A stretch of DNA of 64,000 nucleotides from assembly GCF_024363255.1 (NCBI RefSeq), contig NZ_AP026070.1, positions 2,418,001 through 2,482,000 on the forward strand, written 5' to 3'. The position numbers and the translations under genes were made by a program. Below, piece after piece: positions 1-64,000 of the stretch. The notes below the pieces were generated by a model that was given only the letters and a program-made list of their open reading frames with translations, was not told where the DNA came from and did no database searches. The stretch's first letter is position 1. Each line of letters opens with the position of its first letter. The DNA comes from Shewanella sp. NFH-SH190041 (GTDB lineage: Bacteria > Pseudomonadota > Gammaproteobacteria > Enterobacterales > Shewanellaceae).

Positions 1-1070
1 AAGCCTAAGGCATTGAGTTTATTCTGTAGCTCTTTTACCTGTTCACGACTCAAACTCTGCTGCTGTGGTGGAGGCGTCAGTAAATGCCCCGCACCGGCGA
101 TTCTATCTGCTAGATGCCCCACGGCTAGCGCATAAAACACTGAGCGATTCCAGCGCATCATTACATCAAAATTACCATATGCGATAAACGCAGGCCCTTT
201 ATACCCTGCAGGTAAATACAATACGGCAGGCATATCTAATGCCGGTAACGCCTTACCATTAACCTGCTGCACACCTAATTTTGCCCATTGCGACAGCGGA
301 CGAACATTGTCTTTGCCGAGTAACCCATAATCAAAATCTGCGGGCAAGGTCACCTCTCGCCCCCAACGTTCATCACGTTTCCAACCAAGCTGCTGCAGAA
401 AATGCGCTGCACTGGCCAGTGCATCTTGAGTACTGCTCCACAGATCTGGTTGGCCATCACCATCACCATCAACGGCATAATTAGCATAGGCAGACGGCAT
501 AAACTGTGTATGTCCCATCGCTCCGGCCCATGATCCGACCATTTTGCTGTCACTGAAACGATATTTCTGTTTCAATTTCAACGCTTGCATCAGTTCACCA
601 GTAAAATATTCGCTGCGGCGGTGATCACAAGCTAAGGTAGCCAAGGAATCTAAAATCGGCATCTTACCTTTGTAGCGACCAAAATTGGTTTCCATGCCCC
701 AAAAAGCCACTAAATACTGAGCAGGCACACCATATTGGTGCGTCAACTCGGTGAGGAACGGCCGGTACTCCTGCAACAATTTACGCCCTTGTTGCACCCG
801 CCAATCTGTCACCCGTTTATTAAAATAATCAGCAAATGTTTGGGTAAATTCTGGTTGACGTCTGTCTAATTCAATCACCCGAGGCACCAAAGACAAATGC
901 CCTAATGTTTGCGTCACTATCTGTTCTGAAATGCCCTGTTGTCTGGCCGTTTGCTGCAACTTCACCAGACACTGTTTAAAAGATTGATTATCCAGCGGTG
1001 GGCTCTGTACCTGAGCCTGGGCTGTCCCGGCCGCCACCACCAGAGTTAACAGTGAATACAGCTTTTTCAA
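1..1070 (-). CDS. Lytic murein transglycosylase, MltB family (3' end outside window)
   Basis: Cleaves the glycan strands of peptidoglycan in the periplasm with 1,6-anhydro product formation, as known for the MltB family. The reading frame was translated directly from the minus strand and stays open to the left edge, so the C-terminus is missing. It starts with a probable signal peptide (LKKLYSLLTLVVAAGTAQAQ). The motif WGMETNFG places the expected catalytic Glu at about residue 127, followed by MGHTQFMPSAY and an acidic loop GDGDGQPDLW, all typical of MltB. The last visible residues (SLSREQVKELQNKLNALG) look like the start of a C-terminal peptidoglycan-binding domain. I chose the TTG at 1070 because GGAG lies 8 nt upstream; an in-frame GTG at 1079 is an alternative. 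It is transcribed away from the DUF2750 gene. Confidence 0.88.
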   Translation of the reverse strand, partial: MKKLYSLLTLVVAAGTAQAQVQSPPLDNQSFKQCLVKLQQTARQQGISEQIVTQTLGHLSLVPRVIELDRRQPEFTQTFADYFNKRVTDWRVQQGRKLLQEYRPFLTELTHQYGVPAQYLVAFWGMETNFGRYKGKMPILDSLATLACDHRRSEYFTGELMQALKLKQKYRFSDSKMVGSWAGAMGHTQFMPSAYANYAVDGDGDGQPDLWSSTQDALASAAHFLQQLGWKRDERWGREVTLPADFDYGLLGKDNVRPLSQWAKLGVQQVNGKALPALDMPAVLYLPAGYKGPAFIAYGNFDVMMRWNRSVFYALAVGHLADRIAGAGHLLTPPPQQQSLSREQVKELQNKLNALG

Positions 1071-1299
1071 TTGCCTCACTCCATTCGTTAATCTGTCACA
1101 AGCAACGCTGACATCAGCATAATACTTAGCATCATCCTGACCCATAGTTAACGGAATCACAATCCATTCCAGCAATAATTTCATCAGAATCTGCTGTTTT
1201 TTATATCATTTAATTCATAAATGCCCATTTTATCATCAGCGCTATTTTTGCTAAGAAACATCACCGGTAAAACTGGCGGCAAATGGGTAAGAGATTACA

Positions 1300-1330
1300 T
1301 TGACCAGACCTTATCCAGACGCGCTATAAT
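1300..1330 (+). promoter_or_regulatory. Candidate sigma-70 promoter for the DUF2750 gene
   Basis: TTGACC at 1300-1305 and a perfect TATAAT at 1325-1330 are separated by 19 nt, slightly longer than ideal. The start codon of the next gene follows 30 nt downstream. This is a pattern match only. Confidence 0.5.
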
Positions 1331-1359
1331 GCCGCCGTTAACCACCAATGGGGACAATT

Positions 1360-1725
1360 ATGTCTGAATTAGCGCCGGCACTGGCTGCCTTTATTGAAAA
1401 TGTCAAAGCTGGACAAACTGTCTGGGGATTACAGGATGAGACTGGCGAAGGCTGGGTAGTCTGTGATTCAGCAGAATATGAAAATACCGATGTGATGCCA
1501 CTGTGGTCTACAGAAGCCCTAGCCTCTGCCCACTGTACCGATGAATGGGCTAGCTATCAGGCAATGCCAATTACACTCGGTGAGTTTCTTGAATATTGGG
1601 TTTCTGATTTCAATGATGACGGCGTATTAGTCGGTATCGACTGGACTGGTGATGAAATCTGTCTAGAAATGGATCCTGTTATGCTGGCAAAAGAGCTAGC
1701 TGATATCGAAGAAGACGAGCAGTAA
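1360..1725 (+). CDS. DUF2750 family protein
   Basis: A 121-residue acidic cytoplasmic protein of unknown biochemical role. The motifs VWGLQDETGEGWVVCDS near the N-terminus, VMPLWST, then a hydrophobic stretch with LGEFLEYWVSDF and GVLVGIDW match my memory of the DUF2750 family, including its usual length of about 120 residues. The ATG at 1360 is preferred over the in-frame ATG at 1348 because GGGGA sits just upstream at a normal distance and would otherwise be inside the coding sequence. A good terminator follows at 1758-1783, so the gene may be monocistronic, although the next gene begins only 63 nt after its stop. Confidence 0.72.
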   Translation: MSELAPALAAFIENVKAGQTVWGLQDETGEGWVVCDSAEYENTDVMPLWSTEALASAHCTDEWASYQAMPITLGEFLEYWVSDFNDDGVLVGIDWTGDEICLEMDPVMLAKELADIEEDEQ

Positions 1726-1757
1726 TACCGTATTACAGCAAATATCAATATCACCAA

Positions 1758-1783
1758 CAGGCAGTCTCACTGCCTGTTTTATT
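1758..1783 (+). terminator. Rho-independent terminator
   Basis: Perfect 8-bp stem CAGGCAGT/ACTGCCTG with a 3-nt loop followed by TTTTATT. It ends 6 nt before the next start codon, so the following gene probably relies on readthrough or a promoter overlapping this element. Confidence 0.75.
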
Positions 1784-1788
1784 AGGCT

Positions 1789-2424
1789 ATGACCACACCC
1801 ACTCTGATAGATATTCCTTTTGATCTTCGTCATCACTGCTGGTTCTGCGGTGAGCCCTGTAATGACGTTTTCGCTTTTTATGCCACCCGTCACACGCCTC
1901 ATCCACCGCTGAGTGTACCGGCCTGTCACGAATGTCATCTGTTTGCCCGCAAAGCGCCACTTAGCTCTATTTGGGACTGCCATCAAACAGTCAAAGACGC
2001 GCTACTTAAACGTTACCAAACCCATCTTGCCATTGGTGATAATTGGACAGAAACAGAACTGGCTGAGTCTGAGTTTTCCTGTAAGATTTTGTCCGGTTTC
2101 AGAGAAAGTGGCTGGAAAATGTATCTGATTGCCAAATCACGCATCAATTTTCGTCCTTGGCCCCTAACACTTGAGGGTATTGACATTGATGAGCCAACTA
2201 GCAGCCAACAGTTACAAATCAATGGCATCAATTTTAACAGCCTGAATCAAGCCATCCATCACTATGGCAATAGCTTAGGATTGGATCAGCATTTTCTAAC
2301 CGCGTTGATCAATATCCTCGGTCGACACCGTTTTAGCCATGCGCTCAAATTGGCAAAACTGATGCGTAGTGCGACTCAGAAAGATAAACGTCAATTTTTG
2401 ATGGAATTAAACGAAGATAAATAG
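1789..2424 (+). CDS. Uncharacterised protein with two CxxC zinc knuckles
   Basis: I do not recognise the family. The 211-residue product has CWFCGEPC near residues 18-24 and CHECH near residues 46-50, a spacing expected for a zinc ribbon or HNH-type fold, though no HNH catalytic pattern is clear. The middle part (about 85-150) is mixed alpha/beta. The C-terminus is helical and basic (FSHALKLAKLMRSATQKDKR). The start ATG follows immediately after a terminator hairpin and has only a short AGG as ribosome site. It converges on cheV with 202 nt between the two stops. Function cannot be stated; nucleic-acid or protein binding through the zinc site is only an inference. Confidence 0.7.
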   Translation: MTTPTLIDIPFDLRHHCWFCGEPCNDVFAFYATRHTPHPPLSVPACHECHLFARKAPLSSIWDCHQTVKDALLKRYQTHLAIGDNWTETELAESEFSCKILSGFRESGWKMYLIAKSRINFRPWPLTLEGIDIDEPTSSQQLQINGINFNSLNQAIHHYGNSLGLDQHFLTALINILGRHRFSHALKLAKLMRSATQKDKRQFLMELNEDK

Positions 2425-2557
2425 CACTGCTCCGTTTAAATATCGCCACCAAAACAGCTTAATAAAATACTCTTGAAAATTTAACATTTAAAATATTAAG
2501 TCAACTGATAACACGCACGTCTTATCAAAATATTAATAATATTCAAGCATGGTAATA

Positions 2558-2595
2558 AATACCATTCTGACCAAATTTACGAACAGAATGGTATT
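2558..2595. terminator. 12-bp inverted repeat between convergent genes
   Basis: AATACCATTCTG at 2558-2569 pairs perfectly with CAGAATGGTATT at 2584-2595 around a 14-nt loop. It lies between the stop of the zinc-knuckle gene and the stop of cheV, which suggests a bidirectional terminator. Neither side has a strong T-run, so this is uncertain. Confidence 0.4.
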
Positions 2596-2626
2596 AAGGT
2601 ACTGAATAATAAAGGGAGTTACAGGA

Positions 2627-3574
2627 TTATCCCTCAGCGCTCAGCATTTTGATACGCTCATGCACTAGCCTAACTAAATTATCGGGCTGGAATTTTGAGA
2701 TAAGTTGGTTACAGCCTACTTTTTCTGCCATTGCATTATTAAAATTACCAGATAATGATGTATTCAAAACGATATATAAATCTTTAAGTTCGGGGATCTG
2801 TCGTAACTCATGAGTCAATTTATAACCATCCATTTCTGGCATTTCAGCATCAGTAATCAACATTAATAAATCATCTTCAGAGGTTTTCCCCTCTGCAGCC
2901 CATTGTTGCAATAATTTGAGTGCCTGCCGTCCATCACTGACCTCTGTTATCTTTACGCCCAGAGGTTCAAGCGTATCTTTGACCTGTCGCCGAGCAGTAG
3001 CTGAATCATCTGCGATCAGAATATGTTTTCCTGCCATTTGAGGAGTAAGTTCTGACGCTAGTACTTCATCAGACACTTCAACATCATAATGAATAATTTC
3101 TGCGAGCACTTTTTCCACATCAATAATGGAAACCAATCTGGCGCCATCAGGTCCCTCTAGCCGTGTAATCGCCGTCAGATAATGGTTCGCGCCAGCAGTT
3201 TTAGGCGGCGGTAAAATATCATTCCACGTCATATTGACGATATGTTCAACTTCACCGACCAAGAACCCCTGCACACTGCGGTTATATTCCGTGATGATCA
3301 GGTTTGCATTGGCATTCATTTCCATCGGTTTAAAACCAATAGCCCCTTTCAGGTTGATTACAGGAATCGAGTTTCCACGAATATTGGCAATCCCAGTGAT
3401 ATGGGGATGACTACCCGGCAGGGCATTGAGCGCGGGCAGCTTAACCACTTCCCTAACCTTAAACACGTTGATCGCGAAAAGTTGCGTTGAGTTAATTTTA
3501 AACAATAACAGCTCCAAACGGTTTTCACCGACCAGTTTGGTACGCTGATCAACAGATTCCAGTACTTTTGACAT
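2627..3574 (-). CDS. cheV: Chemotaxis coupling protein CheV (CheW + receiver)
   Basis: Couples chemoreceptors to the CheA kinase and carries its own phosphorylatable receiver domain. The 315-residue product has an N-terminal CheW-like domain (about 15-165, with NVFKVREVV, IANIRGNSIPVINL and a C-terminal VSIIDVEKVL). A receiver domain follows at about 183-310. In the receiver, the acidic pair D189-D190, the phospho-acceptor D242 (TDAEMPEMDG), T272 and K294 (ISKF) are all present, so it should be phosphorylatable. Length and order match the family. It stands alone, converging on the upstream plus-strand gene, with no other chemotaxis genes in the window; orphan cheV genes are common in Shewanella and Vibrio. 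Confidence 0.93.
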   Translation of the reverse strand: MSKVLESVDQRTKLVGENRLELLLFKINSTQLFAINVFKVREVVKLPALNALPGSHPHITGIANIRGNSIPVINLKGAIGFKPMEMNANANLIITEYNRSVQGFLVGEVEHIVNMTWNDILPPPKTAGANHYLTAITRLEGPDGARLVSIIDVEKVLAEIIHYDVEVSDEVLASELTPQMAGKHILIADDSATARRQVKDTLEPLGVKITEVSDGRQALKLLQQWAAEGKTSEDDLLMLITDAEMPEMDGYKLTHELRQIPELKDLYIVLNTSLSGNFNNAMAEKVGCNQLISKFQPDNLVRLVHERIKMLSAEG

Positions 3575-3757
3575 GTTAACGATCTCTTGCCTGGGGCAGG
3601 TTCACTGAACCTGAAAAAAAGGGGAACAAGATTCAGTATAGCGGCAATATTTATGACAGACTGAATAGAGCATTAGGTTTTCGTTGCATTTTTCTCCACT
3701 TTAACCCAGTGTTTTATCAACAGGATGCCTTTTGTCATGGCCACCAAGGAGGGAGTT

Positions 3758-4291
3758 ATGCGTATATTGCTATTAGTGACATTTAGCCTGTTATTAAATG
3801 GCTGCACTGTCATGGACAGAAAGGTTGATGTTGTCACCCCATTTACACTCTCACCTTATCTAGGTAAGTGGTATGAAATCGCCCGGCTTGATCACAGTTT
3901 TGAACAGGGACTGACCAAAGTAACCGCTGAATACAGCTTATCGCCAGAAGATCCCGGGCTTATTCGAGTGATTAATCGCGGTTATCGTCAAGAAGATGAC
4001 CGATGGCAACAAGCTCACGGCAGAGCCCATTTTTGGGACAGCGACCAGGTCGGCCGCTTTAAGGTGGCTTTTTTCCGCCCCTTTTATGGTGCTTATCAAA
4101 TTCATGACATCATTTCTTACCAAGGCCGTTACATTGCAGCATTAGTTATTGGCCCAGATATCGATTATGTCTGGATACTTAGCCGCACGCCGGAGCTCTC
4201 GGATGCTGTGGCAAAACGCTTTTTGGCCAAACTAGAACAACTCGGGGTTGATACCTCAGCCCTGATTTGGCTTAGTCCGCCACCACAGTAA
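3758..4291 (+). CDS. blc: Outer-membrane lipocalin Blc
   Basis: Bacterial lipocalin, a lipid-binding lipoprotein expected on the inner face of the outer membrane; the E. coli homologue binds lysophospholipids. The start at 3758 is set by an excellent AAGGAGGG ribosome site 4 nt upstream and gives a proper lipoprotein signal (MRILLLVTFSLLLNGC) with the lipidated Cys at residue 16. The lipocalin signature GKWYEIARLD follows at about 36. The conserved GYIAALV/DYVWILSRTP-type C-terminal strands are also present, here RYIAALVIGPDIDYVWILSR. Length (177 residues) fits. Its 3' end overlaps the 3' end of the convergent methyltransferase gene by 20 nt. Lipocalins are frequent members of ChrR-type ECF regulons, and such a sigma gene lies 1.3 kb downstream, but no matching promoter was seen here. 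Confidence 0.92.
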   Translation: MRILLLVTFSLLLNGCTVMDRKVDVVTPFTLSPYLGKWYEIARLDHSFEQGLTKVTAEYSLSPEDPGLIRVINRGYRQEDDRWQQAHGRAHFWDSDQVGRFKVAFFRPFYGAYQIHDIISYQGRYIAALVIGPDIDYVWILSRTPELSDAVAKRFLAKLEQLGVDTSALIWLSPPPQ

Positions 4292-4886
4292 AAGGTTTTT
4301 GCACTAATATCATTCCAGCCAAATCCAATACTTGACGTTCCTGACGAACAAGAAAGCCGCTGTGTTCCAATTGAGACAGTAATTGCTGATGATTAAAACG
4401 ATTCTGCTGTGGATGTACAAACAGTTTTTGACTCAAAGGGTTACATATCGCCCGCCGGTATAAATCCTCCAACAAAAATACACCGCCTGGCTTTAATACT
4501 CGGAAACACTCTTTAATCGCCAACTGCCAATCGGGAATATGGTGAAATACAGCAAAATTACTGATTAAATCAAATTCCCTATCGGCAAAATCTAACGCTA
4601 TTGCATCGCCCTGCAACACCCGTACCTGCGCGTCATCACTATGCTTGACAGCGCAGTGATGAACCAGATCAGGATCTAGATCAATACCTGTCACCTGCTG
4701 CGCACCGAAATGGTGGCGCAGCAACGTAATACCATGGCCAAAACCACAGCCAATTTCCAATGCTGAGCGAATATTTCCGGGGCCATAATCAAACAGTGAT
4801 AACAACAATTTTGCTTCGACTTGCTGCTGAAACCAGCGTCTAACTGGGTGACCAACAAGTTTTTTTTCAAATTGATTCAACATCAT
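4272..4886 (-). CDS. Class I SAM-dependent methyltransferase
   Basis: A 204-residue methyltransferase of the Methyltransf_11 type; the substrate is unknown. Motif I is ALEIGCGFGHG (about 42-52), followed by the acidic ribose-binding residues in VTGIDLDPD, the motif around LQGDAIALDFADREFD, and FRVLKPGGVFLLEDLYR. The N-terminal VRRWFQQQVEAKLLL helix precedes the Rossmann core. No membrane segment or signal is seen, so it should be cytoplasmic. Two adjacent ATG codons are possible starts at 4886 and 4883. It is divergent from the LON-domain gene and converges on blc with a 20-nt overlap of coding ends. Its 5' region lies close to a candidate ECF promoter that points the other way. Confidence 0.82.
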   Translation of the reverse strand: MMLNQFEKKLVGHPVRRWFQQQVEAKLLLSLFDYGPGNIRSALEIGCGFGHGITLLRHHFGAQQVTGIDLDPDLVHHCAVKHSDDAQVRVLQGDAIALDFADREFDLISNFAVFHHIPDWQLAIKECFRVLKPGGVFLLEDLYRRAICNPLSQKLFVHPQQNRFNHQQLLSQLEHSGFLVRQERQVLDLAGMILVQKPFTVVAD

Positions 4887-4914
4887 AACTTTAGCATCCC
4901 TATCTTGATTAACC

Positions 4915-4940
4915 TGATCGAATCTATAAACCCATACGTA
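4915..4940 (+). promoter_or_regulatory. Candidate ECF (ChrR-type sigma) promoter before the LON-domain gene
   Basis: TGATCG at 4915-4920, 16 nt, then CGTAAA from 4937. The same layout (TGATCC, 16 nt, CGTATT) occurs before the ECF sigma gene itself at 5560. The TGATC core resembles the -35 element I recall for the RpoE/ChrR (ECF11) group. Transcription would start near 4947, about 46 nt before the LON gene start codon. Confidence 0.55.
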
Positions 4941-4992
4941 AAAAGCATTGCTCAGGATGTGTTACCCCAGAAAAATATTATCGAGGTCTACC

Positions 4993-5556
4993 ATGCAACT
5001 GCCCCTATTTCCCCTCCCTGTTTGTCTGCTACCCGGTGGCATCTCGCACTTACGTATCTTTGAACCACGTTATCAACGTTTAGTGACAGAATCATGTCAA
5101 TCGAACAGAGGGTTTGGTATGTGCATGATGTCCGAGTCCGGACACATACTCGCAATGGGTACTCAGGCTGTTATTACTGATTTTGAAACTCTGCCTGATG
5201 GGCTGCTGGGGATAACAGTGAAAGGCAAACAACGCTTTTCACTGCAACAAGCGATTCAAGAGCAAGACGGTCTGTACCGTGGCGAGATCACTCTATTACC
5301 CAATTGGCAGCCAGTACCACTGCAACAACAAGATAGATATCTACAAACAACACTTGAAGATTTGTTAGCTGACTATCCCCGGCAACAAGTATCCAGTGAT
5401 AATAGTGAGATGAATGATATTAGTTGGCTTTGCCAACGCTGGCTGGAAATCCTCCCCTTAACACCGGATGAAAAAATGCCCTGTATTCAAGCGCCAGATC
5501 ATCAACCGGCATTAAATCTGATCCGCACCCTTATCACAACATCACCCCACCAATAA
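4993..5556 (+). CDS. LON substrate-binding domain protein
   Basis: A 187-residue stand-alone LON N-terminal-type domain, resembling the substrate-recognition domain of Lon protease but without ATPase or protease parts. The opening MQLPLFPLPVCLLPGG and RIFEPRYQRLVTESC, followed by FGMCMM and a strand region with VITDFETLPDGLLGITVKG, is characteristic. I chose the ATG at 4993 (GAGG 6 nt upstream) because the family begins exactly at LPLFPL; upstream in-frame starts lack homology. It is 63 nt upstream of the ECF sigma gene start and carries its own ECF-like promoter, so it may belong to the same regulon, perhaps as a quality-control factor. That link is inference. Confidence 0.85.
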   Translation: MQLPLFPLPVCLLPGGISHLRIFEPRYQRLVTESCQSNRGFGMCMMSESGHILAMGTQAVITDFETLPDGLLGITVKGKQRFSLQQAIQEQDGLYRGEITLLPNWQPVPLQQQDRYLQTTLEDLLADYPRQQVSSDNSEMNDISWLCQRWLEILPLTPDEKMPCIQAPDHQPALNLIRTLITTSPHQ

Positions 5557-5559
5557 CGC

Positions 5560-5587
5560 TGATCCAACTACTGTCCTTGCACGTATT
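5560..5587 (+). promoter_or_regulatory. Candidate autoregulatory ECF promoter for sigma-chrR
   Basis: TGATCC at 5560-5565 and CGTATT at 5582-5587 are separated by 16 nt. The element begins 4 nt after the LON gene stop and ends 32 nt before the chosen sigma start codon. ECF sigma genes of the ChrR group usually drive their own operon, which fits this position. Confidence 0.6.
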
Positions 5588-5619
5588 GTGAAAAACAGCA
5601 TATGGCAAAGGATAGAGGC

Positions 5620-6270
5620 ATGCTTAACAAAACTGCAGCAAATGCCACGAGGGATCGCTATGATACAGACAGCATCCCACGGACGAGAGCAATAATGGAC
5701 ACACAGCAGCAGACTGAAGTGGCTCAAGAAATGAAGCAACTGCTGATCCGAGTGGCAACACATCGCGACAAACAAGCATTCAATAAGCTTTTTGCTCATT
5801 TTGCCCCCAAAATAAGAGCCTTTGGTGTGCAACGACTAGGGCAACAAGGGTTAGCCTTAGATCTATTGCAAGAAACCATGACGACTGTTTGGACTAAAGC
5901 ACACCTTTTTAATGCGCACAAAGGCGCAGTTAGCACTTGGATTTTTACCATTATGCGTAATCAATGCTTTGATATGTTACGCAAAGTACAACACAACCGC
6001 GAAGATGCCTTTGGTGATGATATCTGGCCTCTGTTTGAAGACAGTGGGTCAGGTGACGGTCTTGCAGACCACAGCTTTACCCGTCAGTTAAAACATCAAT
6101 TGGATAAACTGCCCCCATTGCAGCGCCAGATTGTTCAAGGCGTCTATCTACAAGAACTCAGTCAACAAGAACTGGCGGAAAAGCTGAATATTCCGATCGG
6201 AACAGTCAAGTCACGCTTGCGTCTTGGTTTGGAAAAACTCAGAGCACATCTGGAGAAACATCATGATTAA
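5620..6270 (+). CDS. ECF RNA polymerase sigma factor (ChrR-partner type)
   Basis: An extracytoplasmic-function sigma factor that would redirect RNA polymerase to stress genes when its anti-sigma is released. Region 2 is visible around FNKLFAHFAPKIRAFG, ALDLLQETMTTVWTKA and GAVSTWIFTIMRNQCFDMLRK. Region 4 is at PPLQRQIVQGVYLQELSQQELAEKL with the helix-turn-helix IPIGTVKSRLRLGLEKLR. The ATG at 5620 has AAAGGA 7 nt upstream. Alternatives are ATG 5602 and ATG 5695, the latter starting MDTQQQ and closer to the family's usual N-terminus. The stop overlaps the start of chrR by 8 nt, the standard operon arrangement for this sigma/anti-sigma pair. Singlet-oxygen or organic peroxide response is known for related systems and is inferred here. 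Confidence 0.9.
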   Translation: MLNKTAANATRDRYDTDSIPRTRAIMDTQQQTEVAQEMKQLLIRVATHRDKQAFNKLFAHFAPKIRAFGVQRLGQQGLALDLLQETMTTVWTKAHLFNAHKGAVSTWIFTIMRNQCFDMLRKVQHNREDAFGDDIWPLFEDSGSGDGLADHSFTRQLKHQLDKLPPLQRQIVQGVYLQELSQQELAEKLNIPIGTVKSRLRLGLEKLRAHLEKHHD

Positions 6271-6979
6271 ATATCACCCTACCGGTGAGTTGCTTAATGC
6301 CCATTGTGCCGGTGAGTTACCGCTATCGCTTGCAACGGCTATTTCAGCCCATTGCGAAATGTGCCCAGATTGTCAAGCACAGAGTCAAACCATTAATGCA
6401 CAAATCGCGGCTTGTACTTTGGGTGATGATCTCAATTCGGCCTTAGCCCAAAATAACAATAAAACACCAACAAACCCCGCTGATGCAGTATTTGATACGA
6501 AACTAAACGATGATCTTAATCAGATGCTAGAACAAATCACTTCCAAACCCATTAGCGATTCCCACCCAGTGACATCTGCGGTAAAAATTAAAGTTCCTGG
6601 ACATGGTCTCTCCACTCTGCTCCCTAACGCCTTTCGTCAACAACTGCATGGCAGCTGGAAAACCATTGGGAAAGTTAGCCGCTTGCGTTTAGCCTTGGAT
6701 GAGGGGAATACCCGAGCCAGTCTGCTACACATAGATAAACATGGCGAAGTTCCCCAACATACGCACAAAGGGCAAGAAATTACCCTGCTATTAGAGGGGG
6801 AGTTTAATGATGGCCACAGCCAATATGTTGCCGGTGATTTCATCATTATGAATAACAACCATGAGCATGCCCCCAAAACAGCTACCGGTTGCTTATGCTA
6901 TACGGTTGTTGATGCCCCATTGCACTTTACTAAAGGTATTAGCCAATTGCTTAATCCTATCGGTAAACTCATTTATTGA
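6263..6979 (+). CDS. chrR: Zinc anti-sigma factor, ChrR family
   Basis: Cytoplasmic anti-sigma that should bind and silence the ECF sigma encoded just upstream. The N-terminal zinc anti-sigma motif is complete: H5, H30, C34 and C37 (HCEMCPDC). The C-terminal cupin domain has the expected metal ligands H166, H168, E172 and H202 (HTHKGQE and HEHAP). The 238-residue length fits ChrR. The start at 6263 lies inside the last codons of the sigma gene with TGGAGA upstream. In Rhodobacter, the cupin half is needed to sense singlet oxygen; with all ligands present the same is plausible here. The intervening linker (about 55-100) is Asn/Asp-rich and poorly conserved. No photolyase or cfa gene, frequent partners of this system, follows in this window. 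Confidence 0.93.
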   Translation: MIKYHPTGELLNAHCAGELPLSLATAISAHCEMCPDCQAQSQTINAQIAACTLGDDLNSALAQNNNKTPTNPADAVFDTKLNDDLNQMLEQITSKPISDSHPVTSAVKIKVPGHGLSTLLPNAFRQQLHGSWKTIGKVSRLRLALDEGNTRASLLHIDKHGEVPQHTHKGQEITLLLEGEFNDGHSQYVAGDFIIMNNNHEHAPKTATGCLCYTVVDAPLHFTKGISQLLNPIGKLIY

Positions 6980-7058
6980 CGCCAGACTATCCTCTTCTCT
7001 GCGGCCATTAAATCGGCATATTTGTCGGTGGCCGCACATAATTGTTGATATCAGAGAA

Positions 7059-7086
7059 TTGACAATACGCTTTTCGCCGCTAATAT
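7059..7086 (+). promoter_or_regulatory. Strong-looking sigma-70 promoter
   Basis: Consensus TTGACA at 7059-7064 and TAATAT at 7081-7086 with a 16-nt spacer. It lies 80 nt after the chrR stop and points at the structured region preceding the small gene at 7359. Transcription would start near 7093. Confidence 0.5.
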
Positions 7087-7092
7087 ACCTAG

Positions 7093-7358
7093 ACAGTTGA
7101 ACAATTTATCCACTGAAAATCCCCAACTTTTAGTTGTATTTCAGCAGGTTTATCCACTTTTTAGCGCCTATCTGCTAGCGTTTTTCGTAGCAGAGATGCT
7201 CATGAGCAGACTAAAAATAAAGTAAAACCTTTGGGAAATGTACCAACTACAGACTCAAGTCGATAACGATTCCGCCTGCCCCGGGCTGAGGATATTTTAT
7301 TGAAACATTTGATTCACTGAAAAAGTGAAACTATCAGTAGTAATAAGGAGTGTGACCT
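7093..7358 (+). other. Structured leader or non-coding RNA region upstream of the 58-codon gene
   Basis: No protein is supported here. The region holds two TTATCCACT sites (7106-7114 and 7150-7158, one mismatch from a DnaA box). A hairpin follows with arms TCTGCTAGCG (7171-7180) and CGTAGCAGA (7186-7194) around TTTTT, then a perfect 12-nt palindrome TGCTCATGAGCA (7197-7208). A small hairpin TTCACT/AGTGAA lies just before the ribosome site. This could be a long regulatory leader for the small gene or a separate small RNA. Confidence 0.4.
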
Positions 7359-7535
7359 ATGTCATACAAAATCGATAACCATGAAATTAATGTGTGCTTC
7401 CCGGTAGATTCTATTTCTATCAACAAAACTTCCATTGCGTTTACAGATAAACACGGTAAAAACCGTCAAACCTTCTCAAAACGCACAGAAGCACTGAAAT
7501 TTATGAAATGGTTGTTAAATCCAAACAGTAAATAA
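7359..7535 (+). CDS. Small uncharacterised protein, 58 residues
   Basis: A short gene supported by a consensus AAGGAG ribosome site (7345-7350) 8 nt before the ATG and by a codon pattern like its neighbours. The product begins MSYKIDNHEINVCFPVDSIS, is basic at the C-terminus (SKRTEALKFMKWLLNPNSK), and has no signal peptide or membrane segment. I do not recognise the family. It stands alone: more than 370 nt separate it from chrR and about 300 nt from the next gene. A plausible promoter lies at 7059, implying a leader of roughly 265 nt with several hairpins, which hints at post-transcriptional control. A DNA- or RNA-binding role is only a guess from its charge. Confidence 0.65.
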   Translation: MSYKIDNHEINVCFPVDSISINKTSIAFTDKHGKNRQTFSKRTEALKFMKWLLNPNSK

Positions 7536-7626
7536 CAAACCGCTGACCGCACTCCATCACGGTCCTACCTCACATCTTCCAGGACGAGTGTCACAGCAGC
7601 AAGGTTTTATCATGTTACTCTTCTCT

Positions 7627-7673
7627 TTTGGTCAGGCTAGCATCTGCACTGCGGCAGATGGAACCTGACCAAA
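7627..7673. other. Two-tier hairpin of unknown role
   Basis: Outer arms TTTGGTCAGG (7627-7636) and CCTGACCAAA (7664-7673) are perfectly complementary, and inside them CATCTGC (7641-7647) pairs with GCAGATG (7654-7660). No T-run follows on either strand, so it is not an ordinary terminator. It sits in the 303-nt stretch between the small gene and the convergent PLP-enzyme gene; nothing else was seen in that stretch except the terminator at 7761. Confidence 0.5.
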
Positions 7674-7760
7674 CAGTGATAACCTCAACACAGCTTCTGC
7701 ACATTTCCCCAGCTTTATCAACTAATCTTTACTACCCACCGTTCTAGTCGCTAGCTGCAC

Positions 7761-7787
7761 AAAAAAGAGCCCATCATGAGTAGGCTC
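7761..7787 (-). terminator. Rho-independent terminator of the PLP-enzyme gene
   Basis: On the minus strand GAGCC and GGCTC (plus positions 7783-7787 and 7767-7771) enclose an 11-nt loop and are followed by six T residues. It lies about 50 nt past the stop of the gene at 7839. Confidence 0.7.
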
Positions 7788-7838
7788 ATAACCATTTGCC
7801 TCTCTTATTGAGCTGTAACTAAACAGACCGTTAGTTAC

Positions 7839-8768
7839 TTAACTAAGAAATTTCTCTGGATATTTACGTTGATAGCGGGGCAACATCGTCTCATTACCAA
7901 GCAACCCACCCTGATGAAGATACATAACATCACCATTGGGGTATTTATCCAATAATTGAGCGAGTAATATCAAACCTACTGGGTCATAAAGTAGATCAAA
8001 CTCAATGCCACACTCACAAGCCAGCTGCCAAACCGATAAACACTGGGGATATAACTTGCCATAGTGATATTTTTGCCCCAAGGAAACCACTTTAGGATAA
8101 CAATTGCTATCTGCTTCAAGTTCAGCAAATTGTTGATGCAAATACGAATCACCACCCACCGTTGCCGCAGTATAAACTTGAATGTCTACTTTACGTGCCC
8201 AAAAACGCCGTTGTAAGTAAAGTGCAGTGGTACCTGTTCCTGATGGCAACACAACTCTCAATGGCGCTCGTAACTGCTCCTGTTGCCAATGAATAATTTC
8301 ATCAGCCAGTTGATCAATGCCATATTGAGCTTGATGACAACGCCCTCCCTCTGGCACCACGAGTACATCCTGATGCAAAGACCATGCTTGGGCGGCAATA
8401 TAATCATGGCAACTTAACCCTTGACGATCGATACATTGGCTCAAATCAATAATTTCGGCTCCGAGTGCCAGTGCCGCACGATAATTCCCAGCTGGATGCT
8501 GATGGATATATGATGCAACATGATCAACATAAAATTTAAGCTGCCAACCCTTTAATGCAGCAAGCGCAGTAAGGGCGTACAGGGAATTTGCTTGGGGAGA
8601 ACCATAACCAACCAACGTGGTGACAGAGGGGAAATCGTGTTGCAGAAAATAAGCAAATTTACGGGCTTTATTACCACTAAATGCCCCATGTAGTAGATCA
8701 TCACGTTTTATAAACACGTTCCGCCCAAACAATGTGACGGTATCAACCGGTGAATGGGATAAGCGCAA
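7839..8768 (-). CDS. ACC deaminase / D-cysteine desulfhydrase family PLP enzyme
   Basis: A fold-type II pyridoxal-phosphate enzyme of the 1-aminocyclopropane-1-carboxylate deaminase/D-cysteine desulfhydrase group. It would deaminate a small amino acid in the cytoplasm; which substrate cannot be decided from sequence. The PLP lysine is in SGNKARKF (about residue 34), the phosphate-binding loop is the glycine/threonine run PSGTGTTALY, and the C-terminal YLHQGGLLG is typical. The start is uncertain. I chose the TTG at 8768 because AAGGGAG lies 7 nt upstream and the family begins with the LSHSPVD-like strand; GTG at 8801 would add 11 residues with no homology. It has its own terminator and converges with the small gene. 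Confidence 0.8.
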   Translation of the reverse strand: MRLSHSPVDTVTLFGRNVFIKRDDLLHGAFSGNKARKFAYFLQHDFPSVTTLVGYGSPQANSLYALTALAALKGWQLKFYVDHVASYIHQHPAGNYRAALALGAEIIDLSQCIDRQGLSCHDYIAAQAWSLHQDVLVVPEGGRCHQAQYGIDQLADEIIHWQQEQLRAPLRVVLPSGTGTTALYLQRRFWARKVDIQVYTAATVGGDSYLHQQFAELEADSNCYPKVVSLGQKYHYGKLYPQCLSVWQLACECGIEFDLLYDPVGLILLAQLLDKYPNGDVMYLHQGGLLGNETMLPRYQRKYPEKFLS

Positions 8769-8989
8769 AATGAAACTCCCTTGCAATAAAACCAATAGCA
8801 CTAAGTAAAACCTGCGCCATGATACCCTAAACCGATTTAGTCAAAACAACGATATATTGGTTTAATTGGCCACCCAGATTTTCAGAGCGAAAAGCAATCT
8901 AACCAAAAATAATCAATAAATCATTATGTTAATAGTGGCCTGTGATTTGCTTTCTACAGCAATATCAACGACAACAATGAGGAAAACAC

Positions 8990-9397
8990 ATGTCTTTACT
9001 TCGCCTGCTACTGAACATTATCTGGTTGTTTACCGGAGGATTAGTGATGGGGCTCGCTTGGTGGCTGGTCGGATTGCTTTGCTTTATCAGTATTATCGGT
9101 ATCCCATTTGGTCGCGCCTGTTTTGTTATCGGTGAATTGAGTTTATGGCCCTTTGGTCAGACCGTCATTGAACGAGAATACCTCACCGGAAAACAGGATA
9201 TCGGTACAGGTAATTTAGGGATGGTAGGAAATATCATCTGGTTTTTACTCTTTGGGTTCTGGTTAGGATTAGGCCATCTGTTATTGGCTATCGCCAGTTT
9301 TATCACCATTATTGGTATTCCCTTCGGCCTACAACATTTAAAACTGGCACAACTGAGTTTAACGCCCATAGGTCAAACAATCGTGGCAAAAGCATAA
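8990..9397 (+). CDS. yccF: YccF family inner-membrane protein
   Basis: A 135-residue membrane protein of the YccF (DUF307) family, function unknown. It is built from two repeats, each with a hydrophobic helix followed by IIGIPFG (FISIIGIPFGRACF near 31-44 and FITIIGIPFGLQHL near 105-118) and then LSL-P-GQT. Both halves therefore show the diagnostic motif, and the length fits the family. The ATG has GAGGA about 7 nt upstream. It is divergent from the PLP-enzyme gene and converges with the periplasmic binding protein gene, with no evident operon partner. Confidence 0.9.
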   Translation: MSLLRLLLNIIWLFTGGLVMGLAWWLVGLLCFISIIGIPFGRACFVIGELSLWPFGQTVIEREYLTGKQDIGTGNLGMVGNIIWFLLFGFWLGLGHLLLAIASFITIIGIPFGLQHLKLAQLSLTPIGQTIVAKA

Positions 9398-9428
9398 GCA
9401 GGATATGAATGTCACTAATACAGCAATA

Positions 9429-10226
9429 TCATTCCGATGATACCGGCATAGCGACACCTAAATAGCCCTGCATCACCGCAGGTACATTAATTTTTGCTAG
9501 CCCCTGATCCAGAATTCGTTGCCAACGGCGCCCTTTGGCACCAAGTTGAAACGCCACATGCAAACCAGGGTTAGCAAGCAATTTCTTATTTACCTGCAGC
9601 GCATCATGAAAGGAGGCGACAGCGGGGCTACGTAGTAAATAGGTAAAGACACGGGTATCCATCACTGCAGCATCAATTCTCGCCGAGGCCAATGCTTTAA
9701 CATTGTGCAAATCTGACGTCGCAATCATCAGGCGTTGCTGCGGTGCCAATAATGCATCTAACACTCGAGCATTATTATCATTGCGTACCGTAGCAAGTGA
9801 ATACTGACGTAAATCTTGAGCCGTTAGCCAGCTGATGGGGTGAAAACGCCGTTCAATCAACCCCAAGGGGCTATAGCTAATAGGGGCCGACAATAAAAAT
9901 TGCCCACGATGATGATCATAAACCGGCAATATTCCTAAATAACGACTGGTGGGATTACTGGCAAGTTTTATCGCTCGACGCCAAGGATAAAAATCGACTT
10001 TAACATCATGCCCCATTGCTCTGACTGCCGCTTTCACCACAGCTACTGATGCCCCTTGCTCCGGCAAAAACTGACTGGCATAAGGAGGCCATAAAATTGA
10101 AATCAGGTGTAACGTCTCACCACGGACGGAAAATGTCACACAACAAGATAAAAGAGCCACATTCAGTAATAGAGCCCATTTACGCAGGGCGCGTAATAAA
10201 GAGGATGATGAAAATAACAGTGGCAT
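9429..10226 (-). CDS. Periplasmic substrate-binding protein, family 3-like
   Basis: A 265-residue exported protein resembling amino-acid-type periplasmic binding proteins (SBP_bac_3 fold) of the short orphan class frequent in Shewanella. The start at 10226 has AGGAG upstream. It gives an N-terminal signal (hydrophobic KWALLLNVALLSCCVTFSV then RGETLHL), with probable cleavage near residue 38. Visible motifs are ILWPPYASQFLPEQG, YPWRRAIKLA, LGLIERR and a C-terminal GRRWQRILDQGLAKI. No permease or ATPase gene is adjacent, so it is probably not a classical ABC importer component and may act as a sensor or a scavenging protein. Ligand unknown. Confidence 0.75.
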   Translation of the reverse strand: MPLLFSSSSLLRALRKWALLLNVALLSCCVTFSVRGETLHLISILWPPYASQFLPEQGASVAVVKAAVRAMGHDVKVDFYPWRRAIKLASNPTSRYLGILPVYDHHRGQFLLSAPISYSPLGLIERRFHPISWLTAQDLRQYSLATVRNDNNARVLDALLAPQQRLMIATSDLHNVKALASARIDAAVMDTRVFTYLLRSPAVASFHDALQVNKKLLANPGLHVAFQLGAKGRRWQRILDQGLAKINVPAVMQGYLGVAMPVSSE

Positions 10227-10470
10227 GGTGAACTCCTGCAGCATCATACCGTTTAATAATTTCCTACCTATCCTGCACACATCATCCATGAAGCATCCAC
10301 CAAGTATAGCCCGCCTAACAGACCATTAATAAAATGCCAAGGATATCACTCACAATCTGTTTATCCAGCTAAGCGATAGACACAATCTAAACAATCTGTT
10401 TCTGGCCTTACCCGGCAAAGATTAAGCTTTGTTTATTAAAGTTTTTATAATAACTATTCCAAGGCATCTG

Positions 10471-11466
10471 ATGAAATCAACCCTACTTAGTCCGATTCTA
10501 CTGACCTTATCTTTAGCTTATATTCCAACAATTTTCGCTGCTGAACCCATTAGTATTATCCCACCAGCCAAAATCACGGAGCCAGACAAAGTCGAGTTGG
10601 GGAAAATGCTTTATTTTGATCCCCGGCTATCAAAATCAGGCTTTATCTCCTGTAACTCTTGCCACAACCTCTCGTTAGGCGGGGTTGATGCCATCCCAAC
10701 TTCGATTGGCGACCAGTGGCAACAGGGGCCAATCAATGCACCCACTGTGCTCAACGCAAATTATATGCTGGCGCAATTCTGGGATGGACGGGCAAAAGAT
10801 CTGCAGGAACAGGCGGGCGGTCCCATCGCTAACCCAAAAGAAATGGGCTATAGCCATGAGTTAGCGGTAGAAACCATTGCTTCTATGCCCGCTTACCGGG
10901 CAAAGTTCAATGCTGTGTATGGTAATAACAAAATTACGATCGATCGACTCACCGATGCCATTGCCGCCTTTGAAAAAACACTGGTTACGCCCAATAGCCC
11001 GTTTGACCACTATCTACAGGGTAACCAGCAAGCTATCAGCCCCGAGGCAAAAGCGGGATATGCCCTGTTCAAAAATAGTGGCTGTATTGCTTGTCACCAA
11101 GGACCGGCTGTAGGCGGAACCATGTATATGAAAATGGGGCTGTTTAAACCTTTCCATACCAATAACCCAGCTCAAGGGCGCAAAGACGTCACAGGCAACA
11201 ATGCCGATAAGTTTGTCTTTAAAGTGCCGACACTACGAAATATTGAACTGACTTATCCCTATTTTCATGACGGCAGTGTCTGGACCTTGGAGCAAGCCGT
11301 TAACACCATGGCCGATATCCAATTAAACCGCCATTTCACCACTAAGCAAACCCAGGAGTTAGTTGCCTTCCTGCGCAGTCTCACAGGTGAGCAGCCCAAC
11401 ATTACCCTACCTGTTTTGCCGCCATCGAACCACGCTACCCCAAAACCACAGCCATTTGGGCAATAG
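10471..11466 (+). CDS. ccpA: Di-haem cytochrome c peroxidase
   Basis: Periplasmic enzyme that reduces hydrogen peroxide to water with electrons from small cytochromes. A signal peptide (MKSTLLSPILLTLSLAYIPTIFA then AEP) leads into two CxxCH haem sites: CNSCH (C61, C64, H65) and CIACH (C205, C208, H209). Supporting motifs are LGKMLYFDPRLS, NAPTVLNA, FWDGRAKDLQEQAGGP and the C-terminal VPTLRNIELTYPYFHDGS. The 331-residue length from the ATG at 10471 (AAGG 7 nt upstream) fits the family; the frame extends 14 codons further upstream without a signal-like N-terminus. A strong terminator follows at 11502, so it is monocistronic. No clear FNR or CRP site was seen in front of it. Confidence 0.95.
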   Translation: MKSTLLSPILLTLSLAYIPTIFAAEPISIIPPAKITEPDKVELGKMLYFDPRLSKSGFISCNSCHNLSLGGVDAIPTSIGDQWQQGPINAPTVLNANYMLAQFWDGRAKDLQEQAGGPIANPKEMGYSHELAVETIASMPAYRAKFNAVYGNNKITIDRLTDAIAAFEKTLVTPNSPFDHYLQGNQQAISPEAKAGYALFKNSGCIACHQGPAVGGTMYMKMGLFKPFHTNNPAQGRKDVTGNNADKFVFKVPTLRNIELTYPYFHDGSVWTLEQAVNTMADIQLNRHFTTKQTQELVAFLRSLTGEQPNITLPVLPPSNHATPKPQPFGQ

Positions 11467-11501
11467 GCGAAAAGCGGCGCCAATACGATATCGTTCTAAG
11501 A

Positions 11502-11536
11502 GGTGCTGGACACTTGAGGCCAGCACCAATTTTCTT
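11502..11536 (+). terminator. Rho-independent terminator of ccpA
   Basis: Perfect 8-bp stem GGTGCTGG/CCAGCACC with a 10-nt loop followed by AATTTTCTT, 36 nt after the ccpA stop. Confidence 0.8.
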
Positions 11537-11698
11537 ATCGACCAGTTCATCAACCTTTCCGACTTGGTAAGGAAGAATCAGTATCCTTGCAATGGCATGC
11601 AAGCTGACAGATATCAACCAATTGACACAGAAGTGATTCCATCGCGCTTCCGCTGCAGACAGACTTACTGTTCACTATCATCCCCGCTATGCACTCTA

Positions 11699-11962
11699 GG
11701 GTCTGTTGATGTTTCGTGATTAAATTTTGTTCGAGATAAAAGCGTTTTAATCGCGGCGAGTGGTTTGTCGCCTAGTTATTCTAAGCAAGAACCGCTCAAC
11801 AAAGAGTAAAACGCTTTTAGCCGAACCCTGCGGGCAGCGTTTGAGGCTACTTTCTACTGCGTTATCGGCTTATCAGGTAGCGCAACTACCTCTCAAAGCC
11901 TCTGCCTTGTATAAAGCATCCTCAAATCGCTGCAAAAACAAACTTGAAACGTCAACAGACCC
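11699..11962 (+). mobile_element. 264-bp MITE, copy 1
   Basis: A non-autonomous element bounded by terminal inverted repeats: GGGTCTGTTGATGTTTC at the left end and its near-perfect complement (one mismatch) at the right. It is flanked by TA on both sides, each inside CTAG, as expected for a TA target duplication. A second copy of identical length lies inverted at 44634-44897; by eye they differ at about 16 positions (about 94% identical). Internal 12-nt arms AAAAGCGTTTTA and TAAAACGCTTTT make it a fold-back element. It encodes no transposase. CTAG preference with TA duplication is known for some IS630 and IS427-type elements, so a relative of those may mobilise it. The rest of the 590-nt gap holds the ccpA terminator and no gene. 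Confidence 0.85.
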
Positions 11963-12056
11963 TAGGTAAAAATGCCATCTATCCCACGGTCATCTCGTTG
12001 TTACAACGGAACAAAAGTGGATATACTGACGCGGTTAATCATGCTTAGGGCAAATA

Positions 12057-12512
12057 ATGAAATACTGGTTAATGAAGTCTGAACCCAGCGAGTTCAGCAT
12101 CGAAGATCTACAAAAAGTGACACAAGAGCCTTGGAGTGGAGTACGCAATTATCAGGCGCGTAATTTTATGCGCGATAGCATGTCAATTGGTGACCGCATT
12201 TTTTTCTATCACTCAAGCTGTGCTACCCCGGGGATTGTCGGGATCGCCACAGTAGCATCCAGCCCCTATCCTGACATGACTGCGATGGATCCCACCAGTC
12301 GCTATTATGATGCTAAAGCCAGTACAGCAGATCCCAGATAGTATTTAGTCGATATCCGCTTTATTGAGCAATTCCCAGCAATCATTCCTCTCAAAGCACT
12401 GAAAGCTAACCCTGCATTAGCTGATATGTTATTGCTTAGCCGTTCAAGACTCAGTATTCAACCGGTAACCGATGCGCAATGGCAAGCCGTACTGGCAATG
12501 GGGCAGAACTAA
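12057..12512 (+). pseudogene. EVE-domain protein gene interrupted by an amber codon
   Basis: The frame encodes a complete EVE (DUF55) protein of 151 codons, a fold that reads modified bases or RNA. The conserved opening MKYWLMKSEPSEFSIEDL, GVRNYQARNFMRD, IGDRIFFYHSSC, GIVGIA and TSRYYD are intact. At codon 95 (12339-12341) there is TAG where the family has a tryptophan in its DPRW-Y-V motif. The downstream codons continue in frame with VDIRFIEQFP, IIPLKALKANPALADM and LSIQPVTDAQW, ending at 12510-12512. One G-to-A change (TGG to TAG) explains it. Downstream conservation suggests a very recent lesion, a sequencing error or amber suppression. Confidence 0.85.
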
Positions 12513-12552
12513 TACCACCGCCTATTCGGCTGCAGCCCCTTTTATGTCTCGT

Positions 12553-13464
12553 CTATCCCATCGCACTGGCATCAGTTTGCGGGCGACTGAATTCTTCAAT
12601 AATCAATTGGGTAAATAATTGTCCTGCCCGCCCCAGCGGACGTCCAGCGGTAGCCACCAATTTAGGGGTGAAGCTGTGACGATGTCCACCAACATAATCC
12701 ACTGGCACCAAGGTGCCGTTATCCAATTCTGTGTTGACTAAAAAAGTGGGCATCCAGCCAAAGCCTAGCCCCTTTAGTAACGCATGTTTTTTCATCATAA
12801 AACCAGCAAGATAAAACACTTTATCCCCGCCAAATTGCATATCATCCAGTGCGGTGGGTTGAGGGGAAGAATCTTCAATGGTCAACTCCACAAACTGCTG
12901 CAGTTGCATCAAGGAAATATGCGTCATAGCGGCTAGTTGATGTACGCCTGATACCAAAAGTACACTACAGATATCCGGCAATGGGGTGACTTGATAATCC
13001 AGCTGATGTTGATAATCTTTCACCAGCATCAGATGGGCATTGTCACGCTCAAATCGATGCTGTACCCCACCGAGAAACTCGACTGTCAACTGAATTTTGG
13101 TCGGCACCTTGTGCTCAGCCATACGTTTCAGTGCTGTCAAAATAGGCTCCATCGGAAGTGCACCATCAATCACCAGTGATAATTTCGGCTCCCATCCCTC
13201 CCGGTAACTGTGAGCCAGCTGCTCAATATGACTTAACTGCCCCAGCAATTTCTGCCCTTCGGCTAAGATAACCCGCCCCTGGGGCGTTAACTCAGCTCGA
13301 TACTGTTGTCGGTCAAACAGTGTTACCCCAAGATGTTGCTCCAGCTTTCTCACCTGATAACTGACTGCTGACTGCGCTTTATGCAACCGCTCCGCCGCCT
13401 TGGCAAAACTGCCGCATTCCACCAGCACCTGTAAAATACGAAAGGTTTCGATATCCAACTTCAT
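12553..13464 (-). CDS. LysR-type transcriptional regulator
   Basis: A 303-residue LysR-family DNA-binding regulator. The N-terminal winged helix-turn-helix is clear (FRILQVLVECGSFAKAAERL then KAQSAVSYQVRKLEQHLG, about 8-47). The effector-binding domain starts at about 92 (LSLVIDGALPMEPIL) and includes GFGWMPTFLV near 243. It is divergent from hmgA-hpd with 330 nt between the two start codons, the usual geometry for a LysR regulator and its target, so control of tyrosine/homogentisate catabolism is a reasonable inference. It could also regulate something elsewhere. The intergenic region is AT-rich, and I could not fix a clear binding site. Confidence 0.85.
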   Translation of the reverse strand: MKLDIETFRILQVLVECGSFAKAAERLHKAQSAVSYQVRKLEQHLGVTLFDRQQYRAELTPQGRVILAEGQKLLGQLSHIEQLAHSYREGWEPKLSLVIDGALPMEPILTALKRMAEHKVPTKIQLTVEFLGGVQHRFERDNAHLMLVKDYQHQLDYQVTPLPDICSVLLVSGVHQLAAMTHISLMQLQQFVELTIEDSSPQPTALDDMQFGGDKVFYLAGFMMKKHALLKGLGFGWMPTFLVNTELDNGTLVPVDYVGGHRHSFTPKLVATAGRPLGRAGQLFTQLIIEEFSRPQTDASAMG

Positions 13465-13794
13465 GGCAACTCCTGTTATCCATTACCGGCCCTTTGCGTC
13501 ACAGCAAACGATTCCGCGCTGACTGCTCTCCTAGTCGCTGATAGCAAACGCCTTAGCCGTCACTTGATGCACACATTATCGAGCGCAGGCATCACCATCA
13601 GTTTTTTTGATTAAGTTAGCGCAATAATTATTCTTTTTTTTGTTAATTACAGCAACTAAATTGTTACCAAGATCACACACAACTGTGCCAATGCAAGACA
13701 GACTCGGTCGGGTCAAGGATTTTTTGCCACTACAGCGAAACTGCATTAATTCGATGCACTCGCCCGTCAGCACAGGAAATAAGGATATCGTCCC
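13465..13794. other. Divergent promoter region between the LysR gene and hmgA
   Basis: 330 nt with no supported gene. The part at about 13620-13680 is AT-rich and is the most likely site for promoters and regulator binding, but I see no confident -35/-10 pair or palindrome. AAGGA about 9 nt before 13795 serves hmgA. Confidence 0.4.
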
Positions 13795-14952
13795 ATGCCA
13801 TTTTATCTGCAACAGGGTCAAATACCCCCCAAGCGTCATATTGCTTTTGAAAAGCCCGACGGCACGCTTTACCGCGAAGAGCTATTTTCCACCCATGGGT
13901 TTTCCAATATTTACTCCAATAAATATCATCACAATATGCCGACTAAAACGTTGGAAAATGTCGCGCTAAATATGTCTCATGGACAACCTTGGCAAGATGG
14001 CTTAATCCAAAACTACAAGCTGGATTCAACCCTGTGCGATCGCAGTGGCAACTTTTATAGTGCGCGCAACAAGCTGTTTTATAACGCAGATATTGCAATG
14101 TATACCGCAAGCGTCAATGAGGATTGTGATCACTTTTACCGTAATGCTTATGCCGATGAAGTCATTTTTGTTCATCAGGGTAAGGGGCGATTATTGTCAG
14201 AGTATGGCGAGCTAACAGTCAAACAATGGGATTATCTGGTGATCCCACGAGGCACCACATATCAACTGAAATTCGACAGTTATGATGATGTTCGATTATT
14301 TGTCATTGAAGCCTGCTCTATGGTGGAAATCCCTAAACATTTTCGTAATGATTATGGCCAACTACTGGAGTCGGCTCCCTACTGCGAACGGGATATCCGC
14401 ACCCCAACGCTCACTCAAGCAACTGTCTGCGAGGGGAGTTTTTCCTTAATCAGCAAATTTGCTGACCGCTACCAACAAACCCAACTGCAATGGCACCCTT
14501 TTGATCTGGTTGGCTGGGATGGCTATGTATATCCTTGGGCGATCAATATCCAAGATTACGCCCCAAAAGTGGGACAAATTCATTTGCCACCGTCAGAGCA
14601 CCAACTGTTAAGTGGGCATAATTTTGTTATCTGCAATTTCGTACCACGCCTGTATGATTTTCATCCTAAATCTATTCCTGCGCCCTATTTTCACAACAAT
14701 ATCGACAGTGACGAAGTCTTGTATTACGTCGATGGCGATTTTATGAGTCGCAAAGGCATTAAAGCCGGTTATCTCACCCTACATCCCAAAGGAGTGCCAC
14801 ACGGCCCACAACCGGGCAAAACAGAAGCCTCTATCGGGCAGACACAAACCGCTGAGTATGCCGTGATGGTTGATACCTTCGCGCCGTTGTCACTGACAGA
14901 GCATGTGCGCCATGCCATGAGCCCGGACTATATCCGCTCCTGGCTGGAATAA
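13795..14952 (+). CDS. hmgA: Homogentisate 1,2-dioxygenase
   Basis: Opens the aromatic ring of homogentisate to maleylacetoacetate, the step after HPPD in tyrosine and phenylalanine degradation; a cytoplasmic Fe(II) enzyme. The 385-residue product has the two-cupin architecture, with DEVIFVHQGKGRLLSEYGEL and YLVIPRGTTYQL in the first half. The metal-site region YFHNNIDSDEVLYYVDGDF and GVPHGPQPGKTEAS lie in the second. Likely ligands are H300, E307 (or D306) and H336. The glutamate register differs by one from the animal enzyme, suggesting the shorter bacterial subgroup. hpd follows 112 nt downstream on the same strand, and a divergent LysR gene lies upstream. No maleylacetoacetate isomerase or fumarylacetoacetase gene is in the window. 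Confidence 0.88.
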   Translation: MPFYLQQGQIPPKRHIAFEKPDGTLYREELFSTHGFSNIYSNKYHHNMPTKTLENVALNMSHGQPWQDGLIQNYKLDSTLCDRSGNFYSARNKLFYNADIAMYTASVNEDCDHFYRNAYADEVIFVHQGKGRLLSEYGELTVKQWDYLVIPRGTTYQLKFDSYDDVRLFVIEACSMVEIPKHFRNDYGQLLESAPYCERDIRTPTLTQATVCEGSFSLISKFADRYQQTQLQWHPFDLVGWDGYVYPWAINIQDYAPKVGQIHLPPSEHQLLSGHNFVICNFVPRLYDFHPKSIPAPYFHNNIDSDEVLYYVDGDFMSRKGIKAGYLTLHPKGVPHGPQPGKTEASIGQTQTAEYAVMVDTFAPLSLTEHVRHAMSPDYIRSWLE

Positions 14953-15064
14953 CCCAGCAGCCATTTAGCGGTTTTTTACCTGTGATAAACCAATAACTTA
15001 GCGCAACGCACTGACACCATTGCTGCGGCAGGATGCCGCTTCCGCCCCAAATGAGGATAGCAAG

Positions 15065-16105
15065 ATGGCAAACGAACAAAACCCATTAGGTCTGCTTGGC
15101 ATTGAATTTACTGAATTTGCCTCACCAGATACTGACTTTATGCACCAAACCTTTATTGACTTCGGTTTCTCCATGCGGGAAAAAGTCATCGGTAAAGCAA
15201 TTTATCACTATCAGCAAAATGATATTCATTTTTTATTAAACCGGCAGCGTCAGGGGTTTTCTGCTGAATTTTCCCGCCGCCATGGGCCAGCTATCTGTTC
15301 TATGGGGTGGCGGGTTGAAGATGCCCATGCCGCTTACCGCACCGCGCTGGCCAGGGGTGCCAAAGCGGCCGATAATTGCGACCGAGATCTTCCCTACCCC
15401 GCAATTTATGGGATTGGTGATAGCCTAATTTATTTTATTGACCGGTTCGGTGCCGACAATAATATTTACCATACCGATTTTGAAGAATTGGCAGCCCCGG
15501 TGCTCACTCAGGAAAAAGGATTTATGGCAGTGGATCACCTGACCAATAATGTGCATAAAGGCACCATGGAACACTGGGCCAAGTTTTATCAGGATATTTT
15601 CGGTTTCACCGAAGTGCGTTATTTTGATATCAGCGGAGTACAGACGGCTCTACTCTCATACGCACTGCGCTCTCCCTGCGGAACCTTTTGTATTCCCATC
15701 AACGAGGGCAAGGGTGATGACAAAAACCAGATTGATGAATACCTCAAAGAATACAATGGCCCTGGAGTACAACATCTGGCATTTCGCAGCCGGGATATTG
15801 TCGCATCCCTCGATGCCATGGTCGATACAGGGATCCGTACGCTAGATATTATTCCTGAATACTATGACACCATCTTCAATAAAGTTCCCCAGGTCACGGA
15901 AGACAGAGACCGTATTAAACAACATCAAATTTTGGTCGATGGTGATGAATCCGGTTATCTGCTGCAGATTTTTACGCAAAATCTGTTTGGTCCTATTTTT
16001 ATTGAAATTATTCAACGGAAAAATAACCTCGGCTTTGGTGAAGGTAACTTTCAGGCCCTGTTTGAATCTATTGAACGGGATCAAATGCGCCGTGGAGTAC
16101 TCTAA
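15065..16105 (+). CDS. hpd: 4-hydroxyphenylpyruvate dioxygenase
   Basis: Converts 4-hydroxyphenylpyruvate to homogentisate, feeding the dioxygenase encoded just upstream. The 346-residue product has two vicinal-oxygen-chelate domains. The Fe(II) ligands are in the C-terminal one: H158 (AVDHLTNNV), H237 (GVQHLAFRS) and E314 (FIEIIQR), and the C-terminal helix EGNFQALFESIERDQ closes the site as in the family. The start at 15065 follows GAGGATAGCAAG; an in-frame start at 15020 would add 15 residues without homology. A terminator at 16192-16223 ends the two-gene unit. In Shewanella-type bacteria overflow of this pathway produces pyomelanin when hmgA fails. Confidence 0.96.
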   Translation: MANEQNPLGLLGIEFTEFASPDTDFMHQTFIDFGFSMREKVIGKAIYHYQQNDIHFLLNRQRQGFSAEFSRRHGPAICSMGWRVEDAHAAYRTALARGAKAADNCDRDLPYPAIYGIGDSLIYFIDRFGADNNIYHTDFEELAAPVLTQEKGFMAVDHLTNNVHKGTMEHWAKFYQDIFGFTEVRYFDISGVQTALLSYALRSPCGTFCIPINEGKGDDKNQIDEYLKEYNGPGVQHLAFRSRDIVASLDAMVDTGIRTLDIIPEYYDTIFNKVPQVTEDRDRIKQHQILVDGDESGYLLQIFTQNLFGPIFIEIIQRKNNLGFGEGNFQALFESIERDQMRRGVL

Positions 16106-16191
16106 GGCCATATCTCAGTAAAATACCTGCATAGGCAGACAGGTCAATATCAAGCTGCTAAACAGATCACATTGCGATAAATCAGCCAAAT

Positions 16192-16223
16192 AAACCGGCT
16201 TAGAAGACGCTTAAGCCGGTTTT
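16192..16223 (+). terminator. Rho-independent terminator of hmgA-hpd
   Basis: AAACCGGCTTA and TAAGCCGGTTT pair perfectly around a 9-nt loop and run into TTTTC. It lies about 90 nt after the hpd stop. Confidence 0.85.
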
Positions 16224-16285
16224 CTTCTGCCAGGCTATCCACTACACTGCCGCGATAAATTATCTACCTAACCACAAAACACTTT

Positions 16286-16903
16286 ATGCCAGATTCTGCC
16301 CTTCTTGCTGCATTTATTCCTACCTTCTTTTTTGTCGCTATTACACCAGGAATGTGTATGACCCTAGCCATGACCCTCGGTATGAGTATTGGTGTGCGGC
16401 GCACCTTATGGATGATGTTAGGAGAATTAGTCGGAGTCGCTGTTGTTGCCGTCTCCGCAGTTATCGGTGTCGCAGCGCTTATGCTGAAATACCCGGGCAT
16501 ATTTGAGTTGATGAAATGGTTGGGCGGTGCTTACCTTATCTATATCGGCGTCAATATGTGGCGCACCCAAGGAAAAATAGCATCACTGGACAATGTACCG
16601 ACCCAAATTAGCCGGCTATCATTAATTTCCCAAGGTTTTTTCACTGCCATTGCCAACCCCAAAGGCTGGGCATTTATGATTTCGCTGCTACCACCTTTTA
16701 TCAGCATAGACCGCGCACTGGCACCACAACTATCAGCCCTTGTAGCGATTATCCTGCTAACTGAATTTGGCTCTATGCTAGTCTACGCCTCCGGCGGAAA
16801 AAGCCTGCGACTATTCTTATCCCAAGGAGATAATATCCGTTGGCTCAACCGTATTGCAGGCAGCTTAATGATTCTAGTAGGCCTTTGGTTAGCACTTGAT
16901 TGA
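16286..16903 (+). CDS. LysE/RhtB family amino-acid exporter
   Basis: A 205-residue inner-membrane transporter of the LysE superfamily, which exports amino acids or their derivatives. Family marks are the N-terminal FIPTFFFVAITPGMCMTLAM, GVRRTLWMMLGELVG, the LGGAYLIYIGVNMW helix, FFTAIANPKGWAFMISLLP and the C-terminal IRWLNRIAGSLMILVGLWLAL. About six hydrophobic segments are seen. The ATG has no convincing ribosome site, so the start carries some doubt, but the N-terminus matches the family. It sits alone between the hpd terminator and ggt. Substrate unknown. Confidence 0.88.
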   Translation: MPDSALLAAFIPTFFFVAITPGMCMTLAMTLGMSIGVRRTLWMMLGELVGVAVVAVSAVIGVAALMLKYPGIFELMKWLGGAYLIYIGVNMWRTQGKIASLDNVPTQISRLSLISQGFFTAIANPKGWAFMISLLPPFISIDRALAPQLSALVAIILLTEFGSMLVYASGGKSLRLFLSQGDNIRWLNRIAGSLMILVGLWLALD

Positions 16904-17125
16904 TGAAAAGATATGAGCCCTCTCCACAGTGCTTTTGCCAATTTCTTCGTCGGTAAACAAAGATAGATTACCAACAAATTTGATATAACAACCCCATCCC
17001 AAGAGGCTAGGTTCAAAGCTTTTTCCACCACGAGCAATAGCATATATGTCACGCTAGCAGACTTGCATTTTTAACCGCCGCACTGCACATTGGCTATCTG
17101 CTCTTGGTGTGTTTAAGGATTGAAC

Positions 17126-18889
17126 ATGTCCCCAATCAAACGATTACTACCTTTGTCGGCCTTGGTATTGCCACTGTTATCCGTGTCGGCCTCTTCTGCA
17201 TCCGAACTGACCAATAAAACAACCTCACCAATCGTCGCCAAACAGGCTATTTTCAGCCACCAAGCCACGGCTCAACCGATATGGGCAGCAAATGGCATGG
17301 TGGCAAGTCAAGAAGCCGTTGCTACCGCTGTGGGAGTAGATATTCTCAAACAGGGCGGGAATGCCATTGATGCTGCAGTCGCTACTGGTTTTGCCCTCGC
17401 CGTCACGCTCCCCCGTGCCGGTAATATTGGTGGCGGTGGCTTTATGCTACTCCATCTGCCTCAGCAGCAACTCAGTACAGCCATCGACTATAGAGAGACC
17501 GCGCCGGCTTCAGCTAAGGCTGATATTTTTCTTGATCCCCAAGGTAATGTCATTCCAGAACGTTCAACCTACCATGGCTTAGCCGTTGGTGTGCCCGGCA
17601 CAGTGGCAGGTTTTACATTAGCATTAGAAAAATATGGCACCATGACACTAGCACAAGTGTTAGCACCTGCCATCAAGTTGGCTGAACAAGGCATCACTGT
17701 CACACCGGATCTGGCCGCATCACTGGCAGCCCTTCAGCCTAGATTAAGTCAGTGGCCAAGCACAAAGGCGGTCTTTTACCACCCTAATGGTAGCCATTAT
17801 CAGCCCGGGGATATTTTGCGTCAGCCTGAACTGGCCGCGGCCCTTAAACGCATTGCCACACAGGGCAATAAAGGCTTTTATCAAGGCAAAACCGCCCAAG
17901 ATATCGTCCGCGCTGTCAATCAGGCCGGCGGCATTATGACCCATGCTGATTTGCAAAATTACCGCGCAGTTGAACGTCAACCTATCAGCGGCAGTTACCG
18001 AGGACACAAAGTGATTTCTATGCCACCGCCCTCCTCAGGTGGCGTGCATATCATCCAGATGCTTAATATTCTGGAACATTTCCCCTTAACCCAGCTTGGA
18101 CATAACAGTGCTGACAGTATTCATTTACAAACTGAAGCGATGAAACTGGCTTATGCCGATCGCAGCCGCTATCTGGGCGATCCGGATTTTTACCCAGTGC
18201 CAACAGCCAAATTAACTGACAAGGCTTATGGCTTAGCGCTGAGTGGACAAATTGATGCCAAGCGGACAAAAGATAGTCGTCAAATCACGCCGGGCAAATT
18301 ACTGCAAGAAAGCCCACAAACTACCCATTACTCCGTGGTAGATAAATGGGGGAATGCTGTCGCTAATACCTACACCCTCAATTACAGTTATGGTTCAGGG
18401 CTAGTTGCCGCTGGCAGTGGTATTTTATTGAATAATGAAATGGATGATTTTTCAGCCAAGCCCGGCGTTCCTAACGGTTTTGGCCTGATCGGCGGAGAAG
18501 CTAATGCGGTAGCGGGAAATAAACGTCCTCTGAGCTCAATGAGCCCCACCATAGTCTTAAAAGACAACCAACCTTGGCTAGTGACCGGTAGTCCGGGTGG
18601 GTCCCGTATTATCACCACCACACTGCAAATTTTGCTTAATACCATAGATTATGGGCTCAATATCGCCGAAGCAACTCAAGCTCCTCGGGTTCATCACCAA
18701 TGGCTACCGGACGAGCTGCGAGTGGAGCGAAGCCTCAACCCTGACACTATCAAACTACTGCAGCAAAAAGGCCACAAAGTCGTAATCAAAAATGCTATGG
18801 GCTCGACCCAGAGCATCATGATAACGCCCAGCGGACTATATGGCGCATCAGACCCTCGACGTTCAGGTTCAGCCACCGCCGGGTACTAA
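17126..18889 (+). CDS. ggt: Gamma-glutamyltransferase (glutathione hydrolase)
   Basis: Periplasmic Ntn-hydrolase that cleaves or transfers the gamma-glutamyl group of glutathione. The 587-residue precursor has a signal peptide (hydrophobic LPLSALVLPLLSVSASSAS) and GMVASQEAVATAVGVDILKQ and GGNAIDAAVATGFAL near 58-92. The self-processing site is TTHYSVVD, where Thr399 becomes the N-terminal nucleophile of the small subunit. RPLSSMSPTI and the glycine pair in TGSPGGSRIITT complete the active site. All are intact, so the enzyme should mature normally. The ATG at 17126 has AAGGA 6 nt upstream; a TTG 6 nt earlier is less likely. It is monocistronic by context. Confidence 0.96.
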   Translation: MSPIKRLLPLSALVLPLLSVSASSASELTNKTTSPIVAKQAIFSHQATAQPIWAANGMVASQEAVATAVGVDILKQGGNAIDAAVATGFALAVTLPRAGNIGGGGFMLLHLPQQQLSTAIDYRETAPASAKADIFLDPQGNVIPERSTYHGLAVGVPGTVAGFTLALEKYGTMTLAQVLAPAIKLAEQGITVTPDLAASLAALQPRLSQWPSTKAVFYHPNGSHYQPGDILRQPELAAALKRIATQGNKGFYQGKTAQDIVRAVNQAGGIMTHADLQNYRAVERQPISGSYRGHKVISMPPPSSGGVHIIQMLNILEHFPLTQLGHNSADSIHLQTEAMKLAYADRSRYLGDPDFYPVPTAKLTDKAYGLALSGQIDAKRTKDSRQITPGKLLQESPQTTHYSVVDKWGNAVANTYTLNYSYGSGLVAAGSGILLNNEMDDFSAKPGVPNGFGLIGGEANAVAGNKRPLSSMSPTIVLKDNQPWLVTGSPGGSRIITTTLQILLNTIDYGLNIAEATQAPRVHHQWLPDELRVERSLNPDTIKLLQQKGHKVVIKNAMGSTQSIMITPSGLYGASDPRRSGSATAGY

Positions 18890-19324
18890 ACTAATGTTAT
18901 CCAATAGGCCACGACAACCAATAGTGGCCTATTAACCAATTAACAGATCATCACATTCACCGAACAATATTTAATGAACAAATGTTATTACCCACATTGA
19001 CGCGATTATCAAAAACAACGCTATTACTGATGGTATGTATGCCGCCATTACCACCTTAGAGTGGGACCTCATTGCCATATAAGCAGCAAATAGCCCTTGA
19101 CCATAACGATAATCCGATCACATCCGCAATAGACACTGTCATTAACAATTCAGGCTGGCATTTTCCTACCATTATGTGATAAATAAGCAACTTCAATGTA
19201 ACCATTAAATACCCTTGCATATCGGCAGGTTACTAATAAAACCGATATCACAAAGTCAAGCACAATAGGACCCGAACACGATGTTCCGGCCAATAACAAT
19301 AATCATTAATTAAAGGACACCACT
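18890..19324. other. Intergenic region with a 10-bp inverted repeat after ggt
   Basis: No gene is supported in these 435 nt. AATAGGCCAC (18903-18912) pairs perfectly with GTGGCCTATT (18924-18933) around an 11-nt loop just after the ggt stop and probably ends its transcript, although the T-run is missing. The rest is AT-rich leader for the peptidase gene with no operator I can defend; AAGGA lies before 19325. Confidence 0.5.
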
Positions 19325-21487
19325 ATGAAGGGATTAACCCTCAAACCGCTGGTCTGTGCCATGGGACTGACTATGACCCTGGCAGCCTGCAGCGATGCCA
19401 CAGCCCCACAAGCGCCAATCAGCAATCAAACTGCTGCGGCCAGTCAAATCGCTGCTGATAATCCTTTTTTCCGTGATTACCCTACACCACATGGCATCCC
19501 TGACTTTGCCGCGATTACCCCTGAACATTATCTACCGGCATTCAAGCAAGGAATTGCTGATCAGCGGGCTGAAATCAAGGCCATTATTGCCAACCCCACA
19601 GCTGCGGATTTTGCCAATACTATTGAAGCACTGGAATACTCAGGCCAGTTATTGGGGAAAGTCGCCAGTGTGTTTTATAACCTGACCAGTGCCGATACCA
19701 ATGATGAATTACAGGCCATTTCTAAACAGATCTCCCCTATGCTATCTGCCGCCCGTGATGACATCATGCTTAATGAGCAACTGTTTCAGCGCGTAAATAC
19801 TGTCTATCAGCAGAAAAGCAGCCTAAATCTGACAACAGCACAGGCTAAATTGCTGGAAGACACATACAAATCCTTCACCCGGGGCGGCGCTAATCTCAAT
19901 GAAGCGGATAAAGATAAGCTACGGCAGTTAAACGAAAAAATCGGCAAACTCAGTCTCGAATTTGGTGATAACCTCCTAGCAGAAACCAATGCCTTTGATC
20001 TAGTGATTGATAATAAAGCTGATCTGGCCGGCCTGCCCCAAGATGTGATCGATCAAGCAGCTATCACCGCAAATAAACGTGGCCATAATGGTAAATGGGT
20101 CTTTACCACGCATAGACCCTCTATTACGCCATTTTTAACCTATGCAGATAACCGGGCACTGCGGGAGCAATTGTTCAATGGCTATATTGAGCGCGGCAAT
20201 AATAATAACGCTAATGATAACAAACAGATTTTAGCTAAAATGGCGGCACTACGTGCCGAACGAGCCGCCTTGATGGGGTATCCTACCCATGCACATTTTG
20301 TCTTAGAAGAGCGCACCGCCAAAACACCTGAGAATGTTTACACCCTGCTGAATAAAGTATGGCCCGCGGCGCTGGATCAAGCCCGGGCGGAAGTGACCGA
20401 AATGCAAAATCTCATTGATGCTGAAGGCGGTGATTTCAAACTGGCAGCGTGGGACTGGTGGTATTATGCCGATAAAATTCGCGTAGCCAAATATGACTTT
20501 AATGAACAAGATACCCGCCCCTATTTCTCGCTGGAAAACACCATAGATGGGGTTTTCCATACCGCGAACAAGCTATTTGGTATCACGGTAAAAGAGCGTA
20601 ACGATCTGCCCAAGTATCACCCTGATGTCAGAACCTGGGAAGTGTACGACAAAGATGGCGAGCTGATGGCAGTTTTCCTAGGTGATTATTTTGTCCGTGA
20701 CAGCAAACGTGGTGGGGCTTGGATGAATGATTACCGCGCTCAATTCAAACAAAATGGTCAACACACACTGCCGATTGTAGTCAATGTGCTCAACTACACC
20801 CGAGCGCCAGCCGGAGAGCCGACACTACTGACCTTTGATGAAGCCAGTACTTTGTTCCATGAATTTGGCCACGCACTACATGGCATGTTGTCGGATGTTA
20901 CTTACCGTTCCCAGTCAGGCACTTCCGTGCCACGGGATTATGTAGAATTTCCATCCCAAGTAATGGAAAACTGGATGACAGAGCCAGAAGTATTGGCCCA
21001 ATTTGCCCGTCACCATGAAACCAACAAAGTGATCCCACAAGCGCTGGTACAAAAGATCCAGGCTGCTAGCAAATTCAACCAAGGTTTTGCAACAGTCGAA
21101 TATCTGGCGGCAACTAAACTGGATCTTGACTGGCACACCTTGACAGACACTCAGGTTAGAGATGCAGCTAAGTTTGAGGCTGAATCGGTGGCTAATATGG
21201 GGCTCATCGATGAGATCGCACCACGCTATCGCAGTACCTATTTTGCCCACATTTTCTCCGGCGGCTATTCAGCCGGATACTACAGCTATATCTGGTCTGA
21301 AATTCTTGGCGCCGATGCTTATGAGGCATTTAAAGAAAAAGGCATCTTTGATAAGGCAACAGCAGACGCCTTCCGTAGTAATGTATTATCACAAGGCGGT
21401 AGCCATGACCCCATGGCCCTGTATAAGCAGTTCCGTGGCCAAGAGGCCGGTATCGAGCCCCTGCTACGGGCTAAAGGCCTGCTATAA
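19325..21487 (+). CDS. M3 family metallopeptidase lipoprotein (peptidyl-dipeptidase type)
   Basis: A zinc peptidase of the thimet oligopeptidase/Dcp family, anchored as a lipoprotein in the envelope. The lipobox LTMTLAAC puts the lipidated Cys at residue 22. The zinc site HEFGH is at 512-516 inside TLFHEFGHALHGMLSDV. Further family motifs are GHNGKWVFTTHRPSITPFL, FSGGYSAGYYSYIWSEIL and the C-terminal GGSHDPMALYKQFRGQEAGIEPLL. Length (720 residues) matches Dcp-type enzymes plus a secretion signal. It should trim short peptides in the periplasm. The gene has a good terminator at 21508 and no operon partner. Confidence 0.94.
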   Translation: MKGLTLKPLVCAMGLTMTLAACSDATAPQAPISNQTAAASQIAADNPFFRDYPTPHGIPDFAAITPEHYLPAFKQGIADQRAEIKAIIANPTAADFANTIEALEYSGQLLGKVASVFYNLTSADTNDELQAISKQISPMLSAARDDIMLNEQLFQRVNTVYQQKSSLNLTTAQAKLLEDTYKSFTRGGANLNEADKDKLRQLNEKIGKLSLEFGDNLLAETNAFDLVIDNKADLAGLPQDVIDQAAITANKRGHNGKWVFTTHRPSITPFLTYADNRALREQLFNGYIERGNNNNANDNKQILAKMAALRAERAALMGYPTHAHFVLEERTAKTPENVYTLLNKVWPAALDQARAEVTEMQNLIDAEGGDFKLAAWDWWYYADKIRVAKYDFNEQDTRPYFSLENTIDGVFHTANKLFGITVKERNDLPKYHPDVRTWEVYDKDGELMAVFLGDYFVRDSKRGGAWMNDYRAQFKQNGQHTLPIVVNVLNYTRAPAGEPTLLTFDEASTLFHEFGHALHGMLSDVTYRSQSGTSVPRDYVEFPSQVMENWMTEPEVLAQFARHHETNKVIPQALVQKIQAASKFNQGFATVEYLAATKLDLDWHTLTDTQVRDAAKFEAESVANMGLIDEIAPRYRSTYFAHIFSGGYSAGYYSYIWSEILGADAYEAFKEKGIFDKATADAFRSNVLSQGGSHDPMALYKQFRGQEAGIEPLLRAKGLL

Positions 21488-21507
21488 ACCAAGCAAGCTG
21501 TACTAAT

Positions 21508-21537
21508 AAAAAAACCGGCCCAAGGCCGGTTTTTTTA
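21508..21537 (+). terminator. Rho-independent terminator of the M3 peptidase gene
   Basis: ACCGGCC and GGCCGGT form a GC-rich stem around CAA, extended by an A-run and a seven-T run, 20 nt after the stop. Confidence 0.9.
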
Positions 21538-21780
21538 TCTTGAAATTAGTCGTTGTTAACGTTTTAAGCGAATTTTTGCACCTATCTATAAGGCTTGATA
21601 CAAAGCAGAGGGTGTAGAAACCGAGTTGTAATACCTCATAGTCTAATAATGTACTAACAATATGCTACCAACGTGACTAAATGGTTCGCCTAAGCGCATT
21701 GAACAGTTTGCTAAGAGGTACTGACTTTATCTCGCAAAAAAGCAAAACTCTCACTACAGCGCAAACGGAGCAAACGCTTA

Positions 21781-22848
21781 TCAGCGTGATTCTTCCGCCC
21801 GGTAAGCCTCTGCGATGAGGTAAACTTCTGAATAAACACTTTCAAGCGCTTTGGCAAATTGGTACAACAGCCAGGTATAACCAGTCAAAGAAAAGTGGTG
21901 CCGTTCATTATCATCAAGAGATGACATCAGCTGTTGATGCAAATTTAAGCCCATTTGATCCGGCAATTCAGGAAAAATTTCGGTCTCACCATTAATAAAC
22001 TGTGCCAATTCCAATAAGGATTTTTGTAACACACAGGCAAGCTGGTTTATTTTTGCATAAGAAGGATATTCATCATCCCGCCAACGGGTTTGAGACAGGA
22101 TCTCCATTAAGGTCAACATCCGCACCTGCTCCTGTGCAAGGTTTTCCAATAGCTGCTTATGCTTTTTCAATGTCTGGCTTTCCCACTCCAGAGAGAAAAA
22201 CAGCTTTTTCTGCGCCAATACTGCCTTCATCCCTGTTTCAATTTCAGCCCGGAGATCATCATTACGAAATGCGCCAGCATGTAGTTGCTTTCCCAATGCA
22301 GTTGACAGTGTCATCAAGGATTTATGCAGTTGATTACGCCAGTCCTGCTTCGCCTTAATCGGCAAAACAAACAGCGATACCGTTACAGCAATAAGACAAC
22401 CAAGCAGAATATTAGCGGTACGCCACATGGCCTCAGAAATATCATGGTTAGCATCACCAATAACAATAATAATGGTAAAGCCACCCACTAAGTAAGCGTA
22501 GCTATAGCGCCCTTTAGAAATAAAACACACCAAACTGACGGCAAGGATCAATAACGCCATAACCACCCAATAGCTGTGAAAACAGGCGATTAAAAACACC
22601 CCATAAGCAGAGCCCAGGCAAGTCCCAATTGCGCGTTGTAGTGATTTTTCTAATGCACCGCCAAATTGGGGTAAGCTCATCATAATGATGACAATTGTCA
22701 CCATACTCCAGACAAAATGCGGCAAGGCAAATACGACATTAATAAAGGCGGCAATAAACAGCGCAAAACCCAATTTAAGGGCATGAATAATTCGGAAATG
22801 CCGGTAAACAAAATCAGCAAAAGAGGAGGAAGGGCCAAATACCGACAC
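21781..22848 (-). CDS. FUSC family inner-membrane protein
   Basis: A 355-residue membrane protein of the FUSC/aromatic-acid-exporter-like superfamily. About six hydrophobic helices occupy residues 20-165 (for example ALKLGFALFIAAFINVVF, FVWSMVTIVIIMMSLPQFGG and AYLVGGFTIIIVIGDAN), with the family signature SLQRAIGTCLGSAYG. The rest is a cytoplasmic, largely helical domain rich in Leu, Gln and Glu. Members export aromatic carboxylates or polyamines, but the substrate here is unknown. No partner membrane-fusion protein gene is adjacent. It ends 243 nt from the convergent peptidase gene, a stretch where I see nothing beyond that gene's terminator. Confidence 0.8.
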   Translation of the reverse strand: MSVFGPSSSFADFVYRHFRIIHALKLGFALFIAAFINVVFALPHFVWSMVTIVIIMMSLPQFGGALEKSLQRAIGTCLGSAYGVFLIACFHSYWVVMALLILAVSLVCFISKGRYSYAYLVGGFTIIIVIGDANHDISEAMWRTANILLGCLIAVTVSLFVLPIKAKQDWRNQLHKSLMTLSTALGKQLHAGAFRNDDLRAEIETGMKAVLAQKKLFFSLEWESQTLKKHKQLLENLAQEQVRMLTLMEILSQTRWRDDEYPSYAKINQLACVLQKSLLELAQFINGETEIFPELPDQMGLNLHQQLMSSLDDNERHHFSLTGYTWLLYQFAKALESVYSEVYLIAEAYRAEESR

Positions 22849-23081
22849 GGAAAATATCCCAAAAAATTATTTATATCATCTTGACGATTATCGCAGAAAA
22901 ACCAGGAAAAATTAAAGCAGAAATTAAACTGAGGTGAATGACAAATAAAGAATCTATCATCATAAGTATTAAAAATTAATCAACTCGCCTTACCACAACA
23001 GCGGTAATAAAAAGTAATTAATTCAGAAAGAAAGATAAATAAGGCAGTTACAAAATGAACTGCCTTAGAACAGGCATGATA

Positions 23082-23615
23082 CTATGCAGCAATAACCTGC
23101 CGATGTTCCCTTGCAGGCATCAATCGATTATGCATCACTTTAATCGAATCAAATTTACGCAGTACTTTTGTTTCAGACAAATGGCACTCATCACTCAGCA
23201 GTATCACCTGCGCCGCTTGCAAACCATTTTCGACCACCAGCACTAACACTCGCTGTTGGCCCGCCCTTAACTCAAATACCTTTCCCACATCACAGTAGAC
23301 ACAGATATCACAAACATCAAAAAACCACGACTTCGGCATCTGCGGCTGTAACATAAAATGAGCCGCAGTAGCATTTAATACAATTTGAACCAGTTCAGCA
23401 TCGGTTAATGTTAGACTGAGTCGCAAACGTTCAAGCATGCAAATATAAAATCTAGCATGCTCCATATTGAATTCCATCGAGGTTTTTGCATCTGGGATTA
23501 ACAGTTTCTCATGATAGGGTGTCAGAAACTCCATTTCCGAACCTAACGAGACGCTTAAGGTTTGATACGTTTCGTTATATCTCCACTGCCAATCCTGCTG
23601 TGGCATCAATAGCAT
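23082..23615 (-). CDS. zapC: Cell division protein ZapC
   Basis: Cytoplasmic FtsZ-binding protein that promotes bundling of FtsZ filaments at the division ring. The product resembles E. coli ZapC throughout: an N-terminal DWQWRYNE, LLIPDAKTSMEF, then LNATAAHFMLQPQMPKSWFFD (shared QPQMPKSW block), VLVVENGLQAAQVILL and a C-terminal FDSIKVMHNRLMP. Length is 177 residues against about 180 in E. coli. It also lies next to pyrD as in E. coli, separated by 173 nt that contain four phased GATC sites. The start is the ATG at 23615; an ATG three codons in is possible. Confidence 0.88.
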   Translation of the reverse strand: MLLMPQQDWQWRYNETYQTLSVSLGSEMEFLTPYHEKLLIPDAKTSMEFNMEHARFYICMLERLRLSLTLTDAELVQIVLNATAAHFMLQPQMPKSWFFDVCDICVYCDVGKVFELRAGQQRVLVLVVENGLQAAQVILLSDECHLSETKVLRKFDSIKVMHNRLMPAREHRQVIAA

Positions 23616-23716
23616 AACGTCTACCTGTAATCCAATTATACGCTCAAATAATAGTTGAAAAAATATTCAATATCAAAAGGATTTTTTATAATTAAACTCA
23701 ATTTAACAATAAGTTA

Positions 23717-23758
23717 CCGCGATCCACTTCGATCTTAGATGATCGCGTTAGATCGCGG
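23717..23758. repeat. Four GATC sites at exact 10-bp spacing inside an inverted repeat
   Basis: GATC occurs at 23721, 23731, 23741 and 23751, one per helical turn. The outer ones lie in perfect arms CCGCGATC (23717-23724) and GATCGCGG (23751-23758). The element is between pyrD and zapC and could act as a terminator of pyrD or as a Dam/SeqA-sensitive site; the T-rich flank (TTTATATTTTATT) is on the plus side. Confidence 0.55.
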
Positions 23759-23788
23759 TTTATATTTTATTCAAATACTGCCTAAATA

Positions 23789-24808
23789 TTATTTAACTCG
23801 CCACGCATCAGAAATTTCTTTGATCAGTTGGGGACCTTGATAAATAAACCCAGAATAAATCTGCACCATCTGTGCACCAGCATCACGTTTATCAAGCGCA
23901 TCCGCTGCTGAATTAATGCCACCCACTCCAATAATCGGAATTTTACCTTTTAAACAATGAGCTAATTGCTTAATCACCTTGGTTGACAATTCATTAAGCG
24001 GTTTACCACTCAAACCACCAGTCTCATTGGCATTCATTAAGCCACTAACACCATCTCGAGTTAAAGTGGTATTCGTCGCAATAGCACCATCAAATTCATT
24101 GGCAATCAATGAATTAGCAATTTTTTCAATTTCATCGTTAGACAGATCAGGTGCAATTTTCAAGGCAATAGGCACATATTTGCCATATTTTTCCGCCAGT
24201 TCTGTTTGCTTCGCTTTTAACGCACTGAGCAATTCATCAAGCAATTCACCGTATTGCAGCGTACGTAAGCCCGGGGTATTTGGCGATGAGATATTCACGG
24301 CAATATAGGCGCAATGCTGATACACCTTTTCCATACAAATCAGGTAATCATCCTTACCCTGCTCAACCGGTGTATCACGGTTTTTACCAATATTCACCCC
24401 AACCAAGATATCGCTTTTAGCTGCTTTAAGGTTAGCAACCAGATGAACAACGCCTTTATTATTAAATCCCATGCGGTTAATGATCGCCTTGGCCGGCTTA
24501 ATGCGGAACAAACGGGGCAGATCATTGCCCGGTTGTGGTCGAGGTGTAACCGTTCCCACCTCAATATGGCCAAATCCCATGGCATGGAAAGCATCGATGG
24601 CTTCACCATCTTTATCCATCCCGGCCGCTAAGCCTACTGGGTTGGGGAAGGTAATGCCCATCATCTGCACCGGGGCAGGTTTGATATGTTGACGGTAAAA
24701 ACAATTTAACGCTGAATTACCAGTTGCCTTTAAGCCGGACATTGCCACGTTATGGGCCAGCTCAGGATCCATCTGGAACATCACTTTCTGCGCGATTTTG
24801 TAAAACAT
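23789..24808 (-). CDS. pyrD: Dihydroorotate dehydrogenase (quinone), class 2
   Basis: Oxidises dihydroorotate to orotate in pyrimidine synthesis, passing electrons to the quinone pool at the inner membrane. The 339-residue product has the class 2 N-terminal amphipathic part ([19 protein letters not shown]). The FMN and substrate motifs are [46 protein letters not shown] and [15 protein letters not shown] (with the catalytic Ser in the NISSPNT region). IGVGGINS and [12 protein letters not shown] close the barrel. AGGAGAAAAC precedes the ATG. It lies downstream of gdhB but is separated from it by a terminator at 24825, so it probably has its own promoter. Confidence 0.97.
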
Positions 24809-24824
24809 GTTTTCTCCTAGACCT

Positions 24825-24854
24825 AAAAAAGCCCCGGCTATCGCCAGGGCTTTT
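24825..24854 (-). terminator. Rho-independent terminator of gdhB
   Basis: On the minus strand AAAGCCC pairs with GGGCTTT around an inner GC pair, followed by a run of six T. It lies 20 nt after the gdhB stop and just before the pyrD ribosome site. Confidence 0.85.
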
Positions 24855-24873
24855 CGATTGATATTGTTATTGG

Positions 24874-27800
24874 CTACTTTTGCCCTTCACAGTGAAGGAT
24901 CAGCAGATTAAGTTCACGTAAGGCGACAGAGAACTTAGCAAATTCGTGGCTCTGCGAAGTTTTGAAATCGGCCAACATATGGAACCAGCGTTCCAATAGC
25001 AGCTGATTGCTGTCTATCCATTGCTGGATAATACTATCGGCATCACAGCTGCTACTGCAGGTTCCCAGTACCACAGAGGTCAGCGACCGCTGTTGCCAGT
25101 CCAACTCTTCCCTGAATGCGGCTCTAGCAAGTGCCTGCCAGTGATTGGTCACTGGTTGAGCACTAATTTGATCCAAGAACCAATGCAGCTCGACCTGAGC
25201 ACCTAACTTAAAGTAGGTTTCTGCTACCAAGGCGATAGACTGCTGTTCCTGCTCGGCAATCTGAGCGATATCCATGGTTGAGAACAGACTGCTCATATTA
25301 GCCACCACAGCGGCTATTGATTCAGGTACCCCCTCGGCCATCAGGTGCTTAGCTTCCGCTTGCAATTCTGTCACTTCACTTTCAACCATAAAGTGATAAA
25401 TATTAGCTTTCAGTTCATCAAACACAGGCCGGTAAAAAGCAACCGTCTGTGCAATGTCCAAGGCACGGTTTCGATGCCGCAAGAACCAGCGACATGCCCG
25501 ACGCAGATTACGCCGTAACTGATGCAGCATTTCCCCTTGAACTTGAGCTGAAACATGCCCGTTAAGCTCAGTGATAGCACGAGTTAATTCAGTCAATCCA
25601 AAGACTTCGCGAGCCACAGTGTAACAGATAGCCGCTTCCGCAACTGAGGCACCGGTCTCATCTTGCATTCGTTGCACAAAATTGAGCCCCATATCATTGA
25701 CCAACTCATTCGCCAAAGATGTCGCAATAATTTCGCCCCGCAACGGGTGGTTAACCATACGTTCGGCATATTGCTGCTGCAACTGCGCGGGGAAGTAGGC
25801 AATCAACAGCTGACTTAACCAAGCATCATCAGTAATCTCGCTGGTTAACAGTTGCTCTTTAAGCACCATTTTGGCATAAGCCACCAACACCGACAGCTCT
25901 GGTCGCGTCAAAGGCTTACCGGCGGCTAAACGCTCTGCCAGCTCATCTTCACAGGGTAAAAACTCTAATTCTCGATCGAGTTTCCCCTCTTTTTCCAGAT
26001 AATGGATAAAACGGATTTGCTCTTTCAACTGATCCGCACCATACACCTGGGTGACAGAAATGGTACGAGTTTGATCATTACAATCCTGCAAGACAATCCG
26101 ACTGACTTCATCTGTCATCTCTTCCAGCAGACGATTGCGCTGTTTCATGGTCATTTCACCATCATCCACCAGCGCATTTAGTAAGATTTTGATATTGACC
26201 TCATTATCAGAACAATCTACCCCGCCGACATTATCGACAAAGTCAGTATTGATCCGCCCGCCATGTTGAGCATATTCAATCCGCCCCAACTGGGTACACC
26301 CAAGGTTACCGCCTTCGCCAACAATTTTAGCCTGCACTTCATCGCCATTAATTCTCAGAGCATCATTAGCTCTGTCACCCACTTCAGCATGGGACTCTGC
26401 TCGGGATTTGATATAAGTGCCAATCCCCCCATTCCAGATTAAATCGACCTGAGCTTTTAGCAGCGCCTGAATTAATTCTGTTGGTGTCATTGATTGTCGC
26501 TCAGTAAGCAGCAAGGCTTGCATTTGCGGTGTCAGCGCAATGGATTTCGCCTGACGGGAGAAAATCCCACCACCTTCTGAAATCAATGACTTGTCATAAT
26601 CCTCCCAGCTGGAACGTGGCAGCGCAAATAGCCGCTGACGCTCTGCATAACTGGTTTGTGGATCCGGTGTCGGGTCAATAAAAATGTGCAGATGGTTAAA
26701 TGCCCCCACTAAACAGGTATAGCGGGACAACAGCATACCGTTACCAAATACATCACCGGCCATATCGCCAATACCGACGCAAGTAAATGGTGTGGTCTGA
26801 CAGTCAATGGCCATCTCGCGGAAATGCCGCTTGACTGACTCCCATGCACCTTTGGCAGTAATCCCCATCTTCTTGTGGTCATAGCCATTACTGCCGCCCG
26901 ATGCAAATGCATCCCCAAGCCAAAAACCATATTCAATGGCAATGGCGTTAGCAATATCTGAGAATGTCGCGGTGCCCTTATCCGCCGCAACCACCAAATA
27001 AGGATCATCCTCATCATGGCGAACAACATCCGCCGGGGGCACAACGTCACCGTTAATGATATTGTCACTGATGTCCAATAAGCCGCGAATAAAGAGCTGA
27101 TAACAAGCTTGTCCCTCCGCAAAAAAGGCCTCTCTGCCGCCGTCTGTCGGCAACTGTTTACACACAAAGCCGCCTTTTGCACCAACAGGAACAATCACAG
27201 TATTTTTCACCTGCTGCGCCTTCACCAGCCCCAGCACTTCGGTACGAAAATCTTCCCGACGATCAGACCAACGCAAGCCGCCACGGGCAACTTTACCGCC
27301 ACGCAGATGCACCCCTTCTACTCGCGGAGAGTAAACAAAAATTTCAAACTTGGGTAAGGGGCGGGGCATTTCAGGGATCTGCTCAGGGGCAAATTTAAAT
27401 GAGATGTAATCTTTATCTGTCCCATTCCCACTTTGTTGATAAAAATTGGTTCGCAACGTGGCATGGATAAGATCCAGATAACGGCGAATAATTCTGTCGT
27501 CATCTAGACTCTCCACATCATCAAGCCGACGATTTACCTGCTCCAACAATTTATCTAATGTCCGAGTGCGCAAGCGTGGATTAAATTTACGGATAAACAT
27601 TTTCACCAGCAAATCGGCAATTTGCGGGTAACGACTGAAGGTTTCTTCGATATAAGCCTGACTAAACGTGGCATCAATCTGACGCATATATTTAGCATAA
27701 GCGCGAATAACCGAGACCTCCCGCCCCGTGAGCCCACTGGCTAGGACGATACGGTTGAAACCATCATCCTCTAACCTGCGGTTCCACACATCAGCCAGGG

Positions 27801-29715
27801 CCTGCTGGAATCTGTCCTGACTGTCGGCCAGATTATCTGTTTTACCGCCCTGTACTGTCATAAGAAAATCGAGGATCCAGTAGGTCTCTCCCGCAGCAGT
27901 AATCACCTCATAAGGGCGTTCGTTAATTACCCTGAGGCCAAAATTTTCCAGCATGGGTAACACATCAGACAGATGGATTGGCTCATCTTTATGAAACAGC
28001 TTAAGACGGACTTTATTGTCGGTCAGGGCCGTTTCCTGCGGCTGGTAAAACAACATGCCCAATTGATGGCTGTCATCCAACGCATCGAGCTGTTGCATAT
28101 CCACTACCGCAGAGCTTGGAAATACATCTTCTTTATAACTGCGGGGAAAAGCATTGGCATATTTTTTCCCCAGCCGATTACCTAAATCATCGCCCAAGGC
28201 GGTATTTACCGCCGAATAGAGCTTATCGTCCCAAGAGCGCGCTGCTTCGATTAAATCCCGCTCAATTGCTGCCACATCCACATCCATATTATTGTTTTCA
28301 ACATTGACGATATAGTGAGTCCGCGCCAACGTTGACTCGGAAAAATAGGTGGTAAACTCCACCTCATACTCACTGTTAAAATGCTTGGCTAAAATCGCCT
28401 GGGTGTCCTGTCGCAACTTGGTGTTATATCTATCCTTAGAGACATACACCATGCAGGAAAGAAAACGCCCAAATCCATCCCGACGGACAAACAATTTCAG
28501 TTTGTCCCTGTCCTGCATCTGCAGCACCCCACGGGCCAGTTCATACAACTCATCCACATTGGCCTGGATCAGTTCATCCCGGGGTAAATTCTCTAGGATG
28601 TTCATCAGTGCTTTATAGTCATGGGACTTGGGCGCTAATCCGGAGCGAACCATCACTCGGTGAACCTTCTGTGCCAATAGCGGAATTTCCCGGGGGCTAC
28701 TGTTATACAAATTAGAGGCATACAGACCTAAAAATCTGTCTTCGCCAATCACATTGCCTTTAGTATCGAACCGTTTAATGCCAATGTAATCTACATACGC
28801 AGGCCGATGCACCCGGCTTTTCGCCCGACTTTTAGTCAAAAGTAATAAACTGCTGTCCATCGCCTCACGCCGCGCCGTAGCCGACAAGCTAGACATCAGC
28901 AGTCCTTGCCCGGGTTTGGCATTGGGCTTATTCATCAATCCCAATCCAGATGACAGATCTGGCACCAGCTCCATATCACCTTGCACTTTTTTCAGATCGT
29001 ATCGACGGTAGCCAAGCAAAGTAAAGTGATGGTTTTTGAGGTAGGACAAGAAATTAACAGACTCTTCAAATTCCTGCATATCGCCGGGATACGGTCTGGA
29101 GGGCAACTCATCTATCGTATTTTGTAAAGTATCCGACATCGCTTGCCAATCATTCACCGCGGCGGCGACATCGGCCAATACAGACTGGATTTCCTGCTCT
29201 AAAGCGCGGATCTCTTCGCGACTACTCTGCCGGTCAATTTCAATGGCAAATACCGCCACTTTTTCTGCATCAAGTGGCGCTTCGTTAACTGGCCACAGCG
29301 CAGATACCCGACATGTATCCCGGCCAATGGCAAATGGCTTATGCAATACCATATGCGCTGTTATCCCCAACCGATTCAGCGCCATACCAACAGAATCCAC
29401 TAAAAATGGCATGTCGGGATGGATAATTTCAATAATTGAATGGGTAGACTGCCAGCCATCTTTGGCCTGACTTGGGTTCAATACCCGCAAATGCACCTCG
29501 CCCGAGGCTGTCACATTAAGGGCATTCCATAAACTCAGAGCCGCACCGTATAAATCACTGTCAGTGCGAGCATAAAGATCATCTTTTGCCATATTACCGT
29601 ATAGGCCATGGGCAAAGGATTCCACATGGGGGGCTAAGGACTTGGGAATATGGGTGTGAATGAGACTAACGACATTTTCCAGTAAAACTGAGGGTATTGC
29701 ATCTTTCAGAGCCAT
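24874..29715 (-). CDS. gdhB: NAD-specific glutamate dehydrogenase, large 180-kDa type
   Basis: Catabolic NAD-dependent glutamate dehydrogenase that deaminates glutamate to 2-oxoglutarate and ammonia. At 1613 residues it matches the large (GDH_2/Bac_GDH) class. The N-terminal half holds ACT-like regulatory segments (for example [16 protein letters not shown]). The catalytic centre has [57 protein letters not shown] and the NAD-binding stretch around [38 protein letters not shown] and [18 protein letters not shown] follow. The C-terminal third is helical. The start ATG at 29715 is preceded by AAGGAAACAGC. It is a single-gene unit closed by a terminator. An 8-bp hairpin (29789-29811) lies upstream and may be an operator or leader structure. 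Confidence 0.96.
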
Positions 29716-29788
29716 GTTGCTGTTTCCTTAAGCGTCTATGGCAGCGCTTTTTATTTTTAGAAACTCCGTATCATCTCCGGCGCCAATA

Positions 29789-29811
29789 TCACACAGGCCG
29801 GCACTGTGTGA
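29789..29811. promoter_or_regulatory. Perfect inverted repeat upstream of gdhB
   Basis: TCACACAG and CTGTGTGA are exact complements around a 7-nt GCCGGCA, 74-96 nt before the gdhB start codon. A second dyad, GTTAATC (29868-29874) and GATTAAC (29879-29885) around TATT, lies further out. The remaining parts of the 464-nt gap up to 30179 show only the terminator at 30122 and no gene. Protein bound, if any, is unknown. Confidence 0.4.
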
Positions 29812-30121
29812 AGAGTGTATTACTAAACATCACCCAGTTCGAGCAAAATTTTAGTGGTACATCCTCTGTTAATCTATTGATTAACCGGAGTAAGTTTTCT
29901 AATAACCTGCACTAATGGACAGATATCTTTACAAATTACCTACATTTACGACCCACGCTCTCACTAAATACACACCGGCAGTCCCAACCAACTAAAATAA
30001 ACTTTTCTTAGCAGCTAAGCACAAAGTATTCAGCATCAAATATGGGCGTTTTCCAAACAAGCAAGCGGTGAAGTACTCCTTTTGAATCCCCTATCTGATC
30101 CAATAGGCTATTTCGTTTAAG

Positions 30122-30153
30122 TCAAAAATAAAAGGGAGCAAGTTCGCTCCCTT
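30122..30153 (-). terminator. Rho-independent terminator of the DUF1302-RND operon
   Basis: On the minus strand AAGGGAGC pairs perfectly with GCTCCCTT around a 6-nt loop and runs into TTTTATTTTTG. It lies about 27 nt after the transporter gene stop, closing the four-gene operon. Confidence 0.9.
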
Positions 30154-30179
30154 CAAATACAACTAAATGACTTAATGGG

Positions 30180-32504
30180 TTATCCCTTTTGACCAGAGTT
30201 GCGCCAGAGTATGGCCGAAAGCGCGGGCAGAATAATGATGGCTCCGAGCATATTCACTAGGAACATAAAGGTAAGCAAAATGCCCATATCCATCTGGAAT
30301 TTTAACGCTGAGAAAAACCAGGTACTGACCCCTATAGCCAAGGTTAAACCAGTAAAGATCACCGCACTGCCCCGCTCCATTAAGGCTTCAAAATATGCTT
30401 GTTGTACCGCCATACCATCATTGAGCTTGGCTGACATAGTCGAAAGGATATAAATTCCATAATCAACCCCAATGCCTACCCCAAGTGCAATCACAGGTAA
30501 AGTGCTCACCGCAAGGCCAATGTGCAAATGAGTCATTAAAGCCTGCGCCAGTGTCGACACCACATACAGCGGCAAAATTACAGCAATAGTGGCTTTTAAA
30601 GAGCGGAAACTTAGCAAACAAAGGCCAAATACCGCTCCATAGACATATAACATCATCGGCAACTGAGCCGCTTCCACGGCTTCATTTGTCGCAGCCATCA
30701 CCCCAACCGGGCCAGACGCTAGGCGAAAAGTCAGTTGTGAGCTATTCATCTCTGCCGCAAGCATCTTCACCTTATCCACAACCGTGTTAATTGTGCCCGC
30801 CTTATGATCCTGCAAAAACAGATAAATCGGCATCACAGAGCAGTCTGAATTTAACAAACCTGATGAAGTCGGCACCCGACCGATAGCTTGCACTAAACTG
30901 GCGGTCGTGCGCGGCAGTAACTGCCATTTCGGATTGCCTTCATTAAATCCGGCATTCACTTTTTTGGCCACTGAAGCCAAACTCGCTGAAGACACCACGC
31001 CGGGGGTGTTAGCCGCCAGCCATTCAAACTCATCAATTTGACTTAATACATCATGGTAAGTACAAGCCTCAGGGAACGCCTCTACGATTACAGTCATTAC
31101 ATCGGTAGTAATGGAAAAATGATCGGTAATAAAAAACGTATCCTGATTATATCGGCTGTCTTGATGCAGCGCCGGAGCACCTGCATGTAAATCACCAATC
31201 TGCATACGGTCAGCCTGATACCAGCCAATACCGTAGAGCACCGCGGTAAACAGCAATACTGGAACCGCCACCTTTATCGATGCAAAACGAGACAGTGCGC
31301 GCCAAATCCCTTCAGCCCTGTCTTGTTGACGTCCGGATTGAGCCAAAGATTGATTGTCTAAGCGAGTATAAGAAAGCACCAACGGCAGCAGAATTAAGTT
31401 GGTCAAAATGATCACAGCAACACCCAATGAAGCTGAAATCGCCAGCTCTCGAATAATGCCTATATCAATTGCCAACAAGGTCAAAAACCCAACAGTATCT
31501 GACAGTAACGCCACCCCTCCTGGTACTAGTAATGCTCTGAAAGCCGCAGCTGCAGCGGCTTTAGTCTGCTGCCCTGCCAGCACTCGTCTGCGAACAGCAT
31601 TAATCATCTGCACGCCGTGACTGACCCCAATGGCAAAGACTAAAAATGGTACCAAAATCGACATGGGATCTAACCCAAGCCCCACCACGGTCAATAGTCC
31701 CAACTGCCAAATCACCGCGACCAAACTACATACCAGCGGTAATAGGGTTAGCATCAACGAATGGGAAAAGAAGTAGACCATCACCGCAGTGATCAAAATC
31801 GCGACTAAGAAAAACAGCACAACCCCTTGAGCACCATCTGCCACATCGCCAGCCATTTTGGCAAAGCCAATAATGTGGATTTTAATTTGGCCATGTTCAA
31901 ACTTTTGCCGCAGTTCCTGTTCTAATTGCCGAGCAAAGGCAATGGTATCAAGCGGCTTTCCTGTTTGTGGATCAAAGTCCATTAACTGGGCTGTCACCAT
32001 AGCCGCACTGTAATCTTCTGCAATTTGGCGACCGACAATCCCGGCTTTTTCAATATTTCCCCGGACAATTTGAAGACCTTGAGGAGTATTGTTGAAATCA
32101 GCAGGGATAACAGGGCCACCAGCGAAACCATCTTCAACAACTTCAGTAAAACGAGTGGATGGTGAAAAGACAGATTTAACCAGTGACCTATCTACTCCCG
32201 GAATAAAAAACAGCTGATCATGAACTTGCCGCAGAGTATCAAAAAACGCCGGGTTAAAAATATTGCCGCTGGTATCCTCCACCGCGACCATAATGCTATT
32301 AGCACCACCAAACTGCTGTTGGTGTTTAAGATAGGTCTGCATATATTCATGCTTGAGGGGAATATTTTTGACAAACGCCGCATCCATTCGCAGTTGACTG
32401 GCCTGATAACCCAGCAGCACGGTCAGCAGTGCAAACGACGTAATCACCCAAGCACGGTGACGAAATAAAAAAGACTCAAAACCATTGACCAGTTTATCTA
32501 ACAT
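30180..32504 (-). CDS. RND superfamily transporter, MMPL type
   Basis: A 774-residue inner-membrane transporter with the duplicated MMPL/RND layout. One helix near 18-36 is followed by a large periplasmic loop and five clustered helices (about 220-385, including GQGVVLFFLVAILITAVMVYF-type and VPFLVFAIGVSHGVQMINAVRRR). A second helix, loop and five-helix block follow near 410-770 (VIALGVGIGVDYGIYILSTM, AVIFTGLTLAIGVSTWFFS). The acidic residue in GVDYGIY is the expected proton-relay position. It is the last gene of the operon and starts 51 nt after the propeller gene with TGAGGT before the ATG. Members move lipids or hydrophobic compounds; the cargo here is unknown, and no membrane-fusion or TolC-type partner is present. 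Confidence 0.88.
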   Translation of the reverse strand: MLDKLVNGFESFLFRHRAWVITSFALLTVLLGYQASQLRMDAAFVKNIPLKHEYMQTYLKHQQQFGGANSIMVAVEDTSGNIFNPAFFDTLRQVHDQLFFIPGVDRSLVKSVFSPSTRFTEVVEDGFAGGPVIPADFNNTPQGLQIVRGNIEKAGIVGRQIAEDYSAAMVTAQLMDFDPQTGKPLDTIAFARQLEQELRQKFEHGQIKIHIIGFAKMAGDVADGAQGVVLFFLVAILITAVMVYFFSHSLMLTLLPLVCSLVAVIWQLGLLTVVGLGLDPMSILVPFLVFAIGVSHGVQMINAVRRRVLAGQQTKAAAAAAFRALLVPGGVALLSDTVGFLTLLAIDIGIIRELAISASLGVAVIILTNLILLPLVLSYTRLDNQSLAQSGRQQDRAEGIWRALSRFASIKVAVPVLLFTAVLYGIGWYQADRMQIGDLHAGAPALHQDSRYNQDTFFITDHFSITTDVMTVIVEAFPEACTYHDVLSQIDEFEWLAANTPGVVSSASLASVAKKVNAGFNEGNPKWQLLPRTTASLVQAIGRVPTSSGLLNSDCSVMPIYLFLQDHKAGTINTVVDKVKMLAAEMNSSQLTFRLASGPVGVMAATNEAVEAAQLPMMLYVYGAVFGLCLLSFRSLKATIAVILPLYVVSTLAQALMTHLHIGLAVSTLPVIALGVGIGVDYGIYILSTMSAKLNDGMAVQQAYFEALMERGSAVIFTGLTLAIGVSTWFFSALKFQMDMGILLTFMFLVNMLGAIIILPALSAILWRNSGQKG

Positions 32505-32555
32505 ACCTCAGGCCCTATTGTTATTGTTTTCAGGACAAAACCAAATTACCGGCGA

Positions 32556-33590
32556 TTACTCACTGACCGGTAGGAGCATGAGCCCCGCAGTACCCGCTAG
32601 CCATACCTGCCCTTCGGCACTACGAGCAATCGCGGCAAGGCTCTCTCCCTGATGTTTGTTAAGGGACAACACCTCACCATCGTTCGCTAATTTGATGACC
32701 AAGCCACTGTTGCCCACCAGCCAGAAACTCCCCTTGTTATCCAGCAGCGCCGCATTAATTGTGGCAGTCACAGGCAACGGAACCTGTTGCCAGCTCTTAA
32801 GCGCCTTATCAGCTTTAAATACATGCCCGCGTAAGCCCATCACATATACCGCATCCGACGTTTCTAGGGCATTAAACATGGAGCCATCGTAGCCCAAATC
32901 TAACGCAGTAAATTGCTTGCCTTTATCATCAGAAACAGCCACAAGTCCCAACTCGCCCACCAGCAATAACCGACCATCTGACAATGGCAAAATACGGTTA
33001 AAATGCGGTAATAAAAAAGCGCGTTCCGACTGATACATCGCCATATCGCTCAGCTTTAAGTCATTGAGATAATCAACGTCCTCAGGAAATAACAGCTCAT
33101 CATGAAACTCCTCTTGCCAAGTCGTTCCGCCATCGAGTGTGCGGTAAAACAAGCCATAGGCCCCGACCGCAATCCCTTCATTGCGATTGAAAAAATAAAC
33201 ATCTAAAAATGGTTTTTCCATCGCCCGAGATTGCATCTGTACCTGCCAACTCAATCCACCATTAGTGCTATGCAATATCGTTGCATCATGACCCACCGCC
33301 CAGCCGAGACGATCATTGAGGAAAAAAACTTTGGTCAATAAACTGCCCACCGGAGTTTTAACTTGCTGCCACCCTTGAGGCTGTTGCAATAAAATGTGTC
33401 CTCGCTCGCCTACGGCTACCAAAGCATCACCTACTGGCGCTATATCCAATAACAGTGAAGATGTTGCCAAAGGTTGAATTTGCCCATGCGTTGCAGAAAC
33501 TTGCTCAGCAAAAAGTGGGGAGGAAGACAAAGAAAACAGAAATGCAGCAGAAACTGTCCATTTTAAGCGTCGAAGCATGCAAAACCACAT
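32556..33590 (-). CDS. YCF48-type periplasmic beta-propeller protein
   Basis: A 344-residue exported protein built of YCF48/BNR-like blades. The start at 33590 is chosen because AAGGA lies about 7 nt upstream and leads into a signal peptide (RLKWTVSAAFLFSLSSSPLFA). Repeats include GWAVGHDATILHSTNGGLSW, GIAVGAYGLFYRTLDGGTTW, GLVAVSDDKGKQF and a C-terminal GQVWLAGTAGLMLLP, each with the G-x-x-G and DGG-x-W character of the family. Such propellers act as assembly factors or scaffolds (Ycf48 in photosystem II). Between DUF1329 and an RND transporter it is likely a periplasmic connector or adaptor, which is inference. Confidence 0.83.
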   Translation of the reverse strand: MWFCMLRRLKWTVSAAFLFSLSSSPLFAEQVSATHGQIQPLATSSLLLDIAPVGDALVAVGERGHILLQQPQGWQQVKTPVGSLLTKVFFLNDRLGWAVGHDATILHSTNGGLSWQVQMQSRAMEKPFLDVYFFNRNEGIAVGAYGLFYRTLDGGTTWQEEFHDELLFPEDVDYLNDLKLSDMAMYQSERAFLLPHFNRILPLSDGRLLLVGELGLVAVSDDKGKQFTALDLGYDGSMFNALETSDAVYVMGLRGHVFKADKALKSWQQVPLPVTATINAALLDNKGSFWLVGNSGLVIKLANDGEVLSLNKHQGESLAAIARSAEGQVWLAGTAGLMLLPVSE

Positions 33591-33644
33591 ACAAACTTCC
33601 TTATTTGAACGGGGCACAATACCCTGTACCCCGCAGAGATGGGA

Positions 33645-35009
33645 TTATCGGATACCGGAGCGGCGCAGCGCAGCCGGGGTAAACTGAGACTCCTTCAAAT
33701 TGGCATCGAAGTCATACATTTGGCCTTCATTATCCAGACCAATTGCCAGATAGCGCCTTGACTGCAAATCGTGGAAGACCTCGAGCGTACTCCAGTGTGT
33801 TGGCACTTCGTAATAATTCAACCCATGGGCAAACGCGACACGATACAACTCGCCACGATTGTCATACATATCTTCCGCAGAGACCTGCCAAGAATCTTCA
33901 TCCAGATAGAATACCCGGGTTTGGTATATGTGCCGCATGCCTTCTTTCAAGGTGGCTTTCACTACCCACACTCGGTGTTTTTCCCAACGTACTAAATCAG
34001 GATTAATATGCCCCGCTTTCAAAATGTCATCATAAGTGATCTTATCTGAATGAAGCCGATAGTCGTTATAAGGAATTAAAATTTCCTTTTTCCCCACTAA
34101 CTCCCAGTTATAACGGGATGGCGAGCCGTTAAACATATCGTAATCATCTGTGGTTCTGAGCCCATCAGACACGGTTCCTGGTGTATCAAAGGCAACATTC
34201 GGCGCTTTACGCACCCGGCGTTGACCTGTGTTATAGGTCCAAGCTTGACGCGGCAAAGCCTCTTGATCCATGGTTTCTTTCACCAGCAACGCAGTGCCTG
34301 CCAAACGTGCGGGTTGGGAGACTACCTGCTTAAAATAAAATAGAGTATTATTATCAGCCAATTCCTGAGGCGTGGCTTCTGGGCGGGAATACTCAAATCT
34401 TAACTGCTCAGATAACTCCACTAAGGTATAGCTACCTGATTTAGTCGGTGCTGCTTGGTTTCGCTCAGTTTCCGCATCAACACCGCGGAAACGCAAAATG
34501 TGATTCCAAATAGCTTCAAGCCCATTGGCAGGGATTGGAAATGGCACACCAATGGCAGCACCTTTTAAACCATTGCCATCAGAGACCAATTCAGCATTCA
34601 ATGCGTTTGCCTTGGTCGCATCATAAACATATTGTGGAAACGCAGCGGTTCGTCGAGTTTGATAAACATTCATTTTGAAGGTATCAGGATATAGCTCTAA
34701 AAGCGCAATCTCACCGGGCGTCAGAATGTTTTTATATTTCGCCTTATTGGCATTGGTTACGGTATAGAGGATTTTATCATTAGGGAAAGGATCCGCATGG
34801 TGGTCACCTTTCTGATAGCCGGCAATCGGCTTGCTAATGCCCCCATCCCAAGCGGGGATACTGCCATCCTGATTTCCCGCCATTTCAGCGCCAATTGGCG
34901 TCAGAGTCTGGCCTAATTTAGCCGCCTCAGCCTGCGATACTTTCGCTGTGGCTGCCCCAGAGGCCAATCCAAGCAATACCGCGGCAGACAATATCGGTAA
35001 CGTCTTCAT
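33645..35009 (-). CDS. DUF1329 family periplasmic protein (LolA/LolB-like)
   Basis: A 454-residue exported protein of the DUF1329 family. The start at 35009 has AAGGAC upstream and gives a signal peptide (MKTLPILSAAVLLGLASGAATA then KVSQAEA). Family features are LGQTLTPIGAEMAGNQDGSIPAWDGG near the mature N-terminus and GQRRVRKAPNVAFDTP. DDYDMFNGSPSRYNWELVGKKE, LVRWEKHRVWVVKATLKEG and DEDSWQVSAEDMYDNRGELYR follow. The family is predicted to share the open-barrel fold of LolA/LolB, so it may bind an acyl chain or other hydrophobic molecule in the periplasm. No lipobox is present. It starts 13 nt after the DUF1302 stop, so the two are almost certainly cotranscribed and probably interact. Confidence 0.9.
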   Translation of the reverse strand: MKTLPILSAAVLLGLASGAATAKVSQAEAAKLGQTLTPIGAEMAGNQDGSIPAWDGGISKPIAGYQKGDHHADPFPNDKILYTVTNANKAKYKNILTPGEIALLELYPDTFKMNVYQTRRTAAFPQYVYDATKANALNAELVSDGNGLKGAAIGVPFPIPANGLEAIWNHILRFRGVDAETERNQAAPTKSGSYTLVELSEQLRFEYSRPEATPQELADNNTLFYFKQVVSQPARLAGTALLVKETMDQEALPRQAWTYNTGQRRVRKAPNVAFDTPGTVSDGLRTTDDYDMFNGSPSRYNWELVGKKEILIPYNDYRLHSDKITYDDILKAGHINPDLVRWEKHRVWVVKATLKEGMRHIYQTRVFYLDEDSWQVSAEDMYDNRGELYRVAFAHGLNYYEVPTHWSTLEVFHDLQSRRYLAIGLDNEGQMYDFDANLKESQFTPAALRRSGIR

Positions 35010-35022
35010 ACTATTGTCCTTA

Positions 35023-37074
35023 TTAGATTGAATACTTGATATTGAAAGACACATAATCCCGATCAGCCATCAGGTTTGTTGTCCCTACCCCACCAAAGAA
35101 TGCGTTATAAGAGATATCCAATCCCCAACGGCTTTGATAGTCAAAGTTCACCCCGGCGGCAACAGACTTACGCCCCTCAGTAAACAAGAACATAGGATCT
35201 GGCGTGATACCATCCACATCGTGGGAGAAAATCAACCGGGCTGACATATTGACCCCAGCGAATACATTGAAATAATCCGCTTTACCGACCAAACGATATC
35301 CCCAAGCAAAATCCGTTGGGAAAGGGTTAGTTTCTGGACCATTATGCAAAGCTTCAATAATACCCGGCATATCAGGGTTTCCACCTGAACGACCGGTACC
35401 TGGTCCATTTAGTCTTAACTCATCGTGGGATGGCATATCATGGATCCACACCGCCCCAAATTCAGCAAGAGCAGTAAGATTATCCGTGCCTAATGTCGGA
35501 CCAAACAGGTGAGTAAAGGTCATCTGCGCCTGAGTGGTATCACGCAGAATATAGCCCTGGGCATACTCTCCCGGACCAATTGGCTTCACAAAATCACCGT
35601 ACTGAGACAAGCCGTCAAGATCAGGACGCAACCCTGCATTGGCGAGCTGCTGAGGCATAGCTTCAAATAACAACTCAACATCATCAATCTGTAGTGGCTC
35701 ATCCTGACGATGGGCAATCTCACCGGCAAAAGAGGTATCACCTAACAGGGTATTAAAGCTAAAGCCATACAGCTTGATGTCTTCAGGATACACAATCTGT
35801 GCTTTAGAAAAGCTCCCCAGTTGCAGCATCACATCTCGGTCAATTTGACCCGCATGCTGGCCAATAACACCTAAATCTTTCAGTAAGGTTGTGGACGTAA
35901 AATCTGCTGTGGTACCGGATATTAATGGCCGGCGGCTATGATAATTAATGAAATACAGCCCAAATTCTGTTTCACCTAATTCCGGGGCGTAATACCCTAA
36001 CTTAATACCATACTGACCACCATCTTCCGGCTCCATTTCATCCTGAACCAAAGTCACCTTAGTCGGATAAGCCAATGCCAACTGCACGAGTGTTTCTGTC
36101 GGGATAGTTTGCCCTGACGCAATCATGGCACCCAAGCGGTTATATTCTGCGGTCAAAAAATCCAGATTAATGTCTGGGTTAGCGTTAAACCCTAACTGGG
36201 CATTTTGCTGATAACCACCAAAACCAGCAAAATCATTGGTGGCAAAGAAAGAACCTGGGGGTGGCACCCAAATCGGTTTCCAATCATATTGATAAAAGGC
36301 TTCCAGTGAGAGACTTTCGCTCACGCCCAAAGACGCCCACACCATACCCTGTGGCCTAAATGCCTCTTTCAACTCGGCTCCAGGGGCATTCAGGATATTC
36401 AGATCTACCGCATTAATCACACTGATACCATGGGGGATTAATGTGCTTTCCCCCCAAGAAATCACCTGATTACCCACACGAACCGACAGCGGGTTAGCAC
36501 CGTCATTAAAATCAAAATCAGCATATGCAAAAGCATCTAGCAAACGGATGTCTTTACAGATCACCTCAGATGAACGTTTATCCTCACAGGGATCAAACTC
36601 GCGTCCAGTTAAAGGATCACTGAATCCAAAATCACCTTTCACTTTTTTATTGTCGTAAAAATACATACCTCGCACGAAAATACCGTAATTTTCGTAGCTC
36701 AAAGAAAGCTCGTGCAGCCCCTTTATGATTTCTGAGGTGGTGTCACCCTGTGCATACAGCAGGTTACTGAGGTCATTATTGCTGGAATAGGAGCCCGGTT
36801 GGGCCCAAATTTCCTGCGGAGTATATTTGGTATTACCGAATGCTGAGTAGCCGCTCCAATCAAATCGAGGATGGTTAACTTTACCAATTAAATCCCAATC
36901 CCGGTCTTCAACTCGCCAGCTTGCGCCTGCAGTCCAGGTGGAATCAAAAGAACCATCAACATCTCCCCAATTGAATGAGAATGCGCTGGCATCCGGGATC
37001 ACTCCCATGCTGATTGCCGACGCCACCCCCAATGCGATCGCCGACTTGTTAAATCTACCTTTAACAATCTTCAT
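35023..37074 (-). CDS. DUF1302 family outer-membrane protein
   Basis: A 683-residue exported protein expected to form an outer-membrane beta-barrel. It has a signal peptide (hydrophobic SAIALGVASAISMGVIPDASA then FSFNWG) and DGSFDSTWTAGASWRVEDRDWDL-like strands. It also has VRVGNQVISWGESTLIPHGISVIN, a long central part rich in alternating strands, and a C-terminal FGGVGTTNLMADRDYVSFNIKYSI with the aromatic/hydrophobic ending typical of barrels. First gene of the four-gene operon, with GGAGAG before the ATG and a 16-nt palindrome 71 nt upstream. DUF1302 and DUF1329 genes are regularly paired in proteobacteria, often near lipid, sterol or alkane metabolism; no such enzyme gene is adjacent here. 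Confidence 0.9.
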   Translation of the reverse strand: MKIVKGRFNKSAIALGVASAISMGVIPDASAFSFNWGDVDGSFDSTWTAGASWRVEDRDWDLIGKVNHPRFDWSGYSAFGNTKYTPQEIWAQPGSYSSNNDLSNLLYAQGDTTSEIIKGLHELSLSYENYGIFVRGMYFYDNKKVKGDFGFSDPLTGREFDPCEDKRSSEVICKDIRLLDAFAYADFDFNDGANPLSVRVGNQVISWGESTLIPHGISVINAVDLNILNAPGAELKEAFRPQGMVWASLGVSESLSLEAFYQYDWKPIWVPPPGSFFATNDFAGFGGYQQNAQLGFNANPDINLDFLTAEYNRLGAMIASGQTIPTETLVQLALAYPTKVTLVQDEMEPEDGGQYGIKLGYYAPELGETEFGLYFINYHSRRPLISGTTADFTSTTLLKDLGVIGQHAGQIDRDVMLQLGSFSKAQIVYPEDIKLYGFSFNTLLGDTSFAGEIAHRQDEPLQIDDVELLFEAMPQQLANAGLRPDLDGLSQYGDFVKPIGPGEYAQGYILRDTTQAQMTFTHLFGPTLGTDNLTALAEFGAVWIHDMPSHDELRLNGPGTGRSGGNPDMPGIIEALHNGPETNPFPTDFAWGYRLVGKADYFNVFAGVNMSARLIFSHDVDGITPDPMFLFTEGRKSVAAGVNFDYQSRWGLDISYNAFFGGVGTTNLMADRDYVSFNIKYSI

Positions 37075-37145
37075 TTAGCTTCTCTCCATAACCTGCCAGG
37101 ATTCGTTGTTATAGGAATTTCAGCCAACATCTTGTTAGCTTGCAA

Positions 37146-37161
37146 GTAACACCATTGTTAC
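37146..37161. promoter_or_regulatory. Palindromic operator candidate before the DUF1302 operon
   Basis: GTAACACCATTGTTAC is a perfect 6-4-6 dyad, 71 nt upstream of the DUF1302 start codon, in a 316-nt AT-rich gap (37075-37390) that holds no gene. The size and symmetry fit a TetR- or GntR-type site, but no regulator gene is adjacent. Confidence 0.4.
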
Positions 37162-37390
37162 AGCAATTAGCATAACTGGGCAAGGCAGAAGTGCATAAAA
37201 TTTTTAGAAGAATTGGGCACTTACCCGGCATTGAAGTGAATATGCAGTCAGCTGTATTTGAATTTCAGCTCGGTAATAAGATATGCGCAGGATCACAGAA
37301 ACTATTATTGAATGAATATCAATAAGATAGTGAAATGTCTGTTACTGATACGGATTTAATCAATCGTTTGAAGTATTTACTCTAATTTGG

Positions 37391-37621
37391 TTAAGCATCC
37401 CCTGATTGACATTTATCCAGGGCAATAAATTCACCACTTGGTCCTAATGTGAGACAAAACCAGCCATGAAGCCCATGTACAGAGACAAATCGTCGGAAAT
37501 GTCGGCAATGTATCCATAATGTGCGTCCACAGGTATCTATAACCTCCAGACGGCTGACCTCACCACGATAATAGGGCAAGAATGCCCGATAGGAAAAATG
37601 AAGAGAAAATACATGTTGCAT
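37391..37621 (-). CDS. DUF2835 family protein
   Basis: A small 76-residue protein of unknown function, recognised by HVFSLHFSYRAFLPYYRGEV near the N-terminus, a central strand VSRLEVIDTCGRTLWIHCRHFRRFV and GLHGWFCLTLGPSGEFIAL near the C-terminus. The ATG at 37621 begins the conserved part and has GGGGG just upstream, so upstream in-frame starts that would cross the pepN terminator are rejected. Family members are about 70 residues, soluble and found mainly in marine gammaproteobacteria. It follows pepN but a terminator lies between them. Confidence 0.82.
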   Translation of the reverse strand: MQHVFSLHFSYRAFLPYYRGEVSRLEVIDTCGRTLWIHCRHFRRFVSVHGLHGWFCLTLGPSGEFIALDKCQSGDA

Positions 37622-37644
37622 TCTGCCCCCTGTTAATGGGCCAT

Positions 37645-37670
37645 AAAAAAGGCTTGGATAACCAAGCCTT
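37645..37670 (-). terminator. Rho-independent terminator of pepN
   Basis: Perfect 9-bp stem AAGGCTTGG/CCAAGCCTT with an ATAA loop; on the minus strand it continues into TTTTTT. It lies between pepN and the DUF2835 gene. Confidence 0.92.
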
Positions 37671-37697
37671 AATAAACACATTAGTCAGCAAATAAAA

Positions 37698-40259
37698 TTA
37701 TGCCAGTGCTTTTTCTACTTTTTCATAGAGATCACGGGCTAAATCAGGCATAGCTTGCAATTGAGCAAGACACGCTTTCATCTGTTGCTGACGAGTGGCA
37801 TCAAACTTACTAAATTGGATAAGCGGGATCATAATCCGTGCTGCTACCTGAGGGTTTACCTTGTTCAGCTCAATCAAGCAATCAGTTAAAAACTGATAAC
37901 CCTGACCGTCTTTACGGTGGAATTGTGCAGTATTTCCCGCAGCAAAACTACCAATTAAAGCGCGTACCCGGTTAGGATTTTGCATACTGAAAGCCCCATG
38001 GGTTCGCAATACTTTAATCTGATCAATGACCGAATCGCTGTTTTGCGTAGCTTGCAGCGTAAACCATTTATCCATCACCAGTGGCGTACCTTGCCACTGA
38101 GTCTCAAACTCAACCATCAAGGTATCACGACAGGGTAAATTAGCCTGATTAGCGGCAACTAAAGCCCCTAAAGCGTCTGTCATATTCTCAGCTTGAGCAA
38201 ACTGGTATTGCACTAAGGTTTCATGGGCTTCATTCACTTGGCAAAGCCAGTTCAATGCTGCATTTTTCAATGCTCTTGCCGCTGGCGTATCGACAAATCC
38301 CATCGCTCGATAGCTGGCTAATAGTTCATCTTCACACTGACTGGCCATCTCTTCGAGCACAAACTCCCGGGCAGCAAAGAGATGATCCAGTGCCACGGTA
38401 TCAGCCTGTTCAATCAAAGCTTGGGCAGATGGGATATTCAGTATTTCGGCCACCAAGGCAGGGTCCAGTTGACTATCTAATAATGCACCACGGAAAGCAT
38501 CCGTTACGCGAGGATCCAGCACCATACCCTCGCCTTGAGCCAATTTGGCGACATTATCCCAAATAGCCTGACTGACTAATGCCACTGAAGCTTCCCAGCG
38601 AGCAACGTCACTGGCAGCATAACGCATCAAATGCACTAGTTGATCCACAGTAAAGCGATATTTGAGCCGCACCGGTGCAGAGAAATTCTGCAGCAGTGAT
38701 GGCACCACTTGGCAATCAATATTATCGAACACAAAAGTTTGCTGTTTCTCTTTAACATCCAGCACCTTGGATAGTAAGGATTGCCCGTCAGCCCCCAGCA
38801 GTTCAATATCAAAAGGAATATGTAAGGGAGCTGCCTGCTCTCCGGCAACCGGATTTGTTTGACTGATCGTCAAACTATAACGGCGTAATTCAGCATCATA
38901 ATGATCGCTAACCGTAACCACCGGTGTACCGGCCTGCTCATACCAATGACGGAACTGAGTTAAATCAACGCCGGATGCATCTTGCATTGCAGAAACAAAG
39001 TCATCGCAGGTTACCGCCTGGCCATCATGACGCTCGAAGTAGAGTTTCATCCCCTGTTGAAACCCTGCTTCCCCCAGTAGCGTATGCATCATACGAATAA
39101 CTTCCGCGCCTTTGTTGTAAACAGTCACGGTATAAAAGTTATTCATTTCAATCACAGACTGAGGGCGAATAGGGTGAGCCATAGGGCCTGAATCTTCAGC
39201 AAACTGCTGGTTCTGGATCACTTTAATCGCATGGATACGATTAACAGCGCGAGATCCCATATCTGAACTGAACTCCTGATCCCTAAATACGGTTAACCCC
39301 TCTTTTAAGCTAAGTTGGAACCAATCCCGGCAGGTGACCCGATTACCGGTCCAGTTATGGAAATACTCATGACCAACAACGGACTCAATACCATGATAAT
39401 CATCATCAGTCGCACTGGCAGTATCAGCCAACACATACTTAGTATTGAAAATATTCAGGCCTTTGTTTTCCATCGCCCCCATATTGAAGAAGTCCACCGC
39501 GACCAACATATAAATATCTAGATCGTATTCCAGACCAAAACGGCGCTCATCCCAAGCCATCGCATTTTTCAAAGATGCCATAGCATGGCCGGCTTTAGAT
39601 AAATTGCCCTTATCCACAAACACTTGCAGCGTCACTTCCCGACCACTCATGGTCGTAAAACTATCCTGTAACAGGTCAAAGTCACCGGCAACTAGGGCAA
39701 ACAAATAGCTTGGCTTTGGAAATGGGTCTTCCCAACAAGCAAAATGACGACCATTATCCAACTTACCTGATGCAACCAGATTACCGTTACTGAGTAAAAA
39801 CGGCTGGCTGCTATCGGCCTCAATACGAACAGTATATCGGGCTAATACATCAGGCCGGTCAAGGAAATAGGTGATGCGACGGAACCCTTCGGCTTCACAC
39901 TGAGTACAATATGCCCCATCGGACATATACAGCCCTTCTAAGCTCGAATTGCCAGCTGGGTCCAGTAAAGTAACAATTTCTAAGGTAAAGATGTCAGCAT
40001 CAGTCGTTACTGTCAGGGCCTGTTCAGTCAGTTGATATTCAGCGTCGGTGCCATCAATTTTTACTGACTCCAACTGCATTGACTCACCGTCTAATACCAG
40101 AGATGCTTCCGCTGCCCCAAGGCGACGAACCTGACTGGTGGCGATCACTCGGGTTTGATGCGGGGCTAAATTCACATCCAGCGCAATCGTCTCAATAGTA
40201 AAATCCGGAGTACGGTAATCAGTAATATGTTTCGCTTGTGTTTGTGACATATCTGCCAT
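37698..40259 (-). CDS. pepN: Aminopeptidase N (M1 family)
   Basis: Cytoplasmic zinc aminopeptidase that removes N-terminal residues from peptides in late protein turnover. With the start at 40259 (AAAGAGGTC upstream) the protein has 853 residues. Its zinc motif HEYFHNWTG falls at H297, E298 and H301, the same numbers as in E. coli PepN, which supports the start. The substrate-amine motif GAMENKGLN and the tyrosine region TVTVYNKGAEVIRMM are present, followed by a long helical C-terminal domain. A frame extension of 49 codons upstream lacks homology. The gene ends with a strong terminator. Confidence 0.96.
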   Translation of the reverse strand: MADMSQTQAKHITDYRTPDFTIETIALDVNLAPHQTRVIATSQVRRLGAAEASLVLDGESMQLESVKIDGTDAEYQLTEQALTVTTDADIFTLEIVTLLDPAGNSSLEGLYMSDGAYCTQCEAEGFRRITYFLDRPDVLARYTVRIEADSSQPFLLSNGNLVASGKLDNGRHFACWEDPFPKPSYLFALVAGDFDLLQDSFTTMSGREVTLQVFVDKGNLSKAGHAMASLKNAMAWDERRFGLEYDLDIYMLVAVDFFNMGAMENKGLNIFNTKYVLADTASATDDDYHGIESVVGHEYFHNWTGNRVTCRDWFQLSLKEGLTVFRDQEFSSDMGSRAVNRIHAIKVIQNQQFAEDSGPMAHPIRPQSVIEMNNFYTVTVYNKGAEVIRMMHTLLGEAGFQQGMKLYFERHDGQAVTCDDFVSAMQDASGVDLTQFRHWYEQAGTPVVTVSDHYDAELRRYSLTISQTNPVAGEQAAPLHIPFDIELLGADGQSLLSKVLDVKEKQQTFVFDNIDCQVVPSLLQNFSAPVRLKYRFTVDQLVHLMRYAASDVARWEASVALVSQAIWDNVAKLAQGEGMVLDPRVTDAFRGALLDSQLDPALVAEILNIPSAQALIEQADTVALDHLFAAREFVLEEMASQCEDELLASYRAMGFVDTPAARALKNAALNWLCQVNEAHETLVQYQFAQAENMTDALGALVAANQANLPCRDTLMVEFETQWQGTPLVMDKWFTLQATQNSDSVIDQIKVLRTHGAFSMQNPNRVRALIGSFAAGNTAQFHRKDGQGYQFLTDCLIELNKVNPQVAARIMIPLIQFSKFDATRQQQMKACLAQLQAMPDLARDLYEKVEKALA

Positions 40260-40372
40260 GACCTCTTTTCGTCTCCCGCAAATGGCTAGGGTTCTCTCAA
40301 ACAGTGAAATCAACGTGCCTGAGTAACTGTTATTCCAACCGCCATCGTCAATGCAGGATTTGTTTACAAAAA

Positions 40373-40396
40373 ACGCGCTAATCAGCGCGTTTTTAT
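40373..40396. terminator. Rho-independent terminator between prc and pepN
   Basis: ACGCGCT and AGCGCGT form a perfect 7-bp stem with a 4-nt loop. It is flanked by A-runs on the left and T-runs on the right, so it can work in both directions; it serves prc on the minus strand. Confidence 0.85.
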
Positions 40397-40412
40397 TGTG
40401 AATCAAATTTTC

Positions 40413-42464
40413 TTACTTTGCCCTGTCGGCAACATGCTCAGCATCAACCATGTCCAGAGTAATCAAGGCTGTTTCATCCAAAAATGGATCTGGCAACTGA
40501 CCTTTATCATCTTTCAACTCATCCAAGCTCTTGATGGGTTTAAGCCCCTCGTCTTTACGGCGTGCATTGACCCGAGCCAGCGCTTTCTTATCTTCATCTT
40601 GCTGAGACTTCAAACGAGTGCTTTCCACCAAAGAAATCGACTTTTCATTGTGGTGTTTTTTAAACTCAGCAATATCTTCAAAGATATAAGCAAATTCAGG
40701 ATCTTTACTAATCCGCTGCTCATGCTTAGTCTCCAGCCCCGCAACAAGTGGCGGCGTAATTTCAGCAAGAGGAGCATATTGTGCACTAGGTACTTTATCC
40801 CAAGGCAGCGCATTATCCTCGTCAGCCTCGCCATACTCACCGGGGGTCAGCGCACTTGGCATTGGAATATCCGGCGTCACCCCTTTTAACTGGGTACTGC
40901 CACCATTGATACGATAAAACTTAGCAATCGTGTAAGTGACATTACCGATAGGCTTATCATACATATCATAGATACGACTCAAGCCTTTATGCTGCTGCAC
41001 CGTACCTTTGCCGAAAGTGGACTCACCGACAATCAGTGCTCGGCCATAATCCTGCAGTGCTGCGGCAAAAATTTCTGATGCAGAAGCACTATAACGATCC
41101 ACCAGCACCGTCAGTGGACCATCGTAAGCCACTTTACCGTCAGTATCTCGGTTTTGGGTAACACGACCATTGGCATCACGGATTTGCACCACAGGCCCCA
41201 TATCGATAAATAAACCTGTCATCAAAGTGGCTTCTGTTAATGCCCCACCACCATTGCCACGCAAATCGACAATAATCCCCTCGACATGGTCAGCTTTCAA
41301 TTTGGCGATTTCTTTTGCCACATCCTGAGATAGGTTAAGGTAGAACCCAGGAATTTGGATCACACCAACTTTACGGTGAGCATAAGGTCCCTGCTCCATC
41401 GTTAACACTTTTGATGTTGCAGCTCGGTCTTCCAACCGAACCTTGTCCCGCGTAATGGTGACTTCAAATGGCTTAGCATTAGAACCACTTTTATTCGGCA
41501 AGATCTGCAGCACAACCTTACTGCCTTTAGGCCCTTTAATCAGTTCGACGACATCTTCCAGACGCCAACCGATCACATCGACAATCTCTTTACCTTCTTG
41601 CCCGACACCCACAATTTTATCTTCTGGCGACAGCTTTTCACTCTTTGCCGCCGGGCCACCTGCGACCAATGATTTGATCACGGTATAATCGTCATCCATC
41701 TGCAAAACAGCGCCAATACCTTCCAGGCTAAGATTCATGTCCATCTGGAAACGTTCAGCATTACGTGGAGACAGGTAAGTCGTGTGAGGCTCAATACTAC
41801 GGGCAAAAGCATTCATGACCCCTTGAAAGACATCCTCACTGTTTGTCTGACTCAAACGCTTAATCGCATTGTTATAACGTTTTGAGAGGATCTTAACGAT
41901 CTCTGGCCAGCTTTTACCTGCCATTTTCAGATTCAGAGCATCATATTTCACCCGTTGGCGCCACAGCTCATTCAACTGAGCTTCATTTTTTGGCCAAGGG
42001 GCTTTTTCCCGGTCAAATTGATAGGCATCACCGGGCTTTTCAAAATTCATTGGTTTGTCATTATCAAGTAATGATAATGCATAGACAAAACGCTGATACC
42101 GGCGCTTTTGGGCCAAATCATACATCTTGTATGCCGGCTCTAAATCGCCGCTTTTCAGCATGTTATCGAATTGATCTTCGTAAGGCTTAAAACTGTCAAC
42201 GTCAGCTTGGGTCAACACATTGCGGCGATAATCAAGCTGTTGCAAATAGCGATCAAAGATATGCTCAGAAAAAGCGTTATCCAGATTAAATCTATGATAA
42301 TGAGAGCGGGTAAACAGACTGGTTACCCGCTTGCTAGCCACTTTATGTTGTGGCTCCTGATGCAATGAGGGTAACTCGTTGATTTGAATTTTCGGAGGGA
42401 CAGCCCACACCGAAAACCCGACAAACATTGTGGCAATCGACGCGGCAAAAGTCAGTTTTCGCAT
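40413..42464 (-). CDS. prc: Tail-specific periplasmic protease Prc
   Basis: Periplasmic Ser-Lys protease that degrades proteins with nonpolar C-termini and trims penicillin-binding protein 3 in E. coli. The 683-residue product has a signal peptide (MRKLTFAASIATMFVGFSVWA) and an N-terminal Prc domain. A PDZ domain lies around 230-310 (LSLEGIGAVLQMDDDYTVI and GPAAKSEKLSPEDKIVGVG). The S41 catalytic core follows, with S461 and K486 in YSASASEIFAAALQDYG and ESTFGKGTVQ and D472 at the same spacing as E. coli S430, D441 and K455. The C-terminal helical part is basic and acidic by turns. AAGGAG lies upstream of the ATG at 42464. proQ is 26 nt upstream, so they are cotranscribed as in E. coli. Confidence 0.96.
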   Translation of the reverse strand: MRKLTFAASIATMFVGFSVWAVPPKIQINELPSLHQEPQHKVASKRVTSLFTRSHYHRFNLDNAFSEHIFDRYLQQLDYRRNVLTQADVDSFKPYEDQFDNMLKSGDLEPAYKMYDLAQKRRYQRFVYALSLLDNDKPMNFEKPGDAYQFDREKAPWPKNEAQLNELWRQRVKYDALNLKMAGKSWPEIVKILSKRYNNAIKRLSQTNSEDVFQGVMNAFARSIEPHTTYLSPRNAERFQMDMNLSLEGIGAVLQMDDDYTVIKSLVAGGPAAKSEKLSPEDKIVGVGQEGKEIVDVIGWRLEDVVELIKGPKGSKVVLQILPNKSGSNAKPFEVTITRDKVRLEDRAATSKVLTMEQGPYAHRKVGVIQIPGFYLNLSQDVAKEIAKLKADHVEGIIVDLRGNGGGALTEATLMTGLFIDMGPVVQIRDANGRVTQNRDTDGKVAYDGPLTVLVDRYSASASEIFAAALQDYGRALIVGESTFGKGTVQQHKGLSRIYDMYDKPIGNVTYTIAKFYRINGGSTQLKGVTPDIPMPSALTPGEYGEADEDNALPWDKVPSAQYAPLAEITPPLVAGLETKHEQRISKDPEFAYIFEDIAEFKKHHNEKSISLVESTRLKSQQDEDKKALARVNARRKDEGLKPIKSLDELKDDKGQLPDPFLDETALITLDMVDAEHVADRAK

Positions 42465-42490
42465 CAACAAGTTACTCCTTCAGAGATGAA

Positions 42491-43132
42491 TTACACCAGA
42501 ATATGTTCGCAACGAACTTTTACAGACAAACCGCTGTCGAGCTGAACATGAACATCTTCTTTATTGATATCCAAAATAACGCCCTTCACTGGTGTCATCC
42601 CTAATTTTACGTTTACACGTTGATTAGGCTTAAGATTATCCAGCTGAGCAGGAACCAGATTTTCATCAATCTTAGGCTTTTTCGCTACTGGCTTTTCTTG
42701 ACGTTTTGGCTTAGCCGCACGAGGTTGCTTGTTGAACGCTTTCTTAGCAGCAGGCTTTTTGGCCGCTTGCTCTTTCTTAGCCTGTTCCATACGTTTAGCA
42801 CGAGCGCGTTCTTGGCTTTCTTTTAAGGTGTTTTGAGCATGCTCAATATGCTCAGCATCCAGTTCACCACATGGATTACCATCTAGGTCTACACGCTGTA
42901 CACCAGCTTTGATGCACTTCAGGTAGCGCCAGCTGCTGGTATAACGTCGTAACGCAACGCGCAGTTGGGTCTTACTGACTTTGGAATCATCAGCCAACCT
43001 TTCAGCCAAATCCTGAAACAATCCAATTTTTAAAGGCTTAGTTTCACCCTCGGCAACAAAGCACAAAGGAAATGTTTCATACAAATACGCCAAAATGGCG
43101 TTGGTGTCGGTCAACTTTTCTGTTGATTCCAT
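42491..43132 (-). CDS. proQ: RNA chaperone ProQ
   Basis: Global RNA-binding chaperone of the ProQ/FinO family. The FinO-like domain is at about 1-120 (AILAYLYETFPLCFVAEGETKPLKIG, LRVALRRYTSSWRYLKCI, RVDLDGNPCGELDAEHI). It is followed by a Lys/Ala-rich flexible linker (about 115-155) and a C-terminal Tudor-like domain (LKPNQRVNVKLGMTPVKGVIL, DVHVQLDSGLSVKVRCEHI). Length, 213 residues, is close to E. coli. The ATG at 43132 is chosen from several adjacent possible starts. It is upstream of prc, the same order as in E. coli. Confidence 0.95.
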   Translation of the reverse strand: MESTEKLTDTNAILAYLYETFPLCFVAEGETKPLKIGLFQDLAERLADDSKVSKTQLRVALRRYTSSWRYLKCIKAGVQRVDLDGNPCGELDAEHIEHAQNTLKESQERARAKRMEQAKKEQAAKKPAAKKAFNKQPRAAKPKRQEKPVAKKPKIDENLVPAQLDNLKPNQRVNVKLGMTPVKGVILDINKEDVHVQLDSGLSVKVRCEHILV

Positions 43133-43402
43133 CATTACTTCCACAGTTAACTATAGGGAACCGGCAATAGGGGCACAGCGCCAACGCTCAAAGCCGATCA
43201 GTAAATTTAGCCAAGTGACTTCACTTAACGCCAAAAATCATTTTGTTACGGCAATTAGCCGTAAACATAAACATACCCGATGCGCAGTCCAGATCCAACT
43301 GAAACCCCCGCTTGCCACAAAAACATCAAATCAGGTATGGCCGCTTATTATAAGCGTCACCACACCGAAAGCGACCATCAATTGCAGTCAAGCGGTTATT
43401 GT

Positions 43403-43867
43403 TTAAGCAAACAAGGTCTTTTCTAGGGTTTTTACCAGTAACTCTAACCCCTTCTGGTCAGATTCTGTAAAACGATTAAATTGAGGGCTGTCGATATCCA
43501 ATACCGCAATAACTTGGTTATTACGTCGCACTGGAATAACGATTTCAGCATTACTGGCACTGTCGCAGGCAATATGACCACTGAATTGATGCACATCATC
43601 AACTCTTAACGTCACGTTATCTTTAGCCGCGGTACCGCATACCCCGTGTCCAAGAGGAATACGACTACAAGCCACTTTACCTTGGAATGGGCCGAGCACC
43701 AATTGGGTCGCATTATCTTCACAAAGATAAAATCCCACCCAATTTAATTCAGGCAGAGCGTCATTGAGTAATGCCGAAAAATTTGCCATGGCCGCAATCA
43801 AATTACGCTCTCCACCTAATAGAGCTTCAACTTGACGCTGCAAAGTATCGTAGCAAACTTGAGACAT
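43403..43867 (-). CDS. msrC: Free methionine-(R)-sulfoxide reductase (GAF domain)
   Basis: A single GAF domain enzyme that reduces free methionine-R-sulfoxide. The three catalytic/structural cysteines of the family are visible: VACSRIPLG, HGVCGTAAKD and HIACDSASNAEIV, near residues 67, 77 and 101. The C-terminal VLDIDSPQFNRFTESDQKGLELLV is also typical. With the ATG at 43867 (GAGGGAAG upstream) the protein has 154 residues, matching YebR. It lies upstream of proQ, as in E. coli, but with 270 nt between them and no gene in that gap. Confidence 0.93.
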   Translation of the reverse strand: MSQVCYDTLQRQVEALLGGERNLIAAMANFSALLNDALPELNWVGFYLCEDNATQLVLGPFQGKVACSRIPLGHGVCGTAAKDNVTLRVDDVHQFSGHIACDSASNAEIVIPVRRNNQVIAVLDIDSPQFNRFTESDQKGLELLVKTLEKTLFA

Positions 43868-44045
43868 AATCACTTCCCTCTTCCTATTTAGGTTCTACTG
43901 ATTTTGTACTGTGACACTTCGTGCCGTTTAATTTAGTACAAGACCAAGCTTATCCGTTACAACGAAATAACCAAGTTCTTAACGCTAAGCACTTAACACT
44001 AAGAGCCTAACGCTAATATTTATACTAGGTGTATTCCACAACGCG

Positions 44046-44137
44046 TGACGACTTTTAGCCCCCTTTCGGGCAAGCAATTATAGTTGCATCTATGTGTTAT
44101 TGGCTTATTAGCCAGAGCAACGAAACGTCAGAGTCCC
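44046..44137 (+). mobile_element. Decayed, internally deleted relic of the MITE
   Basis: Parts of this stretch align by eye with the MITE in the orientation of copy 1. CTTTTAGCC is followed by a CGGGCA-containing stretch, then GTTATTGGCTTATTAGCCAG against GTTATCGGCTTATCAGGTAG in the intact copy. After a gap of about 60 nt comes GAAACGTCAGAGTCCC against GAAACGTCAACAGACCC. The left end is not recognisable. It lies in the gap between msrC and yebG, which contains no gene. Confidence 0.45.
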
Positions 44138-44189
44138 TTCCATATGCCAACAACCCAGAAACTATGACAAAAATCAGCAACCCCTAGTA

Positions 44190-44486
44190 TCAATCAGCAT
44201 CTGATTGTGACTTAGTAGCAGATTTAGCTTTTTTCTCAGCCCCAGTTTTTACCTGTGTACCACTCCCCTTTAAAAGGGATAATAGTTCATCTTTATTATT
44301 GGCTAAATAAAAGGCAAGTTCTTCAACCTGATTTTCAGCCAAATCTAAGTCTGACTGTTGAATAAACGGCAGAAGATTATCAGCGATATCCAGCATCTTA
44401 TCGTAAGCATCAGCTTCCTTTTTCGATGTGAATGTCATTTTTTCTACCCCTTCTCTGACGACAACATACTGCACGACGACAGCCAT
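44190..44486 (-). CDS. yebG: YebG family SOS-regulated protein
   Basis: A 98-residue protein of the YebG family, a small SOS-regulon member of unknown biochemical role. The N-terminal half is nearly the family consensus: MAVVVQYVVVREGVEKMTFT then SKKEADAYDKMLDIADNL. The C-terminal half is helical (LAFYLANNKDELLSLLKG) and ends in a Lys/Ser-rich tail. The ATG at 44486 matches the family start. A consensus LexA box lies 22 nt upstream, so induction by DNA damage is well supported. It is transcribed alone; a MITE copy lies 107 nt beyond the LexA box. Confidence 0.93.
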   Translation of the reverse strand: MAVVVQYVVVREGVEKMTFTSKKEADAYDKMLDIADNLLPFIQQSDLDLAENQVEELAFYLANNKDELLSLLKGSGTQVKTGAEKKAKSATKSQSDAD

Positions 44487-44507
44487 GATCCACCTCACTC
44501 ATAAAAA

Positions 44508-44527
44508 TACTGTTTTTATATACAGTA
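44508..44527. promoter_or_regulatory. LexA box (SOS operator) of yebG
   Basis: TACTGTTTTTATATACAGTA: CTG, 10 nt, CAG with the AT-rich core and flanking TA/TA of the gammaproteobacterial SOS box. It is centred about 32 nt upstream of the yebG start codon. Confidence 0.92.
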
Positions 44528-44633
44528 TTAGCATGGCATAATTGTCATCGCATTGCCAAGCCTTTTGCAGTAATCCCACGGATTTACGATGATTTTTGTT
44601 ACAAAGCACCGTAAAATCGACCTGAGCCACCTA

Positions 44634-44897
44634 GGGTCTGTTGACCTTTCAAGTTTGTTTTTGCGGCGATTTGAAGATGCTTTATACAAGGCAGAAGCTT
44701 TGATAGGTAATTGCGCTACCTGATAAGCCGATAACGCAGTAGAAAGGAGTCTCAAACGCTGCCCACAGGGTTCGGCTAAAAGCGTTTTACGCTTCGTTGA
44801 GCGGTTCTTGCTTAGCATAACTAGGCGGCAAACCACTCGCCGCGATTAAAACGCTTTTATCTCGAACAAAATTTAATCACGAAAGGTCAACAGCCCC
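44634..44897 (-). mobile_element. 264-bp MITE, copy 2 (inverted)
   Basis: Same length as the copy at 11699-11962, in opposite orientation. Ends are GGGTCTGTTGACCTTTC on the left and a matching inverted arm on the right, flanked by TA within CTAG on both sides. One end carries a G/C change (CAGCCCC in place of CAGACCC). The element lies between the LexA box of yebG and letA, about 100 nt before the letA start codon, so it may carry or displace the letA promoter. It contains a short open frame shared with copy 1, which is a by-product of the repeat and not a supported gene. Confidence 0.85.
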
Positions 44898-44997
44898 TAG
44901 CAATATCAGAAAGAGTATTTCTTTCCCAAAGACGATGCTGGAGCACAAGCTGGGTTAATAACATGACTCGATTTACAAATAGGATGCAGATGCACAT

Positions 44998-45660
44998 ATG
45001 GGCTTACAATCCATAGACAATAGCAACACACCACGCAATGACAGCTCTTCCCCTGTGGTATTGTGCCCGGCCTGCGATCTTGCGGTGAAAAAGTGCCAAT
45101 TACCACAAGGGGTCAGGGCCCTTTGCCCACGCTGTCAAACCGCACTATATGACACGCCCTACTGCTCTATTAATGGCATGCTCGCGCTATGTCTAACGGC
45201 ATTTTTCCTTTATTGGCCTGCCAATATGCTCCCGGTGATGGAATTACAGTTTTTCGGTTCAGTCAGAACAACCACTGTATTGCAAGGCGCAACTGCGGTT
45301 ATCGCACAGGGCTATCCCTTAGTTGGTGCTGCCGTGATGATTGCAGCGGTTATCGCCCCAGGCCTACTGATCAGTTCAATCCTGCTGCAGATTGTGCTCA
45401 TCAAATCGGGACTTACATCCTCTTTGAGTCAGAAAGTGTATAAATTGCTATTGACCCAACAGAGCATATTGACCCAATTAAGCATGTTGGAAATCTATGT
45501 GATCAGTTTTCTCGTCAGTGCTTTTCAACTATCCGATCACGCTGATATTCATTTCAGCATAGGTACCTTCTGTTTTGCTGGACTGTTTTTAGCCGTACTG
45601 TTTTTACTGCGAGAATATGATTTAAAACATATGTGGGGCTATTTGAATAATGAAGCATGA
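44998..45660 (+). CDS. PqiA/LetA-type membrane protein, first half
   Basis: A 220-residue inner-membrane protein equal to the N-terminal half of LetA (YebS). It has a zinc ribbon (CPACDLAVKKC then CPRC) and four hydrophobic helices, including CLTAFFLYWPANMLPVMEL, AVMIAAVIAPGLLIS and FAGLFLAVLFLL, with the PANMLPV motif of PqiA domains. In E. coli both PqiA repeats are fused in a single protein of about 427 residues. Here a stop at 45660 ends the first repeat and the second is a separate gene overlapping by 11 nt. The LetAB system moves phospholipids between the two membranes together with LetB, encoded next. AGGA about 14 nt upstream is a weak ribosome site. Confidence 0.88.
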   Translation: MGLQSIDNSNTPRNDSSSPVVLCPACDLAVKKCQLPQGVRALCPRCQTALYDTPYCSINGMLALCLTAFFLYWPANMLPVMELQFFGSVRTTTVLQGATAVIAQGYPLVGAAVMIAAVIAPGLLISSILLQIVLIKSGLTSSLSQKVYKLLLTQQSILTQLSMLEIYVISFLVSAFQLSDHADIHFSIGTFCFAGLFLAVLFLLREYDLKHMWGYLNNEA

Positions 45661-46291
45661 TGTGCAAGGACGTGATTTGGGCTTATGTCTTTGCCCTGTT
45701 TGCCAGAAAAACAATGCGCTCAGTGCTCACCATTGCAGCCGCTGCGGCACCCGCTTGCAATACCGGCGCAAAATTAGCCTGCAACAGAGTTGGGCGTTAC
45801 TACTCACCGCTGCTATTTTATTGATCCCAGCCAATATTTATCCCATTACCATAGTAACGAGTCAGGGGCGGGTCGCCTATGACACGATTTTTTCTGGCAT
45901 CGCCCACTTGGTACACCTGGATATGTTGCCAATCGCCATCATAGTGTTTACCGCCAGTATCGCTGTTCCTTGGCTAAAAATTATTGGTCTGGCAATTTAT
46001 CTGCTGGCGATCAGTTTTAAGCTGCCCATCCCCAAGCGGGTATTAATGGCAGGTTTTCATATCATTGAATGGATTGGCCGCTGGTCCATGCTGGATCTAT
46101 TTGTTATATCCATCACAGTGGCACTGGTTAATATGGGGCAATTAATGGATGCCAAACCCGGCCCTGCCGCAACAGCTTTCGCGCTGGTCATTCTACTGAC
46201 CCAATTAGCAGCCAAAGTATTGGACACCCGCTTACTGTGGGACCGACTGGACGTACAAGATGACGCAAACACAATCCCCCAAAATCGTTAA
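45650..46291 (+). CDS. PqiA/LetA-type membrane protein, second half
   Basis: A 213-residue protein equal to the C-terminal half of LetA. It has its own zinc ribbon (CPVCQKNNALSAHHCSRCG), then WALLLTAAILLIPANIYPI, a helix pair with FTASIAVPWLKIIGLAIYLL, and the conserved GFHIIEWIGRWSMLDLFVISI near 140-160, which is the PqiA family hallmark. It starts 11 nt inside the first half gene and ends 32 nt inside letB, so translation of the three is probably coupled. Two half-size subunits presumably form one LetA-like complex with LetB. Confidence 0.88.
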   Translation: MKHDVQGRDLGLCLCPVCQKNNALSAHHCSRCGTRLQYRRKISLQQSWALLLTAAILLIPANIYPITIVTSQGRVAYDTIFSGIAHLVHLDMLPIAIIVFTASIAVPWLKIIGLAIYLLAISFKLPIPKRVLMAGFHIIEWIGRWSMLDLFVISITVALVNMGQLMDAKPGPAATAFALVILLTQLAAKVLDTRLLWDRLDVQDDANTIPQNR

Positions 46292-48893
46292 GAAGAAGCT
46301 TTTCTCCCCCATCTGGCTACTGCCCCTGCTGGCATTAGGCCTCAGCGCTTGGCTCGGTATTAAAAGCCTGCAGGAATCCGGTATTGAAATTGAAATCCAC
46401 TTTCCCAGTGCAACTGGCATTGATGTGGGTAAAACCTTGGTACGCTACCAAGGACTCAATATCGGTAAAGTGGTTGATATCAGTCTGGATCAAAATCTGT
46501 CTGGCGTTGAAGTCAAAGTGCTGATGGATTACCGGGCACAACCTTTTTTAAAACGCAACACAAAATTCTGGTTAGTGACACCTAAGGCCTCGATTACCGG
46601 TGTAGAAGGATTGGATGCATTGTTTTCCGGTAACTATATTGCTGTGCAGCCTGGTGATGGAGACAGCCAAACCCGCTTTGTTGCCCAGCGAGAAGCGCCG
46701 CCCATGAAACCGGGGAAAGATGGACGAATCGTTGAACTCTATGCTGATACTCTGGGCTCTGTGGATGTTGGCTCGCAAATTTTTTACCGCCAAATCCCAG
46801 TGGGTAGCGTTGTCAGTTACAAGCTTGAGCCGGATCAGCAAATCCAGATTTCAGCCCATATCAAAGATCCCTACGCTAATCTAGTAAAAACCAACAGCCA
46901 TTTCTGGAATGTCTCCGGCATTGCTGTTAACGCCTCATTGCAGGGCATCAATATTAGCAGCGAAAGCCTCAGTGCAATTCTCGCCGGAGGAATTGCATTT
47001 TCTTCCGATAGCACCGCAGCGCCAGCCGCAGCTAATGCCAGTTTTCCATTATTTGAATCCGAAAAACAAGCCAATGGTGGCGTGCGATTTACTCTGACAG
47101 CGCCCCATGCTGAAGGGATCAATCAAGGGACAGCCATCAGCCTGCGGGGGATTACTATCGGTACAATTGATGCAGTTAAATTAACCGACAAGGGTGTCAA
47201 CCTCAGCGCTCGGCTATTTTCAGCCAATCAGGCACTATTAACGAACACGGCTCAGTTTTATCTCCAGGGCGCTGAGATTTCGCTAAAAGGCATTCATCAT
47301 CCAGGGCGGTTACTTACCGGCCCGGTAATCGAACTACTGCCCGGCAGTGGTAAGGCAAAAAGCCATTATCCCTTGCTAGATAAAGCTCCTGATAACCATA
47401 ATGGCCCGTTTACGCTACAAGCTTTCAGCAAACAAAACCCCGGCATTAAAGTCGGTGCCACAGTAAAATACCGCCAATTCACCATAGGGCAAGTGACTGA
47501 AGTTACACTGGCAAAAGATTTTACCCAAGTAAATTATATTCTGCAGATCGCCCCAGCTTACCAAGGCCTATTCAGCCAGGGCAGTTATTTATATGGTCAG
47601 TCACCGGTTAGCCTAGATGCCTCTGTTGATGGCATCAGTGTCACCACCTCAGACAGTGATAGCCTATTGAGCGGCGTGCTGATTTTAGAGCCGGGGCAAC
47701 ACAAACAACCGCTAAATAGGGAGCATTCTCTAGCCGTCTATGCCAGCAAAGCTGATGCAATTAATGCCCAGCGTGAGGCTCACAGCCGCCAAGTGACACT
47801 GCGCAGTCCAGACGGCGCAGGGCTGTCGGCGGGATCGCCTGTGTATTTCAAAAAAATGCAAATTGGCCGGGTGAAATCGGTGCAATGGCAGCCAAAATCA
47901 ACGGACTTCGCCATAGAGTTACAGATTGATCAAGACTATGCCGGACTACTCACCCCCAATACTGTATTTTGGCAAAACAGTGCCGTTACCATCAAAGCAG
48001 GTTTTACCGGTGTCGATGTGAATGTTGCGCCCCTCGCTGGTGCCATCAAGGGCTCAGTTTCACTGGCCATATTACCGTCAACAGCAACAACAAAAGCCAA
48101 AACAAACACCAAACAACTTTACGCTTCAGAGCAACTGGCGCTTGCTCAAGCCCAACCAGTAACCTTACTCCTTCCCGCTACAGCGCAACTTAAAACCGGT
48201 GCTCAAATCCGCTATCAAGGCGTTGACATTGGCCAAGTACAACAGACCAAGTTGAGTGAAGATTTACAACAAATCCAAGCGACAGCATGGCTTAATGGTC
48301 GTTATGCTGATGCATTCCTGCGTCAAGATAGCCGCTATTATCTGGTCAGTGCCCGTATTTCCTTGCAAGGTATTGAAGCTCCAGAAACATTATTAACAGG
48401 CGCATATATTGCTGCCCTGCCGGGTCAGCACAAACTCCATCAATATCGCTTTCATATTCAAGAGAAACCTGACTGGTATGCAGATACACCACCACAGGCA
48501 TTGAAATTGACTTTGGTGCGCAACACATTAGGGTCAATCAAAATTGGCACGCCAATTTTGTACCGGGGTTTAACCATAGGGCAGGTAAAAGGTGTTGAAC
48601 TCGCCACCAGTGGCCGAAATGTTCATATTTATATTGCAATTGATGCCAAATATCGGCAACTAATCAACCGTAGCAGTCGCTTCTGGGATTATTCAGGTAT
48701 CAAAGTCGATGTTGGGTTATTTTCCGGTGCGCAAATTGAAACAGGGTCGCTACAAACCATACTGGCTGGCGGTATTGCGGTAGCCACTGAGCAGCCAAAC
48801 CAAACGGGAAATCAGTTATCTTCTCATACCAGCTTCCCCCTGCACGCCAAAGCTAACGCTGATTGGCTTAATTGGGCACCTAAACTACAGTGA
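46260..48893 (+). CDS. letB: LetB (YebT), seven-MCE-domain lipid transport protein
   Basis: Forms, in E. coli, a stacked hexameric tunnel across the periplasm for phospholipid transport. The 877-residue product has one N-terminal membrane helix (LFSPIWLLPLLALGLSAWL). I count seven MCE repeats by their shared pattern (x-G-x-x-V-G-x-x-I/V-x-Y/R-G/R-x-x-I-G-x-V): near 45, 163, 283, 400, 513, 636 and 755, ending with ILAGGIAVATEQ. Length and repeat number equal E. coli LetB. The start overlaps the second letA-like gene by 32 nt. Just after the stop a 15-bp inverted repeat (48901-48950) may end the transcript. Confidence 0.95.
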   Translation: MTQTQSPKIVKKKLFSPIWLLPLLALGLSAWLGIKSLQESGIEIEIHFPSATGIDVGKTLVRYQGLNIGKVVDISLDQNLSGVEVKVLMDYRAQPFLKRNTKFWLVTPKASITGVEGLDALFSGNYIAVQPGDGDSQTRFVAQREAPPMKPGKDGRIVELYADTLGSVDVGSQIFYRQIPVGSVVSYKLEPDQQIQISAHIKDPYANLVKTNSHFWNVSGIAVNASLQGINISSESLSAILAGGIAFSSDSTAAPAAANASFPLFESEKQANGGVRFTLTAPHAEGINQGTAISLRGITIGTIDAVKLTDKGVNLSARLFSANQALLTNTAQFYLQGAEISLKGIHHPGRLLTGPVIELLPGSGKAKSHYPLLDKAPDNHNGPFTLQAFSKQNPGIKVGATVKYRQFTIGQVTEVTLAKDFTQVNYILQIAPAYQGLFSQGSYLYGQSPVSLDASVDGISVTTSDSDSLLSGVLILEPGQHKQPLNREHSLAVYASKADAINAQREAHSRQVTLRSPDGAGLSAGSPVYFKKMQIGRVKSVQWQPKSTDFAIELQIDQDYAGLLTPNTVFWQNSAVTIKAGFTGVDVNVAPLAGAIKGSVSLAILPSTATTKAKTNTKQLYASEQLALAQAQPVTLLLPATAQLKTGAQIRYQGVDIGQVQQTKLSEDLQQIQATAWLNGRYADAFLRQDSRYYLVSARISLQGIEAPETLLTGAYIAALPGQHKLHQYRFHIQEKPDWYADTPPQALKLTLVRNTLGSIKIGTPILYRGLTIGQVKGVELATSGRNVHIYIAIDAKYRQLINRSSRFWDYSGIKVDVGLFSGAQIETGSLQTILAGGIAVATEQPNQTGNQLSSHTSFPLHAKANADWLNWAPKLQ

Positions 48894-48900
48894 TTTTTCA

Positions 48901-48950
48901 TTCCCCTTTGAGTAAACGATAACGCTCGCGATTTATTACTCAGAGGGGAA
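48901..48950 (+). terminator. Long inverted repeat after letB
   Basis: TTCCCCTTTGAGTAA (48901-48915) and TTACTCAGAGGGGAA (48936-48950) form a 15-bp stem with one mismatch and a 20-nt loop, 8 nt after the letB stop. No T-run follows, so it may be a processing or partial terminator structure. Confidence 0.55.
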
Positions 48951-49106
48951 GTTCATTGAGCCCGTCACACGTTTCGCCTTAATGATTACTCATGCCGTAA
49001 GACAACAAACAAACGATACCAAATCAGTGGTTGCGCAAGTGATACAAGTGCTCATCAACCTGCCACAACTTGACGATTCGAGCGATTAAACCGAGTAAAA
49101 CAATTT

Positions 49107-49697
49107 ATGACTATCACGTCCAAAACACAGTTAATCCAAAAAATTCATTTGGGTATGACCGTTGATTATCTCTTTTTCTGGGGGCATCAACCCGGGAAAG
49201 TAATCAACCAAAGTTGTTTCAGCCAATGGTATAACGCCGCCTTTTCACTAAATAATCAGAACTTTTATTCTGCTGAACAATACATGATGTACCGTAAAGC
49301 GATGCTGTTTGATGATCATCTCGCAGCAGAAAAAATCCTCATTACTGATAGTGCCAAAACAGCTAAAACCATTGGTCGCACTGTGACGGGATTTGACCCA
49401 ACATACTGGGATAAATATAAGTTCGATATTGTTGTTAGTGGCAATATGGCCAAATTCAGTCAACATCCTGAGTTAGCAGCATTCCTTGTGCAAACTCAGG
49501 ACCGAATTTTGGTAGAGGCCAGTCCAGTAGACAGTATTTGGGGGATTGGTCTGGCTCAAGATCACCCTGATGCCAAACTACCAGCCCAATGGCCTGGCGA
49601 AAATCTGCTCGGTTTTGCCCTAATGCAAGTGCGGACACAACTTGCAAACTCACACGGCACGACGACAAATCATCATTGCGGCGATACCACGCTATAA
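49107..49697 (+). CDS. NADAR family protein (YbiA-like N-glycosidase)
   Basis: A 196-residue member of the NADAR family. The characterised YbiA-type enzymes cleave the N-glycosidic bond of early riboflavin intermediates, limiting their toxicity; other NADAR proteins remove ADP-ribose from DNA guanine. Conserved motifs are YLFFWGHQPGKVINQSCFSQW, FYSAEQYMMYRKAMLF (the EQ-x-M-x-x-KA-x-x-F signature) and AKTAKTIGRTVTGFDPTYWD. The C-terminal SIWGIGLAQDHPDA and WPGENLLGFALMQVR also match. All expected acidic and aromatic positions appear intact. It stands alone between the letB repeat and aphA; no toxin partner or riboflavin gene is adjacent. Confidence 0.88.
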   Translation: MTITSKTQLIQKIHLGMTVDYLFFWGHQPGKVINQSCFSQWYNAAFSLNNQNFYSAEQYMMYRKAMLFDDHLAAEKILITDSAKTAKTIGRTVTGFDPTYWDKYKFDIVVSGNMAKFSQHPELAAFLVQTQDRILVEASPVDSIWGIGLAQDHPDAKLPAQWPGENLLGFALMQVRTQLANSHGTTTNHHCGDTTL

Positions 49698-50096
49698 ACG
49701 TATTGTGCAACAACTGCAAATAATGGCATTGATAAATTAAAGATATATTTGCATCACATAGGCAACATGATTAATTGACTGGTTAATTGCGTTTTATCAC
49801 TAACCCGTTAATTAATCATGCCTATTTATCAAATAGTTTTTATCAATCAATAACATGTATTAGACCAGATACTGATATCACAATTCTTATTACAAACAAC
49901 ATTTATTTCATTAAATATGATAAGGAGCTTATAACGTATTACAAATTAAAATCAGCAAGTAAATAGCAATATAACATTTATAATCTTGTACCATTCAGAA
50001 TCAATTAACTCAAATAAACACAGCGTGAGATAAATCACAACGAAATAATTTTTTCACTTTAAAATACGACCACCTACTTTGCTGGTATCAGCGTAA
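49698..50096. other. AT-rich regulatory region upstream of aphA
   Basis: No gene supported in 399 nt. The stretch is clearly richer in A and T than its neighbours, which fits an H-NS-prone or recently acquired promoter region. Its one recognisable element is the CRP-like site at 50024-50039. Confidence 0.5.
50024..50039. promoter_or_regulatory. CRP-binding site candidate for aphA
   Basis: CGTGAGATAAATCACA matches the CRP consensus TGTGA-N6-TCACA with one mismatch. It is centred about 65 nt upstream of the aphA start codon, so activation from near the core promoter is possible. Confidence 0.6.
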
Positions 50097-50816
50097 ATGA
50101 AAAATAAATTATTATCTCTTGGCATTGCCGCCATTCTATCTGGTTCTCTGTGTTCAACCTTAGCTTATGCCGATCCTAAAACACCTGGCACCCACCCAGG
50201 AATAAGCTCAATTGAAATGATGCATAAAGGTGAAGCCGCTAATATCCATTGGGTCAGTGTCGCAGACATCAAAGCCAGCTTAAAAGATAAACCACCTATG
50301 GCTGTTGGCTTTGATATTGATGATACCGTTCTATTTTCATCTCCAGGGTTTTACCGGGGTAAAAAAGAATTTTCACCCAATGATTTTTCTTATCTAAAAT
50401 CACAGCAATTCTGGGATAAGATGAACTGTGAGTGGGAAGCATTCAGCATGCCCAAAAAAATTGGTAAAGAATTAATTGCAATGCATCAAGCCCGTGGAGA
50501 TCAAATTTATTTTATCACCGGTCGCGATCCTTCTGCTTGTGAGATTTCGACTCAGCTATTACAAGATGCCTTTGGCATTAAAAATATGCATAAAGTCATT
50601 TTCGCAGGCTCCAGTAAAACTAAATATAATAAAACACCTTATATTAAAGCGAATAATATTAAAATTTACTATGGCGATTCAGATGGCGATATTATTTCCG
50701 CTCGTCAAGCCGGCGCTGAAGGTATCCGTATTATCCGCCCTGCGAATTCCACTAATCGTCCTATTGCACAAAATGGCATATATGGCGAAAAAGTCGTAAA
50801 AGATTCCCAGTATTAA
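50097..50816 (+). CDS. aphA: Class B acid phosphatase AphA
   Basis: Periplasmic Mg-dependent phosphatase of the HAD superfamily acting on nucleotides and other organic phosphates. The 239-residue precursor has a signal peptide (KLLSLGIAAILSGSLCSTLAYA, then DPKTPG). Catalytic motif 1 is GFDIDDTVLFSSPGF with D73 and D75, motif 2 is YFITGRDPSA, and the later acidic motif is YYGDSDGDIISA. All are intact. Gene and upstream region are noticeably AT-rich compared with flanking genes, which may point to horizontal acquisition, although aphA is also AT-rich in some relatives. A CRP-like site upstream suggests catabolite control. Confidence 0.95.
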   Translation: MKNKLLSLGIAAILSGSLCSTLAYADPKTPGTHPGISSIEMMHKGEAANIHWVSVADIKASLKDKPPMAVGFDIDDTVLFSSPGFYRGKKEFSPNDFSYLKSQQFWDKMNCEWEAFSMPKKIGKELIAMHQARGDQIYFITGRDPSACEISTQLLQDAFGIKNMHKVIFAGSSKTKYNKTPYIKANNIKIYYGDSDGDIISARQAGAEGIRIIRPANSTNRPIAQNGIYGEKVVKDSQY

Positions 50817-51006
50817 TCGCATCATTGCAATGAAATACAGTGCGATTAAGCCTGTGAATTAATATAAAGACAATATCAGATAAGGATGTCTGCTATTGTC
50901 TCTCTAAAATAAGTAACGCCTCCGCACACATCTTTCGCGAAAACAACCCAATACCGCTGACCATTCACCGCCATATTCAATATGATCCTACTGACGTTAT
51001 CGGCAC

Positions 51007-52233
51007 TTAAGCATAAAACCAATAACACACCGCAATTGCAGCAATAATCCCAGCCAGATCAGCAAATAAACCACACCCCAGAACATAACGGGTGTGACGA
51101 ATTTTTACTGCGCCAAAATACACTGCCAACACGTAAAAAGTGGTTTCCGTACTGCCTTGAAAAATCGCAGCTAAGCGCCCGGCAAATGAATCAACCCCAT
51201 AATGATGCATGGTTTCCAGCATCATGGCTCGGGCACCTGATCCGCTAAAGGGTTTCATTAATGCTGTAGGCAGCGCATCAACAAAACGAGTATCACCCCC
51301 AATAGCTTGCACTAACGTGCTAATTAGCGTCAGCAGTAATTCCAATGCCCCAGAGGCTCGAAACAGTGCAATAGCAAGCAACATGGCAAGTAAATAAGGC
51401 AATAACGCAATGGCTTGGGTAAAGCCATCTTTCGCGCCAGCAATAAACTCATCATAGACAGGAACCCGTTTCCACCAAGCCACCAGGACAAATGCCAGTA
51501 CCAGTGCCAACAAAATCCCGTTACCAACACCGGCGGACACAGTACTTATCATCTGCCCAGGCAGAGTGAACAACACGCAGAGCAGCGAGACCAAGGCACT
51601 GAGTAACAGCGCGGCATATCCCAGTAATACCGCATCATTCAGTCGAATACGTTGGATCAATGCGACTAAACCAACACCCGCTAAGGTTGACGCTGATGTG
51701 GCCAGTAAGATCGGCAGAAAAATATCAGCAGGACTGGCGGCCCCCTGTTGCGCCCGATAGAGAAAAACCGTTACCGGCACTAACGTCACAGATGACGTAT
51801 TGAGCACCAGAAATAGAATTTGCGCATCAGTGGCTTTATCTGGATGGGGATTAAGTCGCTGCAAGTCCTGCATCGCCCTCAGTCCCAGTGGCGTAGCAGC
51901 ATTGTCGAGCCCTAACATATTGGCAGTTAAGTTCATGGTGATACTACCAAATGCTTTATCGCCGCGAGGAACACCGGGCATCAAACGTGCGAGTAACGGT
52001 TCAGTCAAGCGCGCCAATAAGGCAACCACACCACTCAGTTCACCCAGGCGCATTAACCCCATCCACAATGCCAAAATGCCCACCAGACCAAACGCAATCT
52101 CCCCAGCCAGTTTCGCGGTAGCAAACAGCGCCTCGCTCAATTGTGCCAACACTTCTGTCTGCCCCATCGCCAACTGCAGCATGGTCGCCATCAGTGACAC
52201 CAAAAAGAACCCGCCCCATATACGGTTCAGCAC
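51007..52233 (-). CDS. Nucleoside-recognition (SpmA-SpmB fusion) membrane protein
   Basis: A 408-residue inner-membrane protein joining the two halves known as spore maturation proteins A and B in Bacillus. The first half (about 1-190) shows GIAFGLVG-type helices, LTEPLLARLMPGVPRGDKAFG, SITMNLTANMLGLDNAATPLGL and LVLNTSSVTLVPVTV. The second half (about 230-408) has a Gate-domain-like EFIAGAKDGFTQAIALLPYLLAMLLAI and a C-terminal PTALMKPFSGSGARAMMLET with GSTETTFYVLAVYFGAV. About ten hydrophobic helices are seen. The start codon is GTG with AGGGA upstream. Fused forms are common in non-sporulating gammaproteobacteria, and the transported molecule is unknown. It is divergent from rsmF with about 70 nt between them. 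Confidence 0.9.
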   Translation of the reverse strand: MLNRIWGGFFLVSLMATMLQLAMGQTEVLAQLSEALFATAKLAGEIAFGLVGILALWMGLMRLGELSGVVALLARLTEPLLARLMPGVPRGDKAFGSITMNLTANMLGLDNAATPLGLRAMQDLQRLNPHPDKATDAQILFLVLNTSSVTLVPVTVFLYRAQQGAASPADIFLPILLATSASTLAGVGLVALIQRIRLNDAVLLGYAALLLSALVSLLCVLFTLPGQMISTVSAGVGNGILLALVLAFVLVAWWKRVPVYDEFIAGAKDGFTQAIALLPYLLAMLLAIALFRASGALELLLTLISTLVQAIGGDTRFVDALPTALMKPFSGSGARAMMLETMHHYGVDSFAGRLAAIFQGSTETTFYVLAVYFGAVKIRHTRYVLGCGLFADLAGIIAAIAVCYWFYA

Positions 52234-52304
52234 ATTTCAATCCCTGAAGTGATTGCCAGCAGCTGTGATATAATCGCGCCAGCTAAATTTGACTGTCAGT
52301 CCTT

Positions 52305-53711
52305 ATGGTTCAATTAAATCAAAATTTTATCAACAGTATCAAACATGATATTCCTGCCCATCTATCTATCGATGACTTTATTGCATACTCAGCGCTGCCG
52401 CTGCGCCGTTCTATCCGGGTCAATACGTTAAAAATCTCCTGTAGTGATTTTCAGCAGCTTATGCAGCATAAAGGTTGGCAATTTGAGCCTATTCCTTGGT
52501 GTGACAGTGGCTTTTGGATCACAGGCCAGCAGGATGATGAGCTGGGTAACCGTACTGAACACCTTCAGGGGCTGTTTTATATTCAGGAAGCCAGCTCTAT
52601 GCTGCCGCCAACCGCCTTATTCGATGGCAATGCCAACTACACTACCGTGCTGGATACCGCCTCTGCGCCAGGGTCTAAAACCACTCAAATGGCCGCGCTA
52701 ATGCACAATCAAGGCCTCTTGGTTGCCAATGAATACTCATCCAGTCGCGTAAAAGTGTTACATGCAAATGTCGCCCGTATGGGGGTACGCAATACTGCAC
52801 TTACCCATTTTGACGGCCGGGTATTTGGCCAATATCTATTTGAAACCTTTGATGCGGTGTTACTCGATGCCCCCTGCAGCGGTGAAGGCACCATACGTAA
52901 AGATCCCGATGCCCTCAAACATTGGCGAGAAGAAGATATTGAGGAAATAGCTCAGACCCAACAAGCACTGATCTTATCCGCCTTTCAAGCCTTAAAACCC
53001 GGGGGGCTGCTGGTCTATTCCACCTGCACTTTAAACCGTCGTGAAAACCAACAGGTATGCCATTTTCTGCAACAGACCTACCCTGACGCAGTGGAGTTTG
53101 TCTCTCTGGCTAAGCTATTTCCTCAGGCGGATAAAGCCACCACAACAGAAGGCTTTTTGCATGTCTGGCCCCAGATTTATGACAGTGAAGGCTTTTTTGT
53201 TGCTGCTATTCGTAAAACTGCTGCCGTTGACCGCACAGCACCTCAACCGGGCAAACAGAAAAACTTTCCTTTTGCCCCAGCCACCAAAAAACAGCAGCAG
53301 GCAGTCACGGACTATTTTGCCGGCCTAGGCATTAGCCTGCCAAATGACAGTGATATCATGGTGCGTGACAACGAATACTGGCTGTTTCCCCATGCCTTTT
53401 CCCCCCTGATAGGTATGATGCGTTTTCAACGAATTGGCCTGAAATTGGCTGATGAAGCCAAGCATGGACTAAAGCCTCGCCATGAAGCCATTATGGCGTT
53501 AACAGACAAACAAACGCCGATGCTGGAGCTAAACCAACAGCAGGCCATTGATTATCTTATGGGGCGGGATGTGTTGCTGGAGCAGCAGCCAGCCAGCAAA
53601 GGGGAAGTAATTGTTAGCCGACATAATAGCCCATTGGGGCTGGGGAAAATACTGCCCGGTAAACTGAAAAACAGTTTGCCCCGTGAACTGGTCAAAGACC
53701 GGGTATGCTGA
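52305..53711 (+). CDS. rsmF: 16S rRNA (cytosine-1407-C5)-methyltransferase RsmF
   Basis: Methylates C1407 of 16S rRNA using SAM. The 468-residue product has the NOL1/NOP2/Sun catalytic core: VLDTASAPGSKTTQMAAL (SAM-binding), LLDAPCSGEGTIRKDPDA with C191 and YSTCTLNRRENQQV with the nucleophile C241. The C-terminal extension (about 300-468) carries a PUA-like region ending in GRDVLLEQQPASKGEVIVSR and GLGKILPGKLKNSLPRELV, as in YebU. Length is near E. coli's 479. Position near letB and prc-proQ mirrors the E. coli yebS-yebT-yebU neighbourhood, though two genes are inserted. Confidence 0.95.
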   Translation: MVQLNQNFINSIKHDIPAHLSIDDFIAYSALPLRRSIRVNTLKISCSDFQQLMQHKGWQFEPIPWCDSGFWITGQQDDELGNRTEHLQGLFYIQEASSMLPPTALFDGNANYTTVLDTASAPGSKTTQMAALMHNQGLLVANEYSSSRVKVLHANVARMGVRNTALTHFDGRVFGQYLFETFDAVLLDAPCSGEGTIRKDPDALKHWREEDIEEIAQTQQALILSAFQALKPGGLLVYSTCTLNRRENQQVCHFLQQTYPDAVEFVSLAKLFPQADKATTTEGFLHVWPQIYDSEGFFVAAIRKTAAVDRTAPQPGKQKNFPFAPATKKQQQAVTDYFAGLGISLPNDSDIMVRDNEYWLFPHAFSPLIGMMRFQRIGLKLADEAKHGLKPRHEAIMALTDKQTPMLELNQQQAIDYLMGRDVLLEQQPASKGEVIVSRHNSPLGLGKILPGKLKNSLPRELVKDRVC

Positions 53712-53935
53712 ACTCAACACCCCCAAGCTCTAGCTAAATCACTGCAAACTGTTAATAAGTTATGGGGAACAACCCAAGAGAGTCGGGCTGACATATCGGC
53801 TCGCTTGCTCTTGTAACAGGCTTGATGTTTATCGCAGCAATACAGGTCACCCGGTCAACAGCGGGATAATTGATTGCAAACCTAAGATTTAGCAAGATAA
53901 AGGGCTAGATAGACGCTATCACGTGAGAAAATATA

Positions 53936-53964
53936 TTGGCACAGGGATTTGGCTGTACTACACT
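53936..53964 (+). promoter_or_regulatory. Sigma-70 promoter of the candidate small RNA
   Basis: TTGGCA at 53936-53941 and TACACT at 53959-53964 with an ideal 17-nt spacer. Predicted start near 53971, directly at the first hairpin. Confidence 0.55.
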
Positions 53965-53970
53965 TTTTCT

Positions 53971-54074
53971 CGGTGGGGCAGGCTTGCACCCCACCACTTA
54001 AGTTAGCGCACGGCTCATTCCACGAGCCATTCCCCTAGGCCCGAAACAACCGGAATAGTTTTGGGCCTTTTTTT
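53971..54074 (+). ncRNA. Candidate small RNA, about 104 nt
   Basis: Three hairpins follow a good promoter. They are GGTGGGG/CCCCACC (53972-53978, 53989-53995) with a 10-nt loop, GGCTC/GAGCC (54012-54016, 54024-54028) and a terminator stem (54037-54068) followed by a seven-T run. The single-stranded stretch before the terminator is C-rich (ATTCCCC). No open frame of note lies inside, and the next gene (tatD) is on the other strand, so this is not a leader. It does not resemble 4.5S, 6S, tmRNA, RNase P RNA, Spot 42 or RyhB as I remember them. An alternative is that the last hairpin simply terminates rsmF. The preceding part of the gap (53712-53935) shows no gene. Confidence 0.5.
54037..54074 (+). 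terminator. Rho-independent terminator
   Basis: AGGCCCGAAAC and GTTTTGGGCCT pair with one G-T wobble around a 10-nt loop and are followed by a seven-T run. It ends the candidate small RNA or rsmF, facing the tatD stop. Confidence 0.85.
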
Positions 54075-54117
54075 ATGCCTGTTTTTTTATACTTATATTA
54101 CGTTAGCAATAGCGACA

Positions 54118-54909
54118 TTAATTCCGACCGGCCAATTTGGCCGCGTCTTTGAACAGTGCAAAGAAATTCTCTGTGGTGTTTTGCGCCAGTTGTGCATAGC
54201 TTTCGCCCCGCACTTGGGCAACAAATTCGGCAACATCCCGCACAAATGCCGGCTGGTTTTCTTTGCCCCGATGAGGAACAGGAGCCAGATAAGGAGAGTC
54301 GGTTTCCACCAACAATCTATCTGCCGGTATTTTGCGGATCAGTGTACGCAAGTCACCTGCATTACCAAAAGTGGCGATACCGGAAATTGAAATATAAAAG
54401 CCCATATCCATCGCAGCTTTAGCCATTTCCCAGTTTTCAGTAAAACAGTGCAATACCCCACCGACGCGGTCGGCATGACCATTACGTAAGATTGCTAAGG
54501 TATCTTCTCTGGCATCACGGGTGTGGATAATCAACGGTTTATTTACGGTTAAGGCCAATTCTACCTGCTGTTCAAAACAGTGTTGCTGAATTGCTTTGGT
54601 TTCTGCGGAATAAAAGTAATCCAAACCTGTTTCGCCAATTGCAACCACTTGCGATTCCCGGGCAAAAGTCAGCATTTGCTCACTATCCAATCCCTCTTTC
54701 ACATCCAGCGGATGTACCCCACAGGACAGAAAAACCTCAGGATACGGAGCCATTTTATCCCGCATGGTCTCAAACCCCTGCTGGCGCACATTAACACAGA
54801 GAAAGTAAGCCACATCCCGTTGTTTGGCTTGTTGAATGATTTGCTGTATAGAAGTCGCATCCGGTGCCGCTTTCAAGCGGTCCAGATGGCAATGTGAATC
54901 AATAAGCAC
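54118..54909 (-). CDS. TatD-family metal-dependent hydrolase (YcfH type)
   Basis: A 263-residue TIM-barrel nuclease/hydrolase of the TatD family, last gene of the mrp-to-tatD operon. Metal ligands are all visible: H6 and H8 in DSHCHLD, the bridging Glu in IGETGLDYFY (near 92), His in LIIHTRDA (near 128), His in LHCFTE (near 153) and Asp in VETDSPYLAPVPHRGK (near 203). The start codon is GTG with AGGGG 5 nt upstream. The position after holB and pilZ matches ycfH of E. coli. Members act as 3'-5' DNA exonucleases or deacylases; the natural substrate is not settled. Confidence 0.93.
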   Translation of the reverse strand: MLIDSHCHLDRLKAAPDATSIQQIIQQAKQRDVAYFLCVNVRQQGFETMRDKMAPYPEVFLSCGVHPLDVKEGLDSEQMLTFARESQVVAIGETGLDYFYSAETKAIQQHCFEQQVELALTVNKPLIIHTRDAREDTLAILRNGHADRVGGVLHCFTENWEMAKAAMDMGFYISISGIATFGNAGDLRTLIRKIPADRLLVETDSPYLAPVPHRGKENQPAFVRDVAEFVAQVRGESYAQLAQNTTENFFALFKDAAKLAGRN

Positions 54910-54959
54910 GGAAACCCCTGCCCTTATATGTCTCTCTAAAGGAGGGCAAGGATACTCAG

Positions 54960-55286
54960 CTACATGGTGGAGGTCAAATTCCCCGACGCGAGTTCACTGG
55001 CAAGCAGTTTTTCAATCTGATCCCGGTGCAGCTCGGCATCGGTAAGCAGTTTTACCCCAACCCCGGCAGGGCGGCCACCAGATGCGCCAAGGGGATTAAT
55101 CCAAACCACTTTAGCCTGCACTTGCCGCATCTGTGCATCACCTGGCAACGAAAACGCCAAAGAGACTGCTTGGCCTAACTCAAAATCTTCCATCGATGAC
55201 ACAAATAATCCCCCACCACGGATAAAGGGCATATAGGCCCGATAAAGTTGGGCTATTGAGTCAAATTTTACGGCCAGTTGGTGCAT
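54960..55286 (-). CDS. pilZ: PilZ-domain protein (type IV pilus biogenesis PilZ)
   Basis: A 108-residue single PilZ domain. The N-terminal part MHQLAVKFDSIAQLYRAYMP and IRGGGLFVSSMEDFELGQAVSLAFSLP correspond to PilZ itself. The c-di-GMP motifs RxxxR and D/NxSxxG are not present in canonical form, as in true PilZ, which does not bind the nucleotide and instead works with PilB and FimX in pilus assembly. VVWINPLGASGGRPAGVGVKLL closes the barrel. It follows holB by 9 nt with AAAGGA overlapping the holB stop. This holB-pilZ order is conserved in Pseudomonas, Vibrio and Shewanella. Confidence 0.88.
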   Translation of the reverse strand: MHQLAVKFDSIAQLYRAYMPFIRGGGLFVSSMEDFELGQAVSLAFSLPGDAQMRQVQAKVVWINPLGASGGRPAGVGVKLLTDAELHRDQIEKLLASELASGNLTSTM

Positions 55287-55295
55287 AACATCCTT

Positions 55296-56222
55296 TTATT
55301 GAGCAATTGCCCGGTAGTCGGTTACAAAGCGCTGGCATAGCGCCATATAGTTAACATTTCCCATTAGCTGCAACTGGTGACACTGCAGCATGACGTCCCC
55401 CGCTAACGCACCAATACGGTTACGCACAAACGGACTCAGCGCCCCTGGCGCGGTCAGTCTGGCCCTGAGCACCAAATAGAGAATATTTAATGCCTCAATC
55501 ATATTCTCTTCATTCAATTCCAGCAAATGCCCCTGTAGATGCCCACTGGTTAAACTGCGCCGCCAATCCTGACGCAACGCCAGCAATTGCTGATATCGCC
55601 CATTTTGCCAAGCTTCAGCCAGAGGTAGTGGTCCCCCAACAACAGGCAAGGCCCAGAGAATATCTTCCTCTATGCCCCAATGGCGAGTCAGCCATTGAGC
55701 TAATGTGGTCAGATCCGGAGCGACAAATTTTAGCCGCTGACAACGGCTGCTAATGGTTGGCAACAATCGACCCGGCGTTTGACTTTGCAGGATCAGCAAT
55801 GTCTCTTTACCCGGCTCCTCTAAAGTCTTTAATAAGGCATTGGCTGCCGCAGTATTCATTCGCTCGCATTCATAGATCACCGCGATCCTGCGGCCACCTT
55901 GCTGCGCTGTTGCGGTCAACTTTTGGCACAGCTCGCGGATCTGATCCACTTTGATCTGGTTTCCATCGGCCCGCACCGGATAACAGTCTGGATGGTTCCC
56001 CGCATTGAACAGCTGACAACTTTTACAATGGCCACAGGCACCAAGCGCAGATGGCTGCAAACAGCACGCAGCTGCGGCAATATCATTGGCCAATACTGCG
56101 CCGCCTAGCCCTTGCTCTACCCCAATGAGCAGTGCATGACCAAGCGTGCCCTGCCGCAACTGCTGGATAACCCGGGTAAAGCCTTCGGTAAGCCAAGGAA
56201 AATCTGCTGTCTGTAGTGTCAC
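55296..56222 (-). CDS. holB: DNA polymerase III delta-prime subunit
   Basis: Stator of the clamp-loader complex that places the beta sliding clamp on DNA. The 308-residue product has the N-terminal RecA-like domain with HALLIGVEQGLGGAVLA in place of a full P-loop, as usual for delta-prime, and a zinc module CGHCKSCQLFNAGNHPDC near 62-80. YECERMNTAAANALLKTLEEPG, then LLPTISSRCQRLKF with the SRC arginine-finger motif near 158-160, follow. The C-terminal oligomerisation helices continue to the end. It starts 24 nt after tmk, as in E. coli tmk-holB. Confidence 0.95.
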   Translation of the reverse strand: MTLQTADFPWLTEGFTRVIQQLRQGTLGHALLIGVEQGLGGAVLANDIAAAACCLQPSALGACGHCKSCQLFNAGNHPDCYPVRADGNQIKVDQIRELCQKLTATAQQGGRRIAVIYECERMNTAAANALLKTLEEPGKETLLILQSQTPGRLLPTISSRCQRLKFVAPDLTTLAQWLTRHWGIEEDILWALPVVGGPLPLAEAWQNGRYQQLLALRQDWRRSLTSGHLQGHLLELNEENMIEALNILYLVLRARLTAPGALSPFVRNRIGALAGDVMLQCHQLQLMGNVNYMALCQRFVTDYRAIAQ

Positions 56223-56246
56223 TGTGACGCTCCTTAGAAAACCACT

Positions 56247-56873
56247 TTACGCCAGCACAGCGCGTAGGCTAGCCTGAATATCTTTATGCACTTCAGACAT
56301 AGGCTGACTGGCATCAATCACCATAATACTGTCATCCTCTGCCGCCAAGGCTAAAAAGGTGGCTCTAGTGCGGTCAAAAAACGCCAGTGCTTGCTGCTCA
56401 ATGCGATCCAGTTCGCCCCGAGCAGCCGCACGTTGTAATCCCACCTGGGGCGGCACATCCAAATAAATCGTAATATCCGGTTTAAAACTATTCAGGGTAA
56501 TATCACTCAGTGACTGCACCAATGGCATCAAGCCACGGCCGCCGCCCTGATATGCCAAAGAGGACAGATTGTGTCTATCCCCCAACACCCAATGCCCTTC
56601 GGCCAGCGCCGGTTTAATAACTGTTTCCACCAGCTGCGCCCGGGCAGCATAAAACAACAAGCATTCCGCCGTATCACACAAGGGATCCTGACTATCGGCA
56701 ATTTTCACTAAATCCCGGATCCGTTCAGCCAGTGGTGTGCCACCAGGCTCGCGGGTACAGACAGGGGCCTGACCGGTATGCTTTTCAATTAACTCTTTTA
56801 CCAAGGCAATAGCACTGGATTTACCTGCGCCTTCCAGCCCTTCAATGACAATAAATTTTGCGTTCTGTTCCAT
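56247..56873 (-). CDS. tmk: Thymidylate kinase
   Basis: Phosphorylates dTMP to dTDP. The 208-residue product has the P-loop GLEGAGKSS at residues 12-20, [17 protein letters not shown] near 40-56, the DR-x-x-x-S motif [18 protein letters not shown] near 97-113 and the LID arginines in [13 protein letters not shown]. Its start codon overlaps the mltG stop by one base (TAATG), so the two are translationally coupled. Length and order in the operon match the family. Confidence 0.97.
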
Positions 56874-57880
56874 TACTGATTTCTCTGAAATTTATTTACG
56901 GCGCGGTTATGTTCTTTAAGGGTATTGGAGAACACATGACTGCCATCATTGCGGGATACAAAGTACAGGTAACTGACTTTGGCGGGATTGGCCGCAGCCT
57001 GCAGCGATGCCAAACTCGGCGCGGCAATTGGCGTCGGTGGCAACCCGTTGATTCTATATGTGTTATAAGGGGTCTTTTCCCGCAGATCACGCTTAGTAAT
57101 ATTGCCGCGGTAACGCTCACCCATGCCATAAATGACGGTAGGGTCTGTTTGCAGGCGCATGCCTTTACGCAACCGGTTAACAAATACCGCAGCGACCCAA
57201 CCCCGCTCTGTCGCTTGGCCGGTTTCTTTTTCCACAATGGATGCCAAGGTGAGTAAGTCATATGGCGTTTTTAACGGCAGGGATTTATCCCGTTGCGCCC
57301 ACGCCTGCTCTAGCTCCTGCTGCATCTTCAAATAACTTTGAGTCAAAATCTCATCAGCGCTCTGCCCTGCTGAATAGTGATAAGTATCTGGGAAAAAACG
57401 TCCCTCAGGTCGCCCACTGGCATGCTCTTTTGCCATCACCCTAGTAAAAGCACCGGGCTGAAAGCGTAAATGAGGCTGATGGGCCAACTGGGCCTGCCAC
57501 TGCGCGATAGTCTGCCCTTCAACCAACGTCAGACTGAAATTTTTCACTTTACCTTCATGCAATTGGTCAAGCAGGCTCAACAATGTCTCACCCGGGGTCA
57601 ATTCATAAAGGCCTGCGCGAATATTGGCCATCTCTGGATGCAACCATAGCAATCCTTTAAAGCGCCAGTCTTCACTGAGTACGCCATCTTTTGCCAACTG
57701 CCGCACCACCTGTCGCACTGTGGTGCCAGGCTTAACATCCAGCTCTTTACTGTTATCCAATATCAGACTGGTATGCCCATATGTATTAACTTGCTCAACG
57801 GCCCAATAGCCAGCGGCTGCAGCAAGCAGCGCCAGACTCATCAGCCCGACAAGGACTGACCATATTATTTTTTTTATCAT
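56873..57880 (-). CDS. mltG: Endolytic murein transglycosylase MltG
   Basis: Inner-membrane enzyme that cuts nascent glycan strands and sets their length. The 335-residue product has one N-terminal membrane helix ([21 protein letters not shown]), a LysM-like region near 45-110 ([20 protein letters not shown]) and the YceG catalytic domain. The motif ASIVEKETG near 213-221 contains the catalytic Glu, followed by [26 protein letters not shown] and [25 protein letters not shown]. The ATG at 57880 shares ATGA with the pabC stop. Longer upstream starts lie inside pabC. Confidence 0.96.
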
Positions 57881-58680
57881 GATAATTTGTGGCAAAGCTC
57901 CGGCAGCCGCGGCCAAGGCTGATAATCCATGTTATCGACCCCGGTTACCGCCACAGCACCGAGCAAACTGTTACTCATTAAGATATGGTTGGCAGAAAAC
58001 ATCAACTGCGGCGATACCGCCGTAGCCGTCACATTCAGCCCCATATCCAACAACTGTTCCATAATCTGTTGACGCATCACCCCGGCAACGCCGCAATAGC
58101 TCAGTGCCGGTGTCATCACCCGTTCGCCGGAAATAAAAAACAAATTCCCAATTGATGACTCAATCACCTGACCATCACAGTCTTGCACCCACACATCTTC
58201 CACCCCGGATGGTATCGTGGTTTTAATTAAAACCTGCTCCAATCGGTTAAGGTGTTTTATGCCAGCCAACAATGGTTGATGTCCCAGCTGTACTTGTGTC
58301 CTGACTAACTTAATCCCCTGCTGCTGCCACTGCTGATAATGTGATGGCAACGGATGGATACTGATCAGCAGTACCGGCTGCGGGCTTGTGGGGGGCTGAT
58401 AACCTCGTCCCCCACTGCCACGACTGAGCAGTAGCTTAATACAATGCGCCGGATGCTGAATAGCCAACTGTACTAAATGGCTGCGCAAGGCTTCCCCAGC
58501 CGTCCAGCTAAAGCCCAAACGGGCAGCGCCGTCATGAAGACGGCGCAGATGGATATCAAGAAATTGGATGGCACCACCAGATGACAGCATGGTTGCAAAC
58601 AGCCCATCACCATAGGCCAGTGCCCTGTCTGATGGACTGAGCATGCCGTTTGGCGCATCTGCCACCCAAATTTCTGTCAT
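57877..58680 (-). CDS. pabC: Aminodeoxychorismate lyase
   Basis: PLP enzyme (fold type IV) that releases pyruvate from 4-amino-4-deoxychorismate to give p-aminobenzoate for folate synthesis. The 267-residue product has the PLP lysine K142 in LLAGIKHLNRLEQVL, matching K140 of E. coli. SDRALAYGDGLFATML near the N-terminus and ESSIGNLFFISGERVMTPAL in the cofactor region are diagnostic. It overlaps dcd by one base and mltG by four, so it sits in a tightly coupled chain. In E. coli pabC follows fabF; here it follows dcd. Confidence 0.94.
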   Translation of the reverse strand: MTEIWVADAPNGMLSPSDRALAYGDGLFATMLSSGGAIQFLDIHLRRLHDGAARLGFSWTAGEALRSHLVQLAIQHPAHCIKLLLSRGSGGRGYQPPTSPQPVLLISIHPLPSHYQQWQQQGIKLVRTQVQLGHQPLLAGIKHLNRLEQVLIKTTIPSGVEDVWVQDCDGQVIESSIGNLFFISGERVMTPALSYCGVAGVMRQQIMEQLLDMGLNVTATAVSPQLMFSANHILMSNSLLGAVAVTGVDNMDYQPWPRLPELCHKLS

Positions 58681-59264
58681 CAGGAATCCTGACTGATCCG
58701 GCTCGCAACCGCTTCTTGCTGATCCTTATATTTCGCGTTTTTACGCGTGTTATAAGGACGAGCAACCGGCTGTGCCAAACGTTCAAAATTCAGTGCACCA
58801 ATCGTCATCATTGGCCGCAGTGCCAACGGCAATTTACCGCTGTTATAAAACTCCAGCACAATGCGGCCATGCCAACCCGGATCGATCCGATGAGCGGTCA
58901 CATGCACCATCAACCCCAGACGAGCTAAAGATGAACGACCATCTAACCAGCCAACGATATCAGCTGGCAATGTGGCGCTTTCATAGGTCACGGCCAAAGC
59001 TAATTCTCCCGGGTGCAGGAAAAAGGCATCACCATTTTCAATGGTAATCTGCTCACTCATCACCCGATCCATCGCCTGTTGTACTTCAGCACTTGGGCCA
59101 CTGAGATCTATATAAGGTGCGGTGTGGTCTTTAAATACCCGAAACTGGTTTCCCAGCCGGACATCAACACTGACGCCACTGATAGCATCCGGTGCCGGAC
59201 GCGGTTCCATCACTATAGTGCCATTATCCAGACACTGTTCAATTTCAATATCGGTTAAGCGCAT
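58680..59264 (-). CDS. dcd: dCTP deaminase
   Basis: Deaminates dCTP to dUTP, the main source of dUMP for thymidylate synthesis in such bacteria. The 194-residue product shows [46 protein letters not shown], then [20 protein letters not shown], with the catalytic Arg/Ser, and the [20 protein letters not shown] stretch with the catalytic Glu. The C-terminal [18 protein letters not shown] is typical. It is 32 nt after udk and overlaps pabC by one base. Its presence beside tmk and udk makes a small nucleotide-metabolism cluster. Confidence 0.97.
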
Positions 59265-59296
59265 TACTGCGTACTCCTCCAGTCTGCCCCGTGCCG

Positions 59297-59935
59297 TTAT
59301 TTTGCCAGCAGGTGCTGGATACGGGCCTTAAGAATATCAGTCGCGATACGGTTTTTACCGCCACGCGGTACAATAATGTCCGCATACTGCTTGGAAGGCT
59401 CAATAAACTGTAAAAACATCGGACGCACAGTTTTCTGGTACTGGGAAATCACTGATTCCATCGTACGGCCACGCTCTTCCACATCCCGGGTTAAACGGCG
59501 CAAGAAACAGATATCCAGCGGGGTATCCATAAAGACGGACGCATCCATCAGTTCACGCAGTTTAGGGTCGGTCAGCAGCAAAATACCTTCCAGTATGATC
59601 ACTTTCTTAGGTGTCATGCTGTTAATTTCACTGGTACGGGTATGCTCTTTATAGCTGTATACAGGGATATCAACCGGCTGACCGGCTTTCAACTGCTTTA
59701 GGTGCTCACCCAAGAGTTCATGATCCAGCGCTTTAGGATGGTCATAATTGGTCAGTACCCGCTGTTCCATGGACAGATGGCCCTGATCCCGGTAGTAGGC
59801 ATCTTCATTGATTACGCCAATTTGATTGGTGCCCAAATCACGGCACAGCTCTTCATAAATGGTTTTGGCAATTAAACTTTTGCCTGATGCAGATGCCCCG
59901 GCGATACCGATAATGACACATTGCGAAGAATTCAT
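59297..59935 (-). CDS. udk: Uridine/cytidine kinase
   Basis: Phosphorylates uridine and cytidine in pyrimidine salvage. The 212-residue product has the P-loop [11 protein letters not shown] (about 10-20), [44 protein letters not shown] and the RDVEERGRT lid region. [19 protein letters not shown] ends the protein as in E. coli Udk. It begins 9 nt after the mrp stop, so the two are in one operon. The order mrp-udk-dcd is shared with several gammaproteobacteria. Confidence 0.97.
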
Positions 59936-59944
59936 ATTATTACC

Positions 59945-61069
59945 TTACTCGTCGTCTTCAACGCTGATAGAAACTTGAGGCTGGTTGTGTTGTAACACCA
60001 GCTGCGCCCCAACTTTGCGGGCAATTTCCCGGTATATTCCGGCAACATCACTGTCCGGCTGTGCCACCACCAGTGGCGCACCGTTATCCATGGATTCACG
60101 TAAATCCAACTGCAAAGGCATACTGCCCAGCAAAGGTACCTGATAGCGTTCAGCGATTTTGCTGCCACCATGGGTACCAAACGGATGATCCTTGTGACCA
60201 CATTCAGGACAAATGTGGTAACTCATATTTTCAACTATGCCCAGTACAGGAATATTTACTTTCTGGAACATGGTGATACCTTTTTGAGCATCAGCCAAAG
60301 CAATATCCTGCGGTGTAGTGACAATAACAGCACCACTGACCGGTACTTTTTGGGACAGGGTCAATTGAATATCCCCAGTGCCCGGTGGCATGTCGATAAA
60401 TAGATAGTCCAATTCAGGCCAGGCGGTTTCTGACAATAATTGTATCAGCGCACCTGCAGCCATAGGGCCACGCCATACCGCAGCTTGGTCATCGGTCAAC
60501 ATAAAACCGATAGACTGAGCTGCGACGCCGTACGCCTCTGCAGCCGTCATAGTCTTGCCATCTGGCGAGGTTGGGCGAAATTGGGTTAAGCCAAACATCA
60601 ATGGAATGGATGGGCCATAAATATCCGCATCCAAAATACCCACCTTGGCCCCTTCTTGGGACATGGCCAGCGCCAAATTCACCGCAGTGGTGGATTTTCC
60701 CACCCCGCCTTTGCCTGAAGCAACAGCAACCACCTGCTTAACATTGGCAATGGGTGCCACTGCACTGTGCTGCGCCTGAGCCGGCTGAAAATCAATTTCA
60801 CATTCGACCTCGTCAATGGCATCAAGTTGTGCCAATGCTTTGGTCAGTGTCATAACAGTGTCCCGGTACTGACTCTGACAGGGGTAGGCATATACCAGCC
60901 CAAGTTGCAGACGTTTACCGTCCAATGCCAATTTGCGTACACAGTTAGCCGTTACCAGCCCTTGGCCCAGATATGGGTCAATATGTGCATCCAAAATGGC
61001 CAGAACCGGCCCCAGAAGTGACGCTTCAAGACGGAAATCCACGGTGTTACCCAGCAGTGCTGATGACAA
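59945..61069 (-). CDS. apbC: Iron-sulfur cluster carrier protein Mrp/ApbC
   Basis: P-loop ATPase that carries Fe-S clusters to target proteins. The 374-residue product has an N-terminal MIP18/DUF59-like domain (about 10-95) and then the NTPase domain with the deviant Walker A SGKGGVGKST at 118-127. LDADIYGPSIPLMFG, the Walker B-like YLFIDMPPGTGDIQLTL, and the cluster-binding CPEC in YHICPECGHKDHPFG follow. All key residues are intact. It is the first gene of the nine-gene operon running to tatD and is divergent from metG with 159 nt between the start codons, as in E. coli. Confidence 0.96.
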   Translation of the reverse strand: MSSALLGNTVDFRLEASLLGPVLAILDAHIDPYLGQGLVTANCVRKLALDGKRLQLGLVYAYPCQSQYRDTVMTLTKALAQLDAIDEVECEIDFQPAQAQHSAVAPIANVKQVVAVASGKGGVGKSTTAVNLALAMSQEGAKVGILDADIYGPSIPLMFGLTQFRPTSPDGKTMTAAEAYGVAAQSIGFMLTDDQAAVWRGPMAAGALIQLLSETAWPELDYLFIDMPPGTGDIQLTLSQKVPVSGAVIVTTPQDIALADAQKGITMFQKVNIPVLGIVENMSYHICPECGHKDHPFGTHGGSKIAERYQVPLLGSMPLQLDLRESMDNGAPLVVAQPDSDVAGIYREIARKVGAQLVLQHNQPQVSISVEDDE

Positions 61070-61228
61070 AACAGCTACCCCCTAAATTGAATTTGGCCAA
61101 GTGTATCAGATAATGGCAAAAACATTAGCGTAGAAATAACACAGTCAGACCGTCATTTGATGAAAATCCCACATTAATCGGTTAGTATCTAGGCCAATAT
61201 TTCAGGACCAACACGATTTCGAGAAAAG

Positions 61229-63250
61229 ATGGCAAATTCACAACGTAAAATTCTGGTGACCAGTGCACTCCCTTATGCCAATGGACCTATCCATCTGGGT
61301 CATATGCTGGAGTACATCCAAACTGATATCTGGTCACGTTTCCAAAAAATGCGCGGTCATGAGTGTCACTACATCTGTGCCGATGATGCCCACGGCACGC
61401 CAATCATGCTTAAAGCGCAACAACTGGGTATGGCTCCTGAAGAGATGATCGCCCAGGTCGCGGTAGAGCATCAGCAGGATTTTGCCGATTTCAATATCGC
61501 CTTTGATAACTATCACAGCACCCACAGCCCAGAAAACCGCGAACTGGCAAGCCAAATTTACCTGACGCTGCGGGATAAAGGCCATATCAAGAGCCGCACT
61601 ATCTCTCAGCTGTTCGATCCAGAAAAGGCCATGTTCCTGCCAGACCGTTTCGTTAAGGGCACTTGCCCAAAATGTAAGTCTGAAGATCAATACGGTGATA
61701 ACTGCGAAGTGTGCGGTGCAACTTACAGCCCAACCGAGATGATCAACCCTAAGTCTGCCGTATCTGGTGCGACACCTGTCATGAAAGACACTGAACACTT
61801 CTTCTTTGATCTGCCGGCATTTGAAAGCATGCTCAAAGAGTGGACACATTCAGGCGCCCTGCAATCTGAAATGGCTAACAAGCTGAACGAATGGTTTGAG
61901 CAAGGCCTGCAACAGTGGGATATCACCCGTGATGCCCCTTATTTCGGCTTTGAAATCCCAGATGCACCAGGTAAGTTCTTCTATGTATGGCTGGACGCGC
62001 CTGTGGGTTACATGGGGTCATTCAAAAACCTGTGTGACAAACGCGGCGATCTCAACTTTGACGAGTTCTGGGGCAAAGACTCCACCGCTGAGGTATACCA
62101 CTTCATCGGTAAAGACATTGTTTATTTCCACAGCCTGTTCTGGCCAGCCATGCTGCACGGTGCCAACTTCCGTCAACCTACCAGCGTCTATGCCCATGGC
62201 TATGTCACCGTAAATGGCGCCAAGATGTCCAAGTCCAAAGGCACCTTTATTAAGGCCCGTACTTATCTAGACCATCTGAATCCTGAGTACCTGCGTTATT
62301 ACTATGCAGCCAAACTGTCTAGCCGGATTGATGATCTGGACTTAAACCTAGAAGACTTTACTCAGCGGGTTAACTCTGATCTCGTCGGTAAACTAGTGAA
62401 CTTGGCATCCCGTACAGCAGGTTTTGTGACCAAGCGTTTCGATGCCAAACTGGCCAAGCTAGAAGACACTACGTTGGTAGACAGTTTCCTCGCCAAGCAA
62501 GAGCAAATTGCTGAATTCTACGAAACCCGTGAATACGGTAAAGCCATGCGGGAAATTATGGCACTGGCCGATATAGCCAATGCCTATGTTGCCGATGCAG
62601 CCCCTTGGCAGTTGGTTAAACAAGAAGATCAGCAAGAACAGGCCCATCAGGTGTGCAGTGTTGCCCTGAACCTGTTCCGTATTTTGGTGACTTATCTTAA
62701 ACCTGTACTGCCACGTCTTGCTGCTGATGTTGAAGCCTTTATGCAGCTGGAACTGACCTGGGATAACCTGAATATGGATCTGACCGGTCATGAAATCGCA
62801 ACCTTCAAAGCAATGATGCAACGGGTTGATATGGATAAAGTCGCCGCCATGGTGGAAGCTTCCAAAGAAAACCTGCAGCCCCAAGTCACTGCCACCGGCC
62901 CACTGGTTGATGACCCGATCAGTGACACCATCAGCTTTGATGATTTTGCTAAAGTGGATCTGCGTGTTGCCCGCATTGCTAAAGCAGAACATGTTCCTGA
63001 AGCCAATAAACTGCTGAAGTTGCAGCTGGATTTAGGCGGTGAAATGCGTCAGGTATTCGCTGGTATCAAATCTGCTTACGCTCCGGAAGACTTAGAAGGC
63101 AAGCTGACTGTCATGGTAGCCAACCTGGCACCACGCAAAATGCGCTTTGGTATGTCTGAAGGTATGGTACTCGCAGCCGGTCCTGGCGGCAAGGAGCTGT
63201 GGATCCTAGAGCCACATGATGGCGCACAACCTGGCATGCGTATCAAGTAA
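61229..63250 (+). CDS. metG: Methionyl-tRNA synthetase
   Basis: Charges tRNA-Met. The 673-residue class I synthetase has the HIGH-type motif in [18 protein letters not shown] near the N-terminus and a zinc knuckle [18 protein letters not shown] near 146-163. [14 protein letters not shown] and the KMSKS loop at 332-336 complete the core. The anticodon-binding helical domain (about 390-550) is followed by a C-terminal EMAP/Csaw-type tRNA-binding domain (about 570-673, [25 protein letters not shown]). Length matches E. coli MetG. A terminator follows at 63314. Confidence 0.98.
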
Positions 63251-63558
63251 TATGTGGTAATGCCATAATAATGATGTCACGAAGCTAAGGTTTCTCTGAG
63301 ATCATTGAACAACAAAAAAGGAGCTGACATCAGCTCCTTTTTTACAAGCTAAAACGGTTTTGGTCAGCAAAGCCAATTGAGTCAATACTCGGTGACATCA
63401 TACAATTTGACTTATTTATTGTGCTCATTCAGTAGGGGCACAAACCTCTGAAAACAACATGTTAAACACATAACCTGCCGACCAAATCATCTTGATGCAG
63501 TTTCGCTGACTCAACACAGTCATCAATGCACAATCGAATTAACGTCATACAGCCCCAA
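63251..63558. other. Gap after metG
   Basis: 308 nt with no supported gene. It contains the metG terminator (63314-63343) and otherwise AT-rich sequence between convergent transcription units; no operator or repeat was recognised. Confidence 0.5.
63314..63343 (+). terminator. Rho-independent terminator of metG
   Basis: GGAGCTG and CAGCTCC pair perfectly around a 4-nt loop, with six A before and six T after, so it could also stop minus-strand transcription. Confidence 0.9.
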
Positions 63559-64000
63559 TTAGCCAAGTCGGTAGTTATCCCCATCCGTAGTGGTATAGCG
63601 GCGAGGATGGCTATCTGATCGCCCTTGAGACCCAAACAGTAAACTTATCCACATATTGCTGCCGCTACGAGGTTGTAATGCCGTTTCAATCATAATATCT
63701 GCAATCTGAGACATTGCCCCAGCCGTATGGGAAGCATCCATATCCTGCATGGTATCCGTCTGACAAGTGGCCAATAACAACTCGATATGGCCACCGTTAG
63801 GCATTTTAAATAACAAGGCTTCAGGCGCAGTTTTGCTACCGCACAGCGCCGCTAACTGCGCCGGTTGCTGTAAACCGGTATGACTGCCATCGGCAAAGAA
63901 CACGAGCAGATGTTGGTAATAGACCAAATAGCTGCTGACATCTTGATGTGAGCCCTGCTGTAAAGGGCAATATTGATCTAAAAATTTAGCCCCTTGATGA
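63559..64000 (-). CDS. Truncated protein resembling the middle of malate synthase G (5' end outside window)
   Basis: The frame is open to the right edge and ends at 63559, giving at least 146 residues. From memory, it aligns with malate synthase G of E. coli around residues 170-335. Matching blocks are FLDQYCPLQQGSHQDVSSY, FADGSHTGLQQPAQ, APEALLFKMPNGGHIEL, a region in register with the conserved catalytic DCEDS, a short SLLFGS block and RRYTTTDGDNYRLG. At the position of DCEDS it reads MIETAL, and the rest of the barrel and the C-terminal plug, nearly 400 residues, are absent. If related, it cannot be an active malate synthase. It may be a degenerate relic or a separate family derived from that domain. 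The upstream part is needed to decide. Confidence 0.5.
   Translation of the reverse strand, partial: HQGAKFLDQYCPLQQGSHQDVSSYLVYYQHLLVFFADGSHTGLQQPAQLAALCGSKTAPEALLFKMPNGGHIELLLATCQTDTMQDMDASHTAGAMSQIADIMIETALQPRSGSNMWISLLFGSQGRSDSHPRRYTTTDGDNYRLG

Follow-up and report, generated by a model that had tools for sequence, protein, structure and literature searches.

The four-gene operon at 37074–30180 of the window (the whole analysed stretch of 64,000 nucleotides from Shewanella sp. NFH-SH190041) is very probably a tetrapartite transporter of the Ame type, whose cargo, small hydrophobic molecules that partition into membranes, would pass between the inner and the outer membrane. It is an additional member of the kind described as AmeABCD rather than a new type of system. 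The evidence comprises the gene identities and order, the co-inheritance of the genes, the predicted folds of two products (A and B), a conserved motif in the pump (D) and a conserved chromosomal locus. The sequence-only reading of this region, an envelope-spanning four-part system most likely with a hydrophobic cargo, is supported by the families, by their co-occurrence and by the published relatives. On the other hand, the joint function is not unexplored: AmeABCD, made up of the same parts, was published in 2018 together with data on mutants (PMC6394551). What is added here is the history of the pepN-gdhB locus, the TM4 signature of the pump, the numbers of B relative to D, and a steroid-linked branch, the last being the subject covered by our literature search.

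Operon layout and the four products

The genes have the order A-B-C-D on the minus strand, with strong domain matches for A, B and D and a clear one for C (Table 1). The Pfam families and the ORF positions confirm the earlier description of four genes running in one direction with gaps of 13, 54 and 51 nt; these gaps hold given the B start at 35009 and the C start at 33590, both of which have earlier alternatives in the ORF list. The starts of A, B and C look like signal peptides, as judged by eye.

Table 1. Features of the operon and its surroundings (positions in the window)
Feature	Position	Strand	Details
Gene A, DUF1302 outer-membrane barrel	37074-35023	minus	683 aa; Pfam DUF1302, E=5e-159
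Gene B, DUF1329 periplasmic carrier (predicted)	35009-33645	minus	454 aa; Pfam DUF1329, E=8e-156
Gene C, YCF48-like beta-propeller, presumed periplasmic	33590-32556	minus	344 aa; Pfam PSII_BNR/YCF48, E=2e-16
Gene D, HAE3/AmeD-type MMPL/RND inner-membrane pump (predicted)	32504-30180	minus	774 aa; Pfam MMPL, E=4e-23
Terminator 3' of D	30154-30131	minus	10-bp stem, 4-nt loop, T-rich tail
Hairpin after pepN	37670-37649	minus	9-bp stem with T tail
Small gene (DUF2835) separating pepN from gene A	37621-37394		
pepN, conserved upstream neighbour, outside the transporter	37698-40406	minus	Pfam Peptidase_M1 + DUF3458
gdhB, NAD-glutamate dehydrogenase, conserved downstream neighbour, outside the transporter	24874-29715	minus	Pfam Bac_GDH_CD

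The terminator proposed earlier behind the operon is indeed there, and its stem is the longest among eight terminator-like sites in the interval 29000–38500. Terminator-like sites in this interval do not exceed chance (8 against 9.1 expected), nor do promoter-like sites (12 against 15.3 expected). A special regulatory palindrome in front of the operon is rejected. The clear hairpin, 37670–37649, is situated directly behind pepN and before the DUF2835 gene, and hence is probably the pepN terminator rather than an operator of the A-B-C-D operon. The interval 37040–37420 yields just one perfect short hairpin, 8 bp at 37046–37067, inside the start of gene A, and the remaining hairpin arms there are imperfect or far apart. 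MetJ control of the operon, considered from the literature on metboxes of DUF1302 genes (PMC3228920), was dropped; in that report a Kangiella DUF1302 gene is listed with potential metboxes, and homologues in other Alteromonads are given without them. At 44998–48893, on the opposite strand and unlinked to the operon, the window also contains LetAB-like genes, encoding a PqiA protein and an MlaD/MCE protein with seven matched stretches; the likeness of the operon to LetAB drawn in the sequence-only reading goes no further than analogy.

The predicted structure of A is an 18-stranded OprD/AlgE-like barrel. The identity in the structure alignment with OprD/Occ-type porins is about 11%, and the search of solved structures by sequence gives one match, at the chance level (E 0.29). 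PA3923, a DUF1302 protein of P. aeruginosa, is reported to be a laminin receptor (PMC6890786), a role that is outside what the transporter explanation predicts.

The model of B has the LolA fold in residues 160–454, which bears out the LolA-like call made earlier for DUF1329, plus an N-terminal extension. The fold is common to LolA, LolA3 and LolB (PDB 9tp6, 3bk5, 4z48, 3buu and others), but B alone adds the N-terminal part, and, unlike these proteins, it has an RND pump as the gene partner. The function of LolA3 is itself described as open (PMC13103446). The C profile finds the Ycf48 structures 5ojr and 2xbg (E about 1e-40).

D scores 82.5 bits with the MMPL family in two stretches, the cut-off being 20.5, and thus belongs to the RND superfamily. 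With TIGR00921 (HAE3) the score is 178.8 bits over residues 15–763, below the curated cut-off of 351.9; as far as profiles can tell, D resembles HAE3 over the full length without formal membership in TIGR00921. A crude hydropathy scan features hydrophobic clusters at 228–426 and 615–759 with a long loop between them; it leaves single helices unresolved and misses TM1. The domain searches gave no membrane-fusion or TolC-type match among the four products, and so a classical tripartite HAE1 RND efflux pump is rejected, as it had been in the sequence-only reading.

By profile search, the RND/MMPL relatives of D are HpnN, MmpL transporters and NPC1-related proteins (PDB 5khn, 6wu0, 7nvh, 8qeb), from which D is distinguished by Ser-His..Gln in TM4. 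To our knowledge, MmpL transporters and NPC1-related proteins have no partners of the A, B or C kind. HpnN, an HAE3 member moving hopanoids, is reported to work without co-transcribed partners (PMC6394551). In TM4, Ser295-His296-x2-Gln299 is present in all 120 strong D rows of the alignment, and so is Gly-x-Gly-x-Asp681-Tyr682-x2-Tyr685 in TM10. In ten weaker rows the His column contains five His, four Asp and one Asn. The four Asp rows come from loci L137, L138, L140 and L141, where the C profile finds nothing; at the same time, His in TM4 is not strictly tied to C, as no C was found for L136 or L132, both of which have His. We take Asp at the position of the TM4 His to be a part of the proton relay in MmpL3 and HpnN. 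Since TM4 of D has no Asp of the kind known from other RND pumps, ordinary proton coupling of D cannot be assumed, and D may couple to protons via a His-Asp rather than an Asp-Asp pair.

A smaller related module was seen in nine sampled genomes of 1.8–2.9 Mb. In it, the genes for a LolA-like protein, an MMPL pump and a barrel remotely like DUF1302 follow one another. The four loci with Asp in TM4 represent this module, and no YCF48 gene was found in them.

Co-inheritance of the genes and the pepN-gdhB locus

The survey of other genomes proposed along with the sequence-only reading was run, and the co-occurrence of the four genes is widespread, their linkage lying well beyond chance. In a sample of 199 Pseudomonadota genomes, full-length B (DUF1329 with at least 186 bits) is present in 26, at no fewer than 93 places. 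Strong D (above 800 bits) is present in exactly the same 26 genomes, at 41 places or more, and in none of the 173 others (profile search, matches with E up to 1e-30). These 26 genomes fall in 11 family codes and are not 26 independent events. Strong DUF1302 is found in 28 genomes, that is, in the same 26 plus two lacking full-length B and strong D, both of which are fragmented assemblies (360 and 410 contigs).

All 93 places of B are covered by 90 loci, 89 regions and the operon studied. All four genes are present in 26 of them, A and B without C/D in 45, and B only in 14; the remainder are three B-C-D loci, one C-D-B locus and one mixed array. C lies within 79 nt of D on the same strand for each of the 30 D genes in these loci. 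In one case (L043, G078:C3:5914-25008) the array A-B-B-A-B-C-D was observed, with duplicated A/B before one C/D pair.

The second set was centred at D and comprised 80 loci from named genomes, the best 80 of at least 575 relatives, some of the loci ending near a contig edge. Here 47 loci have all four genes, 18 have C and D, six have B-C-D, five have D only, three have A-C-D, and one has A-B-D; C is found in 74 of the 80 and none was found in six. The arrangement A-B-C-D on one strand is seen in 42 of the 47 four-gene loci and, with an extra B, in one more, the 47 loci coming from six phyla to judge by their record titles. In the 75 loci with exactly one copy of each gene, comparing the distances pair by pair among the four proteins gives correlations of 0.67–0.89, whereas the shuffled control gives at most 0.16 in 300 permutations. 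Relatives of D (E up to 1e-30) also occur on 40 of 72,556 plasmid records, 20 of these 40 being from Pseudomonas, Cupriavidus or Caballeronia.

The cassette lies between pepN and gdhB-pyrD. The neighbours scanned at the locus are pyrD, gdhB, DUF2835, pepN and a tail-specific protease, none of which is catabolic. Of 123 D loci, 29 contain pepN, the operon studied included (counted by hand), and gdhB is present too in 20 of these, that is, in 19 besides the operon studied. The pepN-linked loci come from Shewanella, Alteromonas, Glaciecola, Rheinheimera, Litorilituus and other named sources, and from further genomes of the family codes f1, f2, f8, f10 and f15. The cassette is not universal in the host's order: strong D is present in six of 21 sampled genomes of the same order, in all six beside pepN and gdhB, and 15 genomes are without the cassette.

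The D tree was built by FastTree and has long branches; only its starred clades are used here, namely, the clade of the operon's D and a 28-row clade considered below. The operon's D belongs to a starred clade of 19 rows, all of them pepN-linked, and within it to a starred group of six, the other five being the genus-mate L034 and four named loci of Shewanella. The pepN-gdhB site is an old conserved locus and no catabolic island. Three pepN-linked loci (L050, L054, L057) contain B-C-D with DUF1302 not detectable; their outer-membrane partner may be supplied from elsewhere.

The second, split system and the steroid-linked branch

The same genome contains a second A/B pair, in the order B then A, at about 2.061–2.064 Mb (locus L033, G000:C1:2053670-2072770), and, about 100 kb from it, a second C/D pair at about 1.958–1.961 Mb (locus L122, G000:C1:1950000-1969000). 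L122 also has a divergent HsaA relative (376.9 bits, cut-off 450) and a reductase, and L033 has SDR, MaoC, thiolase and enoyl-CoA hydratase genes. Situated between the two, L231 encodes an HsaC relative (282 bits) and an IpdE2-like dehydrogenase (117 bits), the cut-off being 450 for both, as well as a CoA-transferase subunit, a ChsH2-type protein and others. Judging by these scores, the named matches are homologues of steroid-ring-degradation enzymes, below the curated cut-offs and uncertified. Taken together, the markers of L122, L231 and L033 probably indicate a steroid-catabolism region.

The D gene of L122 belongs to the 28-row clade of the D tree. As markers we used 14 proteins of this genome from L122, L231 and L033, requiring at least 50% identity over 60% of the length. 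Steroid-type markers are present in 22 of the 28 loci of this clade and in none of the 95 other D loci; the clade was chosen after its neighbours had been seen, and the markers were then counted over all 123 D loci. If L122, the source of two queries, is set aside, the count is 21 of 27. Nine of the 22 marker loci have HsaA-like genes, ten have the SDR-MaoC-thiolase set, and the remaining three are limited to one or two further markers. That the SDR-MaoC-thiolase set acts on steroids is what we infer from its company in the host genome.

Genes of acyl-CoA catabolism were found near 11 of 24 B loci without C/D vs. three of 20 control regions (one-sided Fisher p=0.03), an enrichment that is only mild and comes from four genomes with unbalanced controls (two vs. 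five loci for G082). The 24 loci are the part, within these four genomes, of a total of 59 (45 also have A, 14 have B alone), L033 and the loci of other genomes being left out.

A limited search found no publication naming an Ame-type system in steroid degradation, although one may exist elsewhere. The steroid-linked branch offers concrete genes for an open question, the passage of steroids across the Gram-negative envelope.

Published relatives, cargo and direction of transport

AmeABCD of Castellaniella defragrans 65Phen is described as a tetrapartite HAE3-type transporter (PMC6394551). It is composed of the same four families (DUF1302, DUF1329/LolA-like, COG4447 propeller, HAE3/COG1033 RND) in the same A-B-C-D order, and the proteins are of 605, 451, 316 and 787 aa, compared with 683, 454, 344 and 774 aa in the operon studied. 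The latter has DUF1302, DUF1329, YCF48/COG4447 and MMPL/HAE3 in the AmeABCD order, and the families, the order and the motif together argue for its membership in the Ame type. The difference is in the setting, as AmeABCD is part of an island for monoterpene catabolism, with monoterpenes as its inducers, whereas the operon studied sits between pepN and gdhB.

In P. putida, PP_0765/PP_0766 (DUF1302, DUF1329), the periplasmic PP_2018 and the transporter PP_2019 are reported to be needed on Tween 20 (PMC10866462). As here, a periplasmic protein and a transporter, the latter of the multidrug-efflux type, work alongside DUF1302 and DUF1329, and we infer that PP_2018 is YCF48-like and PP_2019 is AmeD-like. 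However, judging by the locus numbers the two pairs are apart, whereas the operon studied holds all four genes together. The co-folding in that report features a strong PP_2018-PP_2019 contact and weak predicted contacts of the DUF1329 protein to the barrel and to the transporter.

Two further likenesses are from aromatic catabolism. Four-gene cassettes with COG4447, COG1033, PF07044 and DUF1302 are present in aromatic-degradation regulons of the Betaproteobacteria and are regulated together with aromatic catabolism (PMC6449761). The 'nanopod' cluster of a benzene-degrading strain of the Desulfobacterota, with DUF1329, YCF48-related, MMPL and porin-like proteins, is linked to aromatic catabolism as well (PMC13101534), and the same source gives a second-hand report of a phenanthrene growth phenotype of a relative. 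The growth phenotypes described for the relatives concern hydrophobic substrates, that is, monoterpenes (PMC6394551), Tween 20 (PMC10866462) and phenanthrene (PMC13101534).

In the proposed mechanism, D would be a proton-driven RND pump in the inner membrane and C its partner, a periplasmic propeller. B, the LolA-fold carrier, would hold the cargo and either shuttle across the periplasm or bridge to A, the putative 18-stranded OprD/AlgE-like outer-membrane channel. The D-C partnership and the role of B as a shuttle or a bridge to A agree with the P. putida co-folding (PMC10866462). The hand-over between the parts and the proton drive are proposed, and so is the substrate class, which is taken from published mutants and from catabolic neighbours of the relatives. 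Since the operon studied is the old copy in a conserved locus, its cargo is more likely to be some common lipophile, for example fatty acids, than a rare xenobiotic.

As for the direction, uptake or two-way supply is slightly favoured over export, because many genomes hold more B than D and because the relatives sit in catabolic clusters. Full-length B genes outnumber strong D genes in 14 of the 26 genomes, equal them in 12 and are never fewer (up to nine B and five D candidates were scored per genome); examples are at least 9 to 1 in G054 and 6 to 1 in G082. Such numbers fit one energiser serving several receptors.

The rival that fares best is pure efflux or solvent tolerance, the four parts pumping apolar compounds from the inner membrane out through A; we hold it to be a serious possibility, if somewhat short of an even chance. 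The precedent among RND pumps is mostly export, which counts in its favour. Export is also how the authors of AmeABCD read their data: the deletion lowered both growth on apolar monoterpenes and tolerance to them, limonene included, and Nile Red accumulation was slightly higher in the presence of CCCP (PMC6394551). Similarly, the AphS/AphR/AphT regulons are interpreted as a means to withstand toxic aromatics and the stress caused by solvents (PMC6449761). However, the efflux of preloaded Nile Red is reported to be almost identical with and without AmeABCD, and acetate restored the growth of the ame mutant in limonene up to 5 mM, as would also be expected from a defect in carbon uptake (PMC6394551). 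Thus these data leave room for uptake, although the reduced growth of the mutant above 5 mM limonene counts against it. Moreover, B exceeds D in 14 genomes with no opposite case, which is the opposite of the pattern in which many pumps share one TolC.

The next rival, envelope lipid homeostasis, is rather doubtful. Here, in line with the sequence-only reading, the operon would move an endogenous lipid between the membranes, and the catabolic relatives would be later specialisations. This agrees with the complete copy in a conserved locus whose scanned neighbours are non-catabolic, with the fold of lipoprotein carriers in B, and with the transport of hopanoids by HpnN, an HAE3 member (PMC6394551), but the published growth phenotypes of the relatives concern hydrophobic carbon sources. 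Finally, that the four genes are mere neighbours with no joint function is very improbable and is rejected: A/B and C/D pairs do occur apart, but B and D occur in one and the same set of 26 genomes out of 199, protein distances are strongly correlated among the four, loci from six phyla keep one gene order, and a joint Tween 20 phenotype is published for P. putida (PMC10866462).

Within the preferred explanation, an Ame-type transporter of hydrophobic molecules, a stronger version of uptake may be considered, which we find unlikely. It holds that Ame-type systems are uptake machines with the RND pump working inward, so that a single C/D engine would power several A/B pairs of receptor and carrier, each specific to its substrate, much as many receptors depend on one TonB complex, and the transfer from the soluble carrier B to the pump D would be like that from NPC2 to NPC1.

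In itself the operon is old but unremarkable, one more representative of a transporter type on which a single dedicated mutant study was found, and its value is that of a clean, non-catabolic copy for testing the direction and the substrate. Two by-products of the analysis, the TM4 His signature of the pump lineage and the steroid-linked branch, matter more than the operon itself. If the pump does work inward, Ser-His..Gln in TM4 and the propeller C would be the mark of an altered energy coupling, and the second A/B and C/D pairs would supply the route, so far missing, by which Gram-negative bacteria import steroids.
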